From: Opitutia bacterium
Lineage (GTDB): Bacteria; Verrucomicrobiota; Verrucomicrobiia; Opitutales; Opitutaceae
Direction: 5' to 3'
Assembly: GCA_947474365.1 (NCBI GenBank)
Contig: CANJIU010000034.1
Span: 1 to 64,000 of the forward strand
DNA: 64,000 bases
Numbering within the stretch: the stretch's first letter is position 1; each line of letters starts with the position of its first letter. The notes below the pieces were generated by a model. The model was not told the DNA's origin and made no database searches. It saw nothing but the letters and a program-made list of their open reading frames with translations. The position numbers were made by a program, and so were the translations under genes. This document shows positions 1 through 64,000 of the stretch, piece by piece.

Positions 1-153
1 CACTGCGACCGCCCGCCCGGCTTCGAGTGCTTGTGGAAGGGATACGCCATCTTGAGCACCATGGTGCAGATCATGCAGCGATATCATGACTCCAACCCGA
101 AACCCCGCCGCCCCATGCGTCGCGGCAAATCTGTGGGCCATGCGCAGGGGTAG
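1..153 (+). CDS. Transposase C-terminal end (IS4-like), partial at window edge
   Basis: An open frame enters from outside the window and stops at 151-153. The 50 visible residues contain RPPGFECLWKGY followed by a short amphipathic stretch (ILSTMVQIMQRY). A P-G-x(3)-LW-x-G-Y/W segment near the C-terminus is typical of IS4-family DDE transposases; that is family knowledge, and the catalytic residues lie outside the window. The last ~17 residues (basic, proline-rich) may already be read-through past the element's own end, because a different gene fragment begins at about 150. A 6-bp hairpin (GGTAGC/GCTACC) overlaps the stop. The family call rests on one short motif. Confidence 0.4.
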   Translation, partial: HCDRPPGFECLWKGYAILSTMVQIMQRYHDSNPKPRRPMRRGKSVGHAQG

Positions 154-358
154 CCCGCGCTACCAGGCGAGCATCCTGATTCGCGTCCCCGGCCCCGACA
201 TCCATGCCGTCGCCTGCGAGCACACCCTGCGGATGGCGGTGCAACAAGCGCTCGATGCGGTCGAGGGCCAGGTGGAGGCCCGGCAGGGCAGCCGCCGCGC
301 GCGACGCCGCAGCCAGCTCCAACTTTCCAGCGCCGCCCGCATTGGCCGGGGATGGTGA
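146..358 (+). pseudogene. Ribosome hibernation promoting factor-like fragment, 5' truncated
   Basis: In a frame different from the upstream transposase tail, the segment reads SPRYQASILIRVPGPDIHAV, then a helix-like stretch (EHTLRMAVQQALDAVEGQVE) and a basic tail, stopping at 356-358. This resembles the C-terminal half of HPF/RaiA (sigma-54 modulation) proteins: a beta strand ending in a PG-x-D/E-[IL]-H/F turn, then the long helix A-x-D-x(2)-[ED]-x-Q. The first ~60 residues expected for the family are missing, and the homology begins where the transposase ends. The simplest reading is a gene cut by an insertion. A short divergent intact protein starting at the ATG near 140 is a less likely alternative. 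Confidence 0.45.
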
Positions 359-437
359 ATCCGCCTTTCCCAATCCCGGCAATCCTGTTCCCCGCCTTGC
401 CGATTTTCTCCGACTCGAAGTCCGCCCTTTTGCCATC

Positions 438-914
438 ATGATCAAAACTGCTCCCCATCCGACTCCCGCCCGGTCCAGCGCCATTCCCGAGGTCCTGAAC
501 CGGCATCTCTCCGCCAACTCCCGCGACGACGTTCCCGGCGTTTCGGCCTATGTCGACCGCGGCGCCGCGCTCGTAACTCCGGAGGCGATCGCGGCCTTGC
601 GTCGCCTGCGCCAGCCGCTCCACCGGAAGATCGACGCCCTGAAGGAATCCGGCCATCTGCGGCACCGGCTCGAGTTGTTGGCGGTTTATTTTGAGGAGGC
701 AGGCAGCGACGGCCACAAGGGCACACCGGCCCATCGCGACGTGGCGTTCGCGCTGCTGTATTTCCTGAAGGGCTTTGACCGCATTCCGGACTCACTTCCC
801 GAAGTGGGCCTGCTTGACGATGCGATGATTGTTCAAATCGTCCTGCAACGCCATGCCGTCACCCTCAGGGGACATTGGTTGCGGCGGCGGCGCACGTGGC
901 CGGCGGAATATTGA
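438..914 (+). CDS. DUF1232 (YkvA-like) protein
   Basis: A 158-residue protein. I chose ATG 438 because the frame upstream (from 204) is low-complexity and overlaps the hibernation-factor fragment. The C-terminal part carries the DUF1232 signature: a hydrophobic helix (FALLYFLKGFDRIPDSLP) followed by EVGLLDDAMIV. The family is small and possibly membrane-associated, with no agreed function. In typical members this helix is more hydrophobic (YLISPIDLIPD); here Asp-Arg-Ile-Pro-Asp-Ser replaces it, so membrane insertion is doubtful. The first 60 residues have no recognisable domain. The gene stands alone, 275 bp upstream of the broken transporter. Confidence 0.7.
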   Translation: MIKTAPHPTPARSSAIPEVLNRHLSANSRDDVPGVSAYVDRGAALVTPEAIAALRRLRQPLHRKIDALKESGHLRHRLELLAVYFEEAGSDGHKGTPAHRDVAFALLYFLKGFDRIPDSLPEVGLLDDAMIVQIVLQRHAVTLRGHWLRRRRTWPAEY

Positions 915-1189
915 TCCGATGAAAACGCCAGCCGCACGGACCGCCGTGGTCCCGGACCGCGCAGCGGATTGGGAAACGACGGGGCCTGCCGGGGCGATGC
1001 CGGGCGGCCCGGCGCGTTTCTCCGCCGGCAGCCGGCGGTCCGAGGGACGACGTTGGCAGGAAAAAACGGGGACGACACCGCCGAGCGCCGGCCTCGTCGT
1101 GACGGCTACCAGCCAGCCAGTGGAATGGTGTGGCGCCGCGCGTGGGGCCCGGCTTCACGCGCGGCCGGCCAGAGGTCTACCGTCACTCC

Positions 1190-2696
1190 ATGATCCCGCC
1201 CGCCAATTCCGCCGCTCACGTCGATCAGACGCTTCCGATCGTGAATCAGTTTGGGCTGGGGGTGGGGGCGGGCCTGTTCCTGCTTTCCTGGCTGGTGGCC
1301 CCGCCGGAGGGGATGGGCCAACCGGCGTGGCACGTCTGCGGGCTCGCGCTTTGGATGGCTGCCTGGTGGATCACCGAGGCGATGCCGCTGCCCGTCACGG
1401 CGCTTCTTCCCCTGGTGGTGCTGCCCTTGACGAACATCATGCCCCTCCGGAAGGCGTCGGCCGGCTTTCTCGCTGACATCATCTTTTTGTTCCTTGGCAG
1501 ATTTGTGCTGTCGATCGCCATCCAAAAATGGCGCGTGCACGAGCGGCTCGGCCTGGGGTTGCTCCGGTACGCTGGGCGGAATCTGGGACCCTGCTCGCCG
1601 GATTGCTCTTCATCACCGCCTTTATGGGTATGTGGATGAGCAATACGGCGACCGCGATGGTCATGATGCCGATGGCCCTGAGCATCGCCGCGTTGATCGC
1701 CGGGAACATTGCGACGACCCCGCCCAGCACCAAGGCGCTGGTCCTGGCCGTGGCCTACGCCCCTTGTATCGGGGGGCTGGCCACGTTTGTCGGCACGCCG
1801 ACCAACGCGGTGCTGGAGGGTTACGTGGCCAAAACCTACGGCGTCCATCTCAGTCTCGCCGAATGGATGGCCTTTGGCGTCCCGGTGGCGGCGGTGTTGC
1901 TCCTCGGCTGCTGGCTCCTTCTGTACGTCTCGCTGCTGCGCCACGCTCCGGCCGTGCCCGGACTGGGCCGGATGATGGCGGACGAATACCGCAAGATCGG
2001 GCGCTTCACCGGTGGAGAGATCGTCACCATGGGCGTGTTCGCGGCCTGCGTCCTGGGCTGGGTGTTCAGCGATCGGTGGTCCGCCCTCATCGGGGCCACG
2101 ATCGATGACGCGGTCATCGCGATCATGGGCGCGGTGGTGCTGTTCATTACACCGCTTGACCGTCGTTTCGAACGCACGGTGCTGACATGGAGGGACGCGG
2201 AGAAACTTCTCTGGGGGATTCTGATTTTTTTGGCGGCAGTCTCAGCCTTTCGGCCGCCCTCACGGAGACCGGCGCGATACGGTGGCTCAGCGACGCGTTA
2301 CAGATCATGCACGGCGTGCCGGTGTGGCTGGTGGTCGTCGGGGTGGTCGTGATCATCACCGCGGTTTCGGAGATGATGAGCAATTCCGCCACCATTACCG
2401 CCTTTCTGCCAATTCTCGCGGGGCTCGCGGGCGGCCTCGGCGTGCATCCTTTTCTCATCATGATTCCGGCGAGGCTCGCCGCGAGCTGCGCCTTCATGAT
2501 GCCCGGCGCCTCGCCCAACAACGCCATCGCCTTCGGCACGGGCACCCTCGGAGTTGGCGACATGGTGCGCCAGGGGCTGAGGCTCAACCTCGTTGGCGCC
2601 GTCGTGACCGCGCTCGCCGCCTTCTATTTGATCCCGGCGGTCAAGAACTTCGATCCGCTGACTCCGCCGGCCTGGGCGCAGGCAAAGCAACCGTGA
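1190..2696 (+). pseudogene. DASS/SLC13 anion:Na+ symporter, broken by two single-base frameshifts
   Basis: Three consecutive reading frames together encode one ~500-residue transporter of the divalent anion:sodium symporter family (dicarboxylate or sulfate uptake, inner membrane). Frame one (from ATG 1190) runs through AWWITEAMPLPVTALLPL and FLGRFVLSIAIQKW. Frame two carries MSNTATAMVMMPMALS and VGTPTNAVLEGY. Frame three carries MSNSATITAFLPI and MMPGASPNNAIAFGTG. The SNT/SNS hairpin-tip motifs and the TPTN/SPNN motifs are the paired Na+/substrate sites of the family. One extra G in the run 1585-1587 and one extra T in the run 2225-2231 restore a continuous protein. Each break is therefore a 1-nt loss: real decay or a sequence error. 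As given, no full transporter is made. Confidence 0.85.
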
Positions 2697-2814
2697 CTTT
2701 TCCGAAGTTTCCGGCGCCAGCCCTGATGCAATTCGCGGCGGTTCGGTTGAACCGGCGAGTGGACCGGCCCAGTGCGTCTGCACCCGCGATCGGCGCGTAC
2801 TACTCAATCTATCG

Positions 2815-3780
2815 ATGACACCACAATTCTGGCTCTGGATCGGCTTCAATCTCTTCGTTCTGGCGATGCTCGCCCTGGATCTCGGTGTCTTTCACCGCAA
2901 GACGCACGTCGTCTCGTTCCGTGAGGCGATTGCGTGGACCGTCGTTTGGGTCACGCTGGCGTTTTGCTTCAACCTCGGCGTCTGGCACTACGCGGGTCCG
3001 CAGAAGGCGCTCGAATTCCTGACCGGTTACCTCATCGAGTATTCGCTGAGTGTGGACAATATTTTCGTTTTCGCGCTCCTGTTCTCCTATTTCGCCGTGC
3101 CGCCGGAGTTCCAGCACCGCGTGCTGTTTTGGGGCATCCTTGGCGCGCTTGTGTTGCGGGCTGTCATGATTGTGGCGGGCACGGTGCTGATCGCGAAATT
3201 CACCTGGATCGTCTATGTCTTTGGCGCGTTCCTTGTCCTGACCGGGATCAAGATGATCGTGAAACGCGAGGAAGAAATGCACCCCGAGCGCAACCCGGTG
3301 GTGAGGTGGTTCAAAAGGCTCATGCCCGTCACCGGCAGTTACCGCGGAGACGCGTTCTTCGTGCGGGAAAACGGCGTCCGCATGGCCACGCCGCTTTTCG
3401 TGGTGCTGTTGCTGGTCGAAATATCCGACGTGATCTTCGCCGTGGATTCCATTCCGGCGATCTTCGCGGTCACGACCGATCCGTTTATCGTCTATACGTC
3501 AAACGTCTTCGCCATCCTCGGCCTTCGCTCGCTGTATTTCGCTCTGGCGGGCGTGATGAACAGGTTTCACTTCCTCAAGATCGGTCTGGGGGTGGTGCTG
3601 TCGTTTGTCGGCGTGAAGATGCTGCTCGCCCACACGGCGTGGAAGCTCGACACCCTCGTGTCGCTTGGCGTCATCGTGCTGTCCCTCGCCACGTCAATCG
3701 CGGCGTCGCTGCTGTGGCCGAAGCCACCGGTCGCGCCTGCCCGGGTGCCGGGGCCGTCGGTCCCGCCTCACGCGTCGTGA
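2815..3780 (+). CDS. TerC/Alx-family integral membrane protein
   Basis: A 321-residue polytopic membrane protein (about nine hydrophobic segments) of the TerC family, which includes E. coli Alx and tellurite-resistance TerC. Known members export or balance metal ions, manganese in several cases; substrate here is not shown. Family hallmarks visible are EYSLSVDNIFVFALLFSYF in the second segment pair and EISDVIFAVDSIPAIFAVT later. Both have the conserved acidic S-x-D-N/D-S-I-P residues thought to line the ion path. Length matches the Alx branch. A basic cytosolic loop (KREEEMHPERNPVVRWFK) separates the two halves. I looked upstream (2697-2814) for a yybP-ykoY manganese riboswitch and saw none. 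The gene is monocistronic. Confidence 0.92.
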   Translation: MTPQFWLWIGFNLFVLAMLALDLGVFHRKTHVVSFREAIAWTVVWVTLAFCFNLGVWHYAGPQKALEFLTGYLIEYSLSVDNIFVFALLFSYFAVPPEFQHRVLFWGILGALVLRAVMIVAGTVLIAKFTWIVYVFGAFLVLTGIKMIVKREEEMHPERNPVVRWFKRLMPVTGSYRGDAFFVRENGVRMATPLFVVLLLVEISDVIFAVDSIPAIFAVTTDPFIVYTSNVFAILGLRSLYFALAGVMNRFHFLKIGLGVVLSFVGVKMLLAHTAWKLDTLVSLGVIVLSLATSIAASLLWPKPPVAPARVPGPSVPPHAS

Positions 3781-4039
3781 TTTTCCCTCTTTCCCAACGC
3801 GGCCCGTGGCTGAAGATGACGCGGAGTGGTGGTTCGCTGCCGTCAAAACGCGTCGCTCCCGCGGCGCCTACACCCGTACCAGCCCGCGTTCGATCGCCAG
3901 CGTGCTCGACAGCTCATCGGGACAGCTGGATGGGGGCATGTCGTGAATCGTGAATCCGTGCGAGGACCGGGCAAAAATCTACCATGATTCGGGTAAACCG
4001 AGGAGTTGAAGGAATCGGTGGGTAGCGTGCGTTGGGGAG

Positions 4040-4281
4040 GTGGCGTGCATACTGCGGGTGGAGTTTGCCGGAGCTTGTTACCATGGGATCGATCGGGAAA
4101 ACCACCGGCTCCGCGTGCTCGCGGGCAAGGGAGCGGCCGCGGCCTTCGAACGATGCCCGTTCGAGACTGGCACACCGTACGGATGGCGAGTGCGTGCGTT
4201 TGTGGTCATGCGCAATCACTTCCATGTGCAACGGTGGAAACGCCGGAACCAAATTTAAGCGACGGGATGAAATGGCTGCAG
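4040..4281 (+). pseudogene. RAYT (REP-associated tyrosine transposase) remnant
   Basis: The frame from GTG 4040 encodes LRVEFAGACYHGIDREN and then GWRVRAFVVMRNHFHV. This is the N-terminus of Y1-type IS200-like/RAYT transposases, including the HxH-type motif (NHFH) that binds the metal. One base is lost after the NHFH codons; in the next frame the protein resumes as TVETPEPNLSDGMKWLQ. The catalytic tyrosine helix and the rest of the protein are absent, and hicB begins soon after. The gene is dead by both frameshift and truncation. RAYTs mobilise or maintain REP palindromes; REP-like palindromes occur at 17.1-17.4 and 48.5-49.5 kb in this window. Confidence 0.8.
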
Positions 4282-4344
4282 TGTATAGTGTCTGGGCAAA
4301 AGAAGCCGCTTTCGGAGACCTCGCGACGCGAACTGCGTATTCTC

Positions 4345-4543
4345 ATGCAAGTGGAAATCGAAAAAAGAAGATGGGCGCTGGATTGCTGAGGTTCCCGCGC
4401 TTCCTGGTGCGATGGCCTACGGTACGACCAAAAAGGAAGCGGTGGCGAAGGTCGAAGCACTCGTTCTTCGCGCACTCGCGGACAAGATTGAGCACGGCGA
4501 GGAAGCACCGGAGCTTAGCCACGTGTTTACCGGCGCGGCCTGA
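4345..4543 (+). pseudogene. hicB: HicB-family antitoxin, frameshifted in an A6 run
   Basis: Read from ATG 4345, the frame gives MQVEIEK and then closes at an early stop. Removing one A from the run 4361-4366 yields a 65-residue HicB: EDGRWIAEVPALPGAMAYG, then TTKKEAVAKVEALVLRALAD and HGEEAPELSHVF. The DGRW-x-A-E-x-P-x-LPG motif followed by Y-G-x-[TS]-x-x-E-A defines the HicB (UPF0150) fold, the antitoxin that binds HicA and, in longer forms, DNA. No separate DNA-binding domain follows. A hicA remnant lies 17 bp downstream, giving the hicB-hicA order. As written, the antitoxin is not translated past residue ~14. Confidence 0.8.
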
Positions 4544-4560
4544 ATATCTGGGGCGATCGA

Positions 4561-4752
4561 ATGGCGAGAGTCGTCCTTGCCGCCGCCTTCGCAGCGGTTG
4601 GTGGATCAAGCGACAGGATGGTTCCCATAAGGCACTCGCACGCGATGGATGGATGGGCCGATTTTATTTTTGCTTTTCACGATGGTGACGAGATCGGTCC
4701 GCGAATGCTCGCTCGGATCGCTCGCCATCCTGGATTGCGTCCCGAAGACTTC
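4561..4752 (+). pseudogene. hicA: HicA-family toxin, multiply frameshifted
   Basis: Two frames together encode a HicA mRNA interferase. One frame gives GWWIKRQDGSHKALARDGW (the dsRBD-like core with the catalytic GSH motif). The next gives DGWADFIFAFHDGDEIG followed by RMLARIARHPGLRPEDF. The switch coincides with a GATGGATGGATGG tract near 4642-4656; removing one 4-nt unit restores the frame. A second shift near 4600 separates the ATG at 4561 from the core. The stop expected after RPED(L/F) is also lost. With hicB broken as well, the whole toxin-antitoxin unit appears inactivated, which fits loss of toxin preceding or accompanying loss of antitoxin. Confidence 0.75.
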
Positions 4753-4885
4753 TGGGCACTAACGATCCAGTCGATGCGGCGGGTCGGCTGGTTAACCTGC
4801 CGACGCTGGGCCGGACTCGGCGGCCGGGATAACGCTCCACGCCTCGCCGCTTGCGTCATGCCCCCACTCGTTGCTGAATGGGCCC

Positions 4886-5629
4886 ATGAATTTTCCCTTC
4901 GGCCAGACTCGCACCCGTGTCGCCGCCCGCCATGCGCTCATCGCGGCCGACGGTCATGTGAAGAGCTGCATGCCGGGCATCACCGGGGCTGCGACCGTCA
5001 TCCTGATCAACGAGGCGATGGGAGCGAAATTCTCCCAGTTGCTGATCACGTTCGAGGCCGGCGGAGCGGCAGAGCTGCCGGGCAATGCGGTGCAGACCTG
5101 CGGCTATTTTGAATCCGGCGGCGGCACCGTCCGGATCGGAGCGGAAAAGGCGAAGTGTGGCGCCGGCGGATACTTTTTCGCGCCGGCCGGCGAGGCCTGG
5201 TCGATCACGAGTCCCAAGGCCGGCACGCGGGTGACGCTATTTCAGAAGCGGTTTGTACCGGTCGCCGGGTCCGCCATGCCGCGAGCCATCATCGGTGAGG
5301 CGGCGGCGATCAAGGGCCAGCCGTTCCTGGGCGATCCCGACGCGCGGCTGCAGGTACTGCTGCCGGACGAACCCGCGTTCGATCTGGCGATGAACATCTT
5401 CACCTATCAGCCCGGCGCCACGCTGCCGTTCGTGGAGACGCACGTGATGGAGCACGGTTTGCTGATGCTGTCCGGCCAGGGCGTCTACCGGCTTGAGGAC
5501 TCGTGGTATCCGGTGACGGCGGGCGACGTGATCTGGATGGCACCGTATTGTCCGCAGTGGTTTGTCGCGATGGGCAAGGAGCCGGCGAGTTACCTTTATT
5601 ACAAGGACGTGAATCGCGCGGCGCTCTGA
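4886..5629 (+). CDS. allE: (S)-ureidoglycine aminohydrolase
   Basis: A 247-residue bicupin that converts (S)-ureidoglycine to (S)-ureidoglycolate and ammonia in allantoin breakdown (EC 3.5.3.26), using Mn2+. The metal site in the C-terminal cupin is visible: E-T-H-V-M-E-H followed 34 residues later by Gln in YCPQWF, which is the Glu/His/His/Gln set known from the plant enzyme. The N-terminal part (ALIAADGHVKSCMPG) is also typical of YlbA/AllE. I prefer ATG 4886 over TTG 4871 because homologues begin near this point. The xanthine dehydrogenase gene starts 32 bp downstream on the same strand, so the pair probably forms a purine-catabolism operon. No other ureide genes are in the window. Confidence 0.9.
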   Translation: MNFPFGQTRTRVAARHALIAADGHVKSCMPGITGAATVILINEAMGAKFSQLLITFEAGGAAELPGNAVQTCGYFESGGGTVRIGAEKAKCGAGGYFFAPAGEAWSITSPKAGTRVTLFQKRFVPVAGSAMPRAIIGEAAAIKGQPFLGDPDARLQVLLPDEPAFDLAMNIFTYQPGATLPFVETHVMEHGLLMLSGQGVYRLEDSWYPVTAGDVIWMAPYCPQWFVAMGKEPASYLYYKDVNRAAL

Positions 5630-5661
5630 TGTTGAGTTGCTGGCACGCGGCCTGCGGATAA

Positions 5662-8600
5662 ATGTGCTCCATGCTTCACACGACCGCGGCCGCCCAGGGT
5701 GCCGCGCCCACGGACTCCTTCGAATTCACGCTCAACGGCCAACTCGTCCGAGTGGACGGCGTCGCGGCGACGACGACGTTGCTGGACTGGCTGCGGGGCA
5801 CGGCGCGCACGGGGAGCAAGTGTGGCTGCGCGGAGGGCGATTGTGGCGCCTGCACGGTGGCGATGGTGGAACGCAACGCCGCGGGCCAAACGACCTACCG
5901 TGCGATCAACAGTTGCATCGCCTTGCTCCCGATGTTCGCCGGGCGCGAAGTCGTGACGGTCGAGGGGCTCGCGCCCGCCGATGGAAAAGACGCGCCACTC
6001 CACCCAGTGCAGGCTGCGATGGTGGAGCACTACGGCTCGCAATGCGGCTACTGCACGCCCGGTTTCGTGGTGTCGATGTTCGAGGCCTATTATCGGCCGG
6101 AGGTGAAGCAGCCGTGCCAGATCAACGATCAGCTTTGCGGCAACCTCTGCCGCTGCACGGGCTACCGGCCGATTCGCGACGCGATGACCGCGGCCCTCGC
6201 GCACCGCGCCGGTGCTGACCCTGCGGGCGACGCGTTCGCGCGGCGGCTGACGCAGCCGGTCGAGGCACCGGGCCATTTTAGTTATGCGGGCGGCGGCGAG
6301 CGCTTTTTCCGCCCGACGTTGCTCGGGGAGCTCTTCGTGCTGAAGCATCGGTTTCCCGAGGCGAAATTGGTGGCGGGGGCCACGGAAATCGGCGTGGAGC
6401 TGAACAAGAAGCACAAACGTTTCCCTGTGCTGATCTCAACCGAGGCGGTGGAGGAATTGACGGGCCTCACCGAGACGGCGAGCGAGTGGAGGATTGGTGC
6501 GGCCGTGACGCTCACGGCGATCGAGGAGGCCCTCGCCGGGGAATATCCTTCGCTCGCAAAAATGTTCCGGGTATTCGCGGCACGTCAGATTCGGAACCGC
6601 GCGACCTTGGGCGGCAACCTCGTCACGGCGTCACCGATCGGCGACACCGCGCCGGTGTTGCTGACGCTCGACGCCGCAGTGGTGCTCGCGTCGACGCTCG
6701 GCGAGCGCACGGTGCCGTTGGCTGAATTTTTCACGGGATATCGTCAGACGCAGCTGCGGCCGGACGAGGTGCTGAAGGAGATTGTGCTGCCGCGGGGCGG
6801 ACCGGCGGCGGGCATGACGCGGCGGGTGGATTTCGAGAAGGTGTCGCACCGCGTGGAGTTGGACATCAGCATCGTGGCGGCGGCGTTTCGAGTGGACGTC
6901 GACGCGAGTGGTATCGTGCGGGAAGCGCGTCTCGCGTACGGTGGCGTGGCGGAGCGGACGAAACGGGCGCGGGCGACCGAGGCCGCGCTGATCGGCCGGA
7001 AACTGGATGACGCCGGAGTCGTGGCGATGCTGCGGGGTGAGTTCACACCGATTGACGATGTGCGCAGCGGTGCGGCGTATCGGCGGGGGTTGATCATTTC
7101 GCTCTGGGAAAAATTCGTGTCGGGCGAAGCCGGCATCGCGCCTGCTGCGCCGGCCAGTGATGCGGCAGGTGAGCCCTGGGTGGTGGAGGATGCGACGCGC
7201 GCGCTGCGGCACGAGAGTGCGGTCGGGCACGTGACGGGTGCGGCGCGTTACGTCGACGACACGGCGCAGCGCCGGCCGATGCTGGAGATCTGGCCGGTGA
7301 TGGCGCCCCATGCCCGCGCGAAGATTCTCCGCCGTGATGCGAAGAAGGCGCGGTCCGCCCCCGGAGTGGCGGCGGTGCTGCTGGCGGAGGACATTCCAGG
7401 AGAAAACAACACCGGACCGGTGCGGCACGATGAGCCGTTGCTCGCGACCGATGAAGTGTTTTTCCACGGGCAAATTGTGGCGTTGGTCGTCGGCGAAACG
7501 CTGGCGGAGTGTCGTGCGGCGGCGGCGTTGGTCGAGGTCGACTACGAGCCGTTGCCGGCAATCGTCGGACTCGCAGCGGCGCTGGCCCGGGGGAGTTATC
7601 ATACCGAGCCACATACGCTGATTCGAGGGGACTGTGCGTCCGCGCTGGCGGCGGCGCCGTGCCTGCTCACGGGCGAGTTTTCATTCGGCGGGCAGGAACA
7701 CTTTTACCTCGAGACCCACGCGGCGTGGGCGGAGGCCGGCGAGGATGGGACGGTGACGGTCCATTCATCGACGCAGCATCCTTCTGAGGTCCAGGCGATC
7801 GTGGCGGAGGTGTTGCACGTGGCGCGACACAAGGTCGTGGTGCAGGTGCCGCGGATGGGCGGTGGTTTTGGCGGGAAGGAGACGCAGGGCAACGCGTGGG
7901 CGGCGTTCGTGGCGCTGGCGTCGCTCAAGACGGGCGGGCGCCCGGTGCGCGTGCAACTGGACCGCGATGTCGACATCGCGCTCACGGGGAAACGGCATCC
8001 GTTTCAGGCGACGTTTTCCGTGGGGCACGACCGCGACGGGCGTTTGCTGGCCGCGCGCGTCGAGCTGGTATCGGACGGCGGTTGGTCGCTCGATCTTTCC
8101 CAGGCGATTCTGGACCGTGCGCTGTTCCACCTCGACAACGCCTACTATCTGCCGGCGGTGCAGTTCACGGGGCAGGTGGCGAAGACGAATGTCGCGTCGA
8201 ATACCGCGTTTCGCGGCTTCGGCGGGCCACAGGGGATGCTCGTAATCGAGGAGATCGTCGACCGCGTGGCGCGCGCGTGCGGGCTGGCGCCCGAAGTGGT
8301 GCGTGAGCGCAACCTCTATCGCGGCACGGGTGAGACGAATCGCACGCACTATCACGAGGACATTGGCGACAATCGCATTCCGGCGATCTGGGCGCAGGCG
8401 ATGCGCGAGGCGAAATTTGCCGAACGCCGCGCCGCGATCACGAAGTGGAACCGCAACCACGCGCGGGCGAAGCGGGGACTCGCGATTACGCCGGTGAAGT
8501 TCGGGATTTCGTTCACGTTGACGCATTACAATCAGGCGGGGGCCTACGTGGTGATTTACGCCGACGGCAGCGTGCAGGTGAACCATGGCGGCACGGAAAT

Positions 8601-9474
8601 GGGGCAGGGGCTCCACGCGAAGATTCTGGGCGTGGCGATGCGCGAACTCGGCGTGCCGGCGGAGACGATCCGGATGATGCCGACGAGCACGGACAAGGTG
8701 CCGAACACGAGTGCGACGGCGGCGTCGAGCGGCGCGGATCTCAACGGCATGGCCGTGGCCGCGGCGTGTGTGACTCTGCGCGAGCGGCTGGCAGGGGTGG
8801 CGGCGGGGCTTCTGGGTGCGGCCGCAGAGCAGCTGGAATTCGTCCGGGGTGAAGTGCGCGTCAGGGACTCAGGCGCGAGCGTGCCGTTCGCGAAAGTGTG
8901 CGCGAAGGCTTACACCGAACGCGTGAGCCTGGCAGCGACGGGTTTCTACCGGACGCCTGGCATCCGTTGGGATTGGGCCAAGAGCGCGGGCCGGCCGTTT
9001 CATTATTTCGCATGTGGGGCCGCGGTGGCGGAGGTCGAGGTCGATGGCGACACCGGCATGAGCCGGGTGCGGCGGGTGGACATCGTGCACGACGTGGGCG
9101 ATTCGCTGAATCCCGGCATCGACCGCGGGCAGATCGAGGGCGGCTTCGTGCAGGGCATGGGCTGGCTCACGAGTGAGGAATTGAAGTGGGATGCGCAGGG
9201 GCGGCTGCTCACCCACAGTGCGAGCACGTATCGGATTCCCGCGATCGGCGACGCCCCGGTAGAGTTTAACGTGACGCTGCTGAAGAATGCGACGCAGCCC
9301 GGGACGATTCACGGGAGCAAGGCGGTGGGCGAACCGCCGTTGATGCTGGCGATCGCCGTGCGCGAGGCGATCCGCGACGCGGTGGGGAGTTTTGGTGCGC
9401 CGAGCGGGCAGGTGCCGATGGCGTCACCGGCCACGGGCGAGGCGGTGTGGACCGCAATTCACGGGCGCGCCTGA
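5662..9474 (+). CDS. xdh: Xanthine dehydrogenase, single-chain (FeS-FAD-Mo fusion)
   Basis: A 1270-residue molybdenum hydroxylase that oxidises hypoxanthine/xanthine to urate. Domains in order are a [2Fe-2S] ferredoxin domain (C54, C56, C61, C64, with C85), a second [2Fe-2S] helical domain (C128, C131, C163, C165), an FAD-binding region (~205-490), and the molybdopterin part (~510-1265). The Mo part contains GGQEHFYLET, GGGFGGKET, FRGFGGPQGM and GSKAVGEPPLMLA, which hold the active-site Gln, Arg/Phe and catalytic Glu known from bovine XDH. Bacterial enzymes are usually split into XdhA and XdhB; here both are one chain as in eukaryotes, joined by an Ala/Pro-rich linker at ~490-505. No xdhC maturation gene is adjacent. 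ATG 5671 is an alternative start. Confidence 0.93.
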   Translation: MCSMLHTTAAAQGAAPTDSFEFTLNGQLVRVDGVAATTTLLDWLRGTARTGSKCGCAEGDCGACTVAMVERNAAGQTTYRAINSCIALLPMFAGREVVTVEGLAPADGKDAPLHPVQAAMVEHYGSQCGYCTPGFVVSMFEAYYRPEVKQPCQINDQLCGNLCRCTGYRPIRDAMTAALAHRAGADPAGDAFARRLTQPVEAPGHFSYAGGGERFFRPTLLGELFVLKHRFPEAKLVAGATEIGVELNKKHKRFPVLISTEAVEELTGLTETASEWRIGAAVTLTAIEEALAGEYPSLAKMFRVFAARQIRNRATLGGNLVTASPIGDTAPVLLTLDAAVVLASTLGERTVPLAEFFTGYRQTQLRPDEVLKEIVLPRGGPAAGMTRRVDFEKVSHRVELDISIVAAAFRVDVDASGIVREARLAYGGVAERTKRARATEAALIGRKLDDAGVVAMLRGEFTPIDDVRSGAAYRRGLIISLWEKFVSGEAGIAPAAPASDAAGEPWVVEDATRALRHESAVGHVTGAARYVDDTAQRRPMLEIWPVMAPHARAKILRRDAKKARSAPGVAAVLLAEDIPGENNTGPVRHDEPLLATDEVFFHGQIVALVVGETLAECRAAAALVEVDYEPLPAIVGLAAALARGSYHTEPHTLIRGDCASALAAAPCLLTGEFSFGGQEHFYLETHAAWAEAGEDGTVTVHSSTQHPSEVQAIVAEVLHVARHKVVVQVPRMGGGFGGKETQGNAWAAFVALASLKTGGRPVRVQLDRDVDIALTGKRHPFQATFSVGHDRDGRLLAARVELVSDGGWSLDLSQAILDRALFHLDNAYYLPAVQFTGQVAKTNVASNTAFRGFGGPQGMLVIEEIVDRVARACGLAPEVVRERNLYRGTGETNRTHYHEDIGDNRIPAIWAQAMREAKFAERRAAITKWNRNHARAKRGLAITPVKFGISFTLTHYNQAGAYVVIYADGSVQVNHGGTEMGQGLHAKILGVAMRELGVPAETIRMMPTSTDKVPNTSATAASSGADLNGMAVAAACVTLRERLAGVAAGLLGAAAEQLEFVRGEVRVRDSGASVPFAKVCAKAYTERVSLAATGFYRTPGIRWDWAKSAGRPFHYFACGAAVAEVEVDGDTGMSRVRRVDIVHDVGDSLNPGIDRGQIEGGFVQGMGWLTSEELKWDAQGRLLTHSASTYRIPAIGDAPVEFNVTLLKNATQPGTIHGSKAVGEPPLMLAIAVREAIRDAVGSFGAPSGQVPMASPATGEAVWTAIHGRA

Positions 9475-9490
9475 ACGAGCGGTGCGCGGC

Positions 9491-10054
9491 TCACGCCGGC
9501 CGATGGGCAATCAGTCCGAGCGCATCAAGCGTAAGATAGAAAAGCCCGATGTGGTTTGCCTGGGAAAATTCGCCGCGGTGGATGAGAGCGAGGACCGCGG
9601 GGACGGAGAACCACGCCGCCTCGATTGCCTCGCTCGCGTCGAGTTGTGGCGCCTCCGCGATTGTGACGTCCTCCGCGAGATAGGCATGAACGCGGTTGGT
9701 CTGGCGGGCGGGGTTGGGGAAGGCCGAGGCGATGTGGCGCCAGTGCGGGGCGGTGGCGCCGGTCTCCTCGCGGAGTTCGCGTTGCGCGGCGGCGAGGAGA
9801 TCCTCGCCGGGGTTGGCCATGCCACCGGGGAGTTCCCAGGTGAAGGCATCGCCCGGGTAGCGATACTGCCGGATCAGGAGGACGTGGCGTTCGTGGTTGA
9901 GCGCGACGGTGTGCACCCACTCGTGTTCCTCGAGGACGTAGAACGGATCGAGGATCTTCCCCGGCGCGATTTCGACGCGGTCGGCACGGAGGCGGGCCCA
10001 GCGATCGCGGATGACGTCGCGGGTGGAAAGTTTGGTCCAGCGGATGGGTTTCAC
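9491..10054 (-). CDS. NUDIX hydrolase (ADP-ribose pyrophosphatase-like)
   Basis: A 187-residue cytosolic NUDIX protein. The complete Nudix box is present: G-M-A-N-P-G-E, seven residues, then REL-x-EE-TGA (RELREETGA). It follows LIRQYRYPGDAFTWELPGG, the pattern of the ADP-ribose/NDP-sugar pyrophosphatase group. Start chosen is GTG 10054 (VKPIRWTKLSTRDVIRDRW); a frame open further upstream overlaps proA and looks non-coding. The gene follows proA on the minus strand with 28 bp between, so co-transcription is likely. It converges on xdh with only 16 bp between stops. Substrate is inferred from the family only. Confidence 0.88.
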   Translation of the reverse strand: MKPIRWTKLSTRDVIRDRWARLRADRVEIAPGKILDPFYVLEEHEWVHTVALNHERHVLLIRQYRYPGDAFTWELPGGMANPGEDLLAAAQRELREETGATAPHWRHIASAFPNPARQTNRVHAYLAEDVTIAEAPQLDASEAIEAAWFSVPAVLALIHRGEFSQANHIGLFYLTLDALGLIAHRPA

Positions 10055-10082
10055 GGGGCGTGACGGCGAACGAGTGCGACCG

Positions 10083-11357
10083 TCAACCCCGTATCTGTCC
10101 CGTGCCCTCGATGATGAACTTGTAGCTGCACAATTCCGGCAAACCCATTGGGCCGCGCGCGTGAAGGCGGTCGGTGCTGATGCCGATCTCGGCGCCGTAG
10201 CCGAACTCGAAGCCATCGGTGAAGCGCGTACTGGCGTTCCAGTACACGGTGGCGCTGTCGACCCCGGCGAGGAAACGCCGGGCGGCGGTCTCGTCGGCGG
10301 TCACGATGGCGTCGCTGTGATTCGAGCTGTCGCGGTTGATGGTCGCGACGGCGGTGTCGAGCGAGTCGACGACGCGCACGGCGATGATGTAATCGAGAAA
10401 CTCGGCGGTGTAGTCCTCCGCTGTCGCGGGCGACGTCGCGACATTCGCCCGGGCGAGGATCTCGGCGCTGGCGGCGTCGCAACGGAGTTGGACGTTCTTG
10501 GCGACGAGGGCGCGAGCCACCGAGGGGAGAAAGGTTTCGGCGACGTCGCGATGCACGAGCAATTGCTCGGCGGCGTTGCACGCGCTGGGGCGTTGGACCT
10601 TGGCGTTGAGGGTGATCGCCTCGGCCATCGCGAGGTCCGCGGCGGTGTCGACGTAGACGAAGCACACGCCCTTGAAGTGTTTGATGACGGGAATGGTGGA
10701 GTTCTCCGCGACGTAGCGGATGAGACTTTCGCCGCCGCGCGGGATGATGCAGTGCACCAACGTGTCGAGCTTCAGCAGCGTGGTGAGCGCGGCGCGGTCC
10801 GTGGTCGGCACCAATTGCACGGCGTCGGCGGGCAGCTCGGCGGCGACGAGGGCCTGCGAGATGAGCGCGGCGAGGGCGGTGTTGGTGTGGAAGCATTCCT
10901 TGCCGCCGCGGAGGATCGAGGCGTTGCCGCTCTTGAGACAGAGGATGGCGCAGTCGACGGTGACGTTGGGCCGCGATTCGTAGATGATGCCCACGACGCC
11001 GATCGGCACGCGGACCTTGCGGATGCGAAGGCCGTTGGGGCGGGTGGTGTTTTCGAGGACCGTGCCGACGGGATCGGGCAGGGCGATGACTTCGCGCACG
11101 GAGTCGGCGAGATGCCTGAGTCGCGCCTCGTTCAACGTGAGCCGGTCGCGTGAGGCCGGCGACAGTGCAGCCGCCTCGGGAGAATCGAGATCCTGTTGAT
11201 TCGCCGCCAGCAGGGCCGCGTGGGAGGAGTCGATGAGTTCGGCGAGCTTGGCCAGGGCGGCGTCTTTCTTCGCCGACGGCTCATTCGCCAGCACAAGCGA
11301 CGCGGCGCGGGCGCGTTGGGCGAGGGACGTGACGAGTTGGACGAGTTCGGCGGACAT
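10083..11357 (-). CDS. proA: Gamma-glutamyl phosphate reductase (proline synthesis)
   Basis: About 424 residues from the ATG at 11357 (MSAELVQLVTSLAQRARAAS). The enzyme reduces gamma-glutamyl phosphate to glutamate semialdehyde with NADPH, step two of proline synthesis. Aldehyde-dehydrogenase-fold motifs are clear: VPIGVVGIIYESRPNVT near the cofactor site, and QRPSACNAAEQLLVH containing the catalytic cysteine. The end (GPMGLPELCSYKFIIEGTGQIRG) is typical. Length matches the family (~417). The frame upstream of the ATG stays open and continues without a stop into a CPBP protease, so ProA may be made as the C-terminal part of a 747-residue fusion. No clear ribosome-binding site precedes the internal ATG. 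proB is not in the window. Confidence 0.93.
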   Translation of the reverse strand: MSAELVQLVTSLAQRARAASLVLANEPSAKKDAALAKLAELIDSSHAALLAANQQDLDSPEAAALSPASRDRLTLNEARLRHLADSVREVIALPDPVGTVLENTTRPNGLRIRKVRVPIGVVGIIYESRPNVTVDCAILCLKSGNASILRGGKECFHTNTALAALISQALVAAELPADAVQLVPTTDRAALTTLLKLDTLVHCIIPRGGESLIRYVAENSTIPVIKHFKGVCFVYVDTAADLAMAEAITLNAKVQRPSACNAAEQLLVHRDVAETFLPSVARALVAKNVQLRCDAASAEILARANVATSPATAEDYTAEFLDYIIAVRVVDSLDTAVATINRDSSNHSDAIVTADETAARRFLAGVDSATVYWNASTRFTDGFEFGYGAEIGISTDRLHARGPMGLPELCSYKFIIEGTGQIRG

Positions 11358-12326
11358 GGACGGATCAGTTTTGGTGGTGGTGGCCGTCTGACAATCGCCA
11401 ATTCCGTCCGTTTTTCCAGCGAGCAGCGGCGGTTCCAGCAGCGGCGGCTCGGGCAGGGCGGGCACAGTCCATGGCGCCCGGGCGGGGGCCCAGCGGTGGA
11501 TCACCCAGAGTCCGCCGACGACGAGAGCGAGTCCGGTCGCATCGAACCACCACGGGTGAAACAAGGCCGCTTCGGCATCCGGCACGCGATTGAAGTTGTC
11601 GACCTCGAAGGGCAGGTTGCCGGGCAGGTAGGTGGCGGCGTTGTTGATTGCGTGACCCAGCATGCAGAGGCCGAGCGAGCGGGTGCGCACATAGACCCAG
11701 CCCAACACGAGGCCGAGGCCGAGTGCGACCGGCACCTGGGCGGGGTTCAGGTGCATCAGCGCGAAGAGGACTGCGGACGCGACGATGGCGACCCATGGAC
11801 GCCATCGCCCGAGCAGGCCGCGGAGGATGACGCCGCGGAAGATGACCTCCTCGGTCAGCGGAGCGATGACGACGGCGAGGACTGGCCCCAGCCAACCGGC
11901 CTCCACGAGGCGGTCGAGTCCCGGTGACAAGTCCCAGTTGTCGAGTGCGGCGTCGGAGAGAATCGCGCGGAGCAAATTGTCGATTTCGGAGAGAAAGATG
12001 GTGTTGCCGGCGATGATCGGAACGAACGCAGCGGCGAGCAGAGCGGGCGTGAATCGAACGTGGCCGAGGTTCGGGCAGGATTCGCGGGAGCGTCGCAGCA
12101 CGAATCCCGTGACGACCGAGAACGAGAGCAGCTTTGCAACGATGGTGAGGCCGGCCTCGATGCTGGGGTTGTCACCGGCCCAATGGTAGAGCCCGAGGAG
12201 GATGCCCACCGCGTAGGCACGGTCCACCAGCCAGCCGGCGACCGCCTCGGCGGCGACGACGCCGAGCATCACGGCGAAGGCGGTGAACAGGGAGAAACGA
12301 GGCGACGCGTGGATGGGCTGCGACAC
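11358..12326 (-). CDS. CPBP-family intramembrane protease, in frame with proA
   Basis: From GTG 12326 the frame encodes a polytopic membrane protein with the three CPBP (CAAX protease and bacteriocin-processing, ABI) motifs. These are EEVIFRG with Glu159-Glu160 and Arg164, then FALMH, then HAINNAA. The family comprises glutamate intramembrane proteases related to Rce1; substrates of most bacterial members are unknown. After the last hydrophobic helix the chain continues through a Pro/Leu-rich linker (PEPPLLEPPLLAG) and a Thr-rich stretch straight into ProA with no stop codon. Either this is a real protease-ProA fusion, or the protease's stop was lost through an indel and the two proteins should be separate. 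Confidence 0.82.
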
Positions 12327-12526
12327 GGGGCGAGAGTGGCGCAGGTTTGGCGCGGGGCGTCAGGCGAAAAGTTTTTGTGCAACGGAGCTGCGCTCCGAGT
12401 TTACCTGAGGGGTTTCGAAGATCGCGACGGTGCAGCGCAAACCGTCGACAGTAGGCTGACTGTGTACTCGAATTCGCGAAACTTCGCGGACGGCTGGAAT
12501 TCTCCAGTTCGCCCGTCCGAACGGCG

Positions 12527-12934
12527 TCACGCCGTCTTGGGCGGTGCGTCGAGCAGCACGGCCTTGGTTCGACCGCCGAAATCCACGGTTTCGATCCGGA
12601 TCACTTGAAGATTCTTACCCTGGCTCGCGAGCAGTGTGCGGAGCGCGTCGAGGTCGTCGTGATCCTCCTGCACCGCCTGGCCGAACCGGTGGTAGATGAC
12701 GCGGTACGACGTCTCCAATCCTTCGAGACGACGAAGGGGATCACGCGCGGCGGCGGTGCGGAGAGCGCCAGGTTTGCGCCGGTTGCGCGGATCGGACGGC
12801 AGCGGCGGGCGGGTAAACGGGTAGGGTTCGCCGAGCACGGCGGCGGCAGCCTGCTCCAATTCATGGATGCGCACGAACAGCTCCTCGCGTTGGAGGAGGA
12901 GGCCGTTGATTTGGATCTGTTGATCGCTGCGCAT
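12527..12934 (-). CDS. Small coiled-coil protein, paralogue A
   Basis: A 135-residue soluble protein of unknown function. ATG 12934 is preferred over the TTG one codon upstream. An N-terminal amphipathic helix (QINGLLLQREELFVRIHELEQA) leads to GEPYPFTRPPLP. The C-terminal half is a second charged helical region (AVQEDHDDLDALRTLLASQG) and a short beta-like end. The first ~45 residues match the neighbouring 114-residue protein: I-x(3)-L/I-x-x-Q/E-R-x(5)-RI-x-x-LE, then GEP, YPF and PPLP. The two genes look like an old tandem duplication. It lies downstream of that gene, the LRV protein and FtsK on the same strand, across a palindromic element. Confidence 0.65.
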   Translation of the reverse strand: MRSDQQIQINGLLLQREELFVRIHELEQAAAAVLGEPYPFTRPPLPSDPRNRRKPGALRTAAARDPLRRLEGLETSYRVIYHRFGQAVQEDHDDLDALRTLLASQGKNLQVIRIETVDFGGRTKAVLLDAPPKTA

Positions 12935-12972
12935 CAAGGACGCTGGCCGGGTGATGGGGGCTCAAAAGATGA

Positions 12973-13110
12973 GCCCACGAAACACACGAAATTCACGAAA
13001 GACGGAAAAAAGCCGGCGAGGCGCACGGAACACGTGGCGGCGACGGAAATGGCGGGGCAAGCGGTTGGCTGCCTGGATTTCATTTCGTGTCGTTGGTGTG
13101 TTTCGTGGGC
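12973..13110. repeat. Palindromic intergenic element with 15-bp terminal inverted repeats
   Basis: The left end GCCCACGAAACACAC (12973-12987) is the exact reverse complement of the right end at 13096-13110, and the similarity continues inward imperfectly (CACGAAATTCACGAAA against CACGAAATGAAA). The element is ~138 bp and fills the gap between the two small paralogous genes. Short palindromes rich in CACGAAA are, from general experience, recurrent dispersed repeats in this phylum. No transposase is encoded, so it could be a MITE-like element or a REP-type repeat. It could also fold as a long hairpin in the minus-strand transcript. Confidence 0.7.
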
Positions 13111-13126
13111 CCCCAGAGTGGCGGAC

Positions 13127-13471
13127 TCAGGCTTGGGCCGGTGTCTCGTCTGCGTCGCTTGCGTCCGGAGCTCCGTCGGCAGCCGGGCGGGTGGCGGGCT
13201 TCTTGGCGGCAGGGGCGCCGCGGTTGACGATCTCGGCCTTGGGATCGAATCCGGCCACCGGCAAGGGCGGCTGCGGGAACGGATAAACGCCGGGTTCGCC
13301 GACGACGGTTTCGATCTGCGTTTCAAGCGCGGCGATTCGCTCGTAGGCGGCCTGGCGCTCGATGATGAGCTGGTCGATCTTGACGCGGGCCTCAAGAGCC
13401 TGGCGGATCGTACCGGCATCGGCGCCGAGGACGATTTCGCGGAACGTGAGCGGGGTGGGTTTTTTGGCCAT
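13127..13471 (-). CDS. Small coiled-coil protein, paralogue B
   Basis: A 114-residue protein of unknown function from ATG 13471. Residues ~15-55 form an amphipathic helix (KIDQLIIERQAAYERIAALE) followed by GEPGVYPFPQPPLP, the same helix-GEP-YPF-PPLP arrangement as the paralogue at 12527-12934. The remainder is an Ala/Pro/Asp-rich, probably disordered tail (APAAKKPATRPAADG). The start lies 6 bp after the stop of the leucine-rich-variant repeat gene, so these two are almost certainly co-transcribed. No signal peptide or membrane segment is visible. Confidence 0.7.
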   Translation of the reverse strand: MAKKPTPLTFREIVLGADAGTIRQALEARVKIDQLIIERQAAYERIAALETQIETVVGEPGVYPFPQPPLPVAGFDPKAEIVNRGAPAAKKPATRPAADGAPDASDADETPAQA

Positions 13472-13477
13472 GGTGGA

Positions 13478-15016
13478 TTATTGCCAGAAGAGGCGTTTGA
13501 GTTGGTTGAAAAGTTTTTGCGTCGGCTCAGCCGGGACTGGGCGAAGACGGGGTGCGGTGGGAGTCGGAGTCGGGAGTGGCGCCGGCTTGGCGGCGGGGCG
13601 AGTTGGGGTGGGTGACGGTTTGACGGCCGCGGCGGCGCGGGCGGCGAGTTCGCGAGCGGTCTGGATCTCTGCGGCGGCGGCGCTCACCTCGGGGAAGGAA
13701 TCCGCGAGTGCGGTCGCGACGAGGTCGTCTGGTGCCACGGGGTGACGGACGGCAGCGACCCGGACGGCCGGTGCGGGGTCACGGGAGAAGTCGTACAGAT
13801 CCGCCCGGCGCCATCCGGCGAAACCAGCCACCCCGAGCGCGCGGATGCTCGGCAATGGATCGGCGGAAAGGCGACGGGCCAGCGCGGAATCGCCGATCGT
13901 GGCGGGGCGCCGCTGGATGGCCCAATGGCGGAGAAAATCGGGACTGTGCTCGAGGAGGAATGGGATGAGTTCGTCGTAGAGCGAGTCGCGGTAGGCGAGC
14001 GCCGTCAGTACGGCGGGGTTGCGCGTCGCGGCGAGGGCCTGCACGAGGTCGGAAGAAACGGCAGGGTTGGTCGCGAGCGCGACGCATACATTTTCCTCGG
14101 CGAGCGCGACAAAGTAGTCGGCGATGTCGGGGTCGAGCGACGGATTGGCGGCGAGCGCGAGACGCACGGCGGGGACTTCATCCTGGGCGAGCAGACGCTG
14201 CAACGGAGACGGAAGCCGGTCGCGCGCGGCGCACCAGCTGCGTTCGTCGGGTTCGCCGTGGGTGATGAGGTGAAGGAGTTCGACGGAATCGATGGCGCCG
14301 TCGGCGCGGGCGGCGCGGCGGACGTCGGCGGAGGGGGAAAGCAGCAGCAGCCGGCGCACTGCGTCGGGAAGATTTTTCCGCGCGCAAAGGGCGAGTTGAG
14401 CGTCCTCGTCGTCGCTCGCGGCCCAGCCGAGCATCATTTCATCGGTGGCGGCGGCGGCGGCGATTGTGTGAGTGCGAACAACGGTGCTGGCATCGGCCGC
14501 CAGGACGAGGGCGACCTGCGCGGGTAGGGCCGGCTGCGCGGCAAGACGGAGGCGGACGCCGGGATTGGCGTCAGTTACGAGAGTCGCGTGATGCGGGAGG
14601 CGCAGCGCGGGGTTGGTGGCCACCGAGCGACGAACGCTGACGTTGGTGTCTTGGGCGAGGGCGAGCAGTTCGCGGGCGGCGAGCTGCGGGTGGGTGGCGA
14701 CATGCATGCGCACCTCGGGATTCTCGTGGGCGGCAAATTCGCTCAGCAGGTGGGGCGGGGTGCGGGGATTGGTGGCAAGGAGCGGGAAGACCTCCGGGTC
14801 CTGCGCGGTGCGCGCGAGCGTTTCGAGAAGATGACTGGGCGAGAGCGGGTAGGCGGCGACGAATTGCTGGGCGGTCGTGGTGTCGGCGCGGTCGGCGAGC
14901 TCCTGCAGGAGGCGTGACGGCACGGGGGGCTTGCGCAGGGCGATGGCGGTGCGGCGCACGCCGTCGCGACGGATGCGTTCGAGGATGAGATCGGAAGTGA
15001 GGGCTTCGGCGGACAA
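13478..15016 (-). CDS. Leucine-rich-variant (LRV) / HEAT-like repeat protein
   Basis: A 512-residue soluble alpha-solenoid. About 16 degenerate ~24-residue repeats of the type N-P-x-[VL]-R-x-x-[VL]-A-x-[NH]-P-x-[LT] are visible (PEVRMHVATHPQL, VSVRRSVATNPAL, PGVRLRLAAQPAL, PAVRLALAANPSL). This matches LRV repeats, which are protein-protein interaction scaffolds. A Pro/Ala/Thr-rich linker (~455-495) and a short basic C-terminus (KLFNQLKRLFWQ) follow. The start is TTG 15016, since no ATG is available before the repeats begin. It is first in a probable operon with the 114-residue protein. Function unknown; the FtsK gene lies upstream across a palindromic element. Confidence 0.82.
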   Translation of the reverse strand: MSAEALTSDLILERIRRDGVRRTAIALRKPPVPSRLLQELADRADTTTAQQFVAAYPLSPSHLLETLARTAQDPEVFPLLATNPRTPPHLLSEFAAHENPEVRMHVATHPQLAARELLALAQDTNVSVRRSVATNPALRLPHHATLVTDANPGVRLRLAAQPALPAQVALVLAADASTVVRTHTIAAAAATDEMMLGWAASDDEDAQLALCARKNLPDAVRRLLLLSPSADVRRAARADGAIDSVELLHLITHGEPDERSWCAARDRLPSPLQRLLAQDEVPAVRLALAANPSLDPDIADYFVALAEENVCVALATNPAVSSDLVQALAATRNPAVLTALAYRDSLYDELIPFLLEHSPDFLRHWAIQRRPATIGDSALARRLSADPLPSIRALGVAGFAGWRRADLYDFSRDPAPAVRVAAVRHPVAPDDLVATALADSFPEVSAAAAEIQTARELAARAAAAVKPSPTPTRPAAKPAPLPTPTPTAPRLRPVPAEPTQKLFNQLKRLFWQ

Positions 15017-15080
15017 GGAGGCGGAAAAGCTGAGAGCTGAGAGTTGAGAGCGGAGAGTTCGGGCGGCGAAGTACGGAGGT

Positions 15081-15206
15081 GGGAACGCTAATCTGCGCTA
15101 ATTTTTCGGAGACGTGGGAGCGAGTGGGAGTGTGCGTGCTTCGCCTTATCGGCGAAGCGCGGGAGTTGGTTTAGATTGGCGGAGATTAGCGATGATGAGC
15201 GTTCCC
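15081..15206. repeat. Second palindromic intergenic element (GGGAACGCT ends)
   Basis: GGGAACGCT at 15081-15089 is exactly repeated in reverse complement at 15198-15206. Just inside, AATCTGCGCTAA on the left mirrors TTGGCGGAGATT on the right with a few mismatches. The ~126-bp unit lies between the FtsK gene and the LRV gene, both minus strand, and encodes nothing. It differs in sequence from the element at 12973-13110, so at least two families of short palindromes are present here. It may be a MITE-like insertion or a hairpin in the transcript. Confidence 0.6.
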
Positions 15207-15225
15207 GACGGTTTGAAGGTTGTTT

Positions 15226-17016
15226 TCATCCGAGCTGGAGGTCGCCGGGTTGAATGTAGATTTCGCGCGGGTTGGTGCCGACCTGTGGCCCGATGTAGCG
15301 GCGTTGTTCCATCTCTTCCATGAGCGACGCGGCGCGGTTGTAGCCGATTTTCAGGCGGCGCTGGAGGTAACTCGTGCTGGCGCGGCCGTTGGCGGCGATG
15401 ATTTCGAGCGCCTCCTTGATCATCGGGTCCGCGCCGGCGTGGACTTCGCCACCGTCGGGATTGAGCGAGCCCGGAATGTCCTCGGCGCGGAGCTCGACCC
15501 GATAACGCGGTTGGAGCTGCGCCTTCAGGACGCCGACGATTTGCTCGATCTCGCCGTCGTCGACGTACGGGGCCTGGAGGCGTTGGAGGCGGCCGATGCC
15601 GGGCGGACTGTAGAGCATGTCACCCCGACCTTGGAGAGCCTCTGCGCCTTTTCCGTCGATGACCGTGCGGCTGTCGATTTGCGATGAAACCTGAAATACA
15701 ATGCGCGTGGGGTAGTTGGCCTTGATGACGCCGGTGATGACGTTGACGCTCGGGCGCTGCGTCGCGAGGACGGTGTGGATGCCGACGGCGCGGGACATCT
15801 GGGCGAGGCGCGCGATGGGGGTCTCGACGTCGGCCGCTGCCGTCATCATGAGGTCGGCGAGTTCGTCGATGACCAGGACGATGTACGGCAGCTTGGGGAA
15901 ACTCTCAGCGACGGCCTTCGCGTTGTAGCCCGCCAGATTGCGGACGGATTTCTCTGCAAGCACGGCGTAGCGGCGTTCCATTTCCCGGACGAGCCACTTG
16001 AGGGCCTGAACGGCTTGCTTTGGCTCGGTGACGACGGGGTGGATGAGGTGCGGGAGGTCGCGGTAGATGGCGAACTCCACGATTTTGGGATCAATGAGGA
16101 CGAGTTCGAGTTCGTCGGGGCGGAACCGGTAAATCAGCGACAGGATCAGGTTGCTGATGCAGACGGATTTTCCGCTGCCGGTGGCGCCGGCGATGAGGGC
16201 GTGGGGAGCGCGCGCGAGGTCGAGGACAACGTGACGTCCGGCGATGTCGACGCCGAGGATGAGCGGGAGTTCAGCGGTGGATTTGCGCCATGTCTCCGAT
16301 TCGAACGAGGCCCGCAAGGCGAGCGGGGCGGAGTGGCGGTTGGGGATTTCCACGCCGACGTAGCTCTCACCGGGGATGGGCGCCTGAATGCGGACGGCGT
16401 TGGCGGAGAGGGAGAGGGCGAGGTTTTTCTCGAGCGCGACGATGGACTCGACCCGGACGCCGAAGCCGGGCTTGACGCGAAACTGGGTGACGCGCGGACC
16501 AACGATTGCGTCGTGGACGAACGCGTCGATCGTGAAGCTGTCGAGGGCGTCCTGGAGGATGCGTTTGTTGGTGGCGAGTTCCTCGGGGCTGGAAAAATTC
16601 TTTTCGGCGGCCGAGGCGGGACGTAGGAGGTCGAGCGGCGGAAGGCGGTAGCCGGCGAGATCGGTGGCGGAGAACGGAAGGGCGAGTGGCGGGCTGGGCG
16701 CGGCGGGAGCGGGGGGGGAGGGTTGGGCTGATGCCGTCTCTGCTTTCGGGGCGTCGGTGGCGAGCAGGTCGGCGGTGCGGTCGCGGATGGACTTGCGAAC
16801 ACCTTCGAGGTGGTCGAGGGCGTCTTCGAATTGGTCGCGGTGGCGGGCCTGGTGGGCGAGGCGATCTTCGAGGCGGGCCTCGAGTTCCTCGCGCCAGCGG
16901 GCGAGTTGGTGATGGTCTTCCTCGAGGCGGGCCTGGGCGGTCGGAACTCCGGGCGCGTCCGCGACCGCCATAGAGGCGGCGTGGGGAGAGCGGGGAGAGG
17001 ATGACTTGGCGGGCAT
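15226..17016 (-). CDS. ftsK: FtsK/SpoIIIE DNA translocase lacking the membrane domain
   Basis: A 596-residue hexameric DNA pump. Residues ~25-90 are a charged coiled coil (ARLEEDHHQLARWREELEAR), followed by a Pro/Ala linker and the alpha domain (ILQDALDSFTIDAFVHDAIV). The RecA-like motor has Walker A GATGSGKS at 277-284 and Walker B IVLVIDELADLM. Also present are LATQRPSVNVITGVIKANYP and a C-terminal gamma winged helix (RASTSYLQRRLKIGYNRAASLMEEME) that reads KOPS-like DNA. Classical FtsK carries four N-terminal membrane helices; here none is visible, and the coiled coil replaces them. Either membrane anchoring is delegated to another protein or this is a dedicated soluble translocase. ATG 17016 is the start. 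Confidence 0.9.
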   Translation of the reverse strand: MPAKSSSPRSPHAASMAVADAPGVPTAQARLEEDHHQLARWREELEARLEDRLAHQARHRDQFEDALDHLEGVRKSIRDRTADLLATDAPKAETASAQPSPPAPAAPSPPLALPFSATDLAGYRLPPLDLLRPASAAEKNFSSPEELATNKRILQDALDSFTIDAFVHDAIVGPRVTQFRVKPGFGVRVESIVALEKNLALSLSANAVRIQAPIPGESYVGVEIPNRHSAPLALRASFESETWRKSTAELPLILGVDIAGRHVVLDLARAPHALIAGATGSGKSVCISNLILSLIYRFRPDELELVLIDPKIVEFAIYRDLPHLIHPVVTEPKQAVQALKWLVREMERRYAVLAEKSVRNLAGYNAKAVAESFPKLPYIVLVIDELADLMMTAAADVETPIARLAQMSRAVGIHTVLATQRPSVNVITGVIKANYPTRIVFQVSSQIDSRTVIDGKGAEALQGRGDMLYSPPGIGRLQRLQAPYVDDGEIEQIVGVLKAQLQPRYRVELRAEDIPGSLNPDGGEVHAGADPMIKEALEIIAANGRASTSYLQRRLKIGYNRAASLMEEMEQRRYIGPQVGTNPREIYIQPGDLQLG

Positions 17017-17151
17017 GCGTGCGTCGAAAGAGGGCGGGTTATTGGGCTGCCCTTTTCACGCTGCAAGCGCGGATGCGAATTTTTTTTTGGCGTGGCGTGG
17101 GCACGTCCCTTTTGGACCTGCGGAAAATGCCTCGACTACGTTCGTGCGATC

Positions 17152-17215
17152 ACTGGAGCCGCGACGCCCTGATCGCGGTTTCAATCCACGCGACGAGGGC
17201 GTCGCGTCCCCAATA
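17152..17215 (+). repeat. REP-like palindrome, copy A
   Basis: Arms CGCGACGCCCTGATCGCG (17160-17177) and CGCGACGAGGGCGTCGCG (17189-17206) are complementary apart from the CC/GA step, with an 11-nt loop. Flanking sequence (GGAGC before, TCCCCA after) matches copies B (48494-48590) and C (49398-49498). It is non-coding and part of a dispersed family in this window. Confidence 0.8.
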
Positions 17216-17386
17216 ACCGGATTCCGGACGGATCGAACTGGAGCGGCGACGCCCCCGTCGCCGTCCGGAAAGGGAACTTTGACCTCCGCTACCCACCCGG
17301 GCTCGCAGCGGGCGGATTTCGGAGAGTGAGACGAGGCGTCGTCGCCCTGATGAAACGCCAGGGTGTTATGCAAAAACGCGTCAAGT

Positions 17387-17430
17387 CCACACGACGAGAG
17401 GGTGTCGCGTCCCCAGTGTCCAGAAATTGA
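17387..17430 (+). repeat. REP-like palindrome, copy A' (right half only)
   Basis: The segment reads CCACACGACGAGAGGGTGTC and then GCGTCCCCAGTGTCCAGAAATTGA. It matches the right arm and downstream flank of copies B and C (CGACGAGGGCGTCGCGTCCCCAGTGTCC-GAAATTGA) with small changes. The left arm is degenerate or missing, suggesting a decayed copy. Confidence 0.65.
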
Positions 17431-17504
17431 GATACACCCCGAGGTGTGGCGCGATGAAAAGAAGATCGCCCCGGACAGAGTGGGGCGCAGGATGATCGCA
17501 CCCC

Positions 17505-18377
17505 ATGAACCTCCGAACGCTTCTCCTTGTCATGATCAGCGCCGGTGCGCTTTCGTCGGTCGCGGCGGCCCAACCCGTCGTTCGCGACGTGCGTTACGCC
17601 GACTCCACCCACGCTCGCCACGTGCTGGACATCTATGCCCCGGCCGGGGCGAAGGATCTGCCGGTGGTCTTTTGGGTTCATGGTGGCGGTTGGCAGGGCG
17701 GCGACAAATCCGACGTCCAGCTCAAGCCGAAGGTTTTCGTCGAAAAGGGCTTCGTCTTTGTGGCGCTCAACCACCGGCTCTGGCCGACGGTGGAGATGGG
17801 CGCGATCATCCGCGATGTGGCGCAGGCCTTCGCGTGGGTGCAGGCCAACATCGCGCGACACGGCGGCGATCCACGGCGCGTTCTGGTGATGGGCCATTCG
17901 TCGGGTGCGCAGCTCGCGGCGCTGCTCTGCACGGATGAACGCTACTTGAAGGAGAGGGGATTGTCGTTGGCTCCGATCAAGGGCTGCGTGCCGGTGGACG
18001 CCGATACGTTCGACATTCCCGCGATCATCGAGATGGCGGAGACGCGCGCGCGGGTGCACGGGCTGCCGCTGCCGAAAGCGGGGCATCGGGTGAAGTTCGG
18101 CAACGACCCGGCATTGCACCGGGATTTCTCAGCGGTGATGCATGTGGCGAAGGACAAGGGGCTGCCGCCGTTCCTCATCCTTCATAACGCCGGTCATCCG
18201 GACAACACCGCGCAGGCGCTGCGGTTTGGAGCGGTGCTGAAGGACGCGGGTGTGCCGGTGCGGGTCTTTGGGGCGAAGGACACTGACCACGGACGAATCA
18301 ACGCGAATCTGGGCGTGCCCGGGGATCCCGCGACGGTGGCGTTGTTCGAGTTTGTCGCGACGGCGCTGAAGCAGTGA
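17505..18377 (+). CDS. Secreted alpha/beta-hydrolase esterase
   Basis: A 290-residue protein with an N-terminal signal peptide ([23 protein letters not shown]). The mature part has the alpha/beta-hydrolase oxyanion motif HGGGW and the nucleophile elbow GHSSGAQ. A C-terminal acid/His segment follows ([12 protein letters not shown]). This is the arrangement of esterase/lipase-like carbohydrate esterases (BD-FAE and related kynurenine-formamidase-like enzymes). A role in deacetylating or deferuloylating plant polysaccharide would suit the TBDR-rich genome, but substrate is inference. It stands alone, convergent with the ABC operon (48 bp apart), and downstream of a REP-rich gap. Confidence 0.85.
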
Positions 18378-18425
18378 CGGGAGCAGCGACCCGTTCGTTC
18401 GCCGGCACGCTGGAACGCAGGCGGA

Positions 18426-19781
18426 TCAGTCGAAGAGGTTGCCGCGGTTGAAGCGCCAGACGGCGAGGCCCATCACCGCGGCGGCGATGCCGAGGAGGAT
18501 GCCAACGGTGGGCAGGATTTGCAGGAAACTCCGGCCGGCCCACAGCACCTGCCCAAAGCCGTCGATCGCCCAGTAGGTGATCGTGAACCGGGCCATCTGC
18601 TGCATGAATTCGGGCATGAAGCTGACGGGGAACCAGGCCCCGCCGCACGCGCTCATCGTCAACACCAGAAACGTGGCCAGCCCCATGGCCGATTCCTGCG
18701 ACGCTGACACGGATGCGATGAACATCCCCAGGGCGGTGCAGGCCGCCGCGGCCGCCACGCACATCACGACGAGGTTCCCGAGGTGGCTGGAGACATCGAT
18801 GCCGTAAAGCAGACTGCCGACGAAGAACACCGTCACGAGCTGGACGAGCCCGAGCACGACGCCAAAAAGAAAGCGCGACCACAGGATTTGAGCCCGGGTG
18901 ACCGGAGCGGCGAGCAGCCGCTGGAACATGCCACTCTTCTTTTCCTCGAACAGGGAGGTGGCCGCTCCGTTGAGTGCAAACATGAGGAACATGATCGCCC
19001 AGCCGCCGACGACGCGCGTGGCGGCGGGGCTGCGGACGTCGCGCCCGACCACCTGCACGTTTTCGATGCTGATGATTTTGGAGAAGTAATTGGTGGCGCC
19101 GTTTTTTCCATCGCCGGATTGGCCGGCCTCCGTTCCGCGGTCCGCCACGCGCGAGAGACCGAAGTCGCCGCGTTCGAGCGATGCCCGAATTTCGTCCCGG
19201 TCGCCCCCGAAGCCATTGGCAATCGCGGTGGCGAGCGCGTCGTTGAAGGCGCCGAACCGTTGTTCCCCGATCAGATCGCGGGCCTTGGCTTGCAGCGACT
19301 GGCCGAGCAACTCGGGCACATGGGAGAAGATCGCCTTTTGTAGCAGGCCGTTGACGGTCTGCGCCTCGATTTCGTTGAGCGGATTGGAAAAGAATTTCAG
19401 CCGAACGCCGAAATTGCCGCCGCCTTCCGCCTTAGCCGGAATCACAATTGCGAATCGGAAGGCTCCGTCTTCAATCAGAGGCCGCAAGTCCGCCTCGGCG
19501 AGCGGCCGCGTGGTCTTGTCGGGTTTGGTAAAGGTGGTGATGACTTGAAACACCTTCTCGCCCTTCAGGACGTCGACGAGCTTCTGGGTCGCCGGGCCGG
19601 AACTCTCGTTGACGACGGCGAGGCGGATTCCGCTCGGCCCGGAGTCCTTGCGGTTGAGTCCGAACACCCACCCGAAGATATAGATCATTGCGATCGGGAC
19701 CGCAAAGGTGAGCGCGACGGCGGTGCGGTTCTGCAGGTAGCGGGCGAAGCCCTTGAACAGGAGGACACGGATGGCGTTCAT
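18426..19781 (-). CDS. ABC-2 type transporter permease
   Basis: A 451-residue permease from ATG 19781. It has one N-terminal membrane helix, a large extracytoplasmic domain (~45-260) and about five C-terminal helices containing GWAIMFLMFALNGAATSLFEEKKSGMFQRLLAAPV. That is the ABC-2/DrrB-YhgE-type signature in which FEEK and LLAAPV precede the transmembrane bundle. The start codon is 1 bp after the stop of the ATPase gene, implying translational coupling. With that ATPase it forms an exporter for an unidentified substrate (drug, lipid or polysaccharide-like molecules are known for the family). Last gene of the four-gene operon starting at 21640. Confidence 0.9.
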   Translation of the reverse strand: MNAIRVLLFKGFARYLQNRTAVALTFAVPIAMIYIFGWVFGLNRKDSGPSGIRLAVVNESSGPATQKLVDVLKGEKVFQVITTFTKPDKTTRPLAEADLRPLIEDGAFRFAIVIPAKAEGGGNFGVRLKFFSNPLNEIEAQTVNGLLQKAIFSHVPELLGQSLQAKARDLIGEQRFGAFNDALATAIANGFGGDRDEIRASLERGDFGLSRVADRGTEAGQSGDGKNGATNYFSKIISIENVQVVGRDVRSPAATRVVGGWAIMFLMFALNGAATSLFEEKKSGMFQRLLAAPVTRAQILWSRFLFGVVLGLVQLVTVFFVGSLLYGIDVSSHLGNLVVMCVAAAAACTALGMFIASVSASQESAMGLATFLVLTMSACGGAWFPVSFMPEFMQQMARFTITYWAIDGFGQVLWAGRSFLQILPTVGILLGIAAAVMGLAVWRFNRGNLFD

Positions 19782-19782
19782 G

Positions 19783-20700
19783 TTATTCGCGGAGCGTGCG
19801 GCCGGTGAGGTGCAGAAAAAGCCCCTCCAGCGTGGGGCGCTCGTGGGTGAAGGCGCGCGCGGGTACCCCGTGGTGCTCGGCGAGGGCGTAGAATGAGGAG
19901 AGCTTGGCGCCGTTGGGAAAGCGGAAGCGCAGCGTGTCGTTCTCGCGCGCGACCGGGCCCTGCTCGGCCAGCGCGGTGGCGAAGGCGGCGGTGGCAGGCG
20001 TGGCGGCGAAATGAATTTCGTCCTCAAAGGGCAGGCGCGCCAGCAACTCGTCGAGCGTACCGAGCGCGTGGAGTTTTCCGTGGTCGACGATGCCGATGCG
20101 GGAACAGAGCCGGGTGGCCTCCTCCATGTAGTGCGTGGAGTAGATGATGGTGAGGCCGGCGCGGTTGCGTGCCTCAAGGAAGTCGAAGATGGCGTTGCGC
20201 GACTGGGGATCGACCCCGACGGTGGGTTCGTCGCAGAGCAGGAGCTTCGGCCGGTGGAGCAGGGCGGCGACAAGATTGAGCCGCCGCTGCATACCGCCGG
20301 AATAGGTCTTCACGGGGTCGCGGCGGCGGTCGGCGAGTTGGACGGCTTCGAGCGCCTCGTCGATGCGGGCGCGAAGCTCGGCGCCACGCAGACCGTAGAG
20401 CTGGCCGAAAATCCGAAGATTCTGGTCGGCGCTGAGGTCGTCGTAGAGGGCGATGTTCTGCGGGACGAGGCCGAGCGCCGCGCGGGCGGAGACGTTGGCC
20501 GGCGTGAGTGGCTCGCCGTCGAGCGTGAGGGTTCCGGAGTCGGGTGTGCGCAATCCGGCGATGAGCGACATCGTCGTGGATTTGCCTGCGCCGTTGGGGC
20601 CGAGCAGGCCGAAAAATTCACCCCGGGCGATCTCAAGCGAGACTCCATCGAGCGCGGTGAGGGGGCCGTAACGTTTGGTAACGGAGTGGAGTTGGAGCAT
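19783..20700 (-). CDS. ABC transporter ATP-binding protein (DrrA/CcmA type)
   Basis: A 305-residue cytosolic ATPase. Walker A is GPNGAGKST; the Q-loop region is LGLVPQNIALYDDLS; the ABC signature is YSGGMQRRLN; Walker B with catalytic Glu is LLLCDEPTVGVDPQSR; the H-loop is STHYMEEA. A ~90-residue C-terminal extension (THERPTLEGLFLHLTGRTLRE) is the usual DrrA-type tail. It drives the permease encoded immediately downstream (1-bp gap). The upstream neighbours are a small winged-helix regulator and a membrane protein, a set that suggests regulated export. Confidence 0.94.
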   Translation of the reverse strand: MLQLHSVTKRYGPLTALDGVSLEIARGEFFGLLGPNGAGKSTTMSLIAGLRTPDSGTLTLDGEPLTPANVSARAALGLVPQNIALYDDLSADQNLRIFGQLYGLRGAELRARIDEALEAVQLADRRRDPVKTYSGGMQRRLNLVAALLHRPKLLLCDEPTVGVDPQSRNAIFDFLEARNRAGLTIIYSTHYMEEATRLCSRIGIVDHGKLHALGTLDELLARLPFEDEIHFAATPATAAFATALAEQGPVARENDTLRFRFPNGAKLSSFYALAEHHGVPARAFTHERPTLEGLFLHLTGRTLRE

Positions 20701-20776
20701 GGCTGAGGTCGGAACGGCAGGAGAGGGGACGGAGGAGAGCGTGGGGAGAAGAAGAGAGCGGCGGAATTGGGTCCGT

Positions 20777-21070
20777 TCAGCCGGATTTCAGGATCGCCTG
20801 GAGCGCCGCCACGTGGGCAGCAAAAGCCTTCCGACCGGCGGCGCTGGCGGAAACGAACGTCTTGGGCCGGCGTTCGACGAAGGCTTTTTCGACGGCGATG
20901 TAGCCAGCCTCCTCGAGGGCCCGCAGGTGGGCGCCGAGGTTGCCGTCGGTGAGCGCAAGCTTCTCCTTGAGATAGGAGAAATCGACCTGTTCACGTGCGC
21001 CAAGGCTGGTCAGCGCCGACATGATGCGCAACCGCACGGGCTGATGGATGAGTTCGTCGAGGTCGGGCAT
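20777..21070 (-). CDS. Winged-helix transcriptional regulator (HTH_34, ArsR/PadR-like)
   Basis: A 97-residue DNA-binding protein. The sequence LDELIHQPVRLRIMSALTSLG starts the helical core. The recognition helix region is YLKEKLALTDGNLGAHLRALEEAGYI, followed by the wing (KAFVERRPKTFVSASAAGRKAFAAHV). This is the pattern of HTH_34 stand-alone winged helices, which often pair with a small membrane protein. The start lies 9 bp downstream of the membrane-protein stop and the stop lies 76 bp upstream of the ABC ATPase, so it probably autoregulates the operon. Confidence 0.88.
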   Translation of the reverse strand: MPDLDELIHQPVRLRIMSALTSLGAREQVDFSYLKEKLALTDGNLGAHLRALEEAGYIAVEKAFVERRPKTFVSASAAGRKAFAAHVAALQAILKSG

Positions 21071-21079
21071 GGGAGTGGG

Positions 21080-21640
21080 TCAGCGCCAGAAATGGCGGAC
21101 GTAAAATCCACTCAGAATGAGCGATCCTCCGCCGAACACTGCCATCCAGAGCCAGAAGACTCCCGGAAGAAAAAACAGACCCGCGATGATCAGCGCGCTG
21201 ATGAGAAGGCCCAACCACAACAGGTAGGTGTCGGTCCAGATTCCGGCGACGACGTAACACTGCATGACGACAAGACAGGTGTACGCGTAGATCGATTTCG
21301 GCTCGGGCCGCGCCTGCAAGACAACTGGAAAGACGACGGCGAAACAGACCAAGGCGGCGAGCGCGAAAAGGAATCGACGATTGATCGGGCTGCGCACCTG
21401 CCGGCTTTGCGTGGTGCCGACGAGCATGGATGCGATTCCGAACGGGATGCAGATCAGTCCGAACCAGCGCACGGCTTGGTCACTCAGCAGGTGGGCGCTC
21501 AGCGGCATCGCGATCCACGCCGCGCCCCAAATCCAGAGATGGTAGTGCCCGCGGTGGGCGCGGATGACCTGGCGCATGGTGGTGCGGGCCCGCTCGATCT
21601 CGGCCAGCGCGGCCGCCGCTTCCTCCGGTTTAATGTTCAT
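21080..21640 (-). CDS. Membrane protein paired with the HTH_34 regulator
   Basis: A 186-residue integral membrane protein with about five hydrophobic segments after a charged N-terminal helix (KPEEAAAALAEIERARTTMR). It begins the minus-strand operon: membrane protein, regulator, ABC ATPase, permease. No enzymatic motif is recognised. The close coupling (9 bp) to the regulator suggests it senses or modulates that regulator, an inference from gene order only. Confidence 0.75.
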   Translation of the reverse strand: MNIKPEEAAAALAEIERARTTMRQVIRAHRGHYHLWIWGAAWIAMPLSAHLLSDQAVRWFGLICIPFGIASMLVGTTQSRQVRSPINRRFLFALAALVCFAVVFPVVLQARPEPKSIYAYTCLVVMQCYVVAGIWTDTYLLWLGLLISALIIAGLFFLPGVFWLWMAVFGGGSLILSGFYVRHFWR

Positions 21641-21834
21641 GCCAGAGAACTCTACAACGCAGAGTAATCTGTCAACATGCGAATTTCAGCCTCTGCGCCG
21701 AAGCGCGATCGCGGGTTGGCACGCCAAGACGGCGTGGTGCCCGGGGGGGATTCGTCGCAGCGCGAAACCCCTTGTACCCGGGCCACGTCTCCGGAGGATG
21801 TCAGCGCACGCCTCTTCCGCTGCCTCCCTCACCC

Positions 21835-22335
21835 ATGAACCTCGCCGATGTCTTCACTGTTGTTTTCGTCATCATCGGTTTCATGATCCTCTTTGTCGGG
21901 CTCTGGCTGATGGCCGCCGGACTGTTTCCTCGCACCGTGGAGCGTTGCGCCGATCGGATGGGGCGCAGTCCGGTGAAGTGCGCCGTCGTGGGAATTGCCA
22001 GTGTGGTGCCGCTGGTTGGCGCCGGAATTTTCCTGGGCAAGGTGGCGAACAATGCGCCACTGAAAGTCCTTAGTGTTCTGCTGATTGTCGGAGTCATTCT
22101 CGCCGCGCTGTTTGGCACGGCCGGGCTCGCCCTGCGCATCGGCCAGGGCATGCCCTCGGCGTGCGACCAGACGGAGCCGTGGCGGCGTCAATTGCGCGGC
22201 GGGATCGTGCTGGCTCTCACGTACCTCAGCGTCGTGCTGCTGCCGCTGACGCTGCTCACCGGATTTGGGGCGTTGGTGCTCTCGCGGCTGGCGGCGGACG
22301 CTCCGGCGACTCCCTCGGATCCGCTTGCCCCGTGA
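21835..22335 (+). CDS. Hypothetical membrane protein
   Basis: A 166-residue protein with four predicted transmembrane segments: FTVVFVIIGFMILFVGLWLM, then VVGIASVVPLVGAGIFLG, VLSVLLIVGVILAALFG and LALTYLSVVLLPLTLLTGFG. ATG 21835 is the only sensible start. The stop codon overlaps the GTG start of the DUF1800 gene (GTGA at 22332-22335), so the two are translationally coupled. No family is recognised. Confidence 0.75.
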   Translation: MNLADVFTVVFVIIGFMILFVGLWLMAAGLFPRTVERCADRMGRSPVKCAVVGIASVVPLVGAGIFLGKVANNAPLKVLSVLLIVGVILAALFGTAGLALRIGQGMPSACDQTEPWRRQLRGGIVLALTYLSVVLLPLTLLTGFGALVLSRLAADAPATPSDPLAP

Positions 22336-23897
22336 AATTCACGCGCCGGGAATTTCTCGTGGCGGGTGCCGGCGCGGTGGTGGCGGCAGGCGGAGGTTGC
22401 GGGCAGGTTCGTGATCTTCAGACCGACGCAAAGCGTTGGATGGGTAAACCCACGGCGCCGCCGCTGACGGGTTCGCTGGCACCGTCGGAGGCGGCGGAGG
22501 TCGACGAAATTTCCCATGCGCTAAACCGACTGACGTTTGGGGCGCGCCCCGGCGATTACCGGCGTGTCGCGACGATGGGCGTGCCGGCGTTTGTCGAGGA
22601 GCAATTGGCGCCGCGGCGACTGCGCGATTGGCTCTGCGAACGCGTGATGCGCCACGAGTTCGACAGCCTCGCCGATCCCAACGGCCGGCTGGTTTCGCGG
22701 CAGGGCGACGCCAACGATCCGTTGCAGCAGATTTTCCCCGCGTTGCGCGAAAATGGTACGCGCGTCGGCGACCTTTACGAATTCAAGGACAAGGTGCTGC
22801 TCGAGGATTTGACGCGTTCGACACTGCTGCGGGCGGTGCTTAGTGAGCGCCAGCTGTTCGAGGTAATGGTTCAGTTCTGGACGGACCATTTCAACATCGA
22901 CCCCTCAAAGGCGGAGTGCAAATGGCTGAAGGCAGCCGACGATCGCGACGTGATTCGAGCGCACGCGCTGGGAAATTTCCGGGATCTCCTGCGCGCCAGT
23001 GCGGTGAGCCCGGCGATGCTCTGGTACCTCGACGGCCGCGTGAACCGGCTGACGAAGCCAGGCGACAAGCCGAACGAGAACTACGCCCGGGAACTCCTGG
23101 AGTTGCACACGCTCGGCGTGCATGGTGGCTACACGCAGCAGGACGTGATGGAGGTGGCGCGCTGCCTCACCGGATGGACCGTCCGGGATCGAAAGCGGTA
23201 CATGAAGGGCCGGGTGGAGTTCCAGGCCCGGCAGCACGACGACGGGGCGAAGCGCGTGCTCGGCGAAGAAATTCCGGCCGGACTGGGGGCGCGCGATCTG
23301 GATCGCGTGCTGGACATCGCCGTGCGGCATCCGAGCACGGCGAGACATCTGGCGTGGAAACTGTGCCGGCGGTTCATCGCCGATGATCCGCCCGCGGCGG
23401 CCGTGGCGGCAACTGCGGAGACGTTCTCAAGTTCGGGGGGCGACATCCCGGCGACACTGCGCACGCTGTTTGCGACGGAGGAGTTCCGGTCGCCAGTGGT
23501 GCGCGGGGGAAAGTTCAAGCGCCCGTTTCACTTCGTTGTTTCCGCCCTGCGGGCGACCAACGCCGAGACCGACGCCTCGCGTCAGCTCGTGGACTATCTG
23601 GTGCGGCTCGGGCACGCCCCGTTTCGCTATACCACGCCGGACGGCTATCCGGAGGAGGCGACGCACTGGCAGAACACGCTGCTGTGGCGTTGGAATTTCT
23701 CCACCGCGCTGGTCGACAACCGGATCAAGGGCACGCGAATCGCGGCGGAAGAGTTGCGACGGAGCGTCGGAGGCGACGATGCGCTGATGGCGACGCTGCT
23801 CGGCCGCCGGCCGACCGATCACGAGCATTCCGCGTATCATCAATCTGAATCCGGACTGGCGCTGCTCGTGGCGTCGCCGGCGTTTCAGCGCTGCTGA
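22332..23897 (+). CDS. DUF1800 protein with Tat-type signal
   Basis: A 521-residue protein starting at GTG 22332, overlapping the preceding stop. The N-terminus KFTRREFLVAGAGAVVAAGG ends at a cysteine. It has a twin-arginine (RRxFL) motif and a possible lipobox, so export by Tat and perhaps lipidation is likely. The DUF1800 core begins with ISHALNRLTFGARPGD. It includes LFEVMVQFWTDHFNI, ENYARELLELHTLGV and YTQQDVMEVARCLTGW, all hallmarks of the family. DUF1800 genes are nearly always followed by a DUF1501 gene, as here (17 bp). Biochemical function is not established. Confidence 0.9.
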   Translation: MKFTRREFLVAGAGAVVAAGGGCGQVRDLQTDAKRWMGKPTAPPLTGSLAPSEAAEVDEISHALNRLTFGARPGDYRRVATMGVPAFVEEQLAPRRLRDWLCERVMRHEFDSLADPNGRLVSRQGDANDPLQQIFPALRENGTRVGDLYEFKDKVLLEDLTRSTLLRAVLSERQLFEVMVQFWTDHFNIDPSKAECKWLKAADDRDVIRAHALGNFRDLLRASAVSPAMLWYLDGRVNRLTKPGDKPNENYARELLELHTLGVHGGYTQQDVMEVARCLTGWTVRDRKRYMKGRVEFQARQHDDGAKRVLGEEIPAGLGARDLDRVLDIAVRHPSTARHLAWKLCRRFIADDPPAAAVAATAETFSSSGGDIPATLRTLFATEEFRSPVVRGGKFKRPFHFVVSALRATNAETDASRQLVDYLVRLGHAPFRYTTPDGYPEEATHWQNTLLWRWNFSTALVDNRIKGTRIAAEELRRSVGGDDALMATLLGRRPTDHEHSAYHQSESGLALLVASPAFQRC

Positions 23898-23914
23898 CGA
23901 ATCGAGACGCATCC

Positions 23915-25057
23915 ATGCCCGCGCAAGCTCTCATCAACGGCAATGGCGACCAGCGGCGGACGCTGGTGGTGGTGTTCCTGCGGGGCGCGGCCGACGGGCT
24001 GGCGCTGGTGCCTCCACTCGAAGATGAGCATTATTACCGCGCGCGGCCACGGCTGGCCATCCTGAAGGCCGACGCGGTGCGGTTGGACGACCGATTCGGA
24101 CTGCATCCGCGGCTGCAGCCGTTGGAATCCGCCTGGAGGGACGGCGACCTGGCGATCGTGCATGCCTGCGGCACGGAGGATCAGACGCGGTCGCATTTTG
24201 AGGCGCAGGACTTCATGGAACACGGCGGCGTGGTGGCGGGCGGGTGGTTGGGGCGCTTCCTGCGGGCGCGCCCTGCGCCGGCCAGCGGCGCGCTGGCGTG
24301 CGTGGCTGTGGGCAAGGCGTTGCCCGAGTGTCTGCTCGGCGCGCCGACGGTGACGGTGATGCAGAACCTCGATGATTTCGCGATCGGGGGAAAGACGCCT
24401 GCCTTTCGCTCGCAGCTTGAGCAGCTTTACGCCATGGAGCGCGGCCAGCTCGGGGCGGCGGCGCGCGACACCTTTGACGCGCTGGTGCGCATCGATGCGA
24501 TGCGATCCACCGCCTATGTGGCGGCCAACGGCGCGAGTTACGGTCGCGATGACTTTTCCGCGGGTCTCAGCCAGGTGGCGCGATTAATTCGGGCGGACGT
24601 CGGGCTGGAGGCGGCCTCGATTGATTTGCCGGGCTGGGATTCGCATTTCGGGCAGCAGGGGCAGGTCGAGTCGCTGGCCACGCGGCTGGCGACTGGCCTC
24701 GAGGCGTTTCGCCGTGATTTGGGTGCGCGGATGGCGACGACGACGGTGATTGTGATGACGGAGTTCGGCCGTACGGTGGAGGAGAACTCGGCGTTCGGCA
24801 CGGATCACGGACGCGGTTCGGCGCTGATGGTGCTGGGCGGTGGTGTCCGTGGTGGTCGGATACATGGGGAATGGCGCGGCCTGAGTCCGGACGTGCTGGA
24901 GCGTCGGGGCGTGCTCGAGGGTTACGGCGACCTGCCGGTGTGGAACAATTACCGCAACGTCCTCGCCTCCGTCCTTGCCCGGCACGGTGCCGACGCGGCG
25001 GCGCTGGCGGCGGTGTTTCCTGATTTCGCGCTCACGCCGTTTGAGTTGTATCGGTGA
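23915..25057 (+). CDS. DUF1501 protein (alkaline-phosphatase-fold family)
   Basis: A 380-residue partner of the DUF1800 protein. It starts RRTLVVVFLRGAADGLALVPP and contains HACGTEDQTRSHFEAQDFME. Near the end it has VIVMTEFGRTVEENSAFGTDHGRGSALMVLGG. These are the conserved D/H-rich segments of DUF1501 proteins, distant relatives of the sulfatase/phosphatase fold. Unlike most members it lacks an N-terminal Tat signal. It may therefore stay cytosolic or be exported together with its Tat-bearing partner (inference). Probably co-transcribed with the two upstream genes. Confidence 0.9.
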   Translation: MPAQALINGNGDQRRTLVVVFLRGAADGLALVPPLEDEHYYRARPRLAILKADAVRLDDRFGLHPRLQPLESAWRDGDLAIVHACGTEDQTRSHFEAQDFMEHGGVVAGGWLGRFLRARPAPASGALACVAVGKALPECLLGAPTVTVMQNLDDFAIGGKTPAFRSQLEQLYAMERGQLGAAARDTFDALVRIDAMRSTAYVAANGASYGRDDFSAGLSQVARLIRADVGLEAASIDLPGWDSHFGQQGQVESLATRLATGLEAFRRDLGARMATTTVIVMTEFGRTVEENSAFGTDHGRGSALMVLGGGVRGGRIHGEWRGLSPDVLERRGVLEGYGDLPVWNNYRNVLASVLARHGADAAALAAVFPDFALTPFELYR

Positions 25058-25099
25058 GCGCCTGACGGTTCGGCGGGCGGGTCGCCTGCGCTCCCGGGA

Positions 25100-25873
25100 T
25101 TAACGGCCGCACCAGCCGCCGTCGACCGCGAGGATGTGGCCGCTGAGGTAGTCGCTCGCGCCGGACGCGAGGAAGACAACGGCGCCTTCCAAATCACCCG
25201 GTTCGCCCCAGCGGTTGGCCGGGATGCGGCTGAGGATTTCTTTCGACCGCACGGGATCCGCCTGAAGGGCCGCGGTGTTGTCGGTGCGCATGTAGCCGGG
25301 GGCGATGGCGTTGACGTTGACGCCGCGGCCGGCCCATTCGTTGGAAAGCGCCCTGGTGAGCTGACCGACCGCGCCCTTGCTGGCGGCGTAGCCGGGCACG
25401 GTGATGCCGCCGAAAAACGTGAGCAGCGAGGCGATGTTGACGATCTTGCCCGAGCCGCGCGCGAGCATGTGGCGGCCGGCGGCGCGGCAGGCGGTGAACA
25501 CACCGTCGAGATTTACGCTCAGCACGGCGTCCCAGTCCGCGTCACTGTGCTCGGCGGCCGGCGTCCGCCGGATGATGCCGGCGTTGTTGACGAGGATGTC
25601 GAGGTGGCCCTGCCACGCGATGGCCTCCGCGAGGAGCCGTTCGACGTCGACGCGCTGGCCGAGGTCGGCCGCGATGGCGTGGGCGCGAATGCCGATTGAG
25701 GAAAGTTCCGCGACGACCGCATTGAGCGAGGTGGGATCGCGGCCGTTGACGATGACATCGGCACCGGCGCGGGCGAGGGCGAGAGCCATGGCGCGACCAA
25801 GGCCCTTGGAGGAGCCGGTGACGAGGGCGACTTTGCCGTGGAGGCCGAATTTCTGGTCGAGGTAGGAGGGCAT
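25100..25873 (-). CDS. kduD: 2-dehydro-3-deoxy-D-gluconate 5-dehydrogenase (SDR)
   Basis: A 257-residue short-chain dehydrogenase from ATG 25873. The NAD-binding motif is TGSSKGLGRA, with NNAG downstream. The catalytic Tyr/Lys lie in PGYAASKGAVG with Ser in NIASLL. A C-terminal LSGHILAVDGGW completes the fold. It follows kduI by 7 bp, and the pair converts the product of pectin/polyuronate lyases (4-deoxy-5-ketouronate) to 2-keto-3-deoxygluconate. The open frame upstream of 25873 overlaps kduI and is ignored. Sequence similarity to gluconate 5-dehydrogenases is close, but the context favours KduD. Confidence 0.92.
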   Translation of the reverse strand: MPSYLDQKFGLHGKVALVTGSSKGLGRAMALALARAGADVIVNGRDPTSLNAVVAELSSIGIRAHAIAADLGQRVDVERLLAEAIAWQGHLDILVNNAGIIRRTPAAEHSDADWDAVLSVNLDGVFTACRAAGRHMLARGSGKIVNIASLLTFFGGITVPGYAASKGAVGQLTRALSNEWAGRGVNVNAIAPGYMRTDNTAALQADPVRSKEILSRIPANRWGEPGDLEGAVVFLASGASDYLSGHILAVDGGWCGR

Positions 25874-25880
25874 GGAAGAA

Positions 25881-26708
25881 TCACCTGAGCTCCGCGATCG
25901 GCGCCGGATCCATGTCGGCAAACGTCTGGTTGTCACCGCCCATCGCCCATACGAAACGATACGCGCCGGTGCCGGCGCCGCAGTGGACCGACCACGCCGG
26001 CGACAGTACGGCCTCGCGGTCGCGGACGACGAGGTGGCGGGTGGCCTGGGGCAGGCCCATGAAGTGGAAGACGGCGTTGTCACCGAGATCAAAATACAGG
26101 TAGATCTCCGTGCGGCGGCTGTGCGTGTGCGGCGGCATCGTATTCCAGACGCTGCCGGGTTCGAATTCGGTGAAGCCCATCACGAGCTGGCAGCTCTTCA
26201 CGCCGTCGGGATGGATGAGTTTGTTGATGCGGCGCCGGTTGGCTTTCGCGGGATCGCCAATGGGGTCGGAGTGCAGATCGGCGCGCCGGACGACCGCGGT
26301 CGGATGCGTGGCGTGGGCGGGGGTGCTGATGAAGTAGAATTGAGCCTCGCCGACGGTACCGGTTTCGAACACGACGTCCTTTTCGCCGGGTCCGACGTAG
26401 AGGCAGTCGAGCGGTCCGATTTCGTGGACAGTGCCACCGACGCGGACGGTGCCGGGGCCCGGGCCGATGTTGAGGATGCCGATCTCGCGGCGTTCGAGAA
26501 AAAACGCCGTGCCGGTTTCCTTTGCGTTCGGCAGCGGGAGCGGTGCTGACGTCGGAACCGCCATGCCAACGATCATACGGTCGAGGTCGGTATAATGGGC
26601 CGTGATCGCGCCGGGCTGGCAAAGTCCGCTGATCAGGAATCGGGCGCGTAGTTCGTCGGTGGAAAGCGTGTTGGTGGCTTCAGGCGTGGGAAAGTAGTGG
26701 AGTTGCAT
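25881..26708 (-). CDS. kduI: 5-keto-4-deoxyuronate isomerase
   Basis: A 275-residue cupin isomerase of uronate breakdown. It converts 5-dehydro-4-deoxyglucuronate to 3-deoxy-D-glycero-2,5-hexodiulosonate. Metal ligands are recognisable in VWNTMPPHTHSRRTEIYLYF (His, His, Glu), with a distal HCGAGTGAYRFVWAMGGDN segment. The length (typically ~278) and both termini fit KduI. kduD follows at 7 bp. Upstream lie a hairpin and a terminator separating it from the TBDR gene on the same strand. Confidence 0.95.
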   Translation of the reverse strand: MQLHYFPTPEATNTLSTDELRARFLISGLCQPGAITAHYTDLDRMIVGMAVPTSAPLPLPNAKETGTAFFLERREIGILNIGPGPGTVRVGGTVHEIGPLDCLYVGPGEKDVVFETGTVGEAQFYFISTPAHATHPTAVVRRADLHSDPIGDPAKANRRRINKLIHPDGVKSCQLVMGFTEFEPGSVWNTMPPHTHSRRTEIYLYFDLGDNAVFHFMGLPQATRHLVVRDREAVLSPAWSVHCGAGTGAYRFVWAMGGDNQTFADMDPAPIAELR

Positions 26709-26750
26709 CGGAGGCGTGGCCGGGTTTCCGCCGAAAGGCAGAGCGGCCGG

Positions 26751-26799
26751 GAAAAGAAAAGACCCCGCGTCGCCGTGGTGACAAGCGGCTTCGCGGGGT
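26751..26799 (-). terminator. Rho-independent terminator after the TBDR gene
   Basis: On the minus strand ACCCCGCG (26799-26792) pairs with CGCGGGGT (26769-26762), an 8-bp GC stem. It is followed by a T-rich tract (CTTTTCTTTTC, 26760-26750). It would end the transcript of the TBDR at 26939-30085 before kduI, leaving kduID on its own promoter or on read-through. Confidence 0.75.
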
Positions 26800-26854
26800 T
26801 CGGTTGGGGCCGGTCAGTAGGACGCGGCACCCTTTCTGCCAGGAAGCGCCAAGA

Positions 26855-26883
26855 GCGGTTGTCATCCATAAAGTGACAACCGC
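26855..26883. promoter_or_regulatory. 10-bp perfect inverted repeat between TBDR and kduI
   Basis: GCGGTTGTCA (26855-26864) and TGACAACCGC (26874-26883) are exact reverse complements separated by 9 nt. There is no adjacent T-run, so it is not an obvious terminator. It may be an operator for an uronate regulator acting on kduI, or an RNA-stabilising hairpin downstream of the TBDR mRNA. Function is inference from position. Confidence 0.5.
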
Positions 26884-26938
26884 CGGCGCAGATGAGCGGT
26901 GTTGCGGCGGGGGATTCGACCGGGTAGCGGGGTCGGGG

Positions 26939-29900
26939 TCAGAACGAGCCCCTCACGCCGAACGTGTATTTCGCCCCGTAGGTTCCGTGCCGGTTCATGA
27001 AAGCGACGTTGTTGTTGTAGCGGTAGGACGGGGCGGCGGTGAGATTGGCGATGTTCATGAATAGCGTCGCATAGCGGTGCAGCTTGTAGGCGGCATTGAC
27101 GTCGATTTGCAGGCGCTCGCGCTCGTAGTTGCCGATGCCGTTGGCGCCGGGCACCGTGAGGATGCGTTCACCGACCCAGTTGAACTTCACGCCACCGGTG
27201 AACGCCCTGAGCGTATAGTTGAGGCCCGCGTTGAACGAGTCCTTGGGCACGCCGCTGCCGCCCGTGAAGAGGCCGGGATTGGATGTGGTCGTGCGGGTGT
27301 AATTGGCGAACACCCCGAGGCCGCGGAAAATGCCGGGCAGGAAGGACAGCTGCTGCGAGTATTCCAACTCGAAGCCGCGCACGATGGCCGAGCCGCCGTT
27401 GGTCACGCGGGTGAACTGGGCGCCGCTCGCGAGCAAGCCGGCCTCGGTGTAGCCGAGGTCAAGGATGTCCTGCGGAATGTCACCCTTGGAGAAGAGCGAC
27501 GTGGTGGAGATCTGCGCGTCCTTGAGCTCCTTGTAGAAAACCCCCGCGGACAGGACACCGACGGGCTCGAAATAGTACTCCACGCGGGCGTCGTAGTTGC
27601 TCGCATATTCGGGCTGCAGGTCGGGATTGGCGGTCGAAAACGCGAGCTCGTTGTCGCTCACCGTCAGACTGCGCGAGAGGTTCTGCGGATCGGGCCGGAG
27701 GACCGAGCGGTAGAAGGCGCCGCGCAGAACGAGATTATCGCTCGCGGAATAGCGCACCTGGGCGGACGGGAAGAAATCATCGTAGCTCTGGGTCTTCGTT
27801 CGCCGCGTGCCGTAACGGGCCTGGATGTAGTTGAAGTTGTTCTGATCGGTGGTGCCCGACTGGGCGGTCGCCTTCACGTTGCCGATGTCGTCGTACGCCC
27901 GGCCCTGGCTGTCGGTGCTTTCGAAGCGCACGCCGCCGACGACCTGGATCTTGTTTGTCAGCTTCGAAGTTCCCATGACGTAGGCCGATTGGATCGTCTC
28001 CTTGAAATCGAACATGCTCTGAAGGCGGTTGCGCAGGTTGGCGGCGGCCTGCGCCGTGGTGAGGAAGAACGGCGTGGTGGCGTTGGCGGCGGTCGCCTGC
28101 GGGCCGAACAGCGGGTCGATGTTGCCTTTCGCGAACAGGTCGTAGAGGCGCCACTTGTCCGTCGAGGCGGCGGAGCCCACAAGGCCGCGGACGTCGGTGA
28201 GCGTCTCGCCCTTGTTGAAGGAGGGCTGGTAGGGGTCGTTGTAGTTTGCGAGATTGATGAAGCCGGGGCGGGTCGGGTCGACGTTCATCGTCCAGTTCTT
28301 CGTCCAGGTATCGATGTCCTTGACGAGGAGGCCGGAGTAGCCGCCGAATTTGAGCACCGTCGGTATCCGCAATTGCGGCAGGCGCATCGTGGCATCGGCG
28401 CGGGCGTTGAACGACTGGTCCTTGGAGTCGCGCTGGGCGAGCGTGACCGCCGCGCTGTCGTTGTAGTTTGCGAGGTCGAAGAAGCTGCGGGTGTCGGTTG
28501 TGCCGTCGAGGCGATTGGCGTTCTGCCGGAGTTGGAGGTTGGGCTGGTTGCGGTCGCTGGTGTAGCTCCAGCTTACGCCGCGCATGCGCGCGCTCACGAC
28601 GTTGAAGTAGCCCTCGGCGTCGGAGTCGTACCACTGGTAGGAGCGGGAGTAGGCCGTCGAGGCATCGAGCGATGTGGTTGGGGTCAGCTTCCAGGTCAGC
28701 GCCGGGTTGATCAGAAAGGTGGCGCCGTACTTGCGGAAATTGGTGCCGGCCGTGGTGATGGTGTTGGTGGTGTCGGTGGCGTTGGTCGCGATCGTCCGCA
28801 TCGACGTCGCGCTCGGCGCATCGGGCTGGCTCGCGGCGGTGGTGGCGGCGGCGAAGGTCCAGTTGCGGTTGTGGAACGGCGCGTTGTAGAAATTATAACT
28901 CGTGCGGAGCGACAGGATGAGGTCCGGAGTGGCCTTGAAATCAAGATTCACGAGAAGCGCGTCGCGGAAGGTCGGCTTGAGGCCGTCCTGCCAGTTCACC
29001 GAGCTGATGCGGGGGATCTCGGTGTCGTTGTCGGCGGCGGAGGCGTTGAAGGTCCGGCCCAGGGCGGCGATGATCTTCTGCTCGACGTAGGTGCCGGTGT
29101 GGTTGGCGCTGACGACGACTCCGAGGCGGCCGTTCATCAGCGTGTCGGAAAACTCGAGCGAGCCGCCGGGCAGCGCCTTCCGGCGCTCCTGATTGTCCCA
29201 GCCGATGGTCTTGCCGAGCTGGAACGCGTATTCGTTGAACGTGAGGTTGGCGTTATAGTTGATGCGGCGGCCCTTTTGGTTGAGGGCGCTCTTGCTCTTC
29301 ACGTTGATCGAACCGGCGAGGCTGTTGGCCGGCTGATCGGCGAGCGGGGTCTTGCTGAGCTCGATGGTGTCGACCGTCGAGAGTGAGACCTGCTCGAACT
29401 GGAAATCGCGGCCGGTGCCGATGCCGACGTCGGCGGAGGCGACGGGATTCCCGTCGATCATCACGCTGGCGTATTTCGAGGACATGCCGCGGACCCGCAC
29501 GGTGCGGGCGTCGTTTTCGACGTAGTCGATGGTGAGGCCCGGCATGTATTTCAGGAACTCGCCGACGTTGTCTTCAGAGACCGCGCCGAACGCGTCGGCC
29601 GCGATGACGTTCTTGATGTTCGACGCCTGCTTCTGATCGACGATGGCCTTGGCGTTGCCTTCGCGGGTGCTCCCGACGACGAACGCGCTTAGGGTCAGAA
29701 CCTCGCCGTACTGCCGGGTAGTGAGGTTGAAATCGAGGGTGGTGGTACCGCCGGTCGGGACGGAGACGCTTTGCGAAATGGGATCCAAACCGGTGTAGGT
29801 CGCCGAAATCGACCGTTCGCCGGCCGGTACGCCGGTCAGGACGTAGAGGCCGCCCGCCACGGAGGTGGTGACGCGATCGGTGCCGACGACGCGGATTTCC

Positions 29901-30085
29901 GCGTTTTCGAGATAAGCGCCGGTGCCGGCGTTGGCCACGCGGCCTGAAATCGTGCCCGTGTTGCCTTGGGCAAACGCAACGAGCGCGCTCGAGGTGAAAA
30001 TCGAAATCGCGCAGAGCAGGCGCGCGATGGAGAAGCAGCCGCTCAGGGCGGCGCCTTGATGATCTAACGCTGGTTGTGGCTTCAT
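26939..30085 (-). CDS. TonB-dependent receptor with carboxypeptidase-regulatory-like domain
   Basis: A 1048-residue outer-membrane receptor. A signal peptide (~1-39, ending VAFAQG) is followed by a carboxypeptidase-D-regulatory-like beta-sandwich (GTISGRVANAGTGAYLENAEI, ~42-118). Next comes the plug (ASNIKNVIAADAFGAVSEDNVGEFLKYMPGL, VRVRGMSSKYASVMIDGNP), then the barrel, ending in Phe (GVRGSF) as BAM substrates do. This architecture is common for oligosaccharide uptake in Verrucomicrobiota and Bacteroidota. Its place between kduI and a divergent LacI regulator suggests oligouronide import (inference). No SusD-like partner is encoded. Confidence 0.93.
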   Translation of the reverse strand: MKPQPALDHQGAALSGCFSIARLLCAISIFTSSALVAFAQGNTGTISGRVANAGTGAYLENAEIRVVGTDRVTTSVAGGLYVLTGVPAGERSISATYTGLDPISQSVSVPTGGTTTLDFNLTTRQYGEVLTLSAFVVGSTREGNAKAIVDQKQASNIKNVIAADAFGAVSEDNVGEFLKYMPGLTIDYVENDARTVRVRGMSSKYASVMIDGNPVASADVGIGTGRDFQFEQVSLSTVDTIELSKTPLADQPANSLAGSINVKSKSALNQKGRRINYNANLTFNEYAFQLGKTIGWDNQERRKALPGGSLEFSDTLMNGRLGVVVSANHTGTYVEQKIIAALGRTFNASAADNDTEIPRISSVNWQDGLKPTFRDALLVNLDFKATPDLILSLRTSYNFYNAPFHNRNWTFAAATTAASQPDAPSATSMRTIATNATDTTNTITTAGTNFRKYGATFLINPALTWKLTPTTSLDASTAYSRSYQWYDSDAEGYFNVVSARMRGVSWSYTSDRNQPNLQLRQNANRLDGTTDTRSFFDLANYNDSAAVTLAQRDSKDQSFNARADATMRLPQLRIPTVLKFGGYSGLLVKDIDTWTKNWTMNVDPTRPGFINLANYNDPYQPSFNKGETLTDVRGLVGSAASTDKWRLYDLFAKGNIDPLFGPQATAANATTPFFLTTAQAAANLRNRLQSMFDFKETIQSAYVMGTSKLTNKIQVVGGVRFESTDSQGRAYDDIGNVKATAQSGTTDQNNFNYIQARYGTRRTKTQSYDDFFPSAQVRYSASDNLVLRGAFYRSVLRPDPQNLSRSLTVSDNELAFSTANPDLQPEYASNYDARVEYYFEPVGVLSAGVFYKELKDAQISTTSLFSKGDIPQDILDLGYTEAGLLASGAQFTRVTNGGSAIVRGFELEYSQQLSFLPGIFRGLGVFANYTRTTTSNPGLFTGGSGVPKDSFNAGLNYTLRAFTGGVKFNWVGERILTVPGANGIGNYERERLQIDVNAAYKLHRYATLFMNIANLTAAPSYRYNNNVAFMNRHGTYGAKYTFGVRGSF

Positions 30086-30176
30086 AGGGTTTTGGAGGTC
30101 AATCTGACGCGGGCTTGGAATGTGCGGCCGGGCGGACGGCGACCAATCGAGGCGGAGCCGCGGCTACGGTTTCAAA

Positions 30177-30201
30177 CGGACACGTGTCCGCTTACAAGCG
30201 G
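30177..30201. promoter_or_regulatory. Operator candidate: overlapping palindromes in the TBDR/lacI gap
   Basis: CGGACACGTGTCCG (30177-30190) is a perfect 14-bp palindrome with a central CG, the layout typical of LacI-family operators. It overlaps a second palindrome, CCGCTTACAAGCGG (30188-30201). The pair lies 92-116 bp upstream of the TBDR start and 131-155 bp before the LacI-type gene, in the only gap between these divergent genes. Confidence 0.55.
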
Positions 30202-30247
30202 AATCTCCCGGCCCGCCGGGAAATTGTTTTCAGACCGTCCGGCGCGT

Positions 30248-30277
30248 GATCGGGTGTGGGAGGATCGGGTGTGGGAG
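30248..30277 (+). repeat. 15-bp perfect tandem duplication upstream of the LacI gene
   Basis: GATCGGGTGTGGGAG occurs twice head to tail (30248-30262, 30263-30277). A TTGACA hexamer follows at 30283-30288, a possible -35 box for the regulator; the -10 is not clear. The duplication may be recent slippage, or two phased half-sites just upstream of that promoter. Confidence 0.6.
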
Positions 30278-30331
30278 GGCCGTTGACATGGCCGACGGGC
30301 CGACCCCATCTAGGAACGCCGCACCTCTCCT

Positions 30332-31390
30332 GTGACCGCATCCCGCCATTCCCAGCCCCCCGCCGTGATCCGTTCGACGGCCGATTTCGCCCGCCATGTA
30401 GGGCTCGCGCGCACCACCGTGTCGCGCGTGCTCAACGGCCAGCCCGGCCTGAAGCAGAAGACGATTGACCGCGTGCAGCGCGCGCTGGCCGAGACCGGCT
30501 TCACGCCCAACGCGCACGCGCTCCACCTCCGGGGCAAGCGCACCTCGATGATCGGAATCTGTATGGAGGATCTGGCGACGCCGCCCGCGGTGCGAAAGCT
30601 CGCGACCCTCCAGCGCGTGCTGCGCGCGCGCGGATTTTCCTCGTTGATCGAGGTGTTCACGCCGGGGGCGGGCCGCGAGGTCGTGCGGCACTTCCTTTCG
30701 CTGCGGGTCGAGGCGGTGGTGTTCATCGGCCATTTTCACCGCGAGGAGATCGAGGCCCGGATCGCCGAGCTGATTGCGCACGGGATTCCGCATCTGGTGA
30801 TCGACCACTACGGGCTGAAGAACGCCAACACCGTCGCGCTGGACCGGGCCGCGGGCATGGCAGCGGTGGTCAACCATCTGCTCGACCACGGGCACCGGCG
30901 GTTCGGCCTGATTGGGATCTCCAAGGGGCCGGTCAGCCGGATCGACCGGCTGAGTGGGATTCAGGCGGCGTTGAGTGCGCGCGGCCTCGATTTCGACGCG
31001 TGCACGCTGACGCTCGATCACCTGCACGAACGACGGAACGATTTTCAATATGGCCGAAAGCTCGCCGCGAGTTTCATGGCGCAGCCGGTGCGCCCCACGG
31101 CTTTCCTCGGGCACAACGACGAGATTGCGATCGGCGCGCTCCGCGGACTGCGGGACGCCGGGCTCAAGCTGCCGCGCGACGCCTCCATCACGGGCTTCAA
31201 CAATCAGGACATCTGCCAGATGACGGCACCGACGCTCACGACCGTTGACCAAAACATCGAAGGGACCGTGGCGACTGCGGCAGAACTGATTCTTGCGCAA
31301 CTCGACCGCCCGCTCCGAGCCAAGCCGATCATCCGGACGATCGAACCTCGGCTGGTAATCGGGGATTCGACCGGACCGGTGAAAGCCTGA
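30332..31390 (+). CDS. LacI-family transcriptional regulator
   Basis: A 352-residue regulator from GTG 30332. The N-terminal HTH reads TADFARHVGLARTTVSRVLNG, then LKQKTIDRVQRALAETGFTPN and the hinge helix (AHALHLRGKRT). The remainder is a periplasmic-binding-protein-like effector domain with HGHRRFGLIG and AFLGHNDEIAIGALRGLRDAGLKLPRD. It is transcribed divergently from the TBDR at 26939-30085, and the intervening palindrome is a natural operator. It probably responds to a sugar or uronate taken up by that receptor; the effector is not identifiable from sequence. Confidence 0.92.
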   Translation: MTASRHSQPPAVIRSTADFARHVGLARTTVSRVLNGQPGLKQKTIDRVQRALAETGFTPNAHALHLRGKRTSMIGICMEDLATPPAVRKLATLQRVLRARGFSSLIEVFTPGAGREVVRHFLSLRVEAVVFIGHFHREEIEARIAELIAHGIPHLVIDHYGLKNANTVALDRAAGMAAVVNHLLDHGHRRFGLIGISKGPVSRIDRLSGIQAALSARGLDFDACTLTLDHLHERRNDFQYGRKLAASFMAQPVRPTAFLGHNDEIAIGALRGLRDAGLKLPRDASITGFNNQDICQMTAPTLTTVDQNIEGTVATAAELILAQLDRPLRAKPIIRTIEPRLVIGDSTGPVKA

Positions 31391-31414
31391 GCGCGCGCCG
31401 CCGGCGGCTTCGGG

Positions 31415-32419
31415 TCACGTCTTCGGCCCGAGCGCCATCGCCCGCGGACGCAGCACCTCGAAATGGGTATCGGGGATGATGGGACCCATGTGCATCACCG
31501 TCTCCGCTCCAAGCAGGGAGGCAAGTCCGCCACAGGCGGGCAACGACCAGCCGCGGAGGTGGCCGTAGAGAAATCCCGCGGCCCAGGCGTCGCCGGCTCC
31601 GTTCGTGTCGATCACATCGGCCACGGCGACCGGTTCGATTCGGTGCAGTTCGCTCCCGCGGCCGATCCAGGCGCCGTCCTTGCCGACCTTCACCGCGGCC
31701 AGCACGCCGTGCCCGGCGAGCTTTCGCGTCAACGTGGCGAAATCGGTGGTCTGGTCCTGAAAGAGCGCGCGAATCTCGTCCTCGTTGGCAAACACGACGT
31801 CTATTCCGTGCCGGAACTGGGAGAACAGCCAGTCGCGGGAGGCGTGGACGACTTCGAACGAGGAGAGATCGAGGCTGGTCGTGCAACCGGCGGCGCGGGC
31901 GGCGGTGAGGACGGCGTCGGCGAGCGCGCGGTTGAAGACGAGGTAGCCTTCGATATGCGCGTGGCGGCAGCCGGCGAAATCGGCGGCGCTGATTTCCGTG
32001 GGGGCGAGCGTCATGGCCGCGCCGAGGCAGGTCCGCATCGTGCGCTGGGCGTCGGGAGTGACGAGGGCGAGACAGCGGGCGTTGGCCTGATCGCCGTGTT
32101 TGAACCGGGAGCCGTTTACGCCGGCGGTCTCGAAGGCGTGGCGGTAGATGCGGGCGAGGGGATCGTTGCCCAGCTTCCCGAGAAACGTCGTGCGCAGCCC
32201 GAGTCGGGCGGCGTTGAACGTCGCATTGGCGGCGGAACCGCCCGTGGCGTATGCAGGGTCGCCGTCAAGGAGACCGACGATGCGCTGCATCTCGCTGTGA
32301 TCGACCAGCACCATGCCGCCTTTCTCGCCGGCGACATTGCGCAGCAAAAACTCGTCCGGGACGCGGGCGAGCAAGTCCATGATGGGGGAACCAACGCCGA
32401 TGAGATCAAACGTAGACAT
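31415..32419 (-). CDS. PfkB-family kinase (adenosine kinase/ribokinase-like)
   Basis: A 334-residue cytosolic kinase. The N-terminal PfkB signature is YATGGSAANATFNAARLG. The C-terminal signature DTNGAGDAWAAGF contains the catalytic Asp and anion hole. FANEDEIRALF is a further conserved element. The MSTFDLIGVGSPIMDLLARV start and ~330-residue length resemble adenosine-kinase-like PfkB proteins common in this phylum. Adenosine, inosine or a sugar are all possible substrates. It converges with the LacI gene (24 bp) and follows the DUF6941 gene by 17 bp on the same strand. Confidence 0.88.
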   Translation of the reverse strand: MSTFDLIGVGSPIMDLLARVPDEFLLRNVAGEKGGMVLVDHSEMQRIVGLLDGDPAYATGGSAANATFNAARLGLRTTFLGKLGNDPLARIYRHAFETAGVNGSRFKHGDQANARCLALVTPDAQRTMRTCLGAAMTLAPTEISAADFAGCRHAHIEGYLVFNRALADAVLTAARAAGCTTSLDLSSFEVVHASRDWLFSQFRHGIDVVFANEDEIRALFQDQTTDFATLTRKLAGHGVLAAVKVGKDGAWIGRGSELHRIEPVAVADVIDTNGAGDAWAAGFLYGHLRGWSLPACGGLASLLGAETVMHMGPIIPDTHFEVLRPRAMALGPKT

Positions 32420-32436
32420 GCGGGAGAGAGGGCCGG

Positions 32437-32820
32437 TTAACTAGTGACGGTCAGACAGGTGGCGAGCAGCGGCTCGTCGTCGATTTCAATCACCAGCGAG
32501 TATTCGCCTGGTTGGGGAAAGGTGAGATTACGAATTTCGTTGATGAGATTGATGCGGTGCAGGGGGCTTTCCGAGATGAATGGGCGCTCCAGCAGAGGCT
32601 GGGGATTGGTGGCGTCGAGCCCCATGGAAATCTTCAGACGGTGCTCTCCCTGGGCGCAGTCGGTCAGGGTGAGGAACCAGATCATGAACGGATGCGTGAC
32701 CGGGAACTCGCGCGCCTGGATGTTGGAGAAGATTCCCAGGATGGTGTGCTTGCCGGAGCCGGGATCGATGTGAACGCCGTCACAGGTGAGCCAGGCGAGG
32801 AGATGTGGTTTGGAATGCAC
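32437..32820 (-). CDS. DUF6941-type beta-sandwich protein
   Basis: A 127-residue protein starting at GTG 32820. It begins PHLLAWLTCDGVHIDPGSGKHTILGIFSNI and ends with FPQPGEYSLVIEIDDEPLLATCLTV. That opening-and-closing pattern is shared by DUF6941 proteins of Verrucomicrobiota and Planctomycetota: [LA]-x-C-D-x-V, [KH]-x-x-[IL]-x-G-[IV]-F, then P-G-x-Y. Function is unknown; the family is small and cytosolic. Co-directional with the PfkB kinase (17-bp gap). Confidence 0.75.
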   Translation of the reverse strand: MHSKPHLLAWLTCDGVHIDPGSGKHTILGIFSNIQAREFPVTHPFMIWFLTLTDCAQGEHRLKISMGLDATNPQPLLERPFISESPLHRINLINEIRNLTFPQPGEYSLVIEIDDEPLLATCLTVTS

Positions 32821-32918
32821 CTGCGCAGCAGGGCGGGCGGGACGACGGGGAGCAAATGATTTTTCTTGGACTTGGGTCGGCCTCGCGGCTTGGTGGCGAG
32901 GTGCCAGCCGCCGATGTG

Positions 32919-33104
32919 ATGATGAAAGTGTATTCGTTTGACCTGAGTGCGTGGCCTCCGTGGCTGCTGGTGTTGGTCGGGACGTTGGTGGCCGCGCTCG
33001 GGATCTGGCTTGGCATCAAGCTGCTCAAACTCGCGCTGTGGGTCATGTTTTTCGTCGTTCTGCTCGGCGGCCTGGCCTGGGCGGCCTGGCTGCTGGTGAT
33101 GTGA
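32919..33104 (+). CDS. Small two-helix membrane protein
   Basis: A 61-residue protein from tandem ATGs at 32919/32922. It has a short N-terminus (KVYSFDLSAWPP) and two hydrophobic helices: LLVLVGTLVAALGIWLG and ALWVMFFVVLLGGLAWAAWL. No family is recognised. It precedes pyrG by 101 bp on the same strand, so it may share a transcript. Coding potential is supported by the clean hydrophobic pattern and codon use; confidence is moderate because of its size. Confidence 0.6.
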   Translation: MMKVYSFDLSAWPPWLLVLVGTLVAALGIWLGIKLLKLALWVMFFVVLLGGLAWAAWLLVM

Positions 33105-33154
33105 CCGGTGATCGCCGTGCGGGCGGCGGAATCGGGAGTGCGATTTGATTTTAA

Positions 33155-35634
<2,480 letters not shown>

Positions 35635-35729
35635 GAGGGGCGGCCGCCTGCCGGCCGTTTCGGGCGCAGCGGCCATTTGGCGGTGGCGGCGAATGGGTGG
35701 GGTGCAGATCGTCCTCATCTGACCGCGTC

Positions 35730-35777
35730 GTAACCGGCGCGGCTACCAAGGCGAATTGTCGTAGCCGCACCGGTTAC
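35730..35777. repeat. 17-bp inverted repeat in the kdsA-downstream gap
   Basis: GTAACCGGCGCGGCTAC (35730-35746) and GTAGCCGCACCGGTTAC (35761-35777) are complementary at 16 of 17 positions around a 14-nt loop. There is no T-run, so it is not a standard terminator. The surrounding gap (35635-35888) also has a direct repeat of GCCGGCCGTTTCGG near 35650 and 35810, and no gene. It may be a repeat element or a processed hairpin between kdsA and the lipoyl protein gene. Confidence 0.6.
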
Positions 35778-35888
35778 GGTGCGTAGGGAAACCGGCGATC
35801 GGGAGACACGCCGGCCGTTTCGGAGCGTTGCCACGCTCCTTGACCATGGCGCCCGGGTTCCCACACTTCGCGCCAACAAAACCTCCGG

Positions 35889-36362
35889 ATGGAAACCTTT
35901 TTGATTGAAGTGCCGATGCCCTCGATGGGGGCGACCGTAAACGAACTCACCGTCATCGTCTTGAAGTCGACGCCCGGGGATGTGGTGACCAAGGGGCAGC
36001 GTCTGGCCGACCTGGAAAGTGACAAGTCGGTTTTCGAGTATGAGTCGCCTTGCGCCGGCACGCTGCGGGCAATTTTGGTGAAAGCGGGTGACGTCATCCC
36101 GGCCGGGGCACCGTTTCTCCGCATCGAGACGGCGGATGAGTCGTTGCGGCATCTCGAGGTCAAGAATTCCGCCAGTTCGGCGGGAGCAGGCAGTGTCGCG
36201 GCTCTGGTTGCCCGGCAGCTGATTTGGACTCCTCGCGCCACCAAGCTGGCCCAAGAGGCCGGTGTCGATCCGGCGTCGATGACGGGGATCGAGGCCACGG
36301 GGCCGGGGGGGCGGGTTTCAGGTGACGATGTGGCGCGCTACCTGGCGAACCGGAAATCTTGA
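35889..36362 (+). CDS. Free-standing lipoyl + E3-binding domain protein (E2-like, no catalytic core)
   Basis: A 157-residue protein. Residues 1-80 are a lipoyl domain with the lipoylated Lys46 in DLESDKSVFEYESP. After a short Ser/Ala linker, residues ~113-155 form a peripheral-subunit (E3)-binding domain (TPRATKLAQEAGVDPASM, TGPGGRVSGDDVARYL). The chloramphenicol-acetyltransferase-like catalytic domain of 2-oxoacid dehydrogenase E2 proteins is entirely absent; the frame stops cleanly. It precedes a KAS III gene by 41 bp. It could be a swinging-arm carrier that docks lipoamide dehydrogenase for a dedicated oxoacid pathway, or an E3-binding accessory. The gene is intact but its partner enzymes are not here. 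Confidence 0.85.
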   Translation: METFLIEVPMPSMGATVNELTVIVLKSTPGDVVTKGQRLADLESDKSVFEYESPCAGTLRAILVKAGDVIPAGAPFLRIETADESLRHLEVKNSASSAGAGSVAALVARQLIWTPRATKLAQEAGVDPASMTGIEATGPGGRVSGDDVARYLANRKS

Positions 36363-36403
36363 GTCGACGCCGCACCGTCCGGTCTTAATCATCCGCTCAT
36401 AGA

Positions 36404-37402
36404 TTGAGCACCATAGCCGATACAGTTCGCATCGCAGGAGTGGGGTATGCCGTCCCCAAGACGGTTCGCGCCAACAGCGACATCCTGAAGGCGTTCCCCG
36501 ACCGGACCGAGGAGGAGATGATCCACCTCACCGGAATCAAGGAACGGCGTTATGCTGCCGACGATGAGACGGCCACCGGCCTGGCGGTCATTGCCGTGCA
36601 ACATGCGCTGACGCAGGCAGGAATGAAAGCGAGCCAGATTGACGGGGTGATCATGGCGACACTGATTCCCGACCAGCCGGTGCCCTCGATGGCCAGTGCG
36701 TTGGCGCGGCAGTTGGGAATTCCCAGGGCGCTCGCGTTTGACCTCAACGCGGCCTGCTCCGGTTGGCTTTACGCTCTGGAAGTTGGCCGGGCGTTTATTT
36801 GCGGGGGCACCGCGAAGAACCTGATCGTGGTCACCGCCGAACTCCTCTCTCGCATCACCAATCCCGAGGACCATCGCACGGCGTTCCTATTCGGGGATGG
36901 CGCGGGTGCGGCCATCCTGACGGCAGATGACGGTGGCCACCGGCTGCATCACATGGGGTTGTCCGGCGACGCCAATCAATTCGAGGCAATCCAGCGCCCG
37001 GGTGGTGGTGCGCTCAAGCCCATCCCCCATCCCGGAGGAGGCGATTTGGAGCATTTCTTTCTCCAGATGGACGGTGCGGCCGTCTTCAAACACGCGGTGG
37101 TTGGGTTTGCCGAGCAAATCGAGCAGACCTTGGTGAGGGAAGGGCTGAAGCCCAATGAGATTTCATGGATCGTGCCGCATCAGGCCAACGAGCGCATCCT
37201 CAAGGCCGTGAGCCGTCGAGTGGGCATCCCGTATGACAAATTTGTCGTGACTATCGGCAAGTACGGCAACACCAGTGCCGCGAGTGTCTCGATGGCCCTG
37301 GGTTGGGCGGCGGAAGAAGGGATCTTTTCCGATGGCGACCGGATTATTTTCTGCAGTGTCGGTGCCGGCCTGACCTTTGCCGGTGGGCTGCTCGTTTGGT
37401 GA
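36404..37402 (+). CDS. 3-oxoacyl-ACP synthase III (KAS III/FabH-like)
   Basis: A 332-residue thiolase-fold enzyme starting at TTG 36404 (MSTIADTVRIAGVGYAVP). The catalytic triad is visible: Cys118 in NAACSGW, His259 in VPHQAN and Asn289 in GKYGNTSAAS. These proteins start fatty-acid or polyketide chains by condensing an acyl-CoA with malonyl-ACP. The usual fab neighbours are absent; instead it follows a lipoyl/E3-binding protein. A specialised starter unit derived from a 2-oxoacid is therefore conceivable (inference). It could equally be the housekeeping fabH. A terminator follows directly. Confidence 0.9.
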   Translation: MSTIADTVRIAGVGYAVPKTVRANSDILKAFPDRTEEEMIHLTGIKERRYAADDETATGLAVIAVQHALTQAGMKASQIDGVIMATLIPDQPVPSMASALARQLGIPRALAFDLNAACSGWLYALEVGRAFICGGTAKNLIVVTAELLSRITNPEDHRTAFLFGDGAGAAILTADDGGHRLHHMGLSGDANQFEAIQRPGGGALKPIPHPGGGDLEHFFLQMDGAAVFKHAVVGFAEQIEQTLVREGLKPNEISWIVPHQANERILKAVSRRVGIPYDKFVVTIGKYGNTSAASVSMALGWAAEEGIFSDGDRIIFCSVGAGLTFAGGLLVW

Positions 37403-37452
37403 GGTCGGTCGTCCGGGACGGCGTCTCCCGGCGGTCGCCAGCTGTAAAACCA

Positions 37453-37486
37453 AAAACGCCGCCCCCGTGAAGGGACGGCGTTTTTG
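37453..37486 (+). terminator. Rho-independent terminator after the KAS III gene
   Basis: AAAAACGCCG (37453-37462) pairs perfectly with CGGCGTTTTT (37477-37486), with a CCC/GGG inner extension around one mismatch. The A5/T5 flanks make it potentially bidirectional, but the giant gene on the opposite strand has its own terminator closer by. Confidence 0.85.
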
Positions 37487-37643
37487 ACCTAACACCAAGC
37501 AAACCGTAGTTTCTTGCTGCACCGCCGACCCCTCGACGGTGCGACTACGCGGAGAAAGACGCGCTCGATCGTAAAACGCTCAATCTTTGCTCAAAAATAA
37601 TGGAAAATTCCCTCCGCCGGGGCTTTTTTCCATGTGGAACGAT

Positions 37644-37667
37644 AAAAAAGAGGTAGACGGTTTACCT
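37644..37667 (-). terminator. Terminator of the giant propeller gene
   Basis: On the minus strand AGGTAAACCGTCTACCT (37667-37651) forms an ~8-bp stem and is followed by CTTTTTT (37650-37644). It lies 24-47 bp past the stop of the gene at 37691, where a factor-independent terminator is expected. Confidence 0.65.
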
Positions 37668-37690
37668 TCCCTTTCTTGGGCAAAATCGAC

Positions 37691-40600
37691 CTATGGCCCC
37701 GCGGCGAATCCGTCTTCTGTCCCTGATTGCACGTGGTAGGTGCCGGTGCGGATGGATCCGTTGCGGGAGTTGTAAAGTTCGATCAGCCGCGTGAGTTCAA
37801 CCAGGGTAATCTTTCCGTCGCGATCGCTATCCATGGAATGGTAGTAGGGGAGTTGCACCGCGCTGTTTCCAGTTGAGACGAGGTCGGGAGCAAATCCGTC
37901 TTCGGTGCCGACTCGAACGAGGTATCGTCCGGTGCGGAGCGTAGTGAGACGGGTGTTGTAGAGGGAGATGCCCCTCGTGAGTTCGGACAAACTCACCCGG
38001 CCATCCCCGTCGGTATCGGCGGAATGGGCGGGCTTTACCACGAGCACGCCGGGCGCCATCGCGACGGTCTGGGGCAATCCGCCGACCGTGACCGTGGCGC
38101 TGGCCGGGAGAGAAAACGTGGTAACATCCCCGCCCGGGACTGCCACCGTGTAGGTGAAAATCACGGGACTGGGAGGGGGCGTGGTCCATTTCCATTTCAG
38201 CGTTTCCGTGGCGCCGGCAGCCGGCTTGATGTCGCCGGCCGTGCCACCGTCCGCAACGAGGCGCCACCCGGTTGGCAGCGTCACGTTCCACTCAAGGCCC
38301 GCGGCCGCGCCGACATAGTGGAGCGTGTTGGTGATCGAAATCGCTCCGCCCGGAACAAAGCCACCGCCGAGCATCGTTTGGCTGGCGTTGTTCGCTGCCG
38401 CGACGGTCAAGGTCGCCGGGGAAGGCGACGTCGTGCTGACGCCGTTTGTGACCGAAACGGTGTACGTCCCGGCATCGGCGGTTTGGGCGCGGGGGAACTC
38501 GATCAGGGCATTGGTTGCTCCCGGAAGTGGTAGTCCGTTTCGGCTCCACTGAAACGCGGCGGTCGGTCTGCCCACGGCTATGACACTGAGCGCCGCCGGT
38601 TGACCGGCGGTAACGGCAACGTTTTCCGGGGCCTGAACGATGAAGACCGGTATCGTCGCCGCCCGTTGCGAATCGACTTCGAAGATTTCGAGCATGGTCA
38701 GTCCGGTGGTGTTGCCAGCGCCGGTCACCTGTGCCGTATAGACTCCCGGGCCGGGTGGGGTGAATTTGATCGCGGAGTCCTTGCTTGTGGGAGACAGCGC
38801 CGTTGCGCCGACGCTTGCGGTGAAGGCGGCCAGGGTGCCATCACTTCCCCAATCGTCGTTGGCGGCGAGTTCGGTCGCGCCCGAAAACAACGCCAGCCGT
38901 GGATCGGGCAAACTGCCGGGCACCCCGAGGCTGGGGCCGATGGCACGAATGAGATAGCTCCGCCCCGGTGACAGCGCCACGATGTTGATCCCCTGGACCA
39001 AGGCATCCCCGCCCGGACCTGCCCGGGCCCTCGTGGCCAGATAGACCACGCGAGGCGTGGAGTCGGTATCGTAAATTTCCAGCGTCGCCACGCCCGTCGA
39101 ATTGCCGGACCCGGTGACGCGCACCCGATAGGTGCCCGGGTCAAAAGTCGCCAGCACCGCCGCATCCTTGCTTCCGATCCCAAACGGAGTCGCTCCCACC
39201 TGGGCGGTCGCGGTGGAGATCTGGCCGGCGTTGGCCGCCAAACCCCAGTCGTCGTTGGCCGCGACCGTCGCTCCGGTGGCCAGCGACTCGATGCTGAGTT
39301 GCGGATCCGCGAGTACTCCCGTGACGCCGAGGTCCGTGAGTCCCGGCCCCGCCACCCGCACGAGCATCTGCTTCGGAGTCGTGCCCTCCACCGTAAACAC
39401 CCCGGTCAGCGCCAGCGCGTCTGCGCCGACGTTTGCGCGCACCCTGGCGGCGATCATGCCGCGGGACTCAACCGTGAGCATGGCGGGCCCGCTGGTGAGC
39501 GAACCGCCGGGGCCGGTGACCATCACCGTATAGCTGCCGGCGTCAGACGTGTTGATTTTACCGAACGCGAGCGTCGCCAGATTTGCTCCGGTGATGACCG
39601 CTCCGTCCTTGTACCACTGGTACGCAAACGGCCCATCACCGGCCGCGGTCACACCGAGCGTGACGGCCCCCGCAATTACTCCCGCCTGACTCAGCGGAGG
39701 GGCGTTGATCACGGGTGGAGTGGCCTTGAGCGGCAAAAGTGCGATCGACCCGTTGGCTCCGATCAGGTAAAGGTTGTCGCCATAAACCACCGCGTCCGCC
39801 GTCGTATTGGCCACGCCGTGTTGCGCCGCCGTCCACGTCACTCCGTCGGACGACGTGGCGTAGTTGGTGTTGCCGGTGGTGAAGGCGAAGATCTTCCCCC
39901 CGCCGACCGCGAGCGATCGGAAGCCGGCGCCAAGCGGGTTGAGCTGCGGCGTCCAGGTGATGCCGTCGGTCGATGTCCTGATGCTCGCGCCTTCGCTCAC
40001 CAGCACGAATTTCCCGAAAGCATAAACCACATCGGTGATATTGCTCGTGATGCCGTTGGCATTGCGCGTGGTCCACGCCAGTCCGTCGGACGAGCTAAAC
40101 ACCGTGCCGCCGGCCCCGACGGTTACGTACACTCCGGCGCCGAACGCGGTCTTGAACAGGGTTTGGGTCGTCCCGGTGGTGACCGACGTCCACTCCGCGG
40201 CGTTGGGCGACGTGAGCATGCCGCCATTCCCTCCGAGCACAAAAAATCGACTGTTGGTGAAGCTCACCCCCGCGATGGCCGACAACACGCTCGGGGACCG
40301 AAGCCACGGCCCGCTCCCCGACGCCCAATCCATCGAAGAATAAATACTCCCCCCGGAAAATACCGCGACATAATTGCCTGCGCCGTAAGCGATGTCCACC
40401 GGCCGTCCGACATCCCCGAAGGGGAACGCCGGAGTCCCGATCGCGCCGTCGGGCGTAATCTTTACCGCTCCCTGCGAACCGACGATCATCAAGCTGTTCT
40501 CGCCCGCCGCGGCCGCGACAAGGTCGATCGCCGCCGCCGGCAGGCTTCGTGCCCAGGAGATGCCGTCGGCCGAGGTGAGGAGCGTTTCTGGAGCAGTCCC

Positions 40601-43600
40601 GGCCATCACGTAGCGACCGGCCCCGCGGGTGAAGGCGGTGGCCGCGGCGTTTTGAGTGATTCCAATGGTCGCTTCGGACCAGTCGAGCCCGTCGGTCGAG
40701 CGCCAGTATTTTCCGTCGGTCGAATCCAGGGTCGCGAGAAACCCGACATCGGTGAACTGGATTGAAGTAATGGATGCGACGGTATCAAGGGTCCGGCCGG
40801 TCCAGCTGGTGCCATCGGCAGAGATAAGGAGCCGCTTTCCACTCGCCGCGACGAATCGTCCAGCGCCGTAGGCCAGCATCGTGGCCGGCCGGGTGAGCAC
40901 GGCGCCGATGCTCCAGTTCGTTCCATCGGCGGAAACCAACGTGCGGCCACCGGTCCCGAGCGCGACGAATTTGCCGCCACCGAACACCACTGCTCCGAGG
41001 GCGTTGGCGATCACGCCGGGGACGACCGACCAGACCGCACCGTCGGTCGATGTCGCAATCAGTCCACCGTCTCCCACCGCCACAAACCGTCCCGCCGCGA
41101 AGGCAAGTGCGTTGAAATAACGGTCGTCCGCGCCGGTGCCGGGGTCGCGCTGGGTCCAAGTCGCCGCATCCGCCGAGGTCCACACCCCTCCGAAACTCGA
41201 CAGCGCCACGTAGGTACCGTTGCCGTGGGAAAACCCAACGACGGAATTGCTGACCCCCAGCCGCGACGTCGTCCACGCCGCCCCGTCACTCGAAGCGACG
41301 ATGGTGCCCCGCTGGCCGCCGCCGAGGAAGCGGCCGTTCAAGTAGGTCATCGCGTAGAGACTGTTGCCCTGCGGCAACGGCAGCCGCCAGCTCCAGTCCG
41401 GCGCCGGCGTCACCTGCTGCGTAAAGGGGTTTGGGCTCGCCGTCCCGATCCCGTTGCCGACGGTCACGCGATAGGTGCCCGCATCCGCCGGCTGCCAGTT
41501 GGGCACCCAGAAGGTGCGGTGGGTGGCGCCGGGGATCGCGACTCCGTTCTTCGACCATTGGTAGCCGACCGGGGTGGAGCCGGCGGTCAACGCTGGCGCG
41601 GACAGCACCCAGCGGGATCCGCTCTTGATCGCACCGCCGAATCCCGTGAGGTCTGTGGCGGCCAGCGTCGGCGCCGCGGGGGTCACCACCAGGGCGGCGC
41701 CGGCCGAATCAAACGTGCCACCGCCGTGCGTGACCCGGACGACATAATTTCCGGCGTCGCTGGGTTGAATCGACGTTGACGACAAACTCGGGCGGGTGGC
41801 CCCGGGAATGGCGGTGCCGTTCTGTAACCACTGATACGTGACGTTTTCTCCGCCGACGAGGGCGATGCTCAGGGTGACGGCGGTGCCGGCGGTCGCGGTC
41901 CGGCCGATCGGTTGGGAGAGAATGGTCGGACCCGAAATCGAGGTGGTCCGTACGAGACCGATCTTGGACACGCCGCCAAACTGAAGTTCGCCGCCGGCCA
42001 GCCACAGGCTCCCGTCGTCGTTCAGCGCCAGATCCACAACCGGCGTGGTGAGACCCAGGGCGGAAAAACTGGAGTCGAGTTCGCCGTTCGCGTGCGCCCG
42101 GAAGAGGTAGCGCAGTTCCGAACGGTCGTTGACCGTTTCGAACGGGCCGCCGATGAGGATCCGTCCCCTCGGCTCGAGCCGGAGCAGGGTGGGCGAAGCG
42201 CTGAGGGTGAACTGCGGGGCAAACGTGGCGTCCAATTCACCGCCTGCCTGCAGGCGCGCCATACGTGTGCGCGCTACGTCGTTCACTGCGAGAAAATCGC
42301 CGGCGAGCAACATCTTCCCGTCCGGCTGTTGCGCCATCGCGAGGATGGCATCATCGGTCTTGGACCCAAAGCTCGGATCCCGCGCGCCGTTGGGCAGCAG
42401 TCGCGCGATGAAATCGCTGGGCGTGCCGTTGATGCTCCGGAACGACCCGCCGATGACGATCTTGCCGTCGGCCTGGACCACCAGGCCGTTGATTTCTCCG
42501 GAGGGAATCGGGGTGAACAGGAAGCCGTTGTCGACGGTGCCGTCGGCCTTGACGACGGCGAGGCTGTCGCGTCGTGGGAGCGCTCCGGATACGCTCGGGG
42601 TGCGTTTGGTCACGACCAGCAGCCGGCCGCCGGGCATGGGCAGGACCCGATCGGGCGTGGCACTGATCGCGTCGCCGGGCCGGAAGGAGGTGTCCAGGCT
42701 CCCATCGGGATTGATGCGCGCCAGTTTGCTGATGACCGTCGAGCGGTAGCCGCCGATTTCGCCGGCGATGATCACTTTGCCGTCGGGTTGGACGAGCAGG
42801 TCGAAGACCGCGGAAGGAGCGCCGGTCGCCGCCGTGGAAAACGTCGGATCGAACACCCCGGTGGCGCTAAAGCGCGCGAGGGTGGGCGCGGGGAGGCCGT
42901 TGACGTAGGTGAACGATCCGGCGGCGATGATGCGACCGTCGTCGAGCCGGACGATTTTGCCGACGGTCGAGGGTTTCAACGTGCCGGGCGCCACCCCACC
43001 AGGGGAACTGCCATCCAGAACAGCGATGCCCACTATTCCGCGGTCATGGGCCAACGAGGAGCTGCCGCCAACCACCGACGCCCCGTTGCTGACGAATGCG
43101 ATGGCGGTGGCCGCCTGATCAAAGATCTGCGTGGTGGAATTATAGTCGGTTGCGCCGTTCGGCAGCAGTTGGGCCGTGGAGGTGGTGATGACCCCATTGA
43201 AACGGTTGAAGGCACCGGCGACATAGACCCGGCCGTCGCTGCGCACGTCGAGCGCGTACACGCTGGAGTTGAAGCCGTTTCCGGTCGACCAGTAGGGATC
43301 GATCTCTCCGTTGGCCAGGAGCTGGATGATTCGGTTGGCGGTGGTGCCGTTGTAGGAACCAAACGCGCCGCCGACGACGATCCGGCCGTCGAACGAACCG
43401 CGCAGGGCAAAGACGGAGTTGCTGAAGCCCGTACCAATCGCAAACGTGGAATCGAGGGTGCCGGCGTCGTTGAGCCGGGCGATGGCGCTGCTGGGCCGGC
43501 CGGCGATCTGCGTGAACGAACCGCCGGCCACCACGCCGCCGTCCGGCAACGCCAGCAAGGCGTAGACCGCGCTGTTCGGTGCCGGTGCGTACGCGGGATC

Positions 43601-46600
43601 GGTCGAACCGTCGGACCCGACCCGCGCGAGCCGAGACGGAAACGTCCCGCCGACCACCGCCCTGCCGTCAGGTTGTAGGGCCAGGGCATATACGCCCGTG
43701 AAGTCGGCCGTGGGGACAAACGCGGGGTCAAGGGAGCCGTCGGCGAGGAGACGGGCGAGGCCGGCGCGCGGCTGGCCGCTGATCGATTTGAAGATCCCTC
43801 CGATGAGTATTTTGCCGTCCGACCGTACGGCGGCGGTTTGGATTGCCCCGTCGATTGCCAACGGTGAGAGCGCCGCATCCCCGTCGCCGTCCGGTTTGAG
43901 CCAGGCGAGATTTCGTCCCGGGGTGCCATTGACCCGGCTAAAATCTCCCACGACCAGCACCCGTCCGTCGCCGGTTCGCACGAGGGCGTTCACGCTCCCG
44001 CCGGCTACCTCAAAGGCCGCCCCGACGGTTGGATCGATGCCGGTTATCTGTGGGTAGCTGGTCGGGGCGACTTGCACGGACACAGGTGACGACACGGTCA
44101 CCGAGAGTCCATCGGCGATCACCACGTCGTAGGCGCCGTTCATCGCCAACACCGCGGGACCGAGCGCGAGAATGGCGCCGGTGGCCCCGGGCAGAGTGGT
44201 GCCGTCGCGCCGCCACTGGTAGGTCAGCGCCCCGACGCTGCTGGCGGCGACCGAGAGCGTGAGGCCCTGGCCCGCGACCACCGACGCCGGCTTCGGGGCC
44301 GTGGTGATGACGGGCACCGGATTGATTCCGCTCAAGACCGCGACGTTGCTGGTGGCCGAGCCAAACGCATTCGTGGCCGTCACGGTATAGTTTCCGGTCT
44401 GGGCAAATTGGACCCCGGTGATCGTCAGCGTGGGCGCTGTTGCCCCTTCCAAGGCGACGCCGTTTCGGCTCCATTGCAGGGTAAGCGGCGAAGTTCCGAT
44501 GGCGGAAGCGGCGAACGTCGCCGTTCCTCCCGGCGCCACCGGTTGATTGGCCGGCTGGGACACAAACGAGGGCGCAACGGCCTGAACCATCGCAACGCTG
44601 CGGTTGCTGCCGGCGGCCACGGCGCTGGCGATTCCGAGGGTCGCGGGAATCGCCACCGAGGCCGGAAACGGAACGATCGATCCGTCCGACCGAAGCGCCA
44701 GGCTGTGGAAGTAACCGGCGGCCACCGCCACCACGTTTTTCAGGCCGGCGGGAACGGTGCTGTAATTGGATCCTGGTGACCCCCAGGCCACGACCGTGCC
44801 GTCGCTCCGCAACGCGAGCACGTGTGTGTCGCGGGCGGAGATCGCCGTGACGTTGGCGAGTCCGGCCGGCACGTCCAATTCGCCATGGTCTCCCCGTCCC
44901 CAGCTGCTGACCGTGCCGTCGGACTTCAAGGCGATGCCAAAGTTCGGTCCCGCCGCGACCGAAACCAAATTGGTCATGGCGGAGATGTTGGCGAGCGCAT
45001 CATAGTTCGTATCCCCCCACGCCACGACGGTTCCGTCGGCTTTGACCGCCAGACTTCTCCCGTCGGTGGCGGCGATCGCGACGACGTTGTTCAACCCGGA
45101 AGGCGGTGCGCTTTGAACGCTGCCGCCAAGTCCCCAGCGACGAACGATCCCATCAGCCCCCAACGCGAGACTGAGTGCGTTGCTGGCGGCGATCGCAACT
45201 ACCCCGGTCAAATCCGCGGGGACCGAAGCCTGGCCGAGACTGTTGCCTCCCCAAGCCACGACGGTGCCGTCGACCAGCAGTGCCAGGGTATGGTCACGGC
45301 CTTCGGCAATGGCGGCCACCCGCTTCGACGCGGTGACGGATTCTCCCACCGGACTGAGCGCGCCGTCGTTGGTCCAGGCCCTCACCGTCTGGTCGGCTTT
45401 TGCGACGGTGAGGTTGAAAACGCTAGTGGCCGTGCCGCCCGCAGGATGGGTCAGAATCACCTCGTAAAATCCCTGGTCGGCCGTCGAGACCGCCGCCAGG
45501 TTCAAGGTGGCCGACGTGGCTCCGGCGATCACCTGGGCGTTGTGCTTCCACTGATACGAGAGTGCCGGTCCCGCTTCGGGGATCACAGTGAAGGCGGCGG
45601 CGTCGCCTTCCCGGTGCAGACGGGACAGGGGCCGTGATACGATGACCGGCAGAGGCACCACGGCGACGGTGGCGGGATTGGAGGTCACAGTACCCAGGGT
45701 GTTGGTGACCACGACCGAGTAGCCGCCGGAGTCGGCGAATTGCGCGTTGGTGATGGTGAGCTGTGCGCTCCGACTGCCGGAAATGCTGCCGCCATCGGTC
45801 AGCTCGGTGGTTCCTTTTTTCCACTGGTAGGTGGGAAAGGGCACGCCGGTTGCCGTCACGGCCAATGTCACGGTTTTGCCCGCATTGATTGTCGTGCTCA
45901 CGGGCTGGGCGAGCACCGAGGGAACCGAGGACGAAGCCAGCGCCACCGAGTAAAACTCGCCTGCCGATACGGCCGCGACCTGAGTTAATCCCGAGGGCGG
46001 GGAGGGATCCGTTGTGGCACCGAGGGCCGGACGGAATTTTCCCCAGGTGACGACGGTTCCATCGGCTTTGAGCGCGACGCAGTGCTGCACGCCGGCAGCG
46101 ATCGCCACGACATTGGCAAGCCCGGCTGGGATATCGAACTGGCCGTTGTTGTTATTGCCCCAAACCACCACGGTCCCGTCTGCCCTCAACGCCATATCAT
46201 GAAAACCTCCGGCCGAGATGGCGGTGACGTTGGTCAAACCACTCGGAAGCGGCGCCACGAGACTCCCCCATGCCACCACGGTGCCGTCGGCCCTGAGGGC
46301 CAACGCGTCGGTTCTGGAGTCGATCGCCACCACGTCGGACAATCCGGCCGGAACGGCAATCGCATCGGCCGACCCCGTTTTCAGCGAAGCCACGGTGCCG
46401 TCCGCCTTGAGTGCCAGATCGTAACCGGCCGAGACCGCGACCACATCGTGCAGGCCGGTCTGAAGCGGGCCCCAGGAGTGTTGATTATCGCCCCAATGGA
46501 CAACTGTGCCGTCGGCTTTCAGCGCCGTCGTGTGATACGAGCCGACAGAAACAGCCACCACTTCCTTGAGACCGGCCGGCACATTCAACCAATCGCTGAC

Positions 46601-48460
46601 GCCGTTACCCCACGTTACTACGGCCCCGTTCGCCTTAGTCGCCGCAACGACCGCGCTTCCTGAAGAGAGTCCTACCACGTCCCCCAATCCCGTCGGCACC
46701 GACGCGGTGGCGTACGACGGAACCGCACCCCACGCCACGACGGTCGGCGCGGTCACCGGGAAATTCGCGACCTTGACCATGAGCACCGAACGCACCGACG
46801 CGACGGCGTTGCTGACCACGACTTCGTAGGTACCTCGGTCCGACCAGGTGACGCTCGGAACAATGAGGGTGGCTCCGGTTGCGCCGAGAATGTTTCGTCC
46901 ATTGCGCCGCCACTGGTAGGAGATGACGCCGGAGTCCGTGGCGGACGCGGTCAGCGTCATCGGCTGCCCCACGGATACCAACTGGCTCAACGGCCGCGAC
47001 GTAATCGTCGGTGGTGTGACCACGGTGAGCGCCACGGGGGTGGAGGTGACGCTACCGGCGGCATTGGTCAAAACGACCGCGTAACTGCCTGCATCGGCGC
47101 CGGTGGTCGGTGACACGAGGAGCTTCGCGGTGGTCGCCCCGGAGATGTTTCCCCCGTCCGCGAGAGTAACGCCGTTTCTGGTCCATTGATAGCGCAGTTG
47201 AAGCGGATCGCTGACCGTGACGGAAAAGGTGGTGGCCTGACCGAGCACCCCAATCTGGGCCACCGGTGGCGCCGTGATCGCAGGCGTTGTTATGGGCACC
47301 AGCGCGAGGTCTTTATTTCCGCCCGCCGCAATCGCGATTACGTTGTTCAACCCCGCCGGCACGCTGAGGGCCTGCCCGGAGCCGTTGTCTCCCCACGATA
47401 CCACTGTGCCGTCGGATTTCCGGGCGAGGGTGTGACGGCTTCCCGCCGCCACCGCGACCACGCCGCTCAATCCGGTCGGCGCCACTCCGCCCGGACTCGC
47501 TCCCCATGCGGCCAGCGTACCATCCGCCTTCACGGCCACGCTGTGAAAATCCCCCGCGCCGATCGCGACGACGTTGCCCAGCCCGGCCGGGACGGTCGAT
47601 TGACCTGAACCGGGGACTCCGCCCCAGGCGGAGACGGTGCTGTCCGCCTTCAGCACCAGGCTGTGATAGTTGCCTGCGGCCACCGCGACGACGTCGCCCA
47701 AGTTCGCCGGGACCACGGTCGACTCCAGAAAGTTTTTCCCCCACGCCACCACGGCCCCGTCGGACTTCAACGCCAGGACGTGAAAATTCCCGGCGGCAAT
47801 CGCAACGACGTTGATGAGACCGGGTGGGACGTTGGTTTGACCTTCGACGTTTCGGCCCCACGCGACCACCGTGCCGTCGCCTTTCAGGGCCACGCTGTCG
47901 TCCACTCCTGCGGCGAGGGCAACGACGTCGTTCAGACCGGTCGGCACAGTTGCCTTTGTCGAGTCGCCGTAGGTTCCCCACGCGACCACCGTGCCGTCGG
48001 ACCTTAGCGCCAGGGCGTGATTCGCGCCCTGGGCAATGGCAACCGCGTTGCCCAGACCAGCGGGGACGTCGGTCGCATTTGGCCACGAGACCACCGCGCT
48101 GGCACTCGGGGCGACGGTCAGGACGAAGACGGATTTGGCGGTGCCCGCGGCATTGCTCACCGTGACCTGATAGGATCCACTGTCCGAATACGTCGGGTTC
48201 GATAGGTTCAGAGTGGCACCGGTTGCACCCGCCAGGGTTTGACCGTTTCGCTTCCACTGAAAACTCAAGGGTCCCGCTCCGGTGGCGTCGACGGCCACGC
48301 TCACTGGCTGGCCGACGATCGTAATCTTGCTCAAGGGCGGTGCTGTAATCGCCGGCGCCTGGGCGAACAGAGAGGAAGTGAGACCGGCGAACAGACTGAG
48401 AACGGTTGACCAGCCACCAAGCGTGCGGCGGGGGCGAGCATGCGCAGGGCGGGGGCGCAT
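37691..48460 (-). CDS. Giant secreted multi-propeller/Ig-like protein (3589 aa)
   Basis: One uninterrupted frame. I start it at ATG 48460, which gives a signal peptide (~1-34, LFAGLTSSLFAQ). The 79 residues upstream translate a REP palindrome and are rejected. Domains by residue are: Ig 35-122; RCC1-type 7-repeat propeller 123-392 (unit like NVVAIAAGNFHVLALKSDG, then VVAWG); two Ig 393-572; second RCC1 propeller 573-842; two Ig 843-1020; third RCC1 propeller 1021-1292; two Ig 1293-1466; ~14 delta-60 repeats 1467-2175 (LPDGGVVAGGSFTQIAG); two Ig 2176-2355; Ycf48/sialidase-like block 2356-2913; Ig 2914-2999; two ANDDWG domains 3000-3263; Ig 3264-3355. A beta-rich domain and two calcium loops (DTDGDGRVSLSE, DSDRDGKITLVE) end the chain. 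No membrane anchor, PEP-CTERM or autotransporter barrel is seen. A surface adhesin or matrix protein is likely. Confidence 0.88.
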   Translation of the reverse strand: MRPRPAHARPRRTLGGWSTVLSLFAGLTSSLFAQAPAITAPPLSKITIVGQPVSVAVDATGAGPLSFQWKRNGQTLAGATGATLNLSNPTYSDSGSYQVTVSNAAGTAKSVFVLTVAPSASAVVSWPNATDVPAGLGNAVAIAQGANHALALRSDGTVVAWGTYGDSTKATVPTGLNDVVALAAGVDDSVALKGDGTVVAWGRNVEGQTNVPPGLINVVAIAAGNFHVLALKSDGAVVAWGKNFLESTVVPANLGDVVAVAAGNYHSLVLKADSTVSAWGGVPGSGQSTVPAGLGNVVAIGAGDFHSVAVKADGTLAAWGASPGGVAPTGLSGVVAVAAGSRHTLARKSDGTVVSWGDNGSGQALSVPAGLNNVIAIAAGGNKDLALVPITTPAITAPPVAQIGVLGQATTFSVTVSDPLQLRYQWTRNGVTLADGGNISGATTAKLLVSPTTGADAGSYAVVLTNAAGSVTSTPVALTVVTPPTITSRPLSQLVSVGQPMTLTASATDSGVISYQWRRNGRNILGATGATLIVPSVTWSDRGTYEVVVSNAVASVRSVLMVKVANFPVTAPTVVAWGAVPSYATASVPTGLGDVVGLSSGSAVVAATKANGAVVTWGNGVSDWLNVPAGLKEVVAVSVGSYHTTALKADGTVVHWGDNQHSWGPLQTGLHDVVAVSAGYDLALKADGTVASLKTGSADAIAVPAGLSDVVAIDSRTDALALRADGTVVAWGSLVAPLPSGLTNVTAISAGGFHDMALRADGTVVVWGNNNNGQFDIPAGLANVVAIAAGVQHCVALKADGTVVTWGKFRPALGATTDPSPPSGLTQVAAVSAGEFYSVALASSSVPSVLAQPVSTTINAGKTVTLAVTATGVPFPTYQWKKGTTELTDGGSISGSRSAQLTITNAQFADSGGYSVVVTNTLGTVTSNPATVAVVPLPVIVSRPLSRLHREGDAAAFTVIPEAGPALSYQWKHNAQVIAGATSATLNLAAVSTADQGFYEVILTHPAGGTATSVFNLTVAKADQTVRAWTNDGALSPVGESVTASKRVAAIAEGRDHTLALLVDGTVVAWGGNSLGQASVPADLTGVVAIAASNALSLALGADGIVRRWGLGGSVQSAPPSGLNNVVAIAATDGRSLAVKADGTVVAWGDTNYDALANISAMTNLVSVAAGPNFGIALKSDGTVSSWGRGDHGELDVPAGLANVTAISARDTHVLALRSDGTVVAWGSPGSNYSTVPAGLKNVVAVAAGYFHSLALRSDGSIVPFPASVAIPATLGIASAVAAGSNRSVAMVQAVAPSFVSQPANQPVAPGGTATFAASAIGTSPLTLQWSRNGVALEGATAPTLTITGVQFAQTGNYTVTATNAFGSATSNVAVLSGINPVPVITTAPKPASVVAGQGLTLSVAASSVGALTYQWRRDGTTLPGATGAILALGPAVLAMNGAYDVVIADGLSVTVSSPVSVQVAPTSYPQITGIDPTVGAAFEVAGGSVNALVRTGDGRVLVVGDFSRVNGTPGRNLAWLKPDGDGDAALSPLAIDGAIQTAAVRSDGKILIGGIFKSISGQPRAGLARLLADGSLDPAFVPTADFTGVYALALQPDGRAVVGGTFPSRLARVGSDGSTDPAYAPAPNSAVYALLALPDGGVVAGGSFTQIAGRPSSAIARLNDAGTLDSTFAIGTGFSNSVFALRGSFDGRIVVGGAFGSYNGTTANRIIQLLANGEIDPYWSTGNGFNSSVYALDVRSDGRVYVAGAFNRFNGVITTSTAQLLPNGATDYNSTTQIFDQAATAIAFVSNGASVVGGSSSLAHDRGIVGIAVLDGSSPGGVAPGTLKPSTVGKIVRLDDGRIIAAGSFTYVNGLPAPTLARFSATGVFDPTFSTAATGAPSAVFDLLVQPDGKVIIAGEIGGYRSTVISKLARINPDGSLDTSFRPGDAISATPDRVLPMPGGRLLVVTKRTPSVSGALPRRDSLAVVKADGTVDNGFLFTPIPSGEINGLVVQADGKIVIGGSFRSINGTPSDFIARLLPNGARDPSFGSKTDDAILAMAQQPDGKMLLAGDFLAVNDVARTRMARLQAGGELDATFAPQFTLSASPTLLRLEPRGRILIGGPFETVNDRSELRYLFRAHANGELDSSFSALGLTTPVVDLALNDDGSLWLAGGELQFGGVSKIGLVRTTSISGPTILSQPIGRTATAGTAVTLSIALVGGENVTYQWLQNGTAIPGATRPSLSSTSIQPSDAGNYVVRVTHGGGTFDSAGAALVVTPAAPTLAATDLTGFGGAIKSGSRWVLSAPALTAGSTPVGYQWSKNGVAIPGATHRTFWVPNWQPADAGTYRVTVGNGIGTASPNPFTQQVTPAPDWSWRLPLPQGNSLYAMTYLNGRFLGGGQRGTIVASSDGAAWTTSRLGVSNSVVGFSHGNGTYVALSSFGGVWTSADAATWTQRDPGTGADDRYFNALAFAAGRFVAVGDGGLIATSTDGAVWSVVPGVIANALGAVVFGGGKFVALGTGGRTLVSADGTNWSIGAVLTRPATMLAYGAGRFVAASGKRLLISADGTSWTGRTLDTVASITSIQFTDVGFLATLDSTDGKYWRSTDGLDWSEATIGITQNAAATAFTRGAGRYVMAGTAPETLLTSADGISWARSLPAAAIDLVAAAAGENSLMIVGSQGAVKITPDGAIGTPAFPFGDVGRPVDIAYGAGNYVAVFSGGSIYSSMDWASGSGPWLRSPSVLSAIAGVSFTNSRFFVLGGNGGMLTSPNAAEWTSVTTGTTQTLFKTAFGAGVYVTVGAGGTVFSSSDGLAWTTRNANGITSNITDVVYAFGKFVLVSEGASIRTSTDGITWTPQLNPLGAGFRSLAVGGGKIFAFTTGNTNYATSSDGVTWTAAQHGVANTTADAVVYGDNLYLIGANGSIALLPLKATPPVINAPPLSQAGVIAGAVTLGVTAAGDGPFAYQWYKDGAVITGANLATLAFGKINTSDAGSYTVMVTGPGGSLTSGPAMLTVESRGMIAARVRANVGADALALTGVFTVEGTTPKQMLVRVAGPGLTDLGVTGVLADPQLSIESLATGATVAANDDWGLAANAGQISTATAQVGATPFGIGSKDAAVLATFDPGTYRVRVTGSGNSTGVATLEIYDTDSTPRVVYLATRARAGPGGDALVQGINIVALSPGRSYLIRAIGPSLGVPGSLPDPRLALFSGATELAANDDWGSDGTLAAFTASVGATALSPTSKDSAIKFTPPGPGVYTAQVTGAGNTTGLTMLEIFEVDSQRAATIPVFIVQAPENVAVTAGQPAALSVIAVGRPTAAFQWSRNGLPLPGATNALIEFPRAQTADAGTYTVSVTNGVSTTSPSPATLTVAAANNASQTMLGGGFVPGGAISITNTLHYVGAAAGLEWNVTLPTGWRLVADGGTAGDIKPAAGATETLKWKWTTPPPSPVIFTYTVAVPGGDVTTFSLPASATVTVGGLPQTVAMAPGVLVVKPAHSADTDGDGRVSLSELTRGISLYNTRLTTLRTGRYLVRVGTEDGFAPDLVSTGNSAVQLPYYHSMDSDRDGKITLVELTRLIELYNSRNGSIRTGTYHVQSGTEDGFAAGP

Positions 48461-48493
48461 CCCGTTTGTTGGCCAAGCGAGGCCTGCATCGAG

Positions 48494-48590
48494 CACCATC
48501 GTGCAACTGCTGGAGCCGCGACGCCCTCGTCGCGGTTTGGAACCACGCGACGAGGGCGTCGCGTCCCCAGTGTCCGGAAATTGAAATGCG
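48494..48590 (+). repeat. REP-like palindrome, copy B
   Basis: Perfect 18-bp arms CGCGACGCCCTCGTCGCG (48517-48534) and CGCGACGAGGGCGTCGCG (48546-48563) surround an 11-nt loop. Conserved flanks are CACCATCGTGCAACTGCTGGA on the left and TCCCCAGTGTCCGGAAATTG on the right. It lies 34 bp upstream of the start of the giant gene, inside its promoter/leader region, and is the best-preserved copy in the window. Confidence 0.9.
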
Positions 48591-49077
48591 TCCCGCGCGG
48601 TATTGGACCGGGCTGTCGCGTCGACGGTCGATTCTCCAACCCTGTCGTCCAGAACGTCGGCAGACTCGGGGCGGCTGCCGAGAGCGGGGGCGGGCATCGC
48701 TTCACGGTGTCGGCCGGTACTTGGGCGTCAACCCCGCGTCTTCTTCCCTCCCGCCCCGATCTATTTCCATCGGGCGCGAATTCTAACCTGAGGAATCACG
48801 GTCACATCGGGCAATGGCGCAGGCGGGCGCCCTCCCCAGCGCCACTCATTTCCACGCGGCAGGCTTGTCCGTCGCAGGAGGATTATTCGCGCCACGCCGG
48901 ACAATTTTCCCCTCTACCCTTCGAAGCCACCAACGAGTTGCGGCGGTCGCGCACGTTTTTCCGCAACCTCAGGGCACTCGCCGACGTAATATGCGGACAG
49001 ACGCTACCGGAGCCGCGGAACCGCCTTTTCTGGAGGAGGTACCGCCGGCAGGCGCGGGGGTGGCACGACGGGTGTCA

Positions 49078-49132
49078 GCCTCATAGCAGCCTCATAGCAG
49101 CCTCATGGCAGGCTCATAGTAGACACATAGGC
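49078..49132. repeat. 11-bp tandem repeat, five units
   Basis: GCCTCATAGCA is repeated exactly twice (49078-49099). Increasingly diverged units follow: GCCTCATGGCA, GGCTCATAGTA and GACACATAGGC. The 11-bp period is one helical turn, so repeated half-sites would face the same side of DNA. It lies in a gene-free region. Confidence 0.75.
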
Positions 49133-49397
49133 TGGTTGTTACTCCCTTTCTATCTGGTTCGGATGTGGTTCGGATCAGGTTGCTGCCCACTTCGAACGCG
49201 AGGCGCGGGACTTGAGTGATCGGTGTGAGGCAATTCGCAGACATAGGTGCGCGTTTTCTCTCAGGCCATCGGAGCCGATTCCGATTACATTGGGGCATCG
49301 TGGTGATTTGCGAACCAACCGCCCTCAAACGAAACGCCCGGAGCGCTTATAAGCGCTCGCGAGATCTCCGAACTCATGCTGCGTCGCATTGCGCCGG

Positions 49398-49498
49398 GCG
49401 CATCTCGATTTCTGGACACTGGGGACGCGACGCCCTCGTCGCGTGGTTCGAAACCGCGACGAGGGCATCGCGGCTCCAGCAGTTGCACGATGGTGATC
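49398..49498 (-). repeat. REP-like palindrome, copy C (inverted relative to B)
   Basis: CGCGACGCCCTCGTCGCG (49426-49443) pairs with CGCGACGAGGGCATCGCG (49455-49472) with one mismatch around an 11-nt loop. Read on the minus strand, its flanks (ATCACCATCGTGCAACTGCTG before, TCCCCAGTGTCCAGAAATCGA after) match those of copy B almost base for base, so homology spans ~95 bp. Confidence 0.88.
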
Positions 49499-49873
49499 AG
49501 TGCATGATTCGCCTGTCCAAAAAGCAGGCGGCGTCCCTTTGTGCCTCTTGGCGGCAATTTGCCTTGGCCGGGTGGGTAATCCCCAAACCGTTTTACCGCG
49601 AAAAAGCGCAAACCTGACCAGCGTGTTTTCGGCCATCGGCGTGGCGCTATAGGCGCCGGGAAAATCGATTTCGCGGTCGGTTGGCCGTTGAGGATTATCA
49701 CGAACTATTTTGCGCAGAATAGCCCGCCGCGCTATCCTCAAGCTCAACGACTGTCATCGCGAGGCAGGTGAGGGACAGCGCCGCTTTGGTGGTTGCGAAT
49801 CGTGCGACCTTTTTCTTCCCTCCCGCACCCCGTGGTAGCGGCCGCCAATTCGCGGTACCGGTCACGACTCACC

Positions 49874-52270
49874 ATGCGCCGTTTCCCGTTTCCCCTCTGT
49901 CTTGCTTTCGCCTCCGGGCTCCTGGCCGCCGAGGTGAAACCGACCGCGGACCAGAAGCCAACCGGCGACACCATCCGGCTCTCCGACTTCACGGTCACCG
50001 CGGATGATGATCGCGGCTATGCCGCCTCCGAGACGCTCTCGGGGAGTCGCGTCGCGACCAAGATCATCGACCTGCCCTACACGGTGAACGTCCTCACGAG
50101 CGAATTTTTCGCCGACTTCGCCATCTTCGATCTCAACGACACGCTCACCCAGATCGGCAGTTTCACCGGGTTGAGCGGCGGCGGTGGTTTCATGCTGCGC
50201 GGTTTCTCGTCGTCGTCGCAGCTGCGCGACGGCTTCTACCGCATCGGCCGTTTCGGGACGAGCAACGTCGATCGCATCGAGGTCATTAAGGGCTCCAACG
50301 CCGCCATCTACGGACGCACCTCGCCGGGCGGCATGCTCAACATGATATCCAAGGAGCCGCGCTCCCAACCGGGCTACAAGTTCACGTTCAACGGTGGCAG
50401 CTATTCCACCTTGCGCGGGGTGTTCGAGGCCACGGGACCGGTTGTCACAACCTCCCTCGGCAAGACCTCGTTTCTGCTCACCTCAAGCCAGGGCAACCGC
50501 TCCTACGACACGGCCTTCGCCCGCACGCGCAACCACGAGCACTACCTGGCGCTCAAGCAGCAGTTCAAGGACGGCTCGTCGCTTCTGATTTCGGCCGAGT
50601 ATTTTCTCCAAATCATCCACAGCCCACCCGGTGCGGCGCCGCTCGTGATCGACCAGAAGGGCACGACCACGGCCAACGACGACGTCGCGATCGGCTACGC
50701 CGCCAATCTCGCCAACTACAATCCCTACGGCCCTCATAGCGAATCCACCCGAGGCAATCCGTCGTTCAGCGCAATCTACGACCGGAAGCTGAGCGACGTC
50801 TGGAGCCTGCGGGTCGGCGCCAATTATTACCGGGCGCGTTCCTGGAAGGCCAACGACAACACGGGCTTCGGCTCCATCAACATCAACCCGCCCTCGGCGG
50901 CGACCGCGATCACGAGCACGCGCGGCAACCCGGTGAAACAAATCTATTCCGAGGACGGCGGCGGCTTTCAGGCCGATCTCCTCGCGCACACCTGGTTGTT
51001 CCACAAGTCCGTCGAGAGCCGCTCTCTGCTCACCCTCGATCTCAACGACTACTACCGCTGGGACCCCAACTGGACCTACGGCGCCATCACGAACGACCCG
51101 ACGATTGCCGCGTGGAATGCCACCGGTTCCGGTCGCATCGTCACGCTCAACCGCACCACGCTCGAGCCCGTCGCACCGCTCACCTATTTCCCGAACGACT
51201 GGCGCTGGGGCCACGAAATTCCCGGCCAGACGCGCAAGGGCCGGATCTCCGTCCTCGGCGGTCTGTTCCGCCAGCAGGTGGGATTTTTCAACAGCCGGCT
51301 GCTCGCCTTTACCGGGGCGCGCTTCGACGCCGTGCGCTTCCGCCACCGGGATTTCCTCACTGCGGTGACCTCGTTCAACGCCTTTCCCGGCTACACCAGC
51401 TACCAGAAGGGCGACCAGATCCGCCGGCTGGAGACCGCGCTCAAGCCCAATGTCGGAATCAATTACCGCCTCGTATCCAATATCCGCGTATTCGCGAACT
51501 ACAGCGAAAGCTACTTCGTCAACCAGGGCGACGGCCCCGCGCTCATCGCGGAGCCGAATTACGCGCCGGAAATGGCCGCCGGTTACGACTACGGTTTCAA
51601 GGGGGCCCTGTTCGACGAGCGCCTCACCTTCACCATGAGCGGTTTCTACGCGACACGGGAAAACGTCGGCGTCACGGAGGTGATCGAGTCGCCGATCGGT
51701 TCCGGCCGATACACCACGGCGACCCGGCGCGACGGCAACCAACTGGTGCGCGGCTTCGAAATCGATCTCAACTGGCGGATCGGCCAGTCAGTCAGCCTCA
51801 ACGGCAGCTGGGGCCACGTGAACTCGATCTACACGGACTTCGGTTCCGCGTTCCCGTTGGCGATCGGCCGGCGCGTGAACAACGTGTCGCCCGAAAACGG
51901 CAGTCTCTCGGCCCGCTACACGCCGCGGAACGGCGTCCTTCGCGGCTTCTCTGCCAATCTCGGCGTCACCTACGTGGCCCGCACGCCGACCGAGGCGCCC
52001 AACGCCGGCGACACGTACACGACGACCGCCACCGGCGCCCGCGTGCTCTCGCGCACGACCCGTCAGTGGGCGCTGAGCGTTCCCTCGTTCCACCTCTGGA
52101 ATGCCGCGATCCGCTACACGACGAGGGCGAACAGCCACACCAATCAGCAGATCGCGATCAATGTGAACAACGTCCTCGACCGCGACTACCTGAAGGTCGG
52201 AAAACAGAAGGGCGACCATCGCGCCGTTTATCTGACCTATTCCTTCGGTTCGGGCAGCCTGCGGAACTGA
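49874..52270 (+). CDS. TonB-dependent siderophore-type receptor
   Basis: A 798-residue outer-membrane receptor from ATG 49874, which opens the signal peptide (RRFPFPLCLAFASGLLAAE). The frame upstream to 49793 is ignored. The plug has VATKIIDLPYTVNVLTSEFF, FMLRGFSSSSQLRDGFY and VDRIEVIKGSNAAIYGRTSPGG. The barrel has typical receptor strands such as NVGINYRLVSNIRVFANYSE. This is the FpvA/FhuE-like layout without a regulatory N-terminal domain. It ends SGSLRN rather than in an aromatic residue, unusual for a BAM substrate; the final strand may end a few residues earlier at YLTYSFG. Ligand unknown. An esterase lies downstream, convergent. Confidence 0.92.
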   Translation: MRRFPFPLCLAFASGLLAAEVKPTADQKPTGDTIRLSDFTVTADDDRGYAASETLSGSRVATKIIDLPYTVNVLTSEFFADFAIFDLNDTLTQIGSFTGLSGGGGFMLRGFSSSSQLRDGFYRIGRFGTSNVDRIEVIKGSNAAIYGRTSPGGMLNMISKEPRSQPGYKFTFNGGSYSTLRGVFEATGPVVTTSLGKTSFLLTSSQGNRSYDTAFARTRNHEHYLALKQQFKDGSSLLISAEYFLQIIHSPPGAAPLVIDQKGTTTANDDVAIGYAANLANYNPYGPHSESTRGNPSFSAIYDRKLSDVWSLRVGANYYRARSWKANDNTGFGSININPPSAATAITSTRGNPVKQIYSEDGGGFQADLLAHTWLFHKSVESRSLLTLDLNDYYRWDPNWTYGAITNDPTIAAWNATGSGRIVTLNRTTLEPVAPLTYFPNDWRWGHEIPGQTRKGRISVLGGLFRQQVGFFNSRLLAFTGARFDAVRFRHRDFLTAVTSFNAFPGYTSYQKGDQIRRLETALKPNVGINYRLVSNIRVFANYSESYFVNQGDGPALIAEPNYAPEMAAGYDYGFKGALFDERLTFTMSGFYATRENVGVTEVIESPIGSGRYTTATRRDGNQLVRGFEIDLNWRIGQSVSLNGSWGHVNSIYTDFGSAFPLAIGRRVNNVSPENGSLSARYTPRNGVLRGFSANLGVTYVARTPTEAPNAGDTYTTTATGARVLSRTTRQWALSVPSFHLWNAAIRYTTRANSHTNQQIAINVNNVLDRDYLKVGKQKGDHRAVYLTYSFGSGSLRN

Positions 52271-52312
52271 GCGGGCGCAGAAACGTGGCCGTGCAGTCCA
52301 ACCGGCCAATCC

Positions 52313-53206
52313 TCACTTCGCCCCGAGTCGGAAATGCCGGTCGAGCCACGCCAGCGCGGCAGCTTCGGCCTTCTCCGCGTCGGCGCCTTTGAAGCCGTGG
52401 CCCGCGCCCTCGAGCGTGAACAGCTCCACGTCGACGCCGCACTGCTTGAGCCGGTCGCGCATCCAGAGTCCCTGCTCGTAGTTCACGTATTTATCGTCCG
52501 TGCCGTGCAGGATGAGTGTCGGTGCCGCGTGGGGCGTCGCCCAGTTCAACGGACTGCCGCGCACGTGCGCAGCGCGATGGGTCGACAGGTCGCCGCCGAA
52601 AAACAGCGGCAGCACCTCCGCGGCGTCCACACTTTTCCCATACGACTGGGTGAGGTCGCTCGGTCCGTAGTAATTCACCACCCCGGCCACGGAACTTGAA
52701 AAACCGGGATTCTCCGATCCCTCGAACTCCGGCACGTCGGCGGTGACCCCGAGGAATTGCGCGAGGTGTCCGCCGGCGGAGCCGCCGAGGGCGGCGATGC
52801 GCGCCGGGTCCACGTGGAGCCGACCGGCGTTGGCTCGAACCCAGCGGACGGCCGCCTTGCAATCCAGCACGGCGGCGGGAAACCGATCCGCGGGGGCGAG
52901 CCGGTAGGTGATGGTCACGGCGACATAGCCGCGCGCGGCGAGCGTGAGACAGAGTTTGTCGTAGCTTTCCCGTTTGCCGGCGCGAAAGCCGCCACCGTGG
53001 ATGCAAACGACCGCGGGGAAGGGACCCTTACCCTCTTTTGGCTGTGCGAGATTCAGCTCCAGCGGCACGCCGCCGGGCCGGGCGAACACCACGTTTCGTT
53101 GAAACGTCACGGTGTCGGGTACGACCAATTCGGCGGCGCGAAGTGGGAGCGAGACGCAGACCGCGGCCGTCAGGACGGCGAAGCAGAGGGATGAGAAGGG
53201 GCGCAT
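52313..53206 (-). CDS. Secreted alpha/beta-hydrolase (carbohydrate-esterase-like)
   Basis: A 297-residue protein from ATG 53206, with a signal peptide (SSLCFAVLTAAVCVSLPLRA). Motifs are the oxyanion HGGGF, the nucleophile elbow GGSAGGH, and a late Asp/His pair (HGTDDKYVNYEQG, GAGHGFKG). This matches the BD-FAE/HSL-like esterases, including acetyl- and feruloyl-esterases. It shares the general type of the esterase at 17505 but is a different subfamily (GGSAGG against GHSSGA). It sits between two TBDR genes and next to an MFS gene, so a periplasmic or surface role in nutrient processing is plausible. Confidence 0.86.
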   Translation of the reverse strand: MRPFSSLCFAVLTAAVCVSLPLRAAELVVPDTVTFQRNVVFARPGGVPLELNLAQPKEGKGPFPAVVCIHGGGFRAGKRESYDKLCLTLAARGYVAVTITYRLAPADRFPAAVLDCKAAVRWVRANAGRLHVDPARIAALGGSAGGHLAQFLGVTADVPEFEGSENPGFSSSVAGVVNYYGPSDLTQSYGKSVDAAEVLPLFFGGDLSTHRAAHVRGSPLNWATPHAAPTLILHGTDDKYVNYEQGLWMRDRLKQCGVDVELFTLEGAGHGFKGADAEKAEAAALAWLDRHFRLGAK

Positions 53207-53301
53207 GCGACGACGTTGTGGAATCGTTTTCAGAAATCGATTCCCTTCCTCCTCGATCGCATCGGCCGCCGGGAGGTCCCGGGAGTCGCAGCGGTGGCAG
53301 G

Positions 53302-54597
53302 TCAGGCGGAACCGTCGTCGAGGTTCAGCCGGCCATGTTTCCAACGGTTCAACAGCGCGGGCAGGGCGGCGGGCCGCGAGAGCAGCGCGTACGAACCGCC
53401 GATGACCGCGCACGCCCCGCAGAACCAGAAGATGTTTCCCGGCGTCCATTGCAGGCGGATGTTCATTTCCTTTTGCAGCAGCGCGGCCCCGCAGATTCCC
53501 ACCCAGGACAACCACGCCGCCGCGCCCTGCACCGCGCCGCGGCGGTCGGCGGGTGGTCGATGCTGCAGCACCGCCGCCAATGGCACGATGTAGATGCCAC
53601 CGCCGATTCCCAGCAGCGCCAGGCAGACGGTGAAGAGGCCCTTGGAGATGCCGGCGCAGCCGAGCGCGAAGCTCATCGCCGCCATCAGGAAGGCGCCCAG
53701 CGGAATCAGGCCGTACTCCACGTGATCACCGCTCAGTTTTCCGGCGAGCAAGCTGCCGGCCGCCATCCCGAGCGCCAGCGCCACCTGCAGTGCGCTGTTT
53801 TCCATCGCCTCGATGTGCATCACCTGTTCGGCGTAAAGCACCAGATTCATCTGCAGCAGCACTGCGATGAAAAAGAAGCCGGTGTTCCCGAGATTCGCCC
53901 GCCACAGGTCGCGATCAGTGCGCATCCAGCGGAATTCCCGCCAGAGGTCCCCGAGAAAATTTGGCCGGAAAGGTTTCCCCGGACTTGCGGCCGGCAGGCG
54001 CGTGATACCCAAGCTCATCAGCCATCCGACCATGGCGAGAGCGAGGAGAATGCCGCCGGACCATGCTGGTTTGTCGGCGAAGCTCTGCGCCAGCAGGGCG
54101 GCGGTCAACGTGCCGAGAATGACGGCGAGAAACGTCAGCATTTCCATGATGCCGTTTGCCCAGGAGAGTTTTTTCAGCGGAACGACCTCGGGCAGCGAAC
54201 CGTACTTGGACGCCGCAAAGAACGCGCTGTGCACGCCCATGAGGCAGATGCTGACAAGTTGCAGGGCGATCCGGCCCGACCCGAGTGCATAGGTGGCAAA
54301 CACCATGATGCCGAGTTCCATCGTCTTCACCCCGATCATGACGTGCCGCTTGCTGAAGCGATCCGCCATCCACCCTCCCACCATCGAAAGGAGCAGGAAC
54401 GGAATGGCGAAATACATCCCGGAGTCAGAGACGAGGCCGTCGAGTTGCTCCTTCGGCAGCTTTTGGGCGATCACCAGATAGATCACGAGCCACTTGAGCA
54501 CGTTATCAGAGAACGCTCCCTGGAATTGCGTGCCGATCAGGCACCAGAATCCGCGCTGCCAGTTCGAGTCGGGGTGGGGGGAAGAAGAGGATGTCAT
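53302..54597 (-). CDS. MFS transporter, LplT-like
   Basis: A 431-residue, 12-helix major facilitator. Early elements QFQGAFSDNVLKWLVIYLV and GGWMADRFSKRHVMIGVK (the loop 2-3 G-x-x-x-D-R motif) and SAFFAASKYGSLPEVVP resemble LplT. LplT flips lysophospholipids for re-acylation, often with an acyltransferase partner such as Aas, which is not present here. GIGGGIYIVPLAAVLQHRPP is also typical. Specificity is inference. It sits 95 bp upstream of the esterase gene on the same strand. Confidence 0.88.
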   Translation of the reverse strand: MTSSSSPHPDSNWQRGFWCLIGTQFQGAFSDNVLKWLVIYLVIAQKLPKEQLDGLVSDSGMYFAIPFLLLSMVGGWMADRFSKRHVMIGVKTMELGIMVFATYALGSGRIALQLVSICLMGVHSAFFAASKYGSLPEVVPLKKLSWANGIMEMLTFLAVILGTLTAALLAQSFADKPAWSGGILLALAMVGWLMSLGITRLPAASPGKPFRPNFLGDLWREFRWMRTDRDLWRANLGNTGFFFIAVLLQMNLVLYAEQVMHIEAMENSALQVALALGMAAGSLLAGKLSGDHVEYGLIPLGAFLMAAMSFALGCAGISKGLFTVCLALLGIGGGIYIVPLAAVLQHRPPADRRGAVQGAAAWLSWVGICGAALLQKEMNIRLQWTPGNIFWFCGACAVIGGSYALLSRPAALPALLNRWKHGRLNLDDGSA

Positions 54598-54709
54598 GCG
54601 GGTTGGGAGAAGGTTGCTGCTGGCAGGAGGTGCGTTTTTTTCGCTCCGAATGGATCGGAATTAATTCGCGGCGCAGCCCGTGGTGCCTCGTTTCCGCCCG
54701 CCCCTGCGC

Positions 54710-57403
54710 TCAGAAGTCCACTCCCATCGTGCCGACGAACGTCCTCGGCTGGGCGAAGGTGTCGCGGTCGACGCGGTACTCGCGGGACGTGAGGTTCTTC
54801 ACCACCAGGCTGAAGCTTGTCTGGCGGTTGAGCAGCTTCATGCGGTAGCTGGCGTTCCAGTCGAAGCGGCTCCAGCTCTCGGACCAACGCAGGTTGTCGC
54901 CCTCGCGACGCGGCGCCATGTAGATGTAACTGAGGCCGGTCCCGACGTTTTTCAGCGGCCCCTGCGACCATTCGTAGCGGACGTAACCATTGCCCGAATA
55001 CTTCGCCGCGTTGGGCGTGCGGCGGCCGAGCAGCGAGAACGGCGCGTTGGCCCCGGTGTTGGCCGCGAAGGTCGTCGCGAGCGGCGTGGCGACGGTGGTC
55101 GCGTTGACGGCGACGATCTCCGTCTTGTTGAACAGGCCGCCGCCGCCGATCTGCAGCTCGCGCACCGGGCGGAGGTAGAAATCAAGGTCGAGGCCCCGTG
55201 CCTGCTCCTGGCCGCTGAGGTCGAGGAAGCCGACGGCGCTGTCGGGATCGGCGGCGGCCTTGCCGCGGGAGACGTTCTTTTTGTCGATGACGTAGTAGGC
55301 GAGGTTGATCATGGCCTTTTCGCCGAAGAGATCGGTCTTCACGCCATATTCGAAGCTGCGGCCAAACTCGGGCTCGAGCAGCGCGCCCCACGGCTTGGAC
55401 GCGAGATCGGGCGCGGGCAGGCCGTCCTGCTGGTAGCGGTTGAGCAATTGGGTGTCGCGCGCCGCGGTGCGGGCGGGTTGGAACGTCACGCGCGGGTTCA
55501 CCGACTGGCTGTAGAGCATGTAGATTGAAACCGGATTGGTGATGCGGTAGGAGATGCCGCCCTGCGGGGTCGTGCGCTTTCGCGCGCCCTCGATCGTGCT
55601 GGTGACGACACCGTCGAACGCGATCGGATCGATGCCGGCGTTTTTCGTGCTGTTGCGGGCGGAGACGTCGTCGAAGCGGCCGCCGAGGGAGACGCGTCCG
55701 CGGTTCTGGGCGAACGTGGCCGACCAGTTGGCGTAGACGGCATCGCTGGTGAAGCGCTGGTCGTTATTGGCGCCGTTGGTGGTGAAACCGGAAAGCGGCG
55801 TGAGGTTGCGCGCGGCGAACGCGTCGCGGGCCGCGGTCGAAGCGGGGCTGTAGATGTTGTACCAGTAGTCGACGACATTGGTGACCTGCGTCGTCGTACC
55901 GGGAACGGTGTAGAGCGTGGTGCCGGCGACGCCGAGGGCCGGATTGCGCACGAAGGTGCTGTTGTTTTCCCAGATGCGGTCCTCGTTGTGTTCGAAGCCG
56001 GTCAGGAGCGTGTGGTTGAGCGGCCCGGTCTTGAAACGGGTGATGAGATCCACCTGGCCATTGACGCGGCGTTCGCGGCGGTTGTTGCCGATCCAATTGG
56101 TGCGGCGCCAACCGCTCTTGCCTGGCGTGTATTGGAGCGTGGCGACGTTCGGGTCGTAGCGGTACGACAGCCCGTCGAGGAGACGCGTGTCAGAGAGCGG
56201 GTCGATTCCGGCGCCAGAGAAGGCGCCGCGTCCGGCAAAGTCATACGTGTGGCGGGCCTCGGGAAACGGATCGCCGCGGGTGTTGTCGAGATTCCAGCTG
56301 TTCAGTCCGCCGAGGCTCGCGATCGTGGGGCCGGTTTGCGTCCATGGATTGACGAGGCCGGTGCCGCCCTCGCGGATGCTGGAGCGGGCGCGGCGGTGGT
56401 AGGCAAAATTGAAACGCAGATCCATCATCGAGTTCAGCCGCTGGGTGGCCTCGAGTTCCCAGACGACGGGCTTGTAGTCGCGATAGGACGAGGGGCTGTC
56501 CTTGATGAAGCCGGGGCCGACGTCGTCGACCCACTGCGGGGTGTCGACGGGATCCAGCTTGTTGAACGGATAAAAATACGAGGGATCGCCGCCGCGGTTG
56601 ATCGCGCCGGTGGGCTTCAGGGCGAGACCCTCGGCCGGGCGGATGTTGTCGTGCGTGTTGCTGTAGCGGACGACGATGCTGGTCGTGGCAAACGGCTTCC
56701 ACTGGAGCATCGGGGCGATGGATACGCGGTCGAGGCTGCGCTGGCGTTCGCCTTTTTCCACGGTGTAATAGGTCGCACCGAGCCGGTAGTTAAAGGTCTT
56801 GGCGGCGTTGATCGGCCCGGTGGTATCGAGTTCCGCGCGGTAGAGTTCGTCACTGCCGGCGCTGAAGCGCAGGGTGGTTTTGCGTTGGGGCGATGGATTC
56901 TTGGTGATGTAGTTGATCACGCCACCGGGCTGAGTCTGGCCGTAGAGGAGGGCGGCGGGACCCTTGAGTGTCTCGACGCGCGCGATGGAGTTCATGTCCG
57001 GTGTGGTGAGCCCGCGGACGCCGTTGCGCATGGCGGCGGAACTGTCAAAGCCCCGGATGTTGGCCTGCGGCACAAACTCGTTGAAGGTGCGGGCGGTGCC
57101 GGGAATCACGTCGAGTACCTGGTCGAGATCGAAGAGCGCGCGGTCGATCATCAGCTGCTCGGTGACGACGTTCATCTGCATCGGCAGGTCGCGGATGGCG
57201 ACATTCGTGCGCGTGGCACCGAGCGTGTTGGCGGCCTGATAGCCGTTGTCGTTGTCGGAGACGACCTGGAAGGGTGAGAGCTGGATCGCTTCGTCCCTGG
57301 CGGCAGTCGGCGACGGTGCCGGGGCGGTTTGGGCGAGGGCAATGGTTGTGCTGCCGGCAAATGCGATGCACAACACGCTGAACAGGAGACGCAGGGATTT
57401 CAT
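54710..57403 (-). CDS. TonB-dependent siderophore-type receptor
   Basis: An 897-residue outer-membrane receptor. The signal peptide (LRLLFSVLCIAFAGSTTIAL) is followed by a TonB-box-like segment (AIQLSPFQVVSDNDNGYQAA). The plug has VAIRDLPMQMNVVTEQLM, FVPQANIRGFDSSAAMRNGV and LKGPAALLYGQTQPGGVINY, then a 22-strand-type barrel ending VGTMGVDF with a terminal Phe. It lacks the carboxypeptidase-like domain of the receptors at 26939 and 58249. Its start is divergent from the small membrane protein at 57679. Ligand unknown; siderophore-type by plug sequence, but sugar use is known for related receptors in this phylum. Confidence 0.93.
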   Translation of the reverse strand: MKSLRLLFSVLCIAFAGSTTIALAQTAPAPSPTAARDEAIQLSPFQVVSDNDNGYQAANTLGATRTNVAIRDLPMQMNVVTEQLMIDRALFDLDQVLDVIPGTARTFNEFVPQANIRGFDSSAAMRNGVRGLTTPDMNSIARVETLKGPAALLYGQTQPGGVINYITKNPSPQRKTTLRFSAGSDELYRAELDTTGPINAAKTFNYRLGATYYTVEKGERQRSLDRVSIAPMLQWKPFATTSIVVRYSNTHDNIRPAEGLALKPTGAINRGGDPSYFYPFNKLDPVDTPQWVDDVGPGFIKDSPSSYRDYKPVVWELEATQRLNSMMDLRFNFAYHRRARSSIREGGTGLVNPWTQTGPTIASLGGLNSWNLDNTRGDPFPEARHTYDFAGRGAFSGAGIDPLSDTRLLDGLSYRYDPNVATLQYTPGKSGWRRTNWIGNNRRERRVNGQVDLITRFKTGPLNHTLLTGFEHNEDRIWENNSTFVRNPALGVAGTTLYTVPGTTTQVTNVVDYWYNIYSPASTAARDAFAARNLTPLSGFTTNGANNDQRFTSDAVYANWSATFAQNRGRVSLGGRFDDVSARNSTKNAGIDPIAFDGVVTSTIEGARKRTTPQGGISYRITNPVSIYMLYSQSVNPRVTFQPARTAARDTQLLNRYQQDGLPAPDLASKPWGALLEPEFGRSFEYGVKTDLFGEKAMINLAYYVIDKKNVSRGKAAADPDSAVGFLDLSGQEQARGLDLDFYLRPVRELQIGGGGLFNKTEIVAVNATTVATPLATTFAANTGANAPFSLLGRRTPNAAKYSGNGYVRYEWSQGPLKNVGTGLSYIYMAPRREGDNLRWSESWSRFDWNASYRMKLLNRQTSFSLVVKNLTSREYRVDRDTFAQPRTFVGTMGVDF

Positions 57404-57637
57404 GGGTTAGGGGCGGAGGAACGGGCGACCTAATAGGTGCGGATACCGCGGTTCGAGAAAAATGTCGGGAGGACCGAGTGGTTTCGCGGCTATTTCTCCG
57501 ATCGGCCGTACTCGCCGTTTGACAGCGGGCGGGCAGTGGGCTGTCTCTTCGCATCGGGTTCACCGCGGACGCTGTGTCGGGGTCGGATCCGGTTCCCACC
57601 CATCACTCTCCCTCCGCCTCAATCGGACCCGACCGGG

Positions 57638-57664
57638 TTCGATCGAGGATTTCTTTCGATCGAA
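57638..57664 (+). promoter_or_regulatory. 9-bp perfect hairpin just upstream of a start codon
   Basis: TTCGATCGA (57638-57646) and TCGATCGAA (57656-57664) are exact reverse complements with a 9-nt loop. They end 14 bp before the ATG at 57679. An A-rich, SD-free tract separates the two. It could hide or present the ribosome site, or be an operator between the divergent TBDR and membrane-protein genes. Confidence 0.5.
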
Positions 57665-57678
57665 AAACAAAAACAAAC

Positions 57679-58236
57679 ATGAAAATGAGCTGGTTGACGT
57701 ATGCCTTGATGACTGTCGCGTTCTGGGGTGTCTACGGTGTGATTCTTCACATGGGACGTGGCTCGATGCCAGGCACGCCGCCCAATCCGAGCCCGGAGGG
57801 TGCCCACGCCGGATTGAAGGCCTTCCTGCTCGTTTGCGTTGCCTACGCGGTGATCGGCGTGATTGCCGCGATGGTGTTGAAGGGCCGCGGCTCCAATTTT
57901 AGTTTCACGTCCTCGGGCATCGCGATCAGCCTCGTCGCCGGCATCGCGGGTGCGGCGGGAGCCCTGACGCTGGTGCTGGCGCTTGGCGCCGCCGGTCAGG
58001 CCGGTTATGGAGCGCTCGCCGCCACTGCGGTGATGCCGATTGTTTTCGGTGGAGCCCCGGTTGTAAACTCGATCGTGTCCATGCTGCTGCATCCGCCGTC
58101 GAAAGAGAGCTTCAAGTCCCTCCCGTTGTTTGTGGCCGGTATCGTTCTCGCCGCCACCGGCGCGGTGCTCGTTGCCAAGTTTGCCCCGGTCAGCGCGCCT
58201 CCCGCGAAAAAAGCCGCGGCGGTCGCGGTCCGTTGA
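57679..58236 (+). CDS. EamA-like small membrane protein
   Basis: A 185-residue protein from ATG 57679 (KMSWLTYALMTVAFWGVYGVILH). It has about five hydrophobic helices, including FLLVCVAYAVIGVIAAMVL, AISLVAGIAGAAGALTLVLALG and LFVAGIVLAATGAVLVAKF. The opening W-x-x-YGV and the spacing resemble half of an EamA/DMT-type transporter (one five-helix repeat). Such half-size proteins may dimerise. Substrate unknown. It is flanked by TBDR genes on the opposite strand on both sides. Confidence 0.78.
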   Translation: MKMSWLTYALMTVAFWGVYGVILHMGRGSMPGTPPNPSPEGAHAGLKAFLLVCVAYAVIGVIAAMVLKGRGSNFSFTSSGIAISLVAGIAGAAGALTLVLALGAAGQAGYGALAATAVMPIVFGGAPVVNSIVSMLLHPPSKESFKSLPLFVAGIVLAATGAVLVAKFAPVSAPPAKKAAAVAVR

Positions 58237-58248
58237 ACCGAACTTGAT

Positions 58249-61200
58249 TTAGAACGACGCCTTCACCCCCAGCGTGTAATTGGCGCCGAAGGCGTTTTCG
58301 TTCGTGAGCCGGGCCCAGTTTGGCAGGTGAGCCGATTCGCGTGAGCTGGTGCGCGGGGCGTTGAAGAGGTTCGTGCCGGATGCAAAGAGCGACACGCGTT
58401 TGCTCAGGCGGTACTCGGCGGTGGCATCGAAGAGACTGCGCTCCTCGACGAACGACTGTCCCGCTTCGCCACCAATCGTCGTGAGCGCACCGTCGAGGCG
58501 CCCTTCGAAATTCCAGCCAAAACCGAGGCGAAGCTTGGCCGCCTGGTAATTGAGCCACACCGAGGCCTTTTGTCGGTGCATCGAACCCCAGCCGCCGCGT
58601 TGTCCGTCAGGGTCCGAGAGGTTGAGCGAACCGCGGAGGTTGAAGCCACGCGCCCAATGCGGCAGCAGGGGATCCAGCGACTGCTGAGTCTCGAATTCCC
58701 AGCCGGAGACAATCGCCTTGCCGGCATTGAACGAGGTGGCGGCGGCCCAGCCGACATATTCCGGACCGAGCCCGACGGTCGCCGCCTCCTGGGGGCTCTC
58801 CAACAACTCCGTGCGCGCGACGACGAAGTCGGTGATGAACTTCCGGTAGTAGCCCACGGCCACGTATCCGTGTTTCATGTAGTATTCGATGCGGCCGTCG
58901 TAGTTGTCGGCGCCCCATGGCTTGAGCAGGGGATTGCGGATTGTGACCGTGCCGAGGGACCCGAGCGCCGGATCGGTGACATTGCTCGGATTGACGGTCG
59001 TGGACGGGAGGAGGCTGGTGGCAAAGTCCGGCTTGGCCTTGGTGCTGGCCCAGGCCGCCTTGAAAATCAGGCTGTCGGTCAGATTCCACGAGGCGTGCAG
59101 GCTCGGATAGTAGCCCGACTGCGAGGCGGTTCCTTTCGCGCCGTTGCGGTGGTAGATGAGTTTGGCCTCGGCGAGGCTGCCGACCGCGCCGGCATCGGGT
59201 CTGCGCACGCGCTGTCCGTTGACGAGGACGAAGGTCCCGTTGGCGTTGGTCTGGAAGACGGCCGTCGGAGTCTGCAGGAAACCGCGGCCGGAACCCTCGG
59301 TGCTCTCGAGGCGGACTCCGCCGACGAGTCCAAGGCGGTTGGTGAAGAGCCGGGACTCACCCATGAGATAGACCGCCTTCATCGTTTCCGTGAGCTGGTT
59401 GACGCTCTCGGCGCTGCGGCGGTACGAGATCGCATCTTCGTAGCGGAAATACTCCGGGTGGGCTTTGAAGAGGTTGTAGTACTTCGTCATGTTCAGGTGC
59501 TCGACCGCGGGATAACCGTTTTCCACGTCGGGGGCCTTGGCGTAATGGTCGGCCGCGATTACGCCGGCGCGGTCGTCGGCACTGGCGGCGATGCCGTCGG
59601 CCCCGAGGAAAGTCCACGTGTTGGCATCCATCTTTTTGCGGTCACGTTTTTCCTGTTTGTAGTTCACGCCCAGTTCCAGCGAGAGCGGCACGCGCACATC
59701 GAAGTCGCGTTTGATTTTTAGGTACGACGATTCCACGTCACCCTGGATGAGACGCGGCCGGGAGGTCGCAGTGCGGAGGGTGTAGTTCGAGGCGCTGTGC
59801 CAGTCGACGAGGGCGCCCTGAGCGTTGCGCACCTCGATTCGGCCGGGGAGCTTCCAATTGAGATCGAGGAAACTGACGGTGACGCCGGTGATGCTGGGGT
59901 TGCGCCCGTCGAGGTCCGAGGCGGAGGCGAAGAAGCCGTTCTCCGTGTCCTTGAATTCCGAAATGGACCGCGAGGCGTTGGCCGCGCCTTCGATTTGCCA
60001 GGAACGGCTGCGCCACTTGGCGATCAGGCCGAAGTTGGTGTTGGTGGCGTATTCGTCGCGCCAGGCCTCGAAGGGGTTCACGTAGCTCATCGTGCCGGTG
60101 CCGTTGGCGCCGAGCACGCGGGTGCTGTCGTTGAAGACCGTCGCGCCAGTGGCGGCCGTGAAGCGGACGTCGGCGCGATGCAGGGAGTTGAGCCGCGTGT
60201 AGGCCGCGAATGGCGTGAGGGTGAGATTGGAAACCGGGCGCCAGTCGACGCGCAGGCTGAGCGGGATGCGTTCGCGGCGCGAATACGACTGGTGGAGCAG
60301 CGCGCTGTTCATCGCCGGGTTGTAGATGCTGGGCTGGCCTTCGACCGGTCTCGCCAGCGTGGCGGCCGTGCCGAGGTTGTAGCCGGGCACCGCGTAATGC
60401 CACGGCATCATCACGTCGCCGTAGCCCGCGGCGAAGGTGTAGCCGAGATTCTTGCTGATCGGATCGACGATGCTGAAATCGAAACTCGGGCGGATTTTGC
60501 GGGTGTTCTCGTCGCCGGGGCCGCCCGTCTTGGCGAGCGTGAGGTCATAGCTGTTGGTGTTGAAGGAGCCCTTCAGGTTGATCTCGCGTCGGGAGTATTC
60601 GAACGCGGTCCGGCGCACCATGTTGACCGAACCGCCCATGGAGTTGGCGCTGTCGGAGGGCAGCGGCACCTTGCGCACCTCGATGCGGGCGATGCCGACG
60701 GTGCTCGACTGGGTGAGTCGCGGGGCGCGGGTGTTTTCGCGCTCGTCGGCAAACACCGAGGCCTCGCCCAGTCCGTCGGAGGTGACCTCGGTTTTGTCGG
60801 ACGACATGCCGCGCACGGTGATCCGGATGATGTCGCTCCCCTGGTACTCGACGCCGACGCCGGGGAGGTATTTGACGAATTCGCCGATGTTGTTCTGCGC
60901 GATTTCACCGAGGGCATCGGCAGAGGTCACGTTTTTCAGATTGCGCGAGTAACGTTGTTCGTTCGCCGCGATGGACTCGGCGTCGAGTTCGCGGGCGGCG
61001 CTGACGCGAAACTCATCGAGCTTCACCGGCGTGCCGTCGGTGCCACCGAGAGTGATGTCGAGATCGACGCGCTGGCCGGAAGCGAGGATCACCGTCGCCT
61101 CCTTCGGCGGGAGATTGGTGAAGGAAACGACGAGCGTCACGGGGCCGGGCGCGAGGCCCTCGAGGACGTAGACGCCGGCCGAGTCGGTGAACGCCTGGAG

Positions 61201-61416
61201 CGCGCCGCCTTTGACGGCGACGCGGGCATTGTTCACGAAGCGCGTGGTCGACGCGTTGAAGACTCGGCCGGTGACGCTCGCGGTGGCGACGGGCGTTGCC
61301 GCGACCGCGACGGGCGAGGGAGCGGGTTGGGCGCAAACCGTCCGTGCAGCCACGGTGACGAAGAGCAGGGCGATGCGGATTGGGATGGCGCGGGTGGGGA
61401 AGGAGAAAATCGGCAC
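58249..61416 (-). CDS. TonB-dependent receptor with carboxypeptidase-regulatory-like domain
   Basis: A 1055-residue receptor starting at GTG 61416. Signal peptide ~1-29 (VTVAARTVCAQ) is followed by a carboxypeptidase-regulatory-like domain ~46-118 (TGRVFNASTTRFVNNARVAV) and a TonB-box-like region. The plug has NLKNVTSADALGEIAQNNIG, IIRITVRGMSSDKTEVTSDG and ARIEVRKVPLPSDSANSMGG. A large barrel ends in Phe (LGVKASF). Architecture matches the receptor at 26939, so the two are paralogues. It lies 54 bp downstream of the TBDR at 61471-64000, probably in the same transcript. Carbohydrate uptake is the usual role; ligand unknown. Confidence 0.93.
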   Translation of the reverse strand: MPIFSFPTRAIPIRIALLFVTVAARTVCAQPAPSPVAVAATPVATASVTGRVFNASTTRFVNNARVAVKGGALQAFTDSAGVYVLEGLAPGPVTLVVSFTNLPPKEATVILASGQRVDLDITLGGTDGTPVKLDEFRVSAARELDAESIAANEQRYSRNLKNVTSADALGEIAQNNIGEFVKYLPGVGVEYQGSDIIRITVRGMSSDKTEVTSDGLGEASVFADERENTRAPRLTQSSTVGIARIEVRKVPLPSDSANSMGGSVNMVRRTAFEYSRREINLKGSFNTNSYDLTLAKTGGPGDENTRKIRPSFDFSIVDPISKNLGYTFAAGYGDVMMPWHYAVPGYNLGTAATLARPVEGQPSIYNPAMNSALLHQSYSRRERIPLSLRVDWRPVSNLTLTPFAAYTRLNSLHRADVRFTAATGATVFNDSTRVLGANGTGTMSYVNPFEAWRDEYATNTNFGLIAKWRSRSWQIEGAANASRSISEFKDTENGFFASASDLDGRNPSITGVTVSFLDLNWKLPGRIEVRNAQGALVDWHSASNYTLRTATSRPRLIQGDVESSYLKIKRDFDVRVPLSLELGVNYKQEKRDRKKMDANTWTFLGADGIAASADDRAGVIAADHYAKAPDVENGYPAVEHLNMTKYYNLFKAHPEYFRYEDAISYRRSAESVNQLTETMKAVYLMGESRLFTNRLGLVGGVRLESTEGSGRGFLQTPTAVFQTNANGTFVLVNGQRVRRPDAGAVGSLAEAKLIYHRNGAKGTASQSGYYPSLHASWNLTDSLIFKAAWASTKAKPDFATSLLPSTTVNPSNVTDPALGSLGTVTIRNPLLKPWGADNYDGRIEYYMKHGYVAVGYYRKFITDFVVARTELLESPQEAATVGLGPEYVGWAAATSFNAGKAIVSGWEFETQQSLDPLLPHWARGFNLRGSLNLSDPDGQRGGWGSMHRQKASVWLNYQAAKLRLGFGWNFEGRLDGALTTIGGEAGQSFVEERSLFDATAEYRLSKRVSLFASGTNLFNAPRTSSRESAHLPNWARLTNENAFGANYTLGVKASF

Positions 61417-61470
61417 AGGGAAATTCAGTGGGGTGGGGAAGGGGAGAGGGAGTCGGACGCATCGCCGTCC

Positions 61471-64000
61471 TCAGAACGACACCGAGTTGGTCCAGACGTA
61501 CATCCGAGGCTGGCCGTAGAAACTCACGCCGAGGTTGGCGGGGACGGTGTAGCCGGAGCCATTGTTGGGCAGCGTGCCGAAGACGTAGTGGTTGAAAAGA
61601 TTGTCGACGTTGACCTGCGTGGTGAAGAGGAAGCGTTTGCCGAGCTTGCGGCGATACGAGACGATGAGGTTGGCCTGCCAGGTGTCGGGCGAGCCGTAGC
61701 GGAAGCGCGCGCCGCCGGGGGCGTTGTAATAGAACGTGCGATTTTTCGCACCGACGGCGACGGTGCCGCCGAGGCCGACGCCCTTGAGGAAGTTGTCGCC
61801 CGAGAACGTGTAATTGTTCGTGAGCACAAAACGGTATTGCGAATAGCCGACGGTGGATTCGCCTTTTTTCGCCACGACCGTTTCGCCCTTGGAGCCGTTC
61901 GGGTCGGACCAGAAGTAGGGAATCTGCGACGTCGGCAGACCGGTGACACCAGTCAGGGCGGTGCCGTTGGGGCCGACGAAGAACTGGAGCACGCGGCGGA
62001 GATTGCTCGTCTGGAGTCGGCCGTTGTCGTCCGCGGGCTGCGCCCAGTACGGGTTGGTGCGGTCGTTCATCATCGCGAGGGTGAGAGGCGCCCAGGTGCC
62101 CAGGCTCTGGATGATCGTGGGATTGATCTGGGCGTTGAGGGTGGCAACGCGGGCGGCAATCGTGGCGGCGTCGGTGGGAACCAGGAACGGCGTGCCGTCC
62201 TGATAGGTGACGGCGCCATTGCGGAGGTAGAACTGGTCGTTCCAAAGGAGCGGATATTTTTTGTCGCTAAGATTTTTTCCGTCGGCGGAGGTGGCGGCCA
62301 GGCGGACGCGCCAGTTGCGGGTGGGGCTGGCGGTGAGGATGAGCTCGAGGCCGCTCGTGGTGCGGTCGAGGTTGGTCCACTGGTTCTTGGCGCCAGCGGG
62401 CCCGTTGTGCGCGCCGTTGAGCCCATTGGGGTTCACGAGATCGCGGACGCCGGTGCCGGCGTTGATCATCTCGTCCTTCGAGTTGGTGGTGAAATACTGG
62501 ACAGAGCCGGAGAGCCGCCCGTCGCGGGAGTTGAACTTGAGGCCCGCCTCGTGGCCGGTGCCGCTCGACGGACGCGGGGCGTTGCCGAGCGGGTCGTTGG
62601 CGTTGACGAGCGCGGTGTTGAACGTGCTGGAGTAACTGTAGTACGGGCGCAGGACCTCGGTGAGGCGGGCGTTGAGGCCGAGGTTATAGCTGCGGTTCGA
62701 CTTGGTGGTCTCGGCGTACGGTTCGGTGACGGTGGCGGTGATGTTCGGCGTGCGTTTGAAATTTTCGTTGATCCGCGCGCCGAGGAGCGTGGCAAAGCGA
62801 TCGCCGAACCAGCTCGTGTAGTTCGAACCGTAGAAGCCGGCGTTGCGGTTCTCCTGGGTGTGGCCGACGTTGTTCTGGCCACTCACGCCGGGGAGACCGG
62901 CGAGTTGGGCGAGGCCGAGGGGATTGTTGGGGCGTACCCACGACGGGTCGCGGGGGTTGTTGGCCATGCGGGCGTAGTTGACGCCGGAATACGAGACGCG
63001 GGGCGAGAGCCAACCGCCGCGCGGCAACGGCTTCATCTGCGGACCCCCGGCGACGGACCACCACAGGCGCGGCATCGGCGTACGGCCGAGGTTGGAGGGA
63101 ATTCGCGGATCGTAGATCACGTTGAAATTCGCATCGGCGAGAAAATAGCTGTAATCGGTCGGTCCCTGATCGGCCCACTCGACGTCGTAGCCGAAGAGGG
63201 TCTGCGACTGGGCCCGGCCCTTGAAATACTCCCCCGTCAGCATGGCGGCGCCGCGCGCGGCCCAGCGCCGCGTGGGTTGCTCGGTGTCGGCGAGGGTTGC
63301 GCCATTGGCCCACTCGGTGAGCGGGTTGCCGTTGAGGAGCGGGGCGCTGAGGTTCGCGATGCCGCCGTTGGCCCGATCGGAGAGGTAGTCGTTGTAGAGT
63401 ACGGTAAACTGCGTGGAGAGCCACTTGGTCCAGATCGTCTCGGCGGCGGCGGAAAAAATCTTGTTGGTCACGTACTCGCTCGCGGTCCACCCGGCCCACG
63501 AGTTAAGGTTGTCCCAGGTGAGCTTGCCGTTGGCGATTGCGCCGCGCGGCCAGGGCAGGCCGGTGGCGGGGTTGATTGCGTCGGTCAGGCCGTTGTGGAG
63601 CATGTAAGCGAGGCCGAAGTTGTGGCGCGGGTCGGTCGCGGTGTTGGTAAACGCGATGTTTTCCTGATTCGTGTTGATGATGCGCTCGTTGACCGTCTGC
63701 TGGCCCTGCAGGCGGATCACGGTGCGGAGCGGGTCGAGTTTCAGGGCGATCTGGCCGTACGCACCGCGCGTGTCGTAGCCGATGAAAACGCGGCGGTAGC
63801 GCTGAGCCTCGTCGAGGAGTGAGAGGCGGAACGCGAGCCAGTCCTTGCCGATGTTGTAGTCGAACTGACCCTGCTTGGAACCGTACTGGTCGATGCGCCA
63901 AGACGCGTTGCCGCGCTGCAGGTTGAAGTTGGCGCGCTTCGAGACGGTGTTCACCGTGCCCCCGGCACCGCCCGCGCCATAGAGCAGACCCTGCGGTCCG
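61471..64000 (-). CDS. TonB-dependent receptor, N-terminus beyond the window
   Basis: The frame is open to the window edge; its N-terminal part is not visible. The first visible residues GPQGLLYGAGGAGGTVNTVS are the end of the plug domain (the typical GP-x-x-LLYG-x-GGTVN element). About 820 residues of barrel follow, ending VYVWTNSVSF with a terminal Phe. A late segment FLFTTQVNVDNLFNHYVFG matches the penultimate-strand region of such receptors. It begins the receptor pair with the gene at 58249-61416 (54-bp gap). Confidence 0.92.
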   Translation of the reverse strand, partial: GPQGLLYGAGGAGGTVNTVSKRANFNLQRGNASWRIDQYGSKQGQFDYNIGKDWLAFRLSLLDEAQRYRRVFIGYDTRGAYGQIALKLDPLRTVIRLQGQQTVNERIINTNQENIAFTNTATDPRHNFGLAYMLHNGLTDAINPATGLPWPRGAIANGKLTWDNLNSWAGWTASEYVTNKIFSAAAETIWTKWLSTQFTVLYNDYLSDRANGGIANLSAPLLNGNPLTEWANGATLADTEQPTRRWAARGAAMLTGEYFKGRAQSQTLFGYDVEWADQGPTDYSYFLADANFNVIYDPRIPSNLGRTPMPRLWWSVAGGPQMKPLPRGGWLSPRVSYSGVNYARMANNPRDPSWVRPNNPLGLAQLAGLPGVSGQNNVGHTQENRNAGFYGSNYTSWFGDRFATLLGARINENFKRTPNITATVTEPYAETTKSNRSYNLGLNARLTEVLRPYYSYSSTFNTALVNANDPLGNAPRPSSGTGHEAGLKFNSRDGRLSGSVQYFTTNSKDEMINAGTGVRDLVNPNGLNGAHNGPAGAKNQWTNLDRTTSGLELILTASPTRNWRVRLAATSADGKNLSDKKYPLLWNDQFYLRNGAVTYQDGTPFLVPTDAATIAARVATLNAQINPTIIQSLGTWAPLTLAMMNDRTNPYWAQPADDNGRLQTSNLRRVLQFFVGPNGTALTGVTGLPTSQIPYFWSDPNGSKGETVVAKKGESTVGYSQYRFVLTNNYTFSGDNFLKGVGLGGTVAVGAKNRTFYYNAPGGARFRYGSPDTWQANLIVSYRRKLGKRFLFTTQVNVDNLFNHYVFGTLPNNGSGYTVPANLGVSFYGQPRMYVWTNSVSF

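Follow-up and report, generated by a model that had tools for sequence, protein, structure and literature searches.

A giant exported propeller mosaic of an Opitutaceae bacterium ends in a double EF-hand tail common to many unrelated exported proteins

Introduction

A 3,589-residue exported protein encoded by an Opitutaceae bacterium raises two questions: what it is built from and where, once outside the cell, it would stay. Its gene lies in a stretch of 64,000 nucleotides (the window, analysed as a whole) of a genome of 10.3 Mb in 275 contigs. The original prediction described an exported mosaic in which three propeller classes sit on Ig spacers, and profiles and repeat parsing support that picture. 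The best clue to the location of the protein, however, is a feature that the prediction did not mention, a C-terminal tail shared with other exported proteins of the same genome.

Results

The gene and its surroundings

The giant gene runs on the minus strand from an ATG at 48460 (37691..48460), which gives exactly the 3,589 residues predicted. From this start the protein begins with a signal peptide by sequence, as had also been claimed (MRPRPAHARPRRTLGGWSTVLSLFAGLTSSLFAQA; 48359..48460, minus), with a basic start, a hydrophobic core and an AQA-type end. The first ATG of the frame would yield a longer product (37691..48697, minus; 3,668 aa). Since a palindromic repeat at 48510-48570, between both candidate starts, lies upstream of it, the gene more probably starts at 48460 (or 48499). 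With 66% GC, a frame of 3,668 codons would stay open by chance with a probability of about 1e-39, and the long plus-strand ORFs opposite the gene are shadows. The open frame and homology along its length confirm a real protein-coding gene.

The palindrome is a dispersed, REP-like element, found also at 17161-17205 and 49427-49471, with the arm GCGACGCCCTCGTCGCG and a loop of ~11 nt; the arm has seven matches against 0.23 expected. The genes beside the giant ORF, named by eye, are CTP-synthase-, KdsA- and FabH-like on one side and TonB-receptor-like on the other, and they offer no clue. Long ORFs resembling TonB-dependent receptors, also named by eye, lie at 26939-30085, 49793-52270, 54710-57403 and 58249-61416; having several of them in the window suggests a possible uptake of glycans or other polymers.

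Domain architecture of the giant protein

Domain borders come from Pfam and NCBIfam profile searches plus repeat and profile parsing; residue numbers such as 3433-3550 refer to the 3,668-aa version (first ATG), and all domain coordinates are on the minus strand. The signal peptide is followed by Ig domain 1 (48116..48355; Pfam profile and repeat parsing) and by three RCC1 blocks, A (47288..48085), B (45932..46756) and C (44582..45403), each recognised by profile and repeat parsing and made of ~7 units, about six full and a split seventh. Pairs of Ig domains, delimited by repeat parsing like all those that follow, lie between A and B (Ig 2-3, 46772..47284), between B and C (Ig 4-5, 45404..45922) and after C (Ig 6-7, 44069..44572). 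Next come a delta-60/DUF5122 block (41948..44035; Pfam, NCBIfam and repeat parsing), Ig domains 8-9 (41411..41929), a block of Asp-box repeats (39728..41392), Ig domain 10 (39470..39715), two ~130-aa repeats detected by self-alignment and without a Pfam match (38663..39466; residues 3078-3345), and Ig domain 11 (38402..38641). The chain closes with a beta-sandwich of the cohesin/CLIPPER type (38048..38401; residues 3433-3550) and a double EF-hand tail (37694..38032; residues 3556-3668).

For the whole protein, Pfam E-values are 8.7e-100 for Ig_3, 1.2e-93 for DUF5122, 7.6e-92 for RCC1_2 and 6e-92 for WD40_RLD, and the NCBIfam delta_60_rpt match has E 7e-55. In bits, RCC1_2 reaches 299.6 (cut-off 22), WD40_RLD 309 (cut-off 150) and TIGR02608, the delta-60 family, 182.7 (cut-off 76.5). 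With profiles above cut-off and ~7 units per block, the three RCC1 blocks of seven repeats that had been predicted hold, and so does the count of 11 Ig domains. The delta-60 block is likewise present, but 11 units are clearly detected rather than the ~14 proposed. What had been described as a Ycf48-like block of ~558 residues does correspond to ~555 aa of repeats with the motif S-x-D-G-x-x-W (9-11 repeats); Ycf48/PSII_BNR, however, is absent from the Pfam matches of the protein at E <= 0.1, and the likeness to Ycf48 exists at the repeat level only. Regular spacing by Ig pairs is true of most blocks, but Ig 1, Ig 10 and Ig 11 are single. The two ~130-aa repeats, the beta-sandwich and the tail had been overlooked. 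A module similar to the ~130-aa repeat ends RCC1 proteins C-terminally in relatives that lack the tail (L166, L169, L175).

The propeller stack among related proteins

RCC1 units had been taken to be rare in secreted bacterial proteins, a view that is not supported for this clade: RCC1_2 is present in 33/57 related genomes and 16/31 genera (0/14 control genomes), and the genome of the window itself holds 98 matches in nine long ORFs. The combination of three propeller classes on one ORF was seen only in the window protein among ~100 loci, a sample biased towards tailed proteins and with some loci truncated at the flank. Two classes occur together on 14 other tailed ORFs of the same sample, including ORFs of 6,960 and 6,856 aa. 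With RCC1 and two-class stacks common in the clade, the three-class stack stands at the extreme of a whole family of such exported proteins. The RCC1-like, delta-60 (TIGR02608/DUF5122) and Asp-box propellers are all direct profile or motif matches to known types; the difference is that the giant protein joins all three with 11 Ig domains on one chain. Our search of the literature, with incomplete open-access coverage, found nothing specific on this domain stack or on the tail.

Could the giant act on its own as a secreted adhesin or matrix protein, without an attachment module and unusual mainly for its propellers, as the original prediction implied? Its Ig stalk and its three propeller classes, unique in the sample, would fit. 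Against this reading, RCC1 and two-class stacks are common in the clade and the tail is shared by ~27 proteins of the genome, and we consider it very improbable. With fibrillar adhesins the protein has in common a long Ig-type stalk, and its sandwich is best matched by their CLIPPER domain (PMC12617251); unlike them, it has no recognised adhesive or anchoring domain. The statement that the protein has no anchor needs a corresponding amendment: there is no membrane or sortase anchor, but there is a conserved C-terminal module common to those ~27 proteins.

A C-terminal tail on unrelated exported proteins

The tail measures ~112 aa and consists of two repeats of ~55-60 aa, each an EF-hand-type loop and a helix, then an extra stretch, RTGxY...TEDGFAxGP. 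Its signature is ...ELTRVIELYN...RTGxY...TEDGFAPGP-stop; the window protein itself ends EDGFAAGP. Each repeat has a 12-residue loop with D1 and E12 and then a helix, as in an EF-hand, with only the exiting helix. Over 56 tail copies, D1 is found in 56/56 for both loops and E12 in 56/56 and 54/56.

A profile search of the genome found the tail at 31 places, 25 of them nearly complete; the ORFs concerned measure 268-6,960 aa, and identity to the window copy is 49-63%. At least part of it is carried by 30 ORFs, and 27 of these stop at the tail or no more than 13 aa beyond, the exceptions being C7, C45 and C26; 22 have -GP as their last residues. Counted over 26 tailed ORFs of this genome, 23 stop within 17 aa past the tail, mostly exactly at -GP. 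Across the 113 distinct tailed ORFs at all loci examined, 97 end within 15 aa of the tail and 13 have it well inside. The tail is mid-chain in C7 and C45 of the window's genome, G000 (L053, L054), as well as in L067 and L069; in C7 and C45 it is followed by sequence that looks, by eye, Calx-beta-like and CHRD-like.

The cargo of the other carriers is diverse: M10 matrixin and M11 gametolysin peptidases, CCP_MauG peroxidase, beta-lactamase and FGE-sulfatase folds, YHYH, CBM96, BspA-type LRR (LRR_5), RCC1 and DUF5122. Most have a signal-peptide-like N-terminus according to a simple hydropathy scan, which is a heuristic and not SignalP. Eight carriers lie on a single contig, C23, at 20-82 kb.

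Median identity between copies is 61% in the tail and 31% in the preceding 118 aa. Median pS is 0.68 and median pN 0.29; with synonymous sites mostly saturated, the copies are old and under purifying selection, and recent duplication is ruled out as the source of their identity. The one recent duplication among them is a pair of similar RCC1 plus delta-60 giants with nearly identical tails, G000:C131:1369-13416 (4,016 aa) and C68:126-11150 (3,675 aa). Conservation extends through the last two residues and includes surface-type positions. A PDPL motif (LAxPDPLxV) is common at the junction between sandwich and tail in most loci, and the window protein has APGVL there. The Asp-Pro bond of the motif might be processed, but self-cleavage at PDP before the tail was set aside: the window protein has APG at this place, and the sequence ahead of many other tails is different again.

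Structure and family of the tail and sandwich

AlphaFold2 models were confident both for the tail alone (pLDDT 94.5, pTM 0.84) and for sandwich plus tail (pLDDT 92). Foldseek returned no PDB match for the tail model at E <= 0.001, and the only VIA-align rows were two dockerins, both weak (4fl4_A, Z 2.5; 5k39_B, Z 2.1). The lack of a good PDB match for a predicted structure does not prove a new fold. By sequence, Pfam (2025), NCBIfam (2026) and PDB sequences gave generic EF-hand similarity only; XopAW matches were discarded as such, being far below the family cut-off.

Dockerin type I (PF00404) and the GC-type dockerins of NF041540 are likewise C-terminal tandem modules of calcium loop and helix on many exported proteins. 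The tail differs from them in its longer repeat with the extra RTGxY..EDGF, in its weak fold match and in having E at loop position 12, where dockerins usually have D. It scores 15.2 bits against PF00404 (cut-off 22.9), a family without any match in the window's genome at E <= 0.001, and a canonical dockerin was accordingly rejected. NF041540 ('GC-type dockerin domain-anchored protein') does not match the window tail, and one distant relative reaches 24.6 bits (cut-off 29). We conclude that the tail is probably a C-terminal docking or sorting module, a kind already known, and that its identity as a dockerin is not supported by profile.

The sandwich (3433-3550) is most similar to the CLIPPER/DUF11 domain of fibrillar adhesins, PDB 9ifr (Z 12.8, rmsd 2.6 over 118 aa; PMC12617251). 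It also fits cohesins (Z ~12), and pilin and integrin domains equally well, and PF00963 cohesin does not match the window protein. Because all these domains match alike, the modelled sandwich is best called a common CnaA/cohesin-like fold. It is tempting to suppose that the dockerin-like tail pairs with a cohesin-like sandwich, either on the same chain, as a cap or in a head-to-tail polymer, or on another protein, which would build an extracellular complex. The sandwich directly precedes the tail in ~70% of tailed ORFs, its cohesin fit and the two dockerin rows point the same way, and a true cohesin plus dockerin-like protein is encoded 11 kb from the C23 cluster of carriers. However, ~30% of carriers lack the sandwich, its other structural matches are as good, and the tail-dockerin match is weak (Z 2.5) and fails at profile membership; we regard this pairing as unlikely.

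A second possibility is that the tail serves chiefly for secretion and is read by a dedicated outer-membrane translocon, after which the protein would be released or bound to the surface otherwise. The type IX system reads a C-terminal domain of its substrates, and T9SS type A (TIGR04183) and PEP-CTERM (PF07589) tags resemble the tail in that one C-terminal module serves many unrelated cargo proteins; the window tail differs in having neither homology to them nor a transmembrane helix. Its place at the very end of unrelated cargo proteins that begin with signal peptides, and the absence from it of any hydrophobic segment or membrane anchor, favour such a role. The tail scores 13.2 bits against TIGR04183 (cut-off 23), though, and with no match to that family in its own genome a T9SS tag was rejected. 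The PEP motif, transmembrane helix and basic end of PEP-CTERM are not found in the window protein, which ends EDGFAAGP, and PEP-CTERM exists alongside the tail as a system of its own, with 20 sites in the genome. Given also that no machinery was found, that RCC1 proteins of relatives are apparently exported without the tail and that internal copies exist, a pure secretion signal seems improbable to us.

A second tail and the exchange of C-terminal modules

A second tail type consists of a PF00963 cohesin and then a dockerin-like pair (DMNGNGVVSITDWVKVGRIVAGLD...DPLTPAGGPTAPNP), also C-terminal (G000:C23:7835-9574, L140; and L142, L143 and L144). Among 57 genomes it is confined to G000, G003 and G025, where it is 93-95% identical; its cargo is M10, RCC1 and Ig, and Pfam Dockerin_1 misses it. 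G003 has it in place of the main tail at the C-terminus of one M10 peptidase and of two RCC1 proteins. In relatives that lack the main tail, some RCC1 proteins end in a Gly-rich stretch, a hydrophobic helix and a basic end, sorting-signal-like, and others in an LSNLLEYA-type domain or the ~130-aa repeat. C-terminal modules thus swap on the same cargo classes, as expected of address tags. Cohesin was rejected as the obvious receptor of the main tail: Pfam cohesin occurs in only 3/11 tail-positive genomes of the genus (Fisher p = 0.056, with genome size as a confounder), and those proteins that are clearly cohesins have a dockerin-like tail of their own.

Spread of the tail

The tail is found in 11/27 genomes of the genus and 0/30 other relatives of the same sample. 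Across 388 sampled genomes from the phylum, a narrow tail profile detected it in 7 and a broader one in 11, most strongly in Opitutaceae; the complete, single-contig genome among the positives has at least 12 copies. Named tail records are mostly MAGs labelled Opitutus, Opitutaceae, Opitutae or Verrucomicrobia, plus one Hydrogenedentota MAG (G432, 7.5 Mb; L134, L179-L198). The latter has at least 151 tail matches, counted as matches in one genome and not as checked proteins, some of them sharing one ORF (L186 has several). All 22 ORFs read there, in 20 stretches, stop within 7 aa past the last tail; the tails often follow a long Glu/Gly-rich (EGEGEG) linker, and several ORFs have a clear signal peptide.

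Such a distribution bears on a further alternative, in which the tail would be no more than a passive cap stabilised by calcium. Domain shuffling would have spread it, and its carriers would have neither a partner nor an address in common. EF-hand-like loops are common stabilisers of exported proteins, and the patchy distribution and the internal copies are what a cap would lead one to expect. On the other hand, surface-type positions and the last two residues are conserved over old copies, and the tail is abundant in one distant genome, C-terminal in every ORF read. We consider a passive cap improbable.

Discussion

The order of domains, the position of the tail, the great age of its copies and the purifying selection on them, its intact calcium loops, the diversity of its cargo and its spread to a second phylum can all be read from sequence comparison. 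We lean towards the hypothesis that the giant protein is an exported binding scaffold of the surface or matrix, held there by a tail that it shares with other proteins as a docking or sorting tag. A Sec signal peptide would export it, and it would then pass the outer membrane. Outside the cell, the tail would fold around two calcium ions and be recognised either by a single receptor for all tagged proteins or by outer-membrane machinery, in a dockerin-like interaction or as a T9SS-like signal; the five or more beta-propellers, held apart on Ig spacers, would be the binding part, with polysaccharide or other cells as candidate ligands. We prefer this shared-tag reading because the tail ends many unrelated exported proteins, is old yet conserved, and has at least 151 matches in one genome of another phylum. 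Several observations weigh against it: no receptor or export machinery has been identified, 13/113 distinct tailed ORFs carry the tail internally, its spread is patchy (11/27 genus genomes, 0/30 other relatives in the sample), and Pfam cohesin is limited to 3/11 tail-positive genus genomes.

Related arrangements have been proposed before. The 'planctosome' of Planctomycetes is a proposed non-cellulosomal cohesin/dockerin complex (PMC6461901), and a cellulosome-like, non-cellulosomal cohesin-dockerin complex was proposed for Cloacimonadota (PMC8542988). Like the arrangement suggested here, both would be extracellular and hold peptidases by C-terminal calcium modules; they use recognised cohesin and dockerin domains, whereas the main tail described here is without a recognised receptor. 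More tentatively, and with rather less confidence than in the scaffold itself, we propose that the tail may belong to an undescribed calcium-dependent protein-addressing system common to Opitutaceae and Hydrogenedentota, in which one receptor or export machine would mount peptidases, peroxidases and giant propellers on the surface or in an extracellular complex.

Conclusions

C-terminal tags reveal which proteins a cell displays on its surface, and entire sorting systems have been discovered through them: PEP-CTERM/exosortase, GlyGly-CTERM/rhombosortase and T9SS. For the giant protein, the shared tail turns location into a testable claim. If the hypothesis is true, the tag would point to a new receptor or translocon and could yield a new calcium-dependent docking pair. 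A tag that is unnamed in Pfam and NCBIfam would then make much of the surface proteome of the poorly cultured Opitutaceae and Hydrogenedentota readable from sequence.
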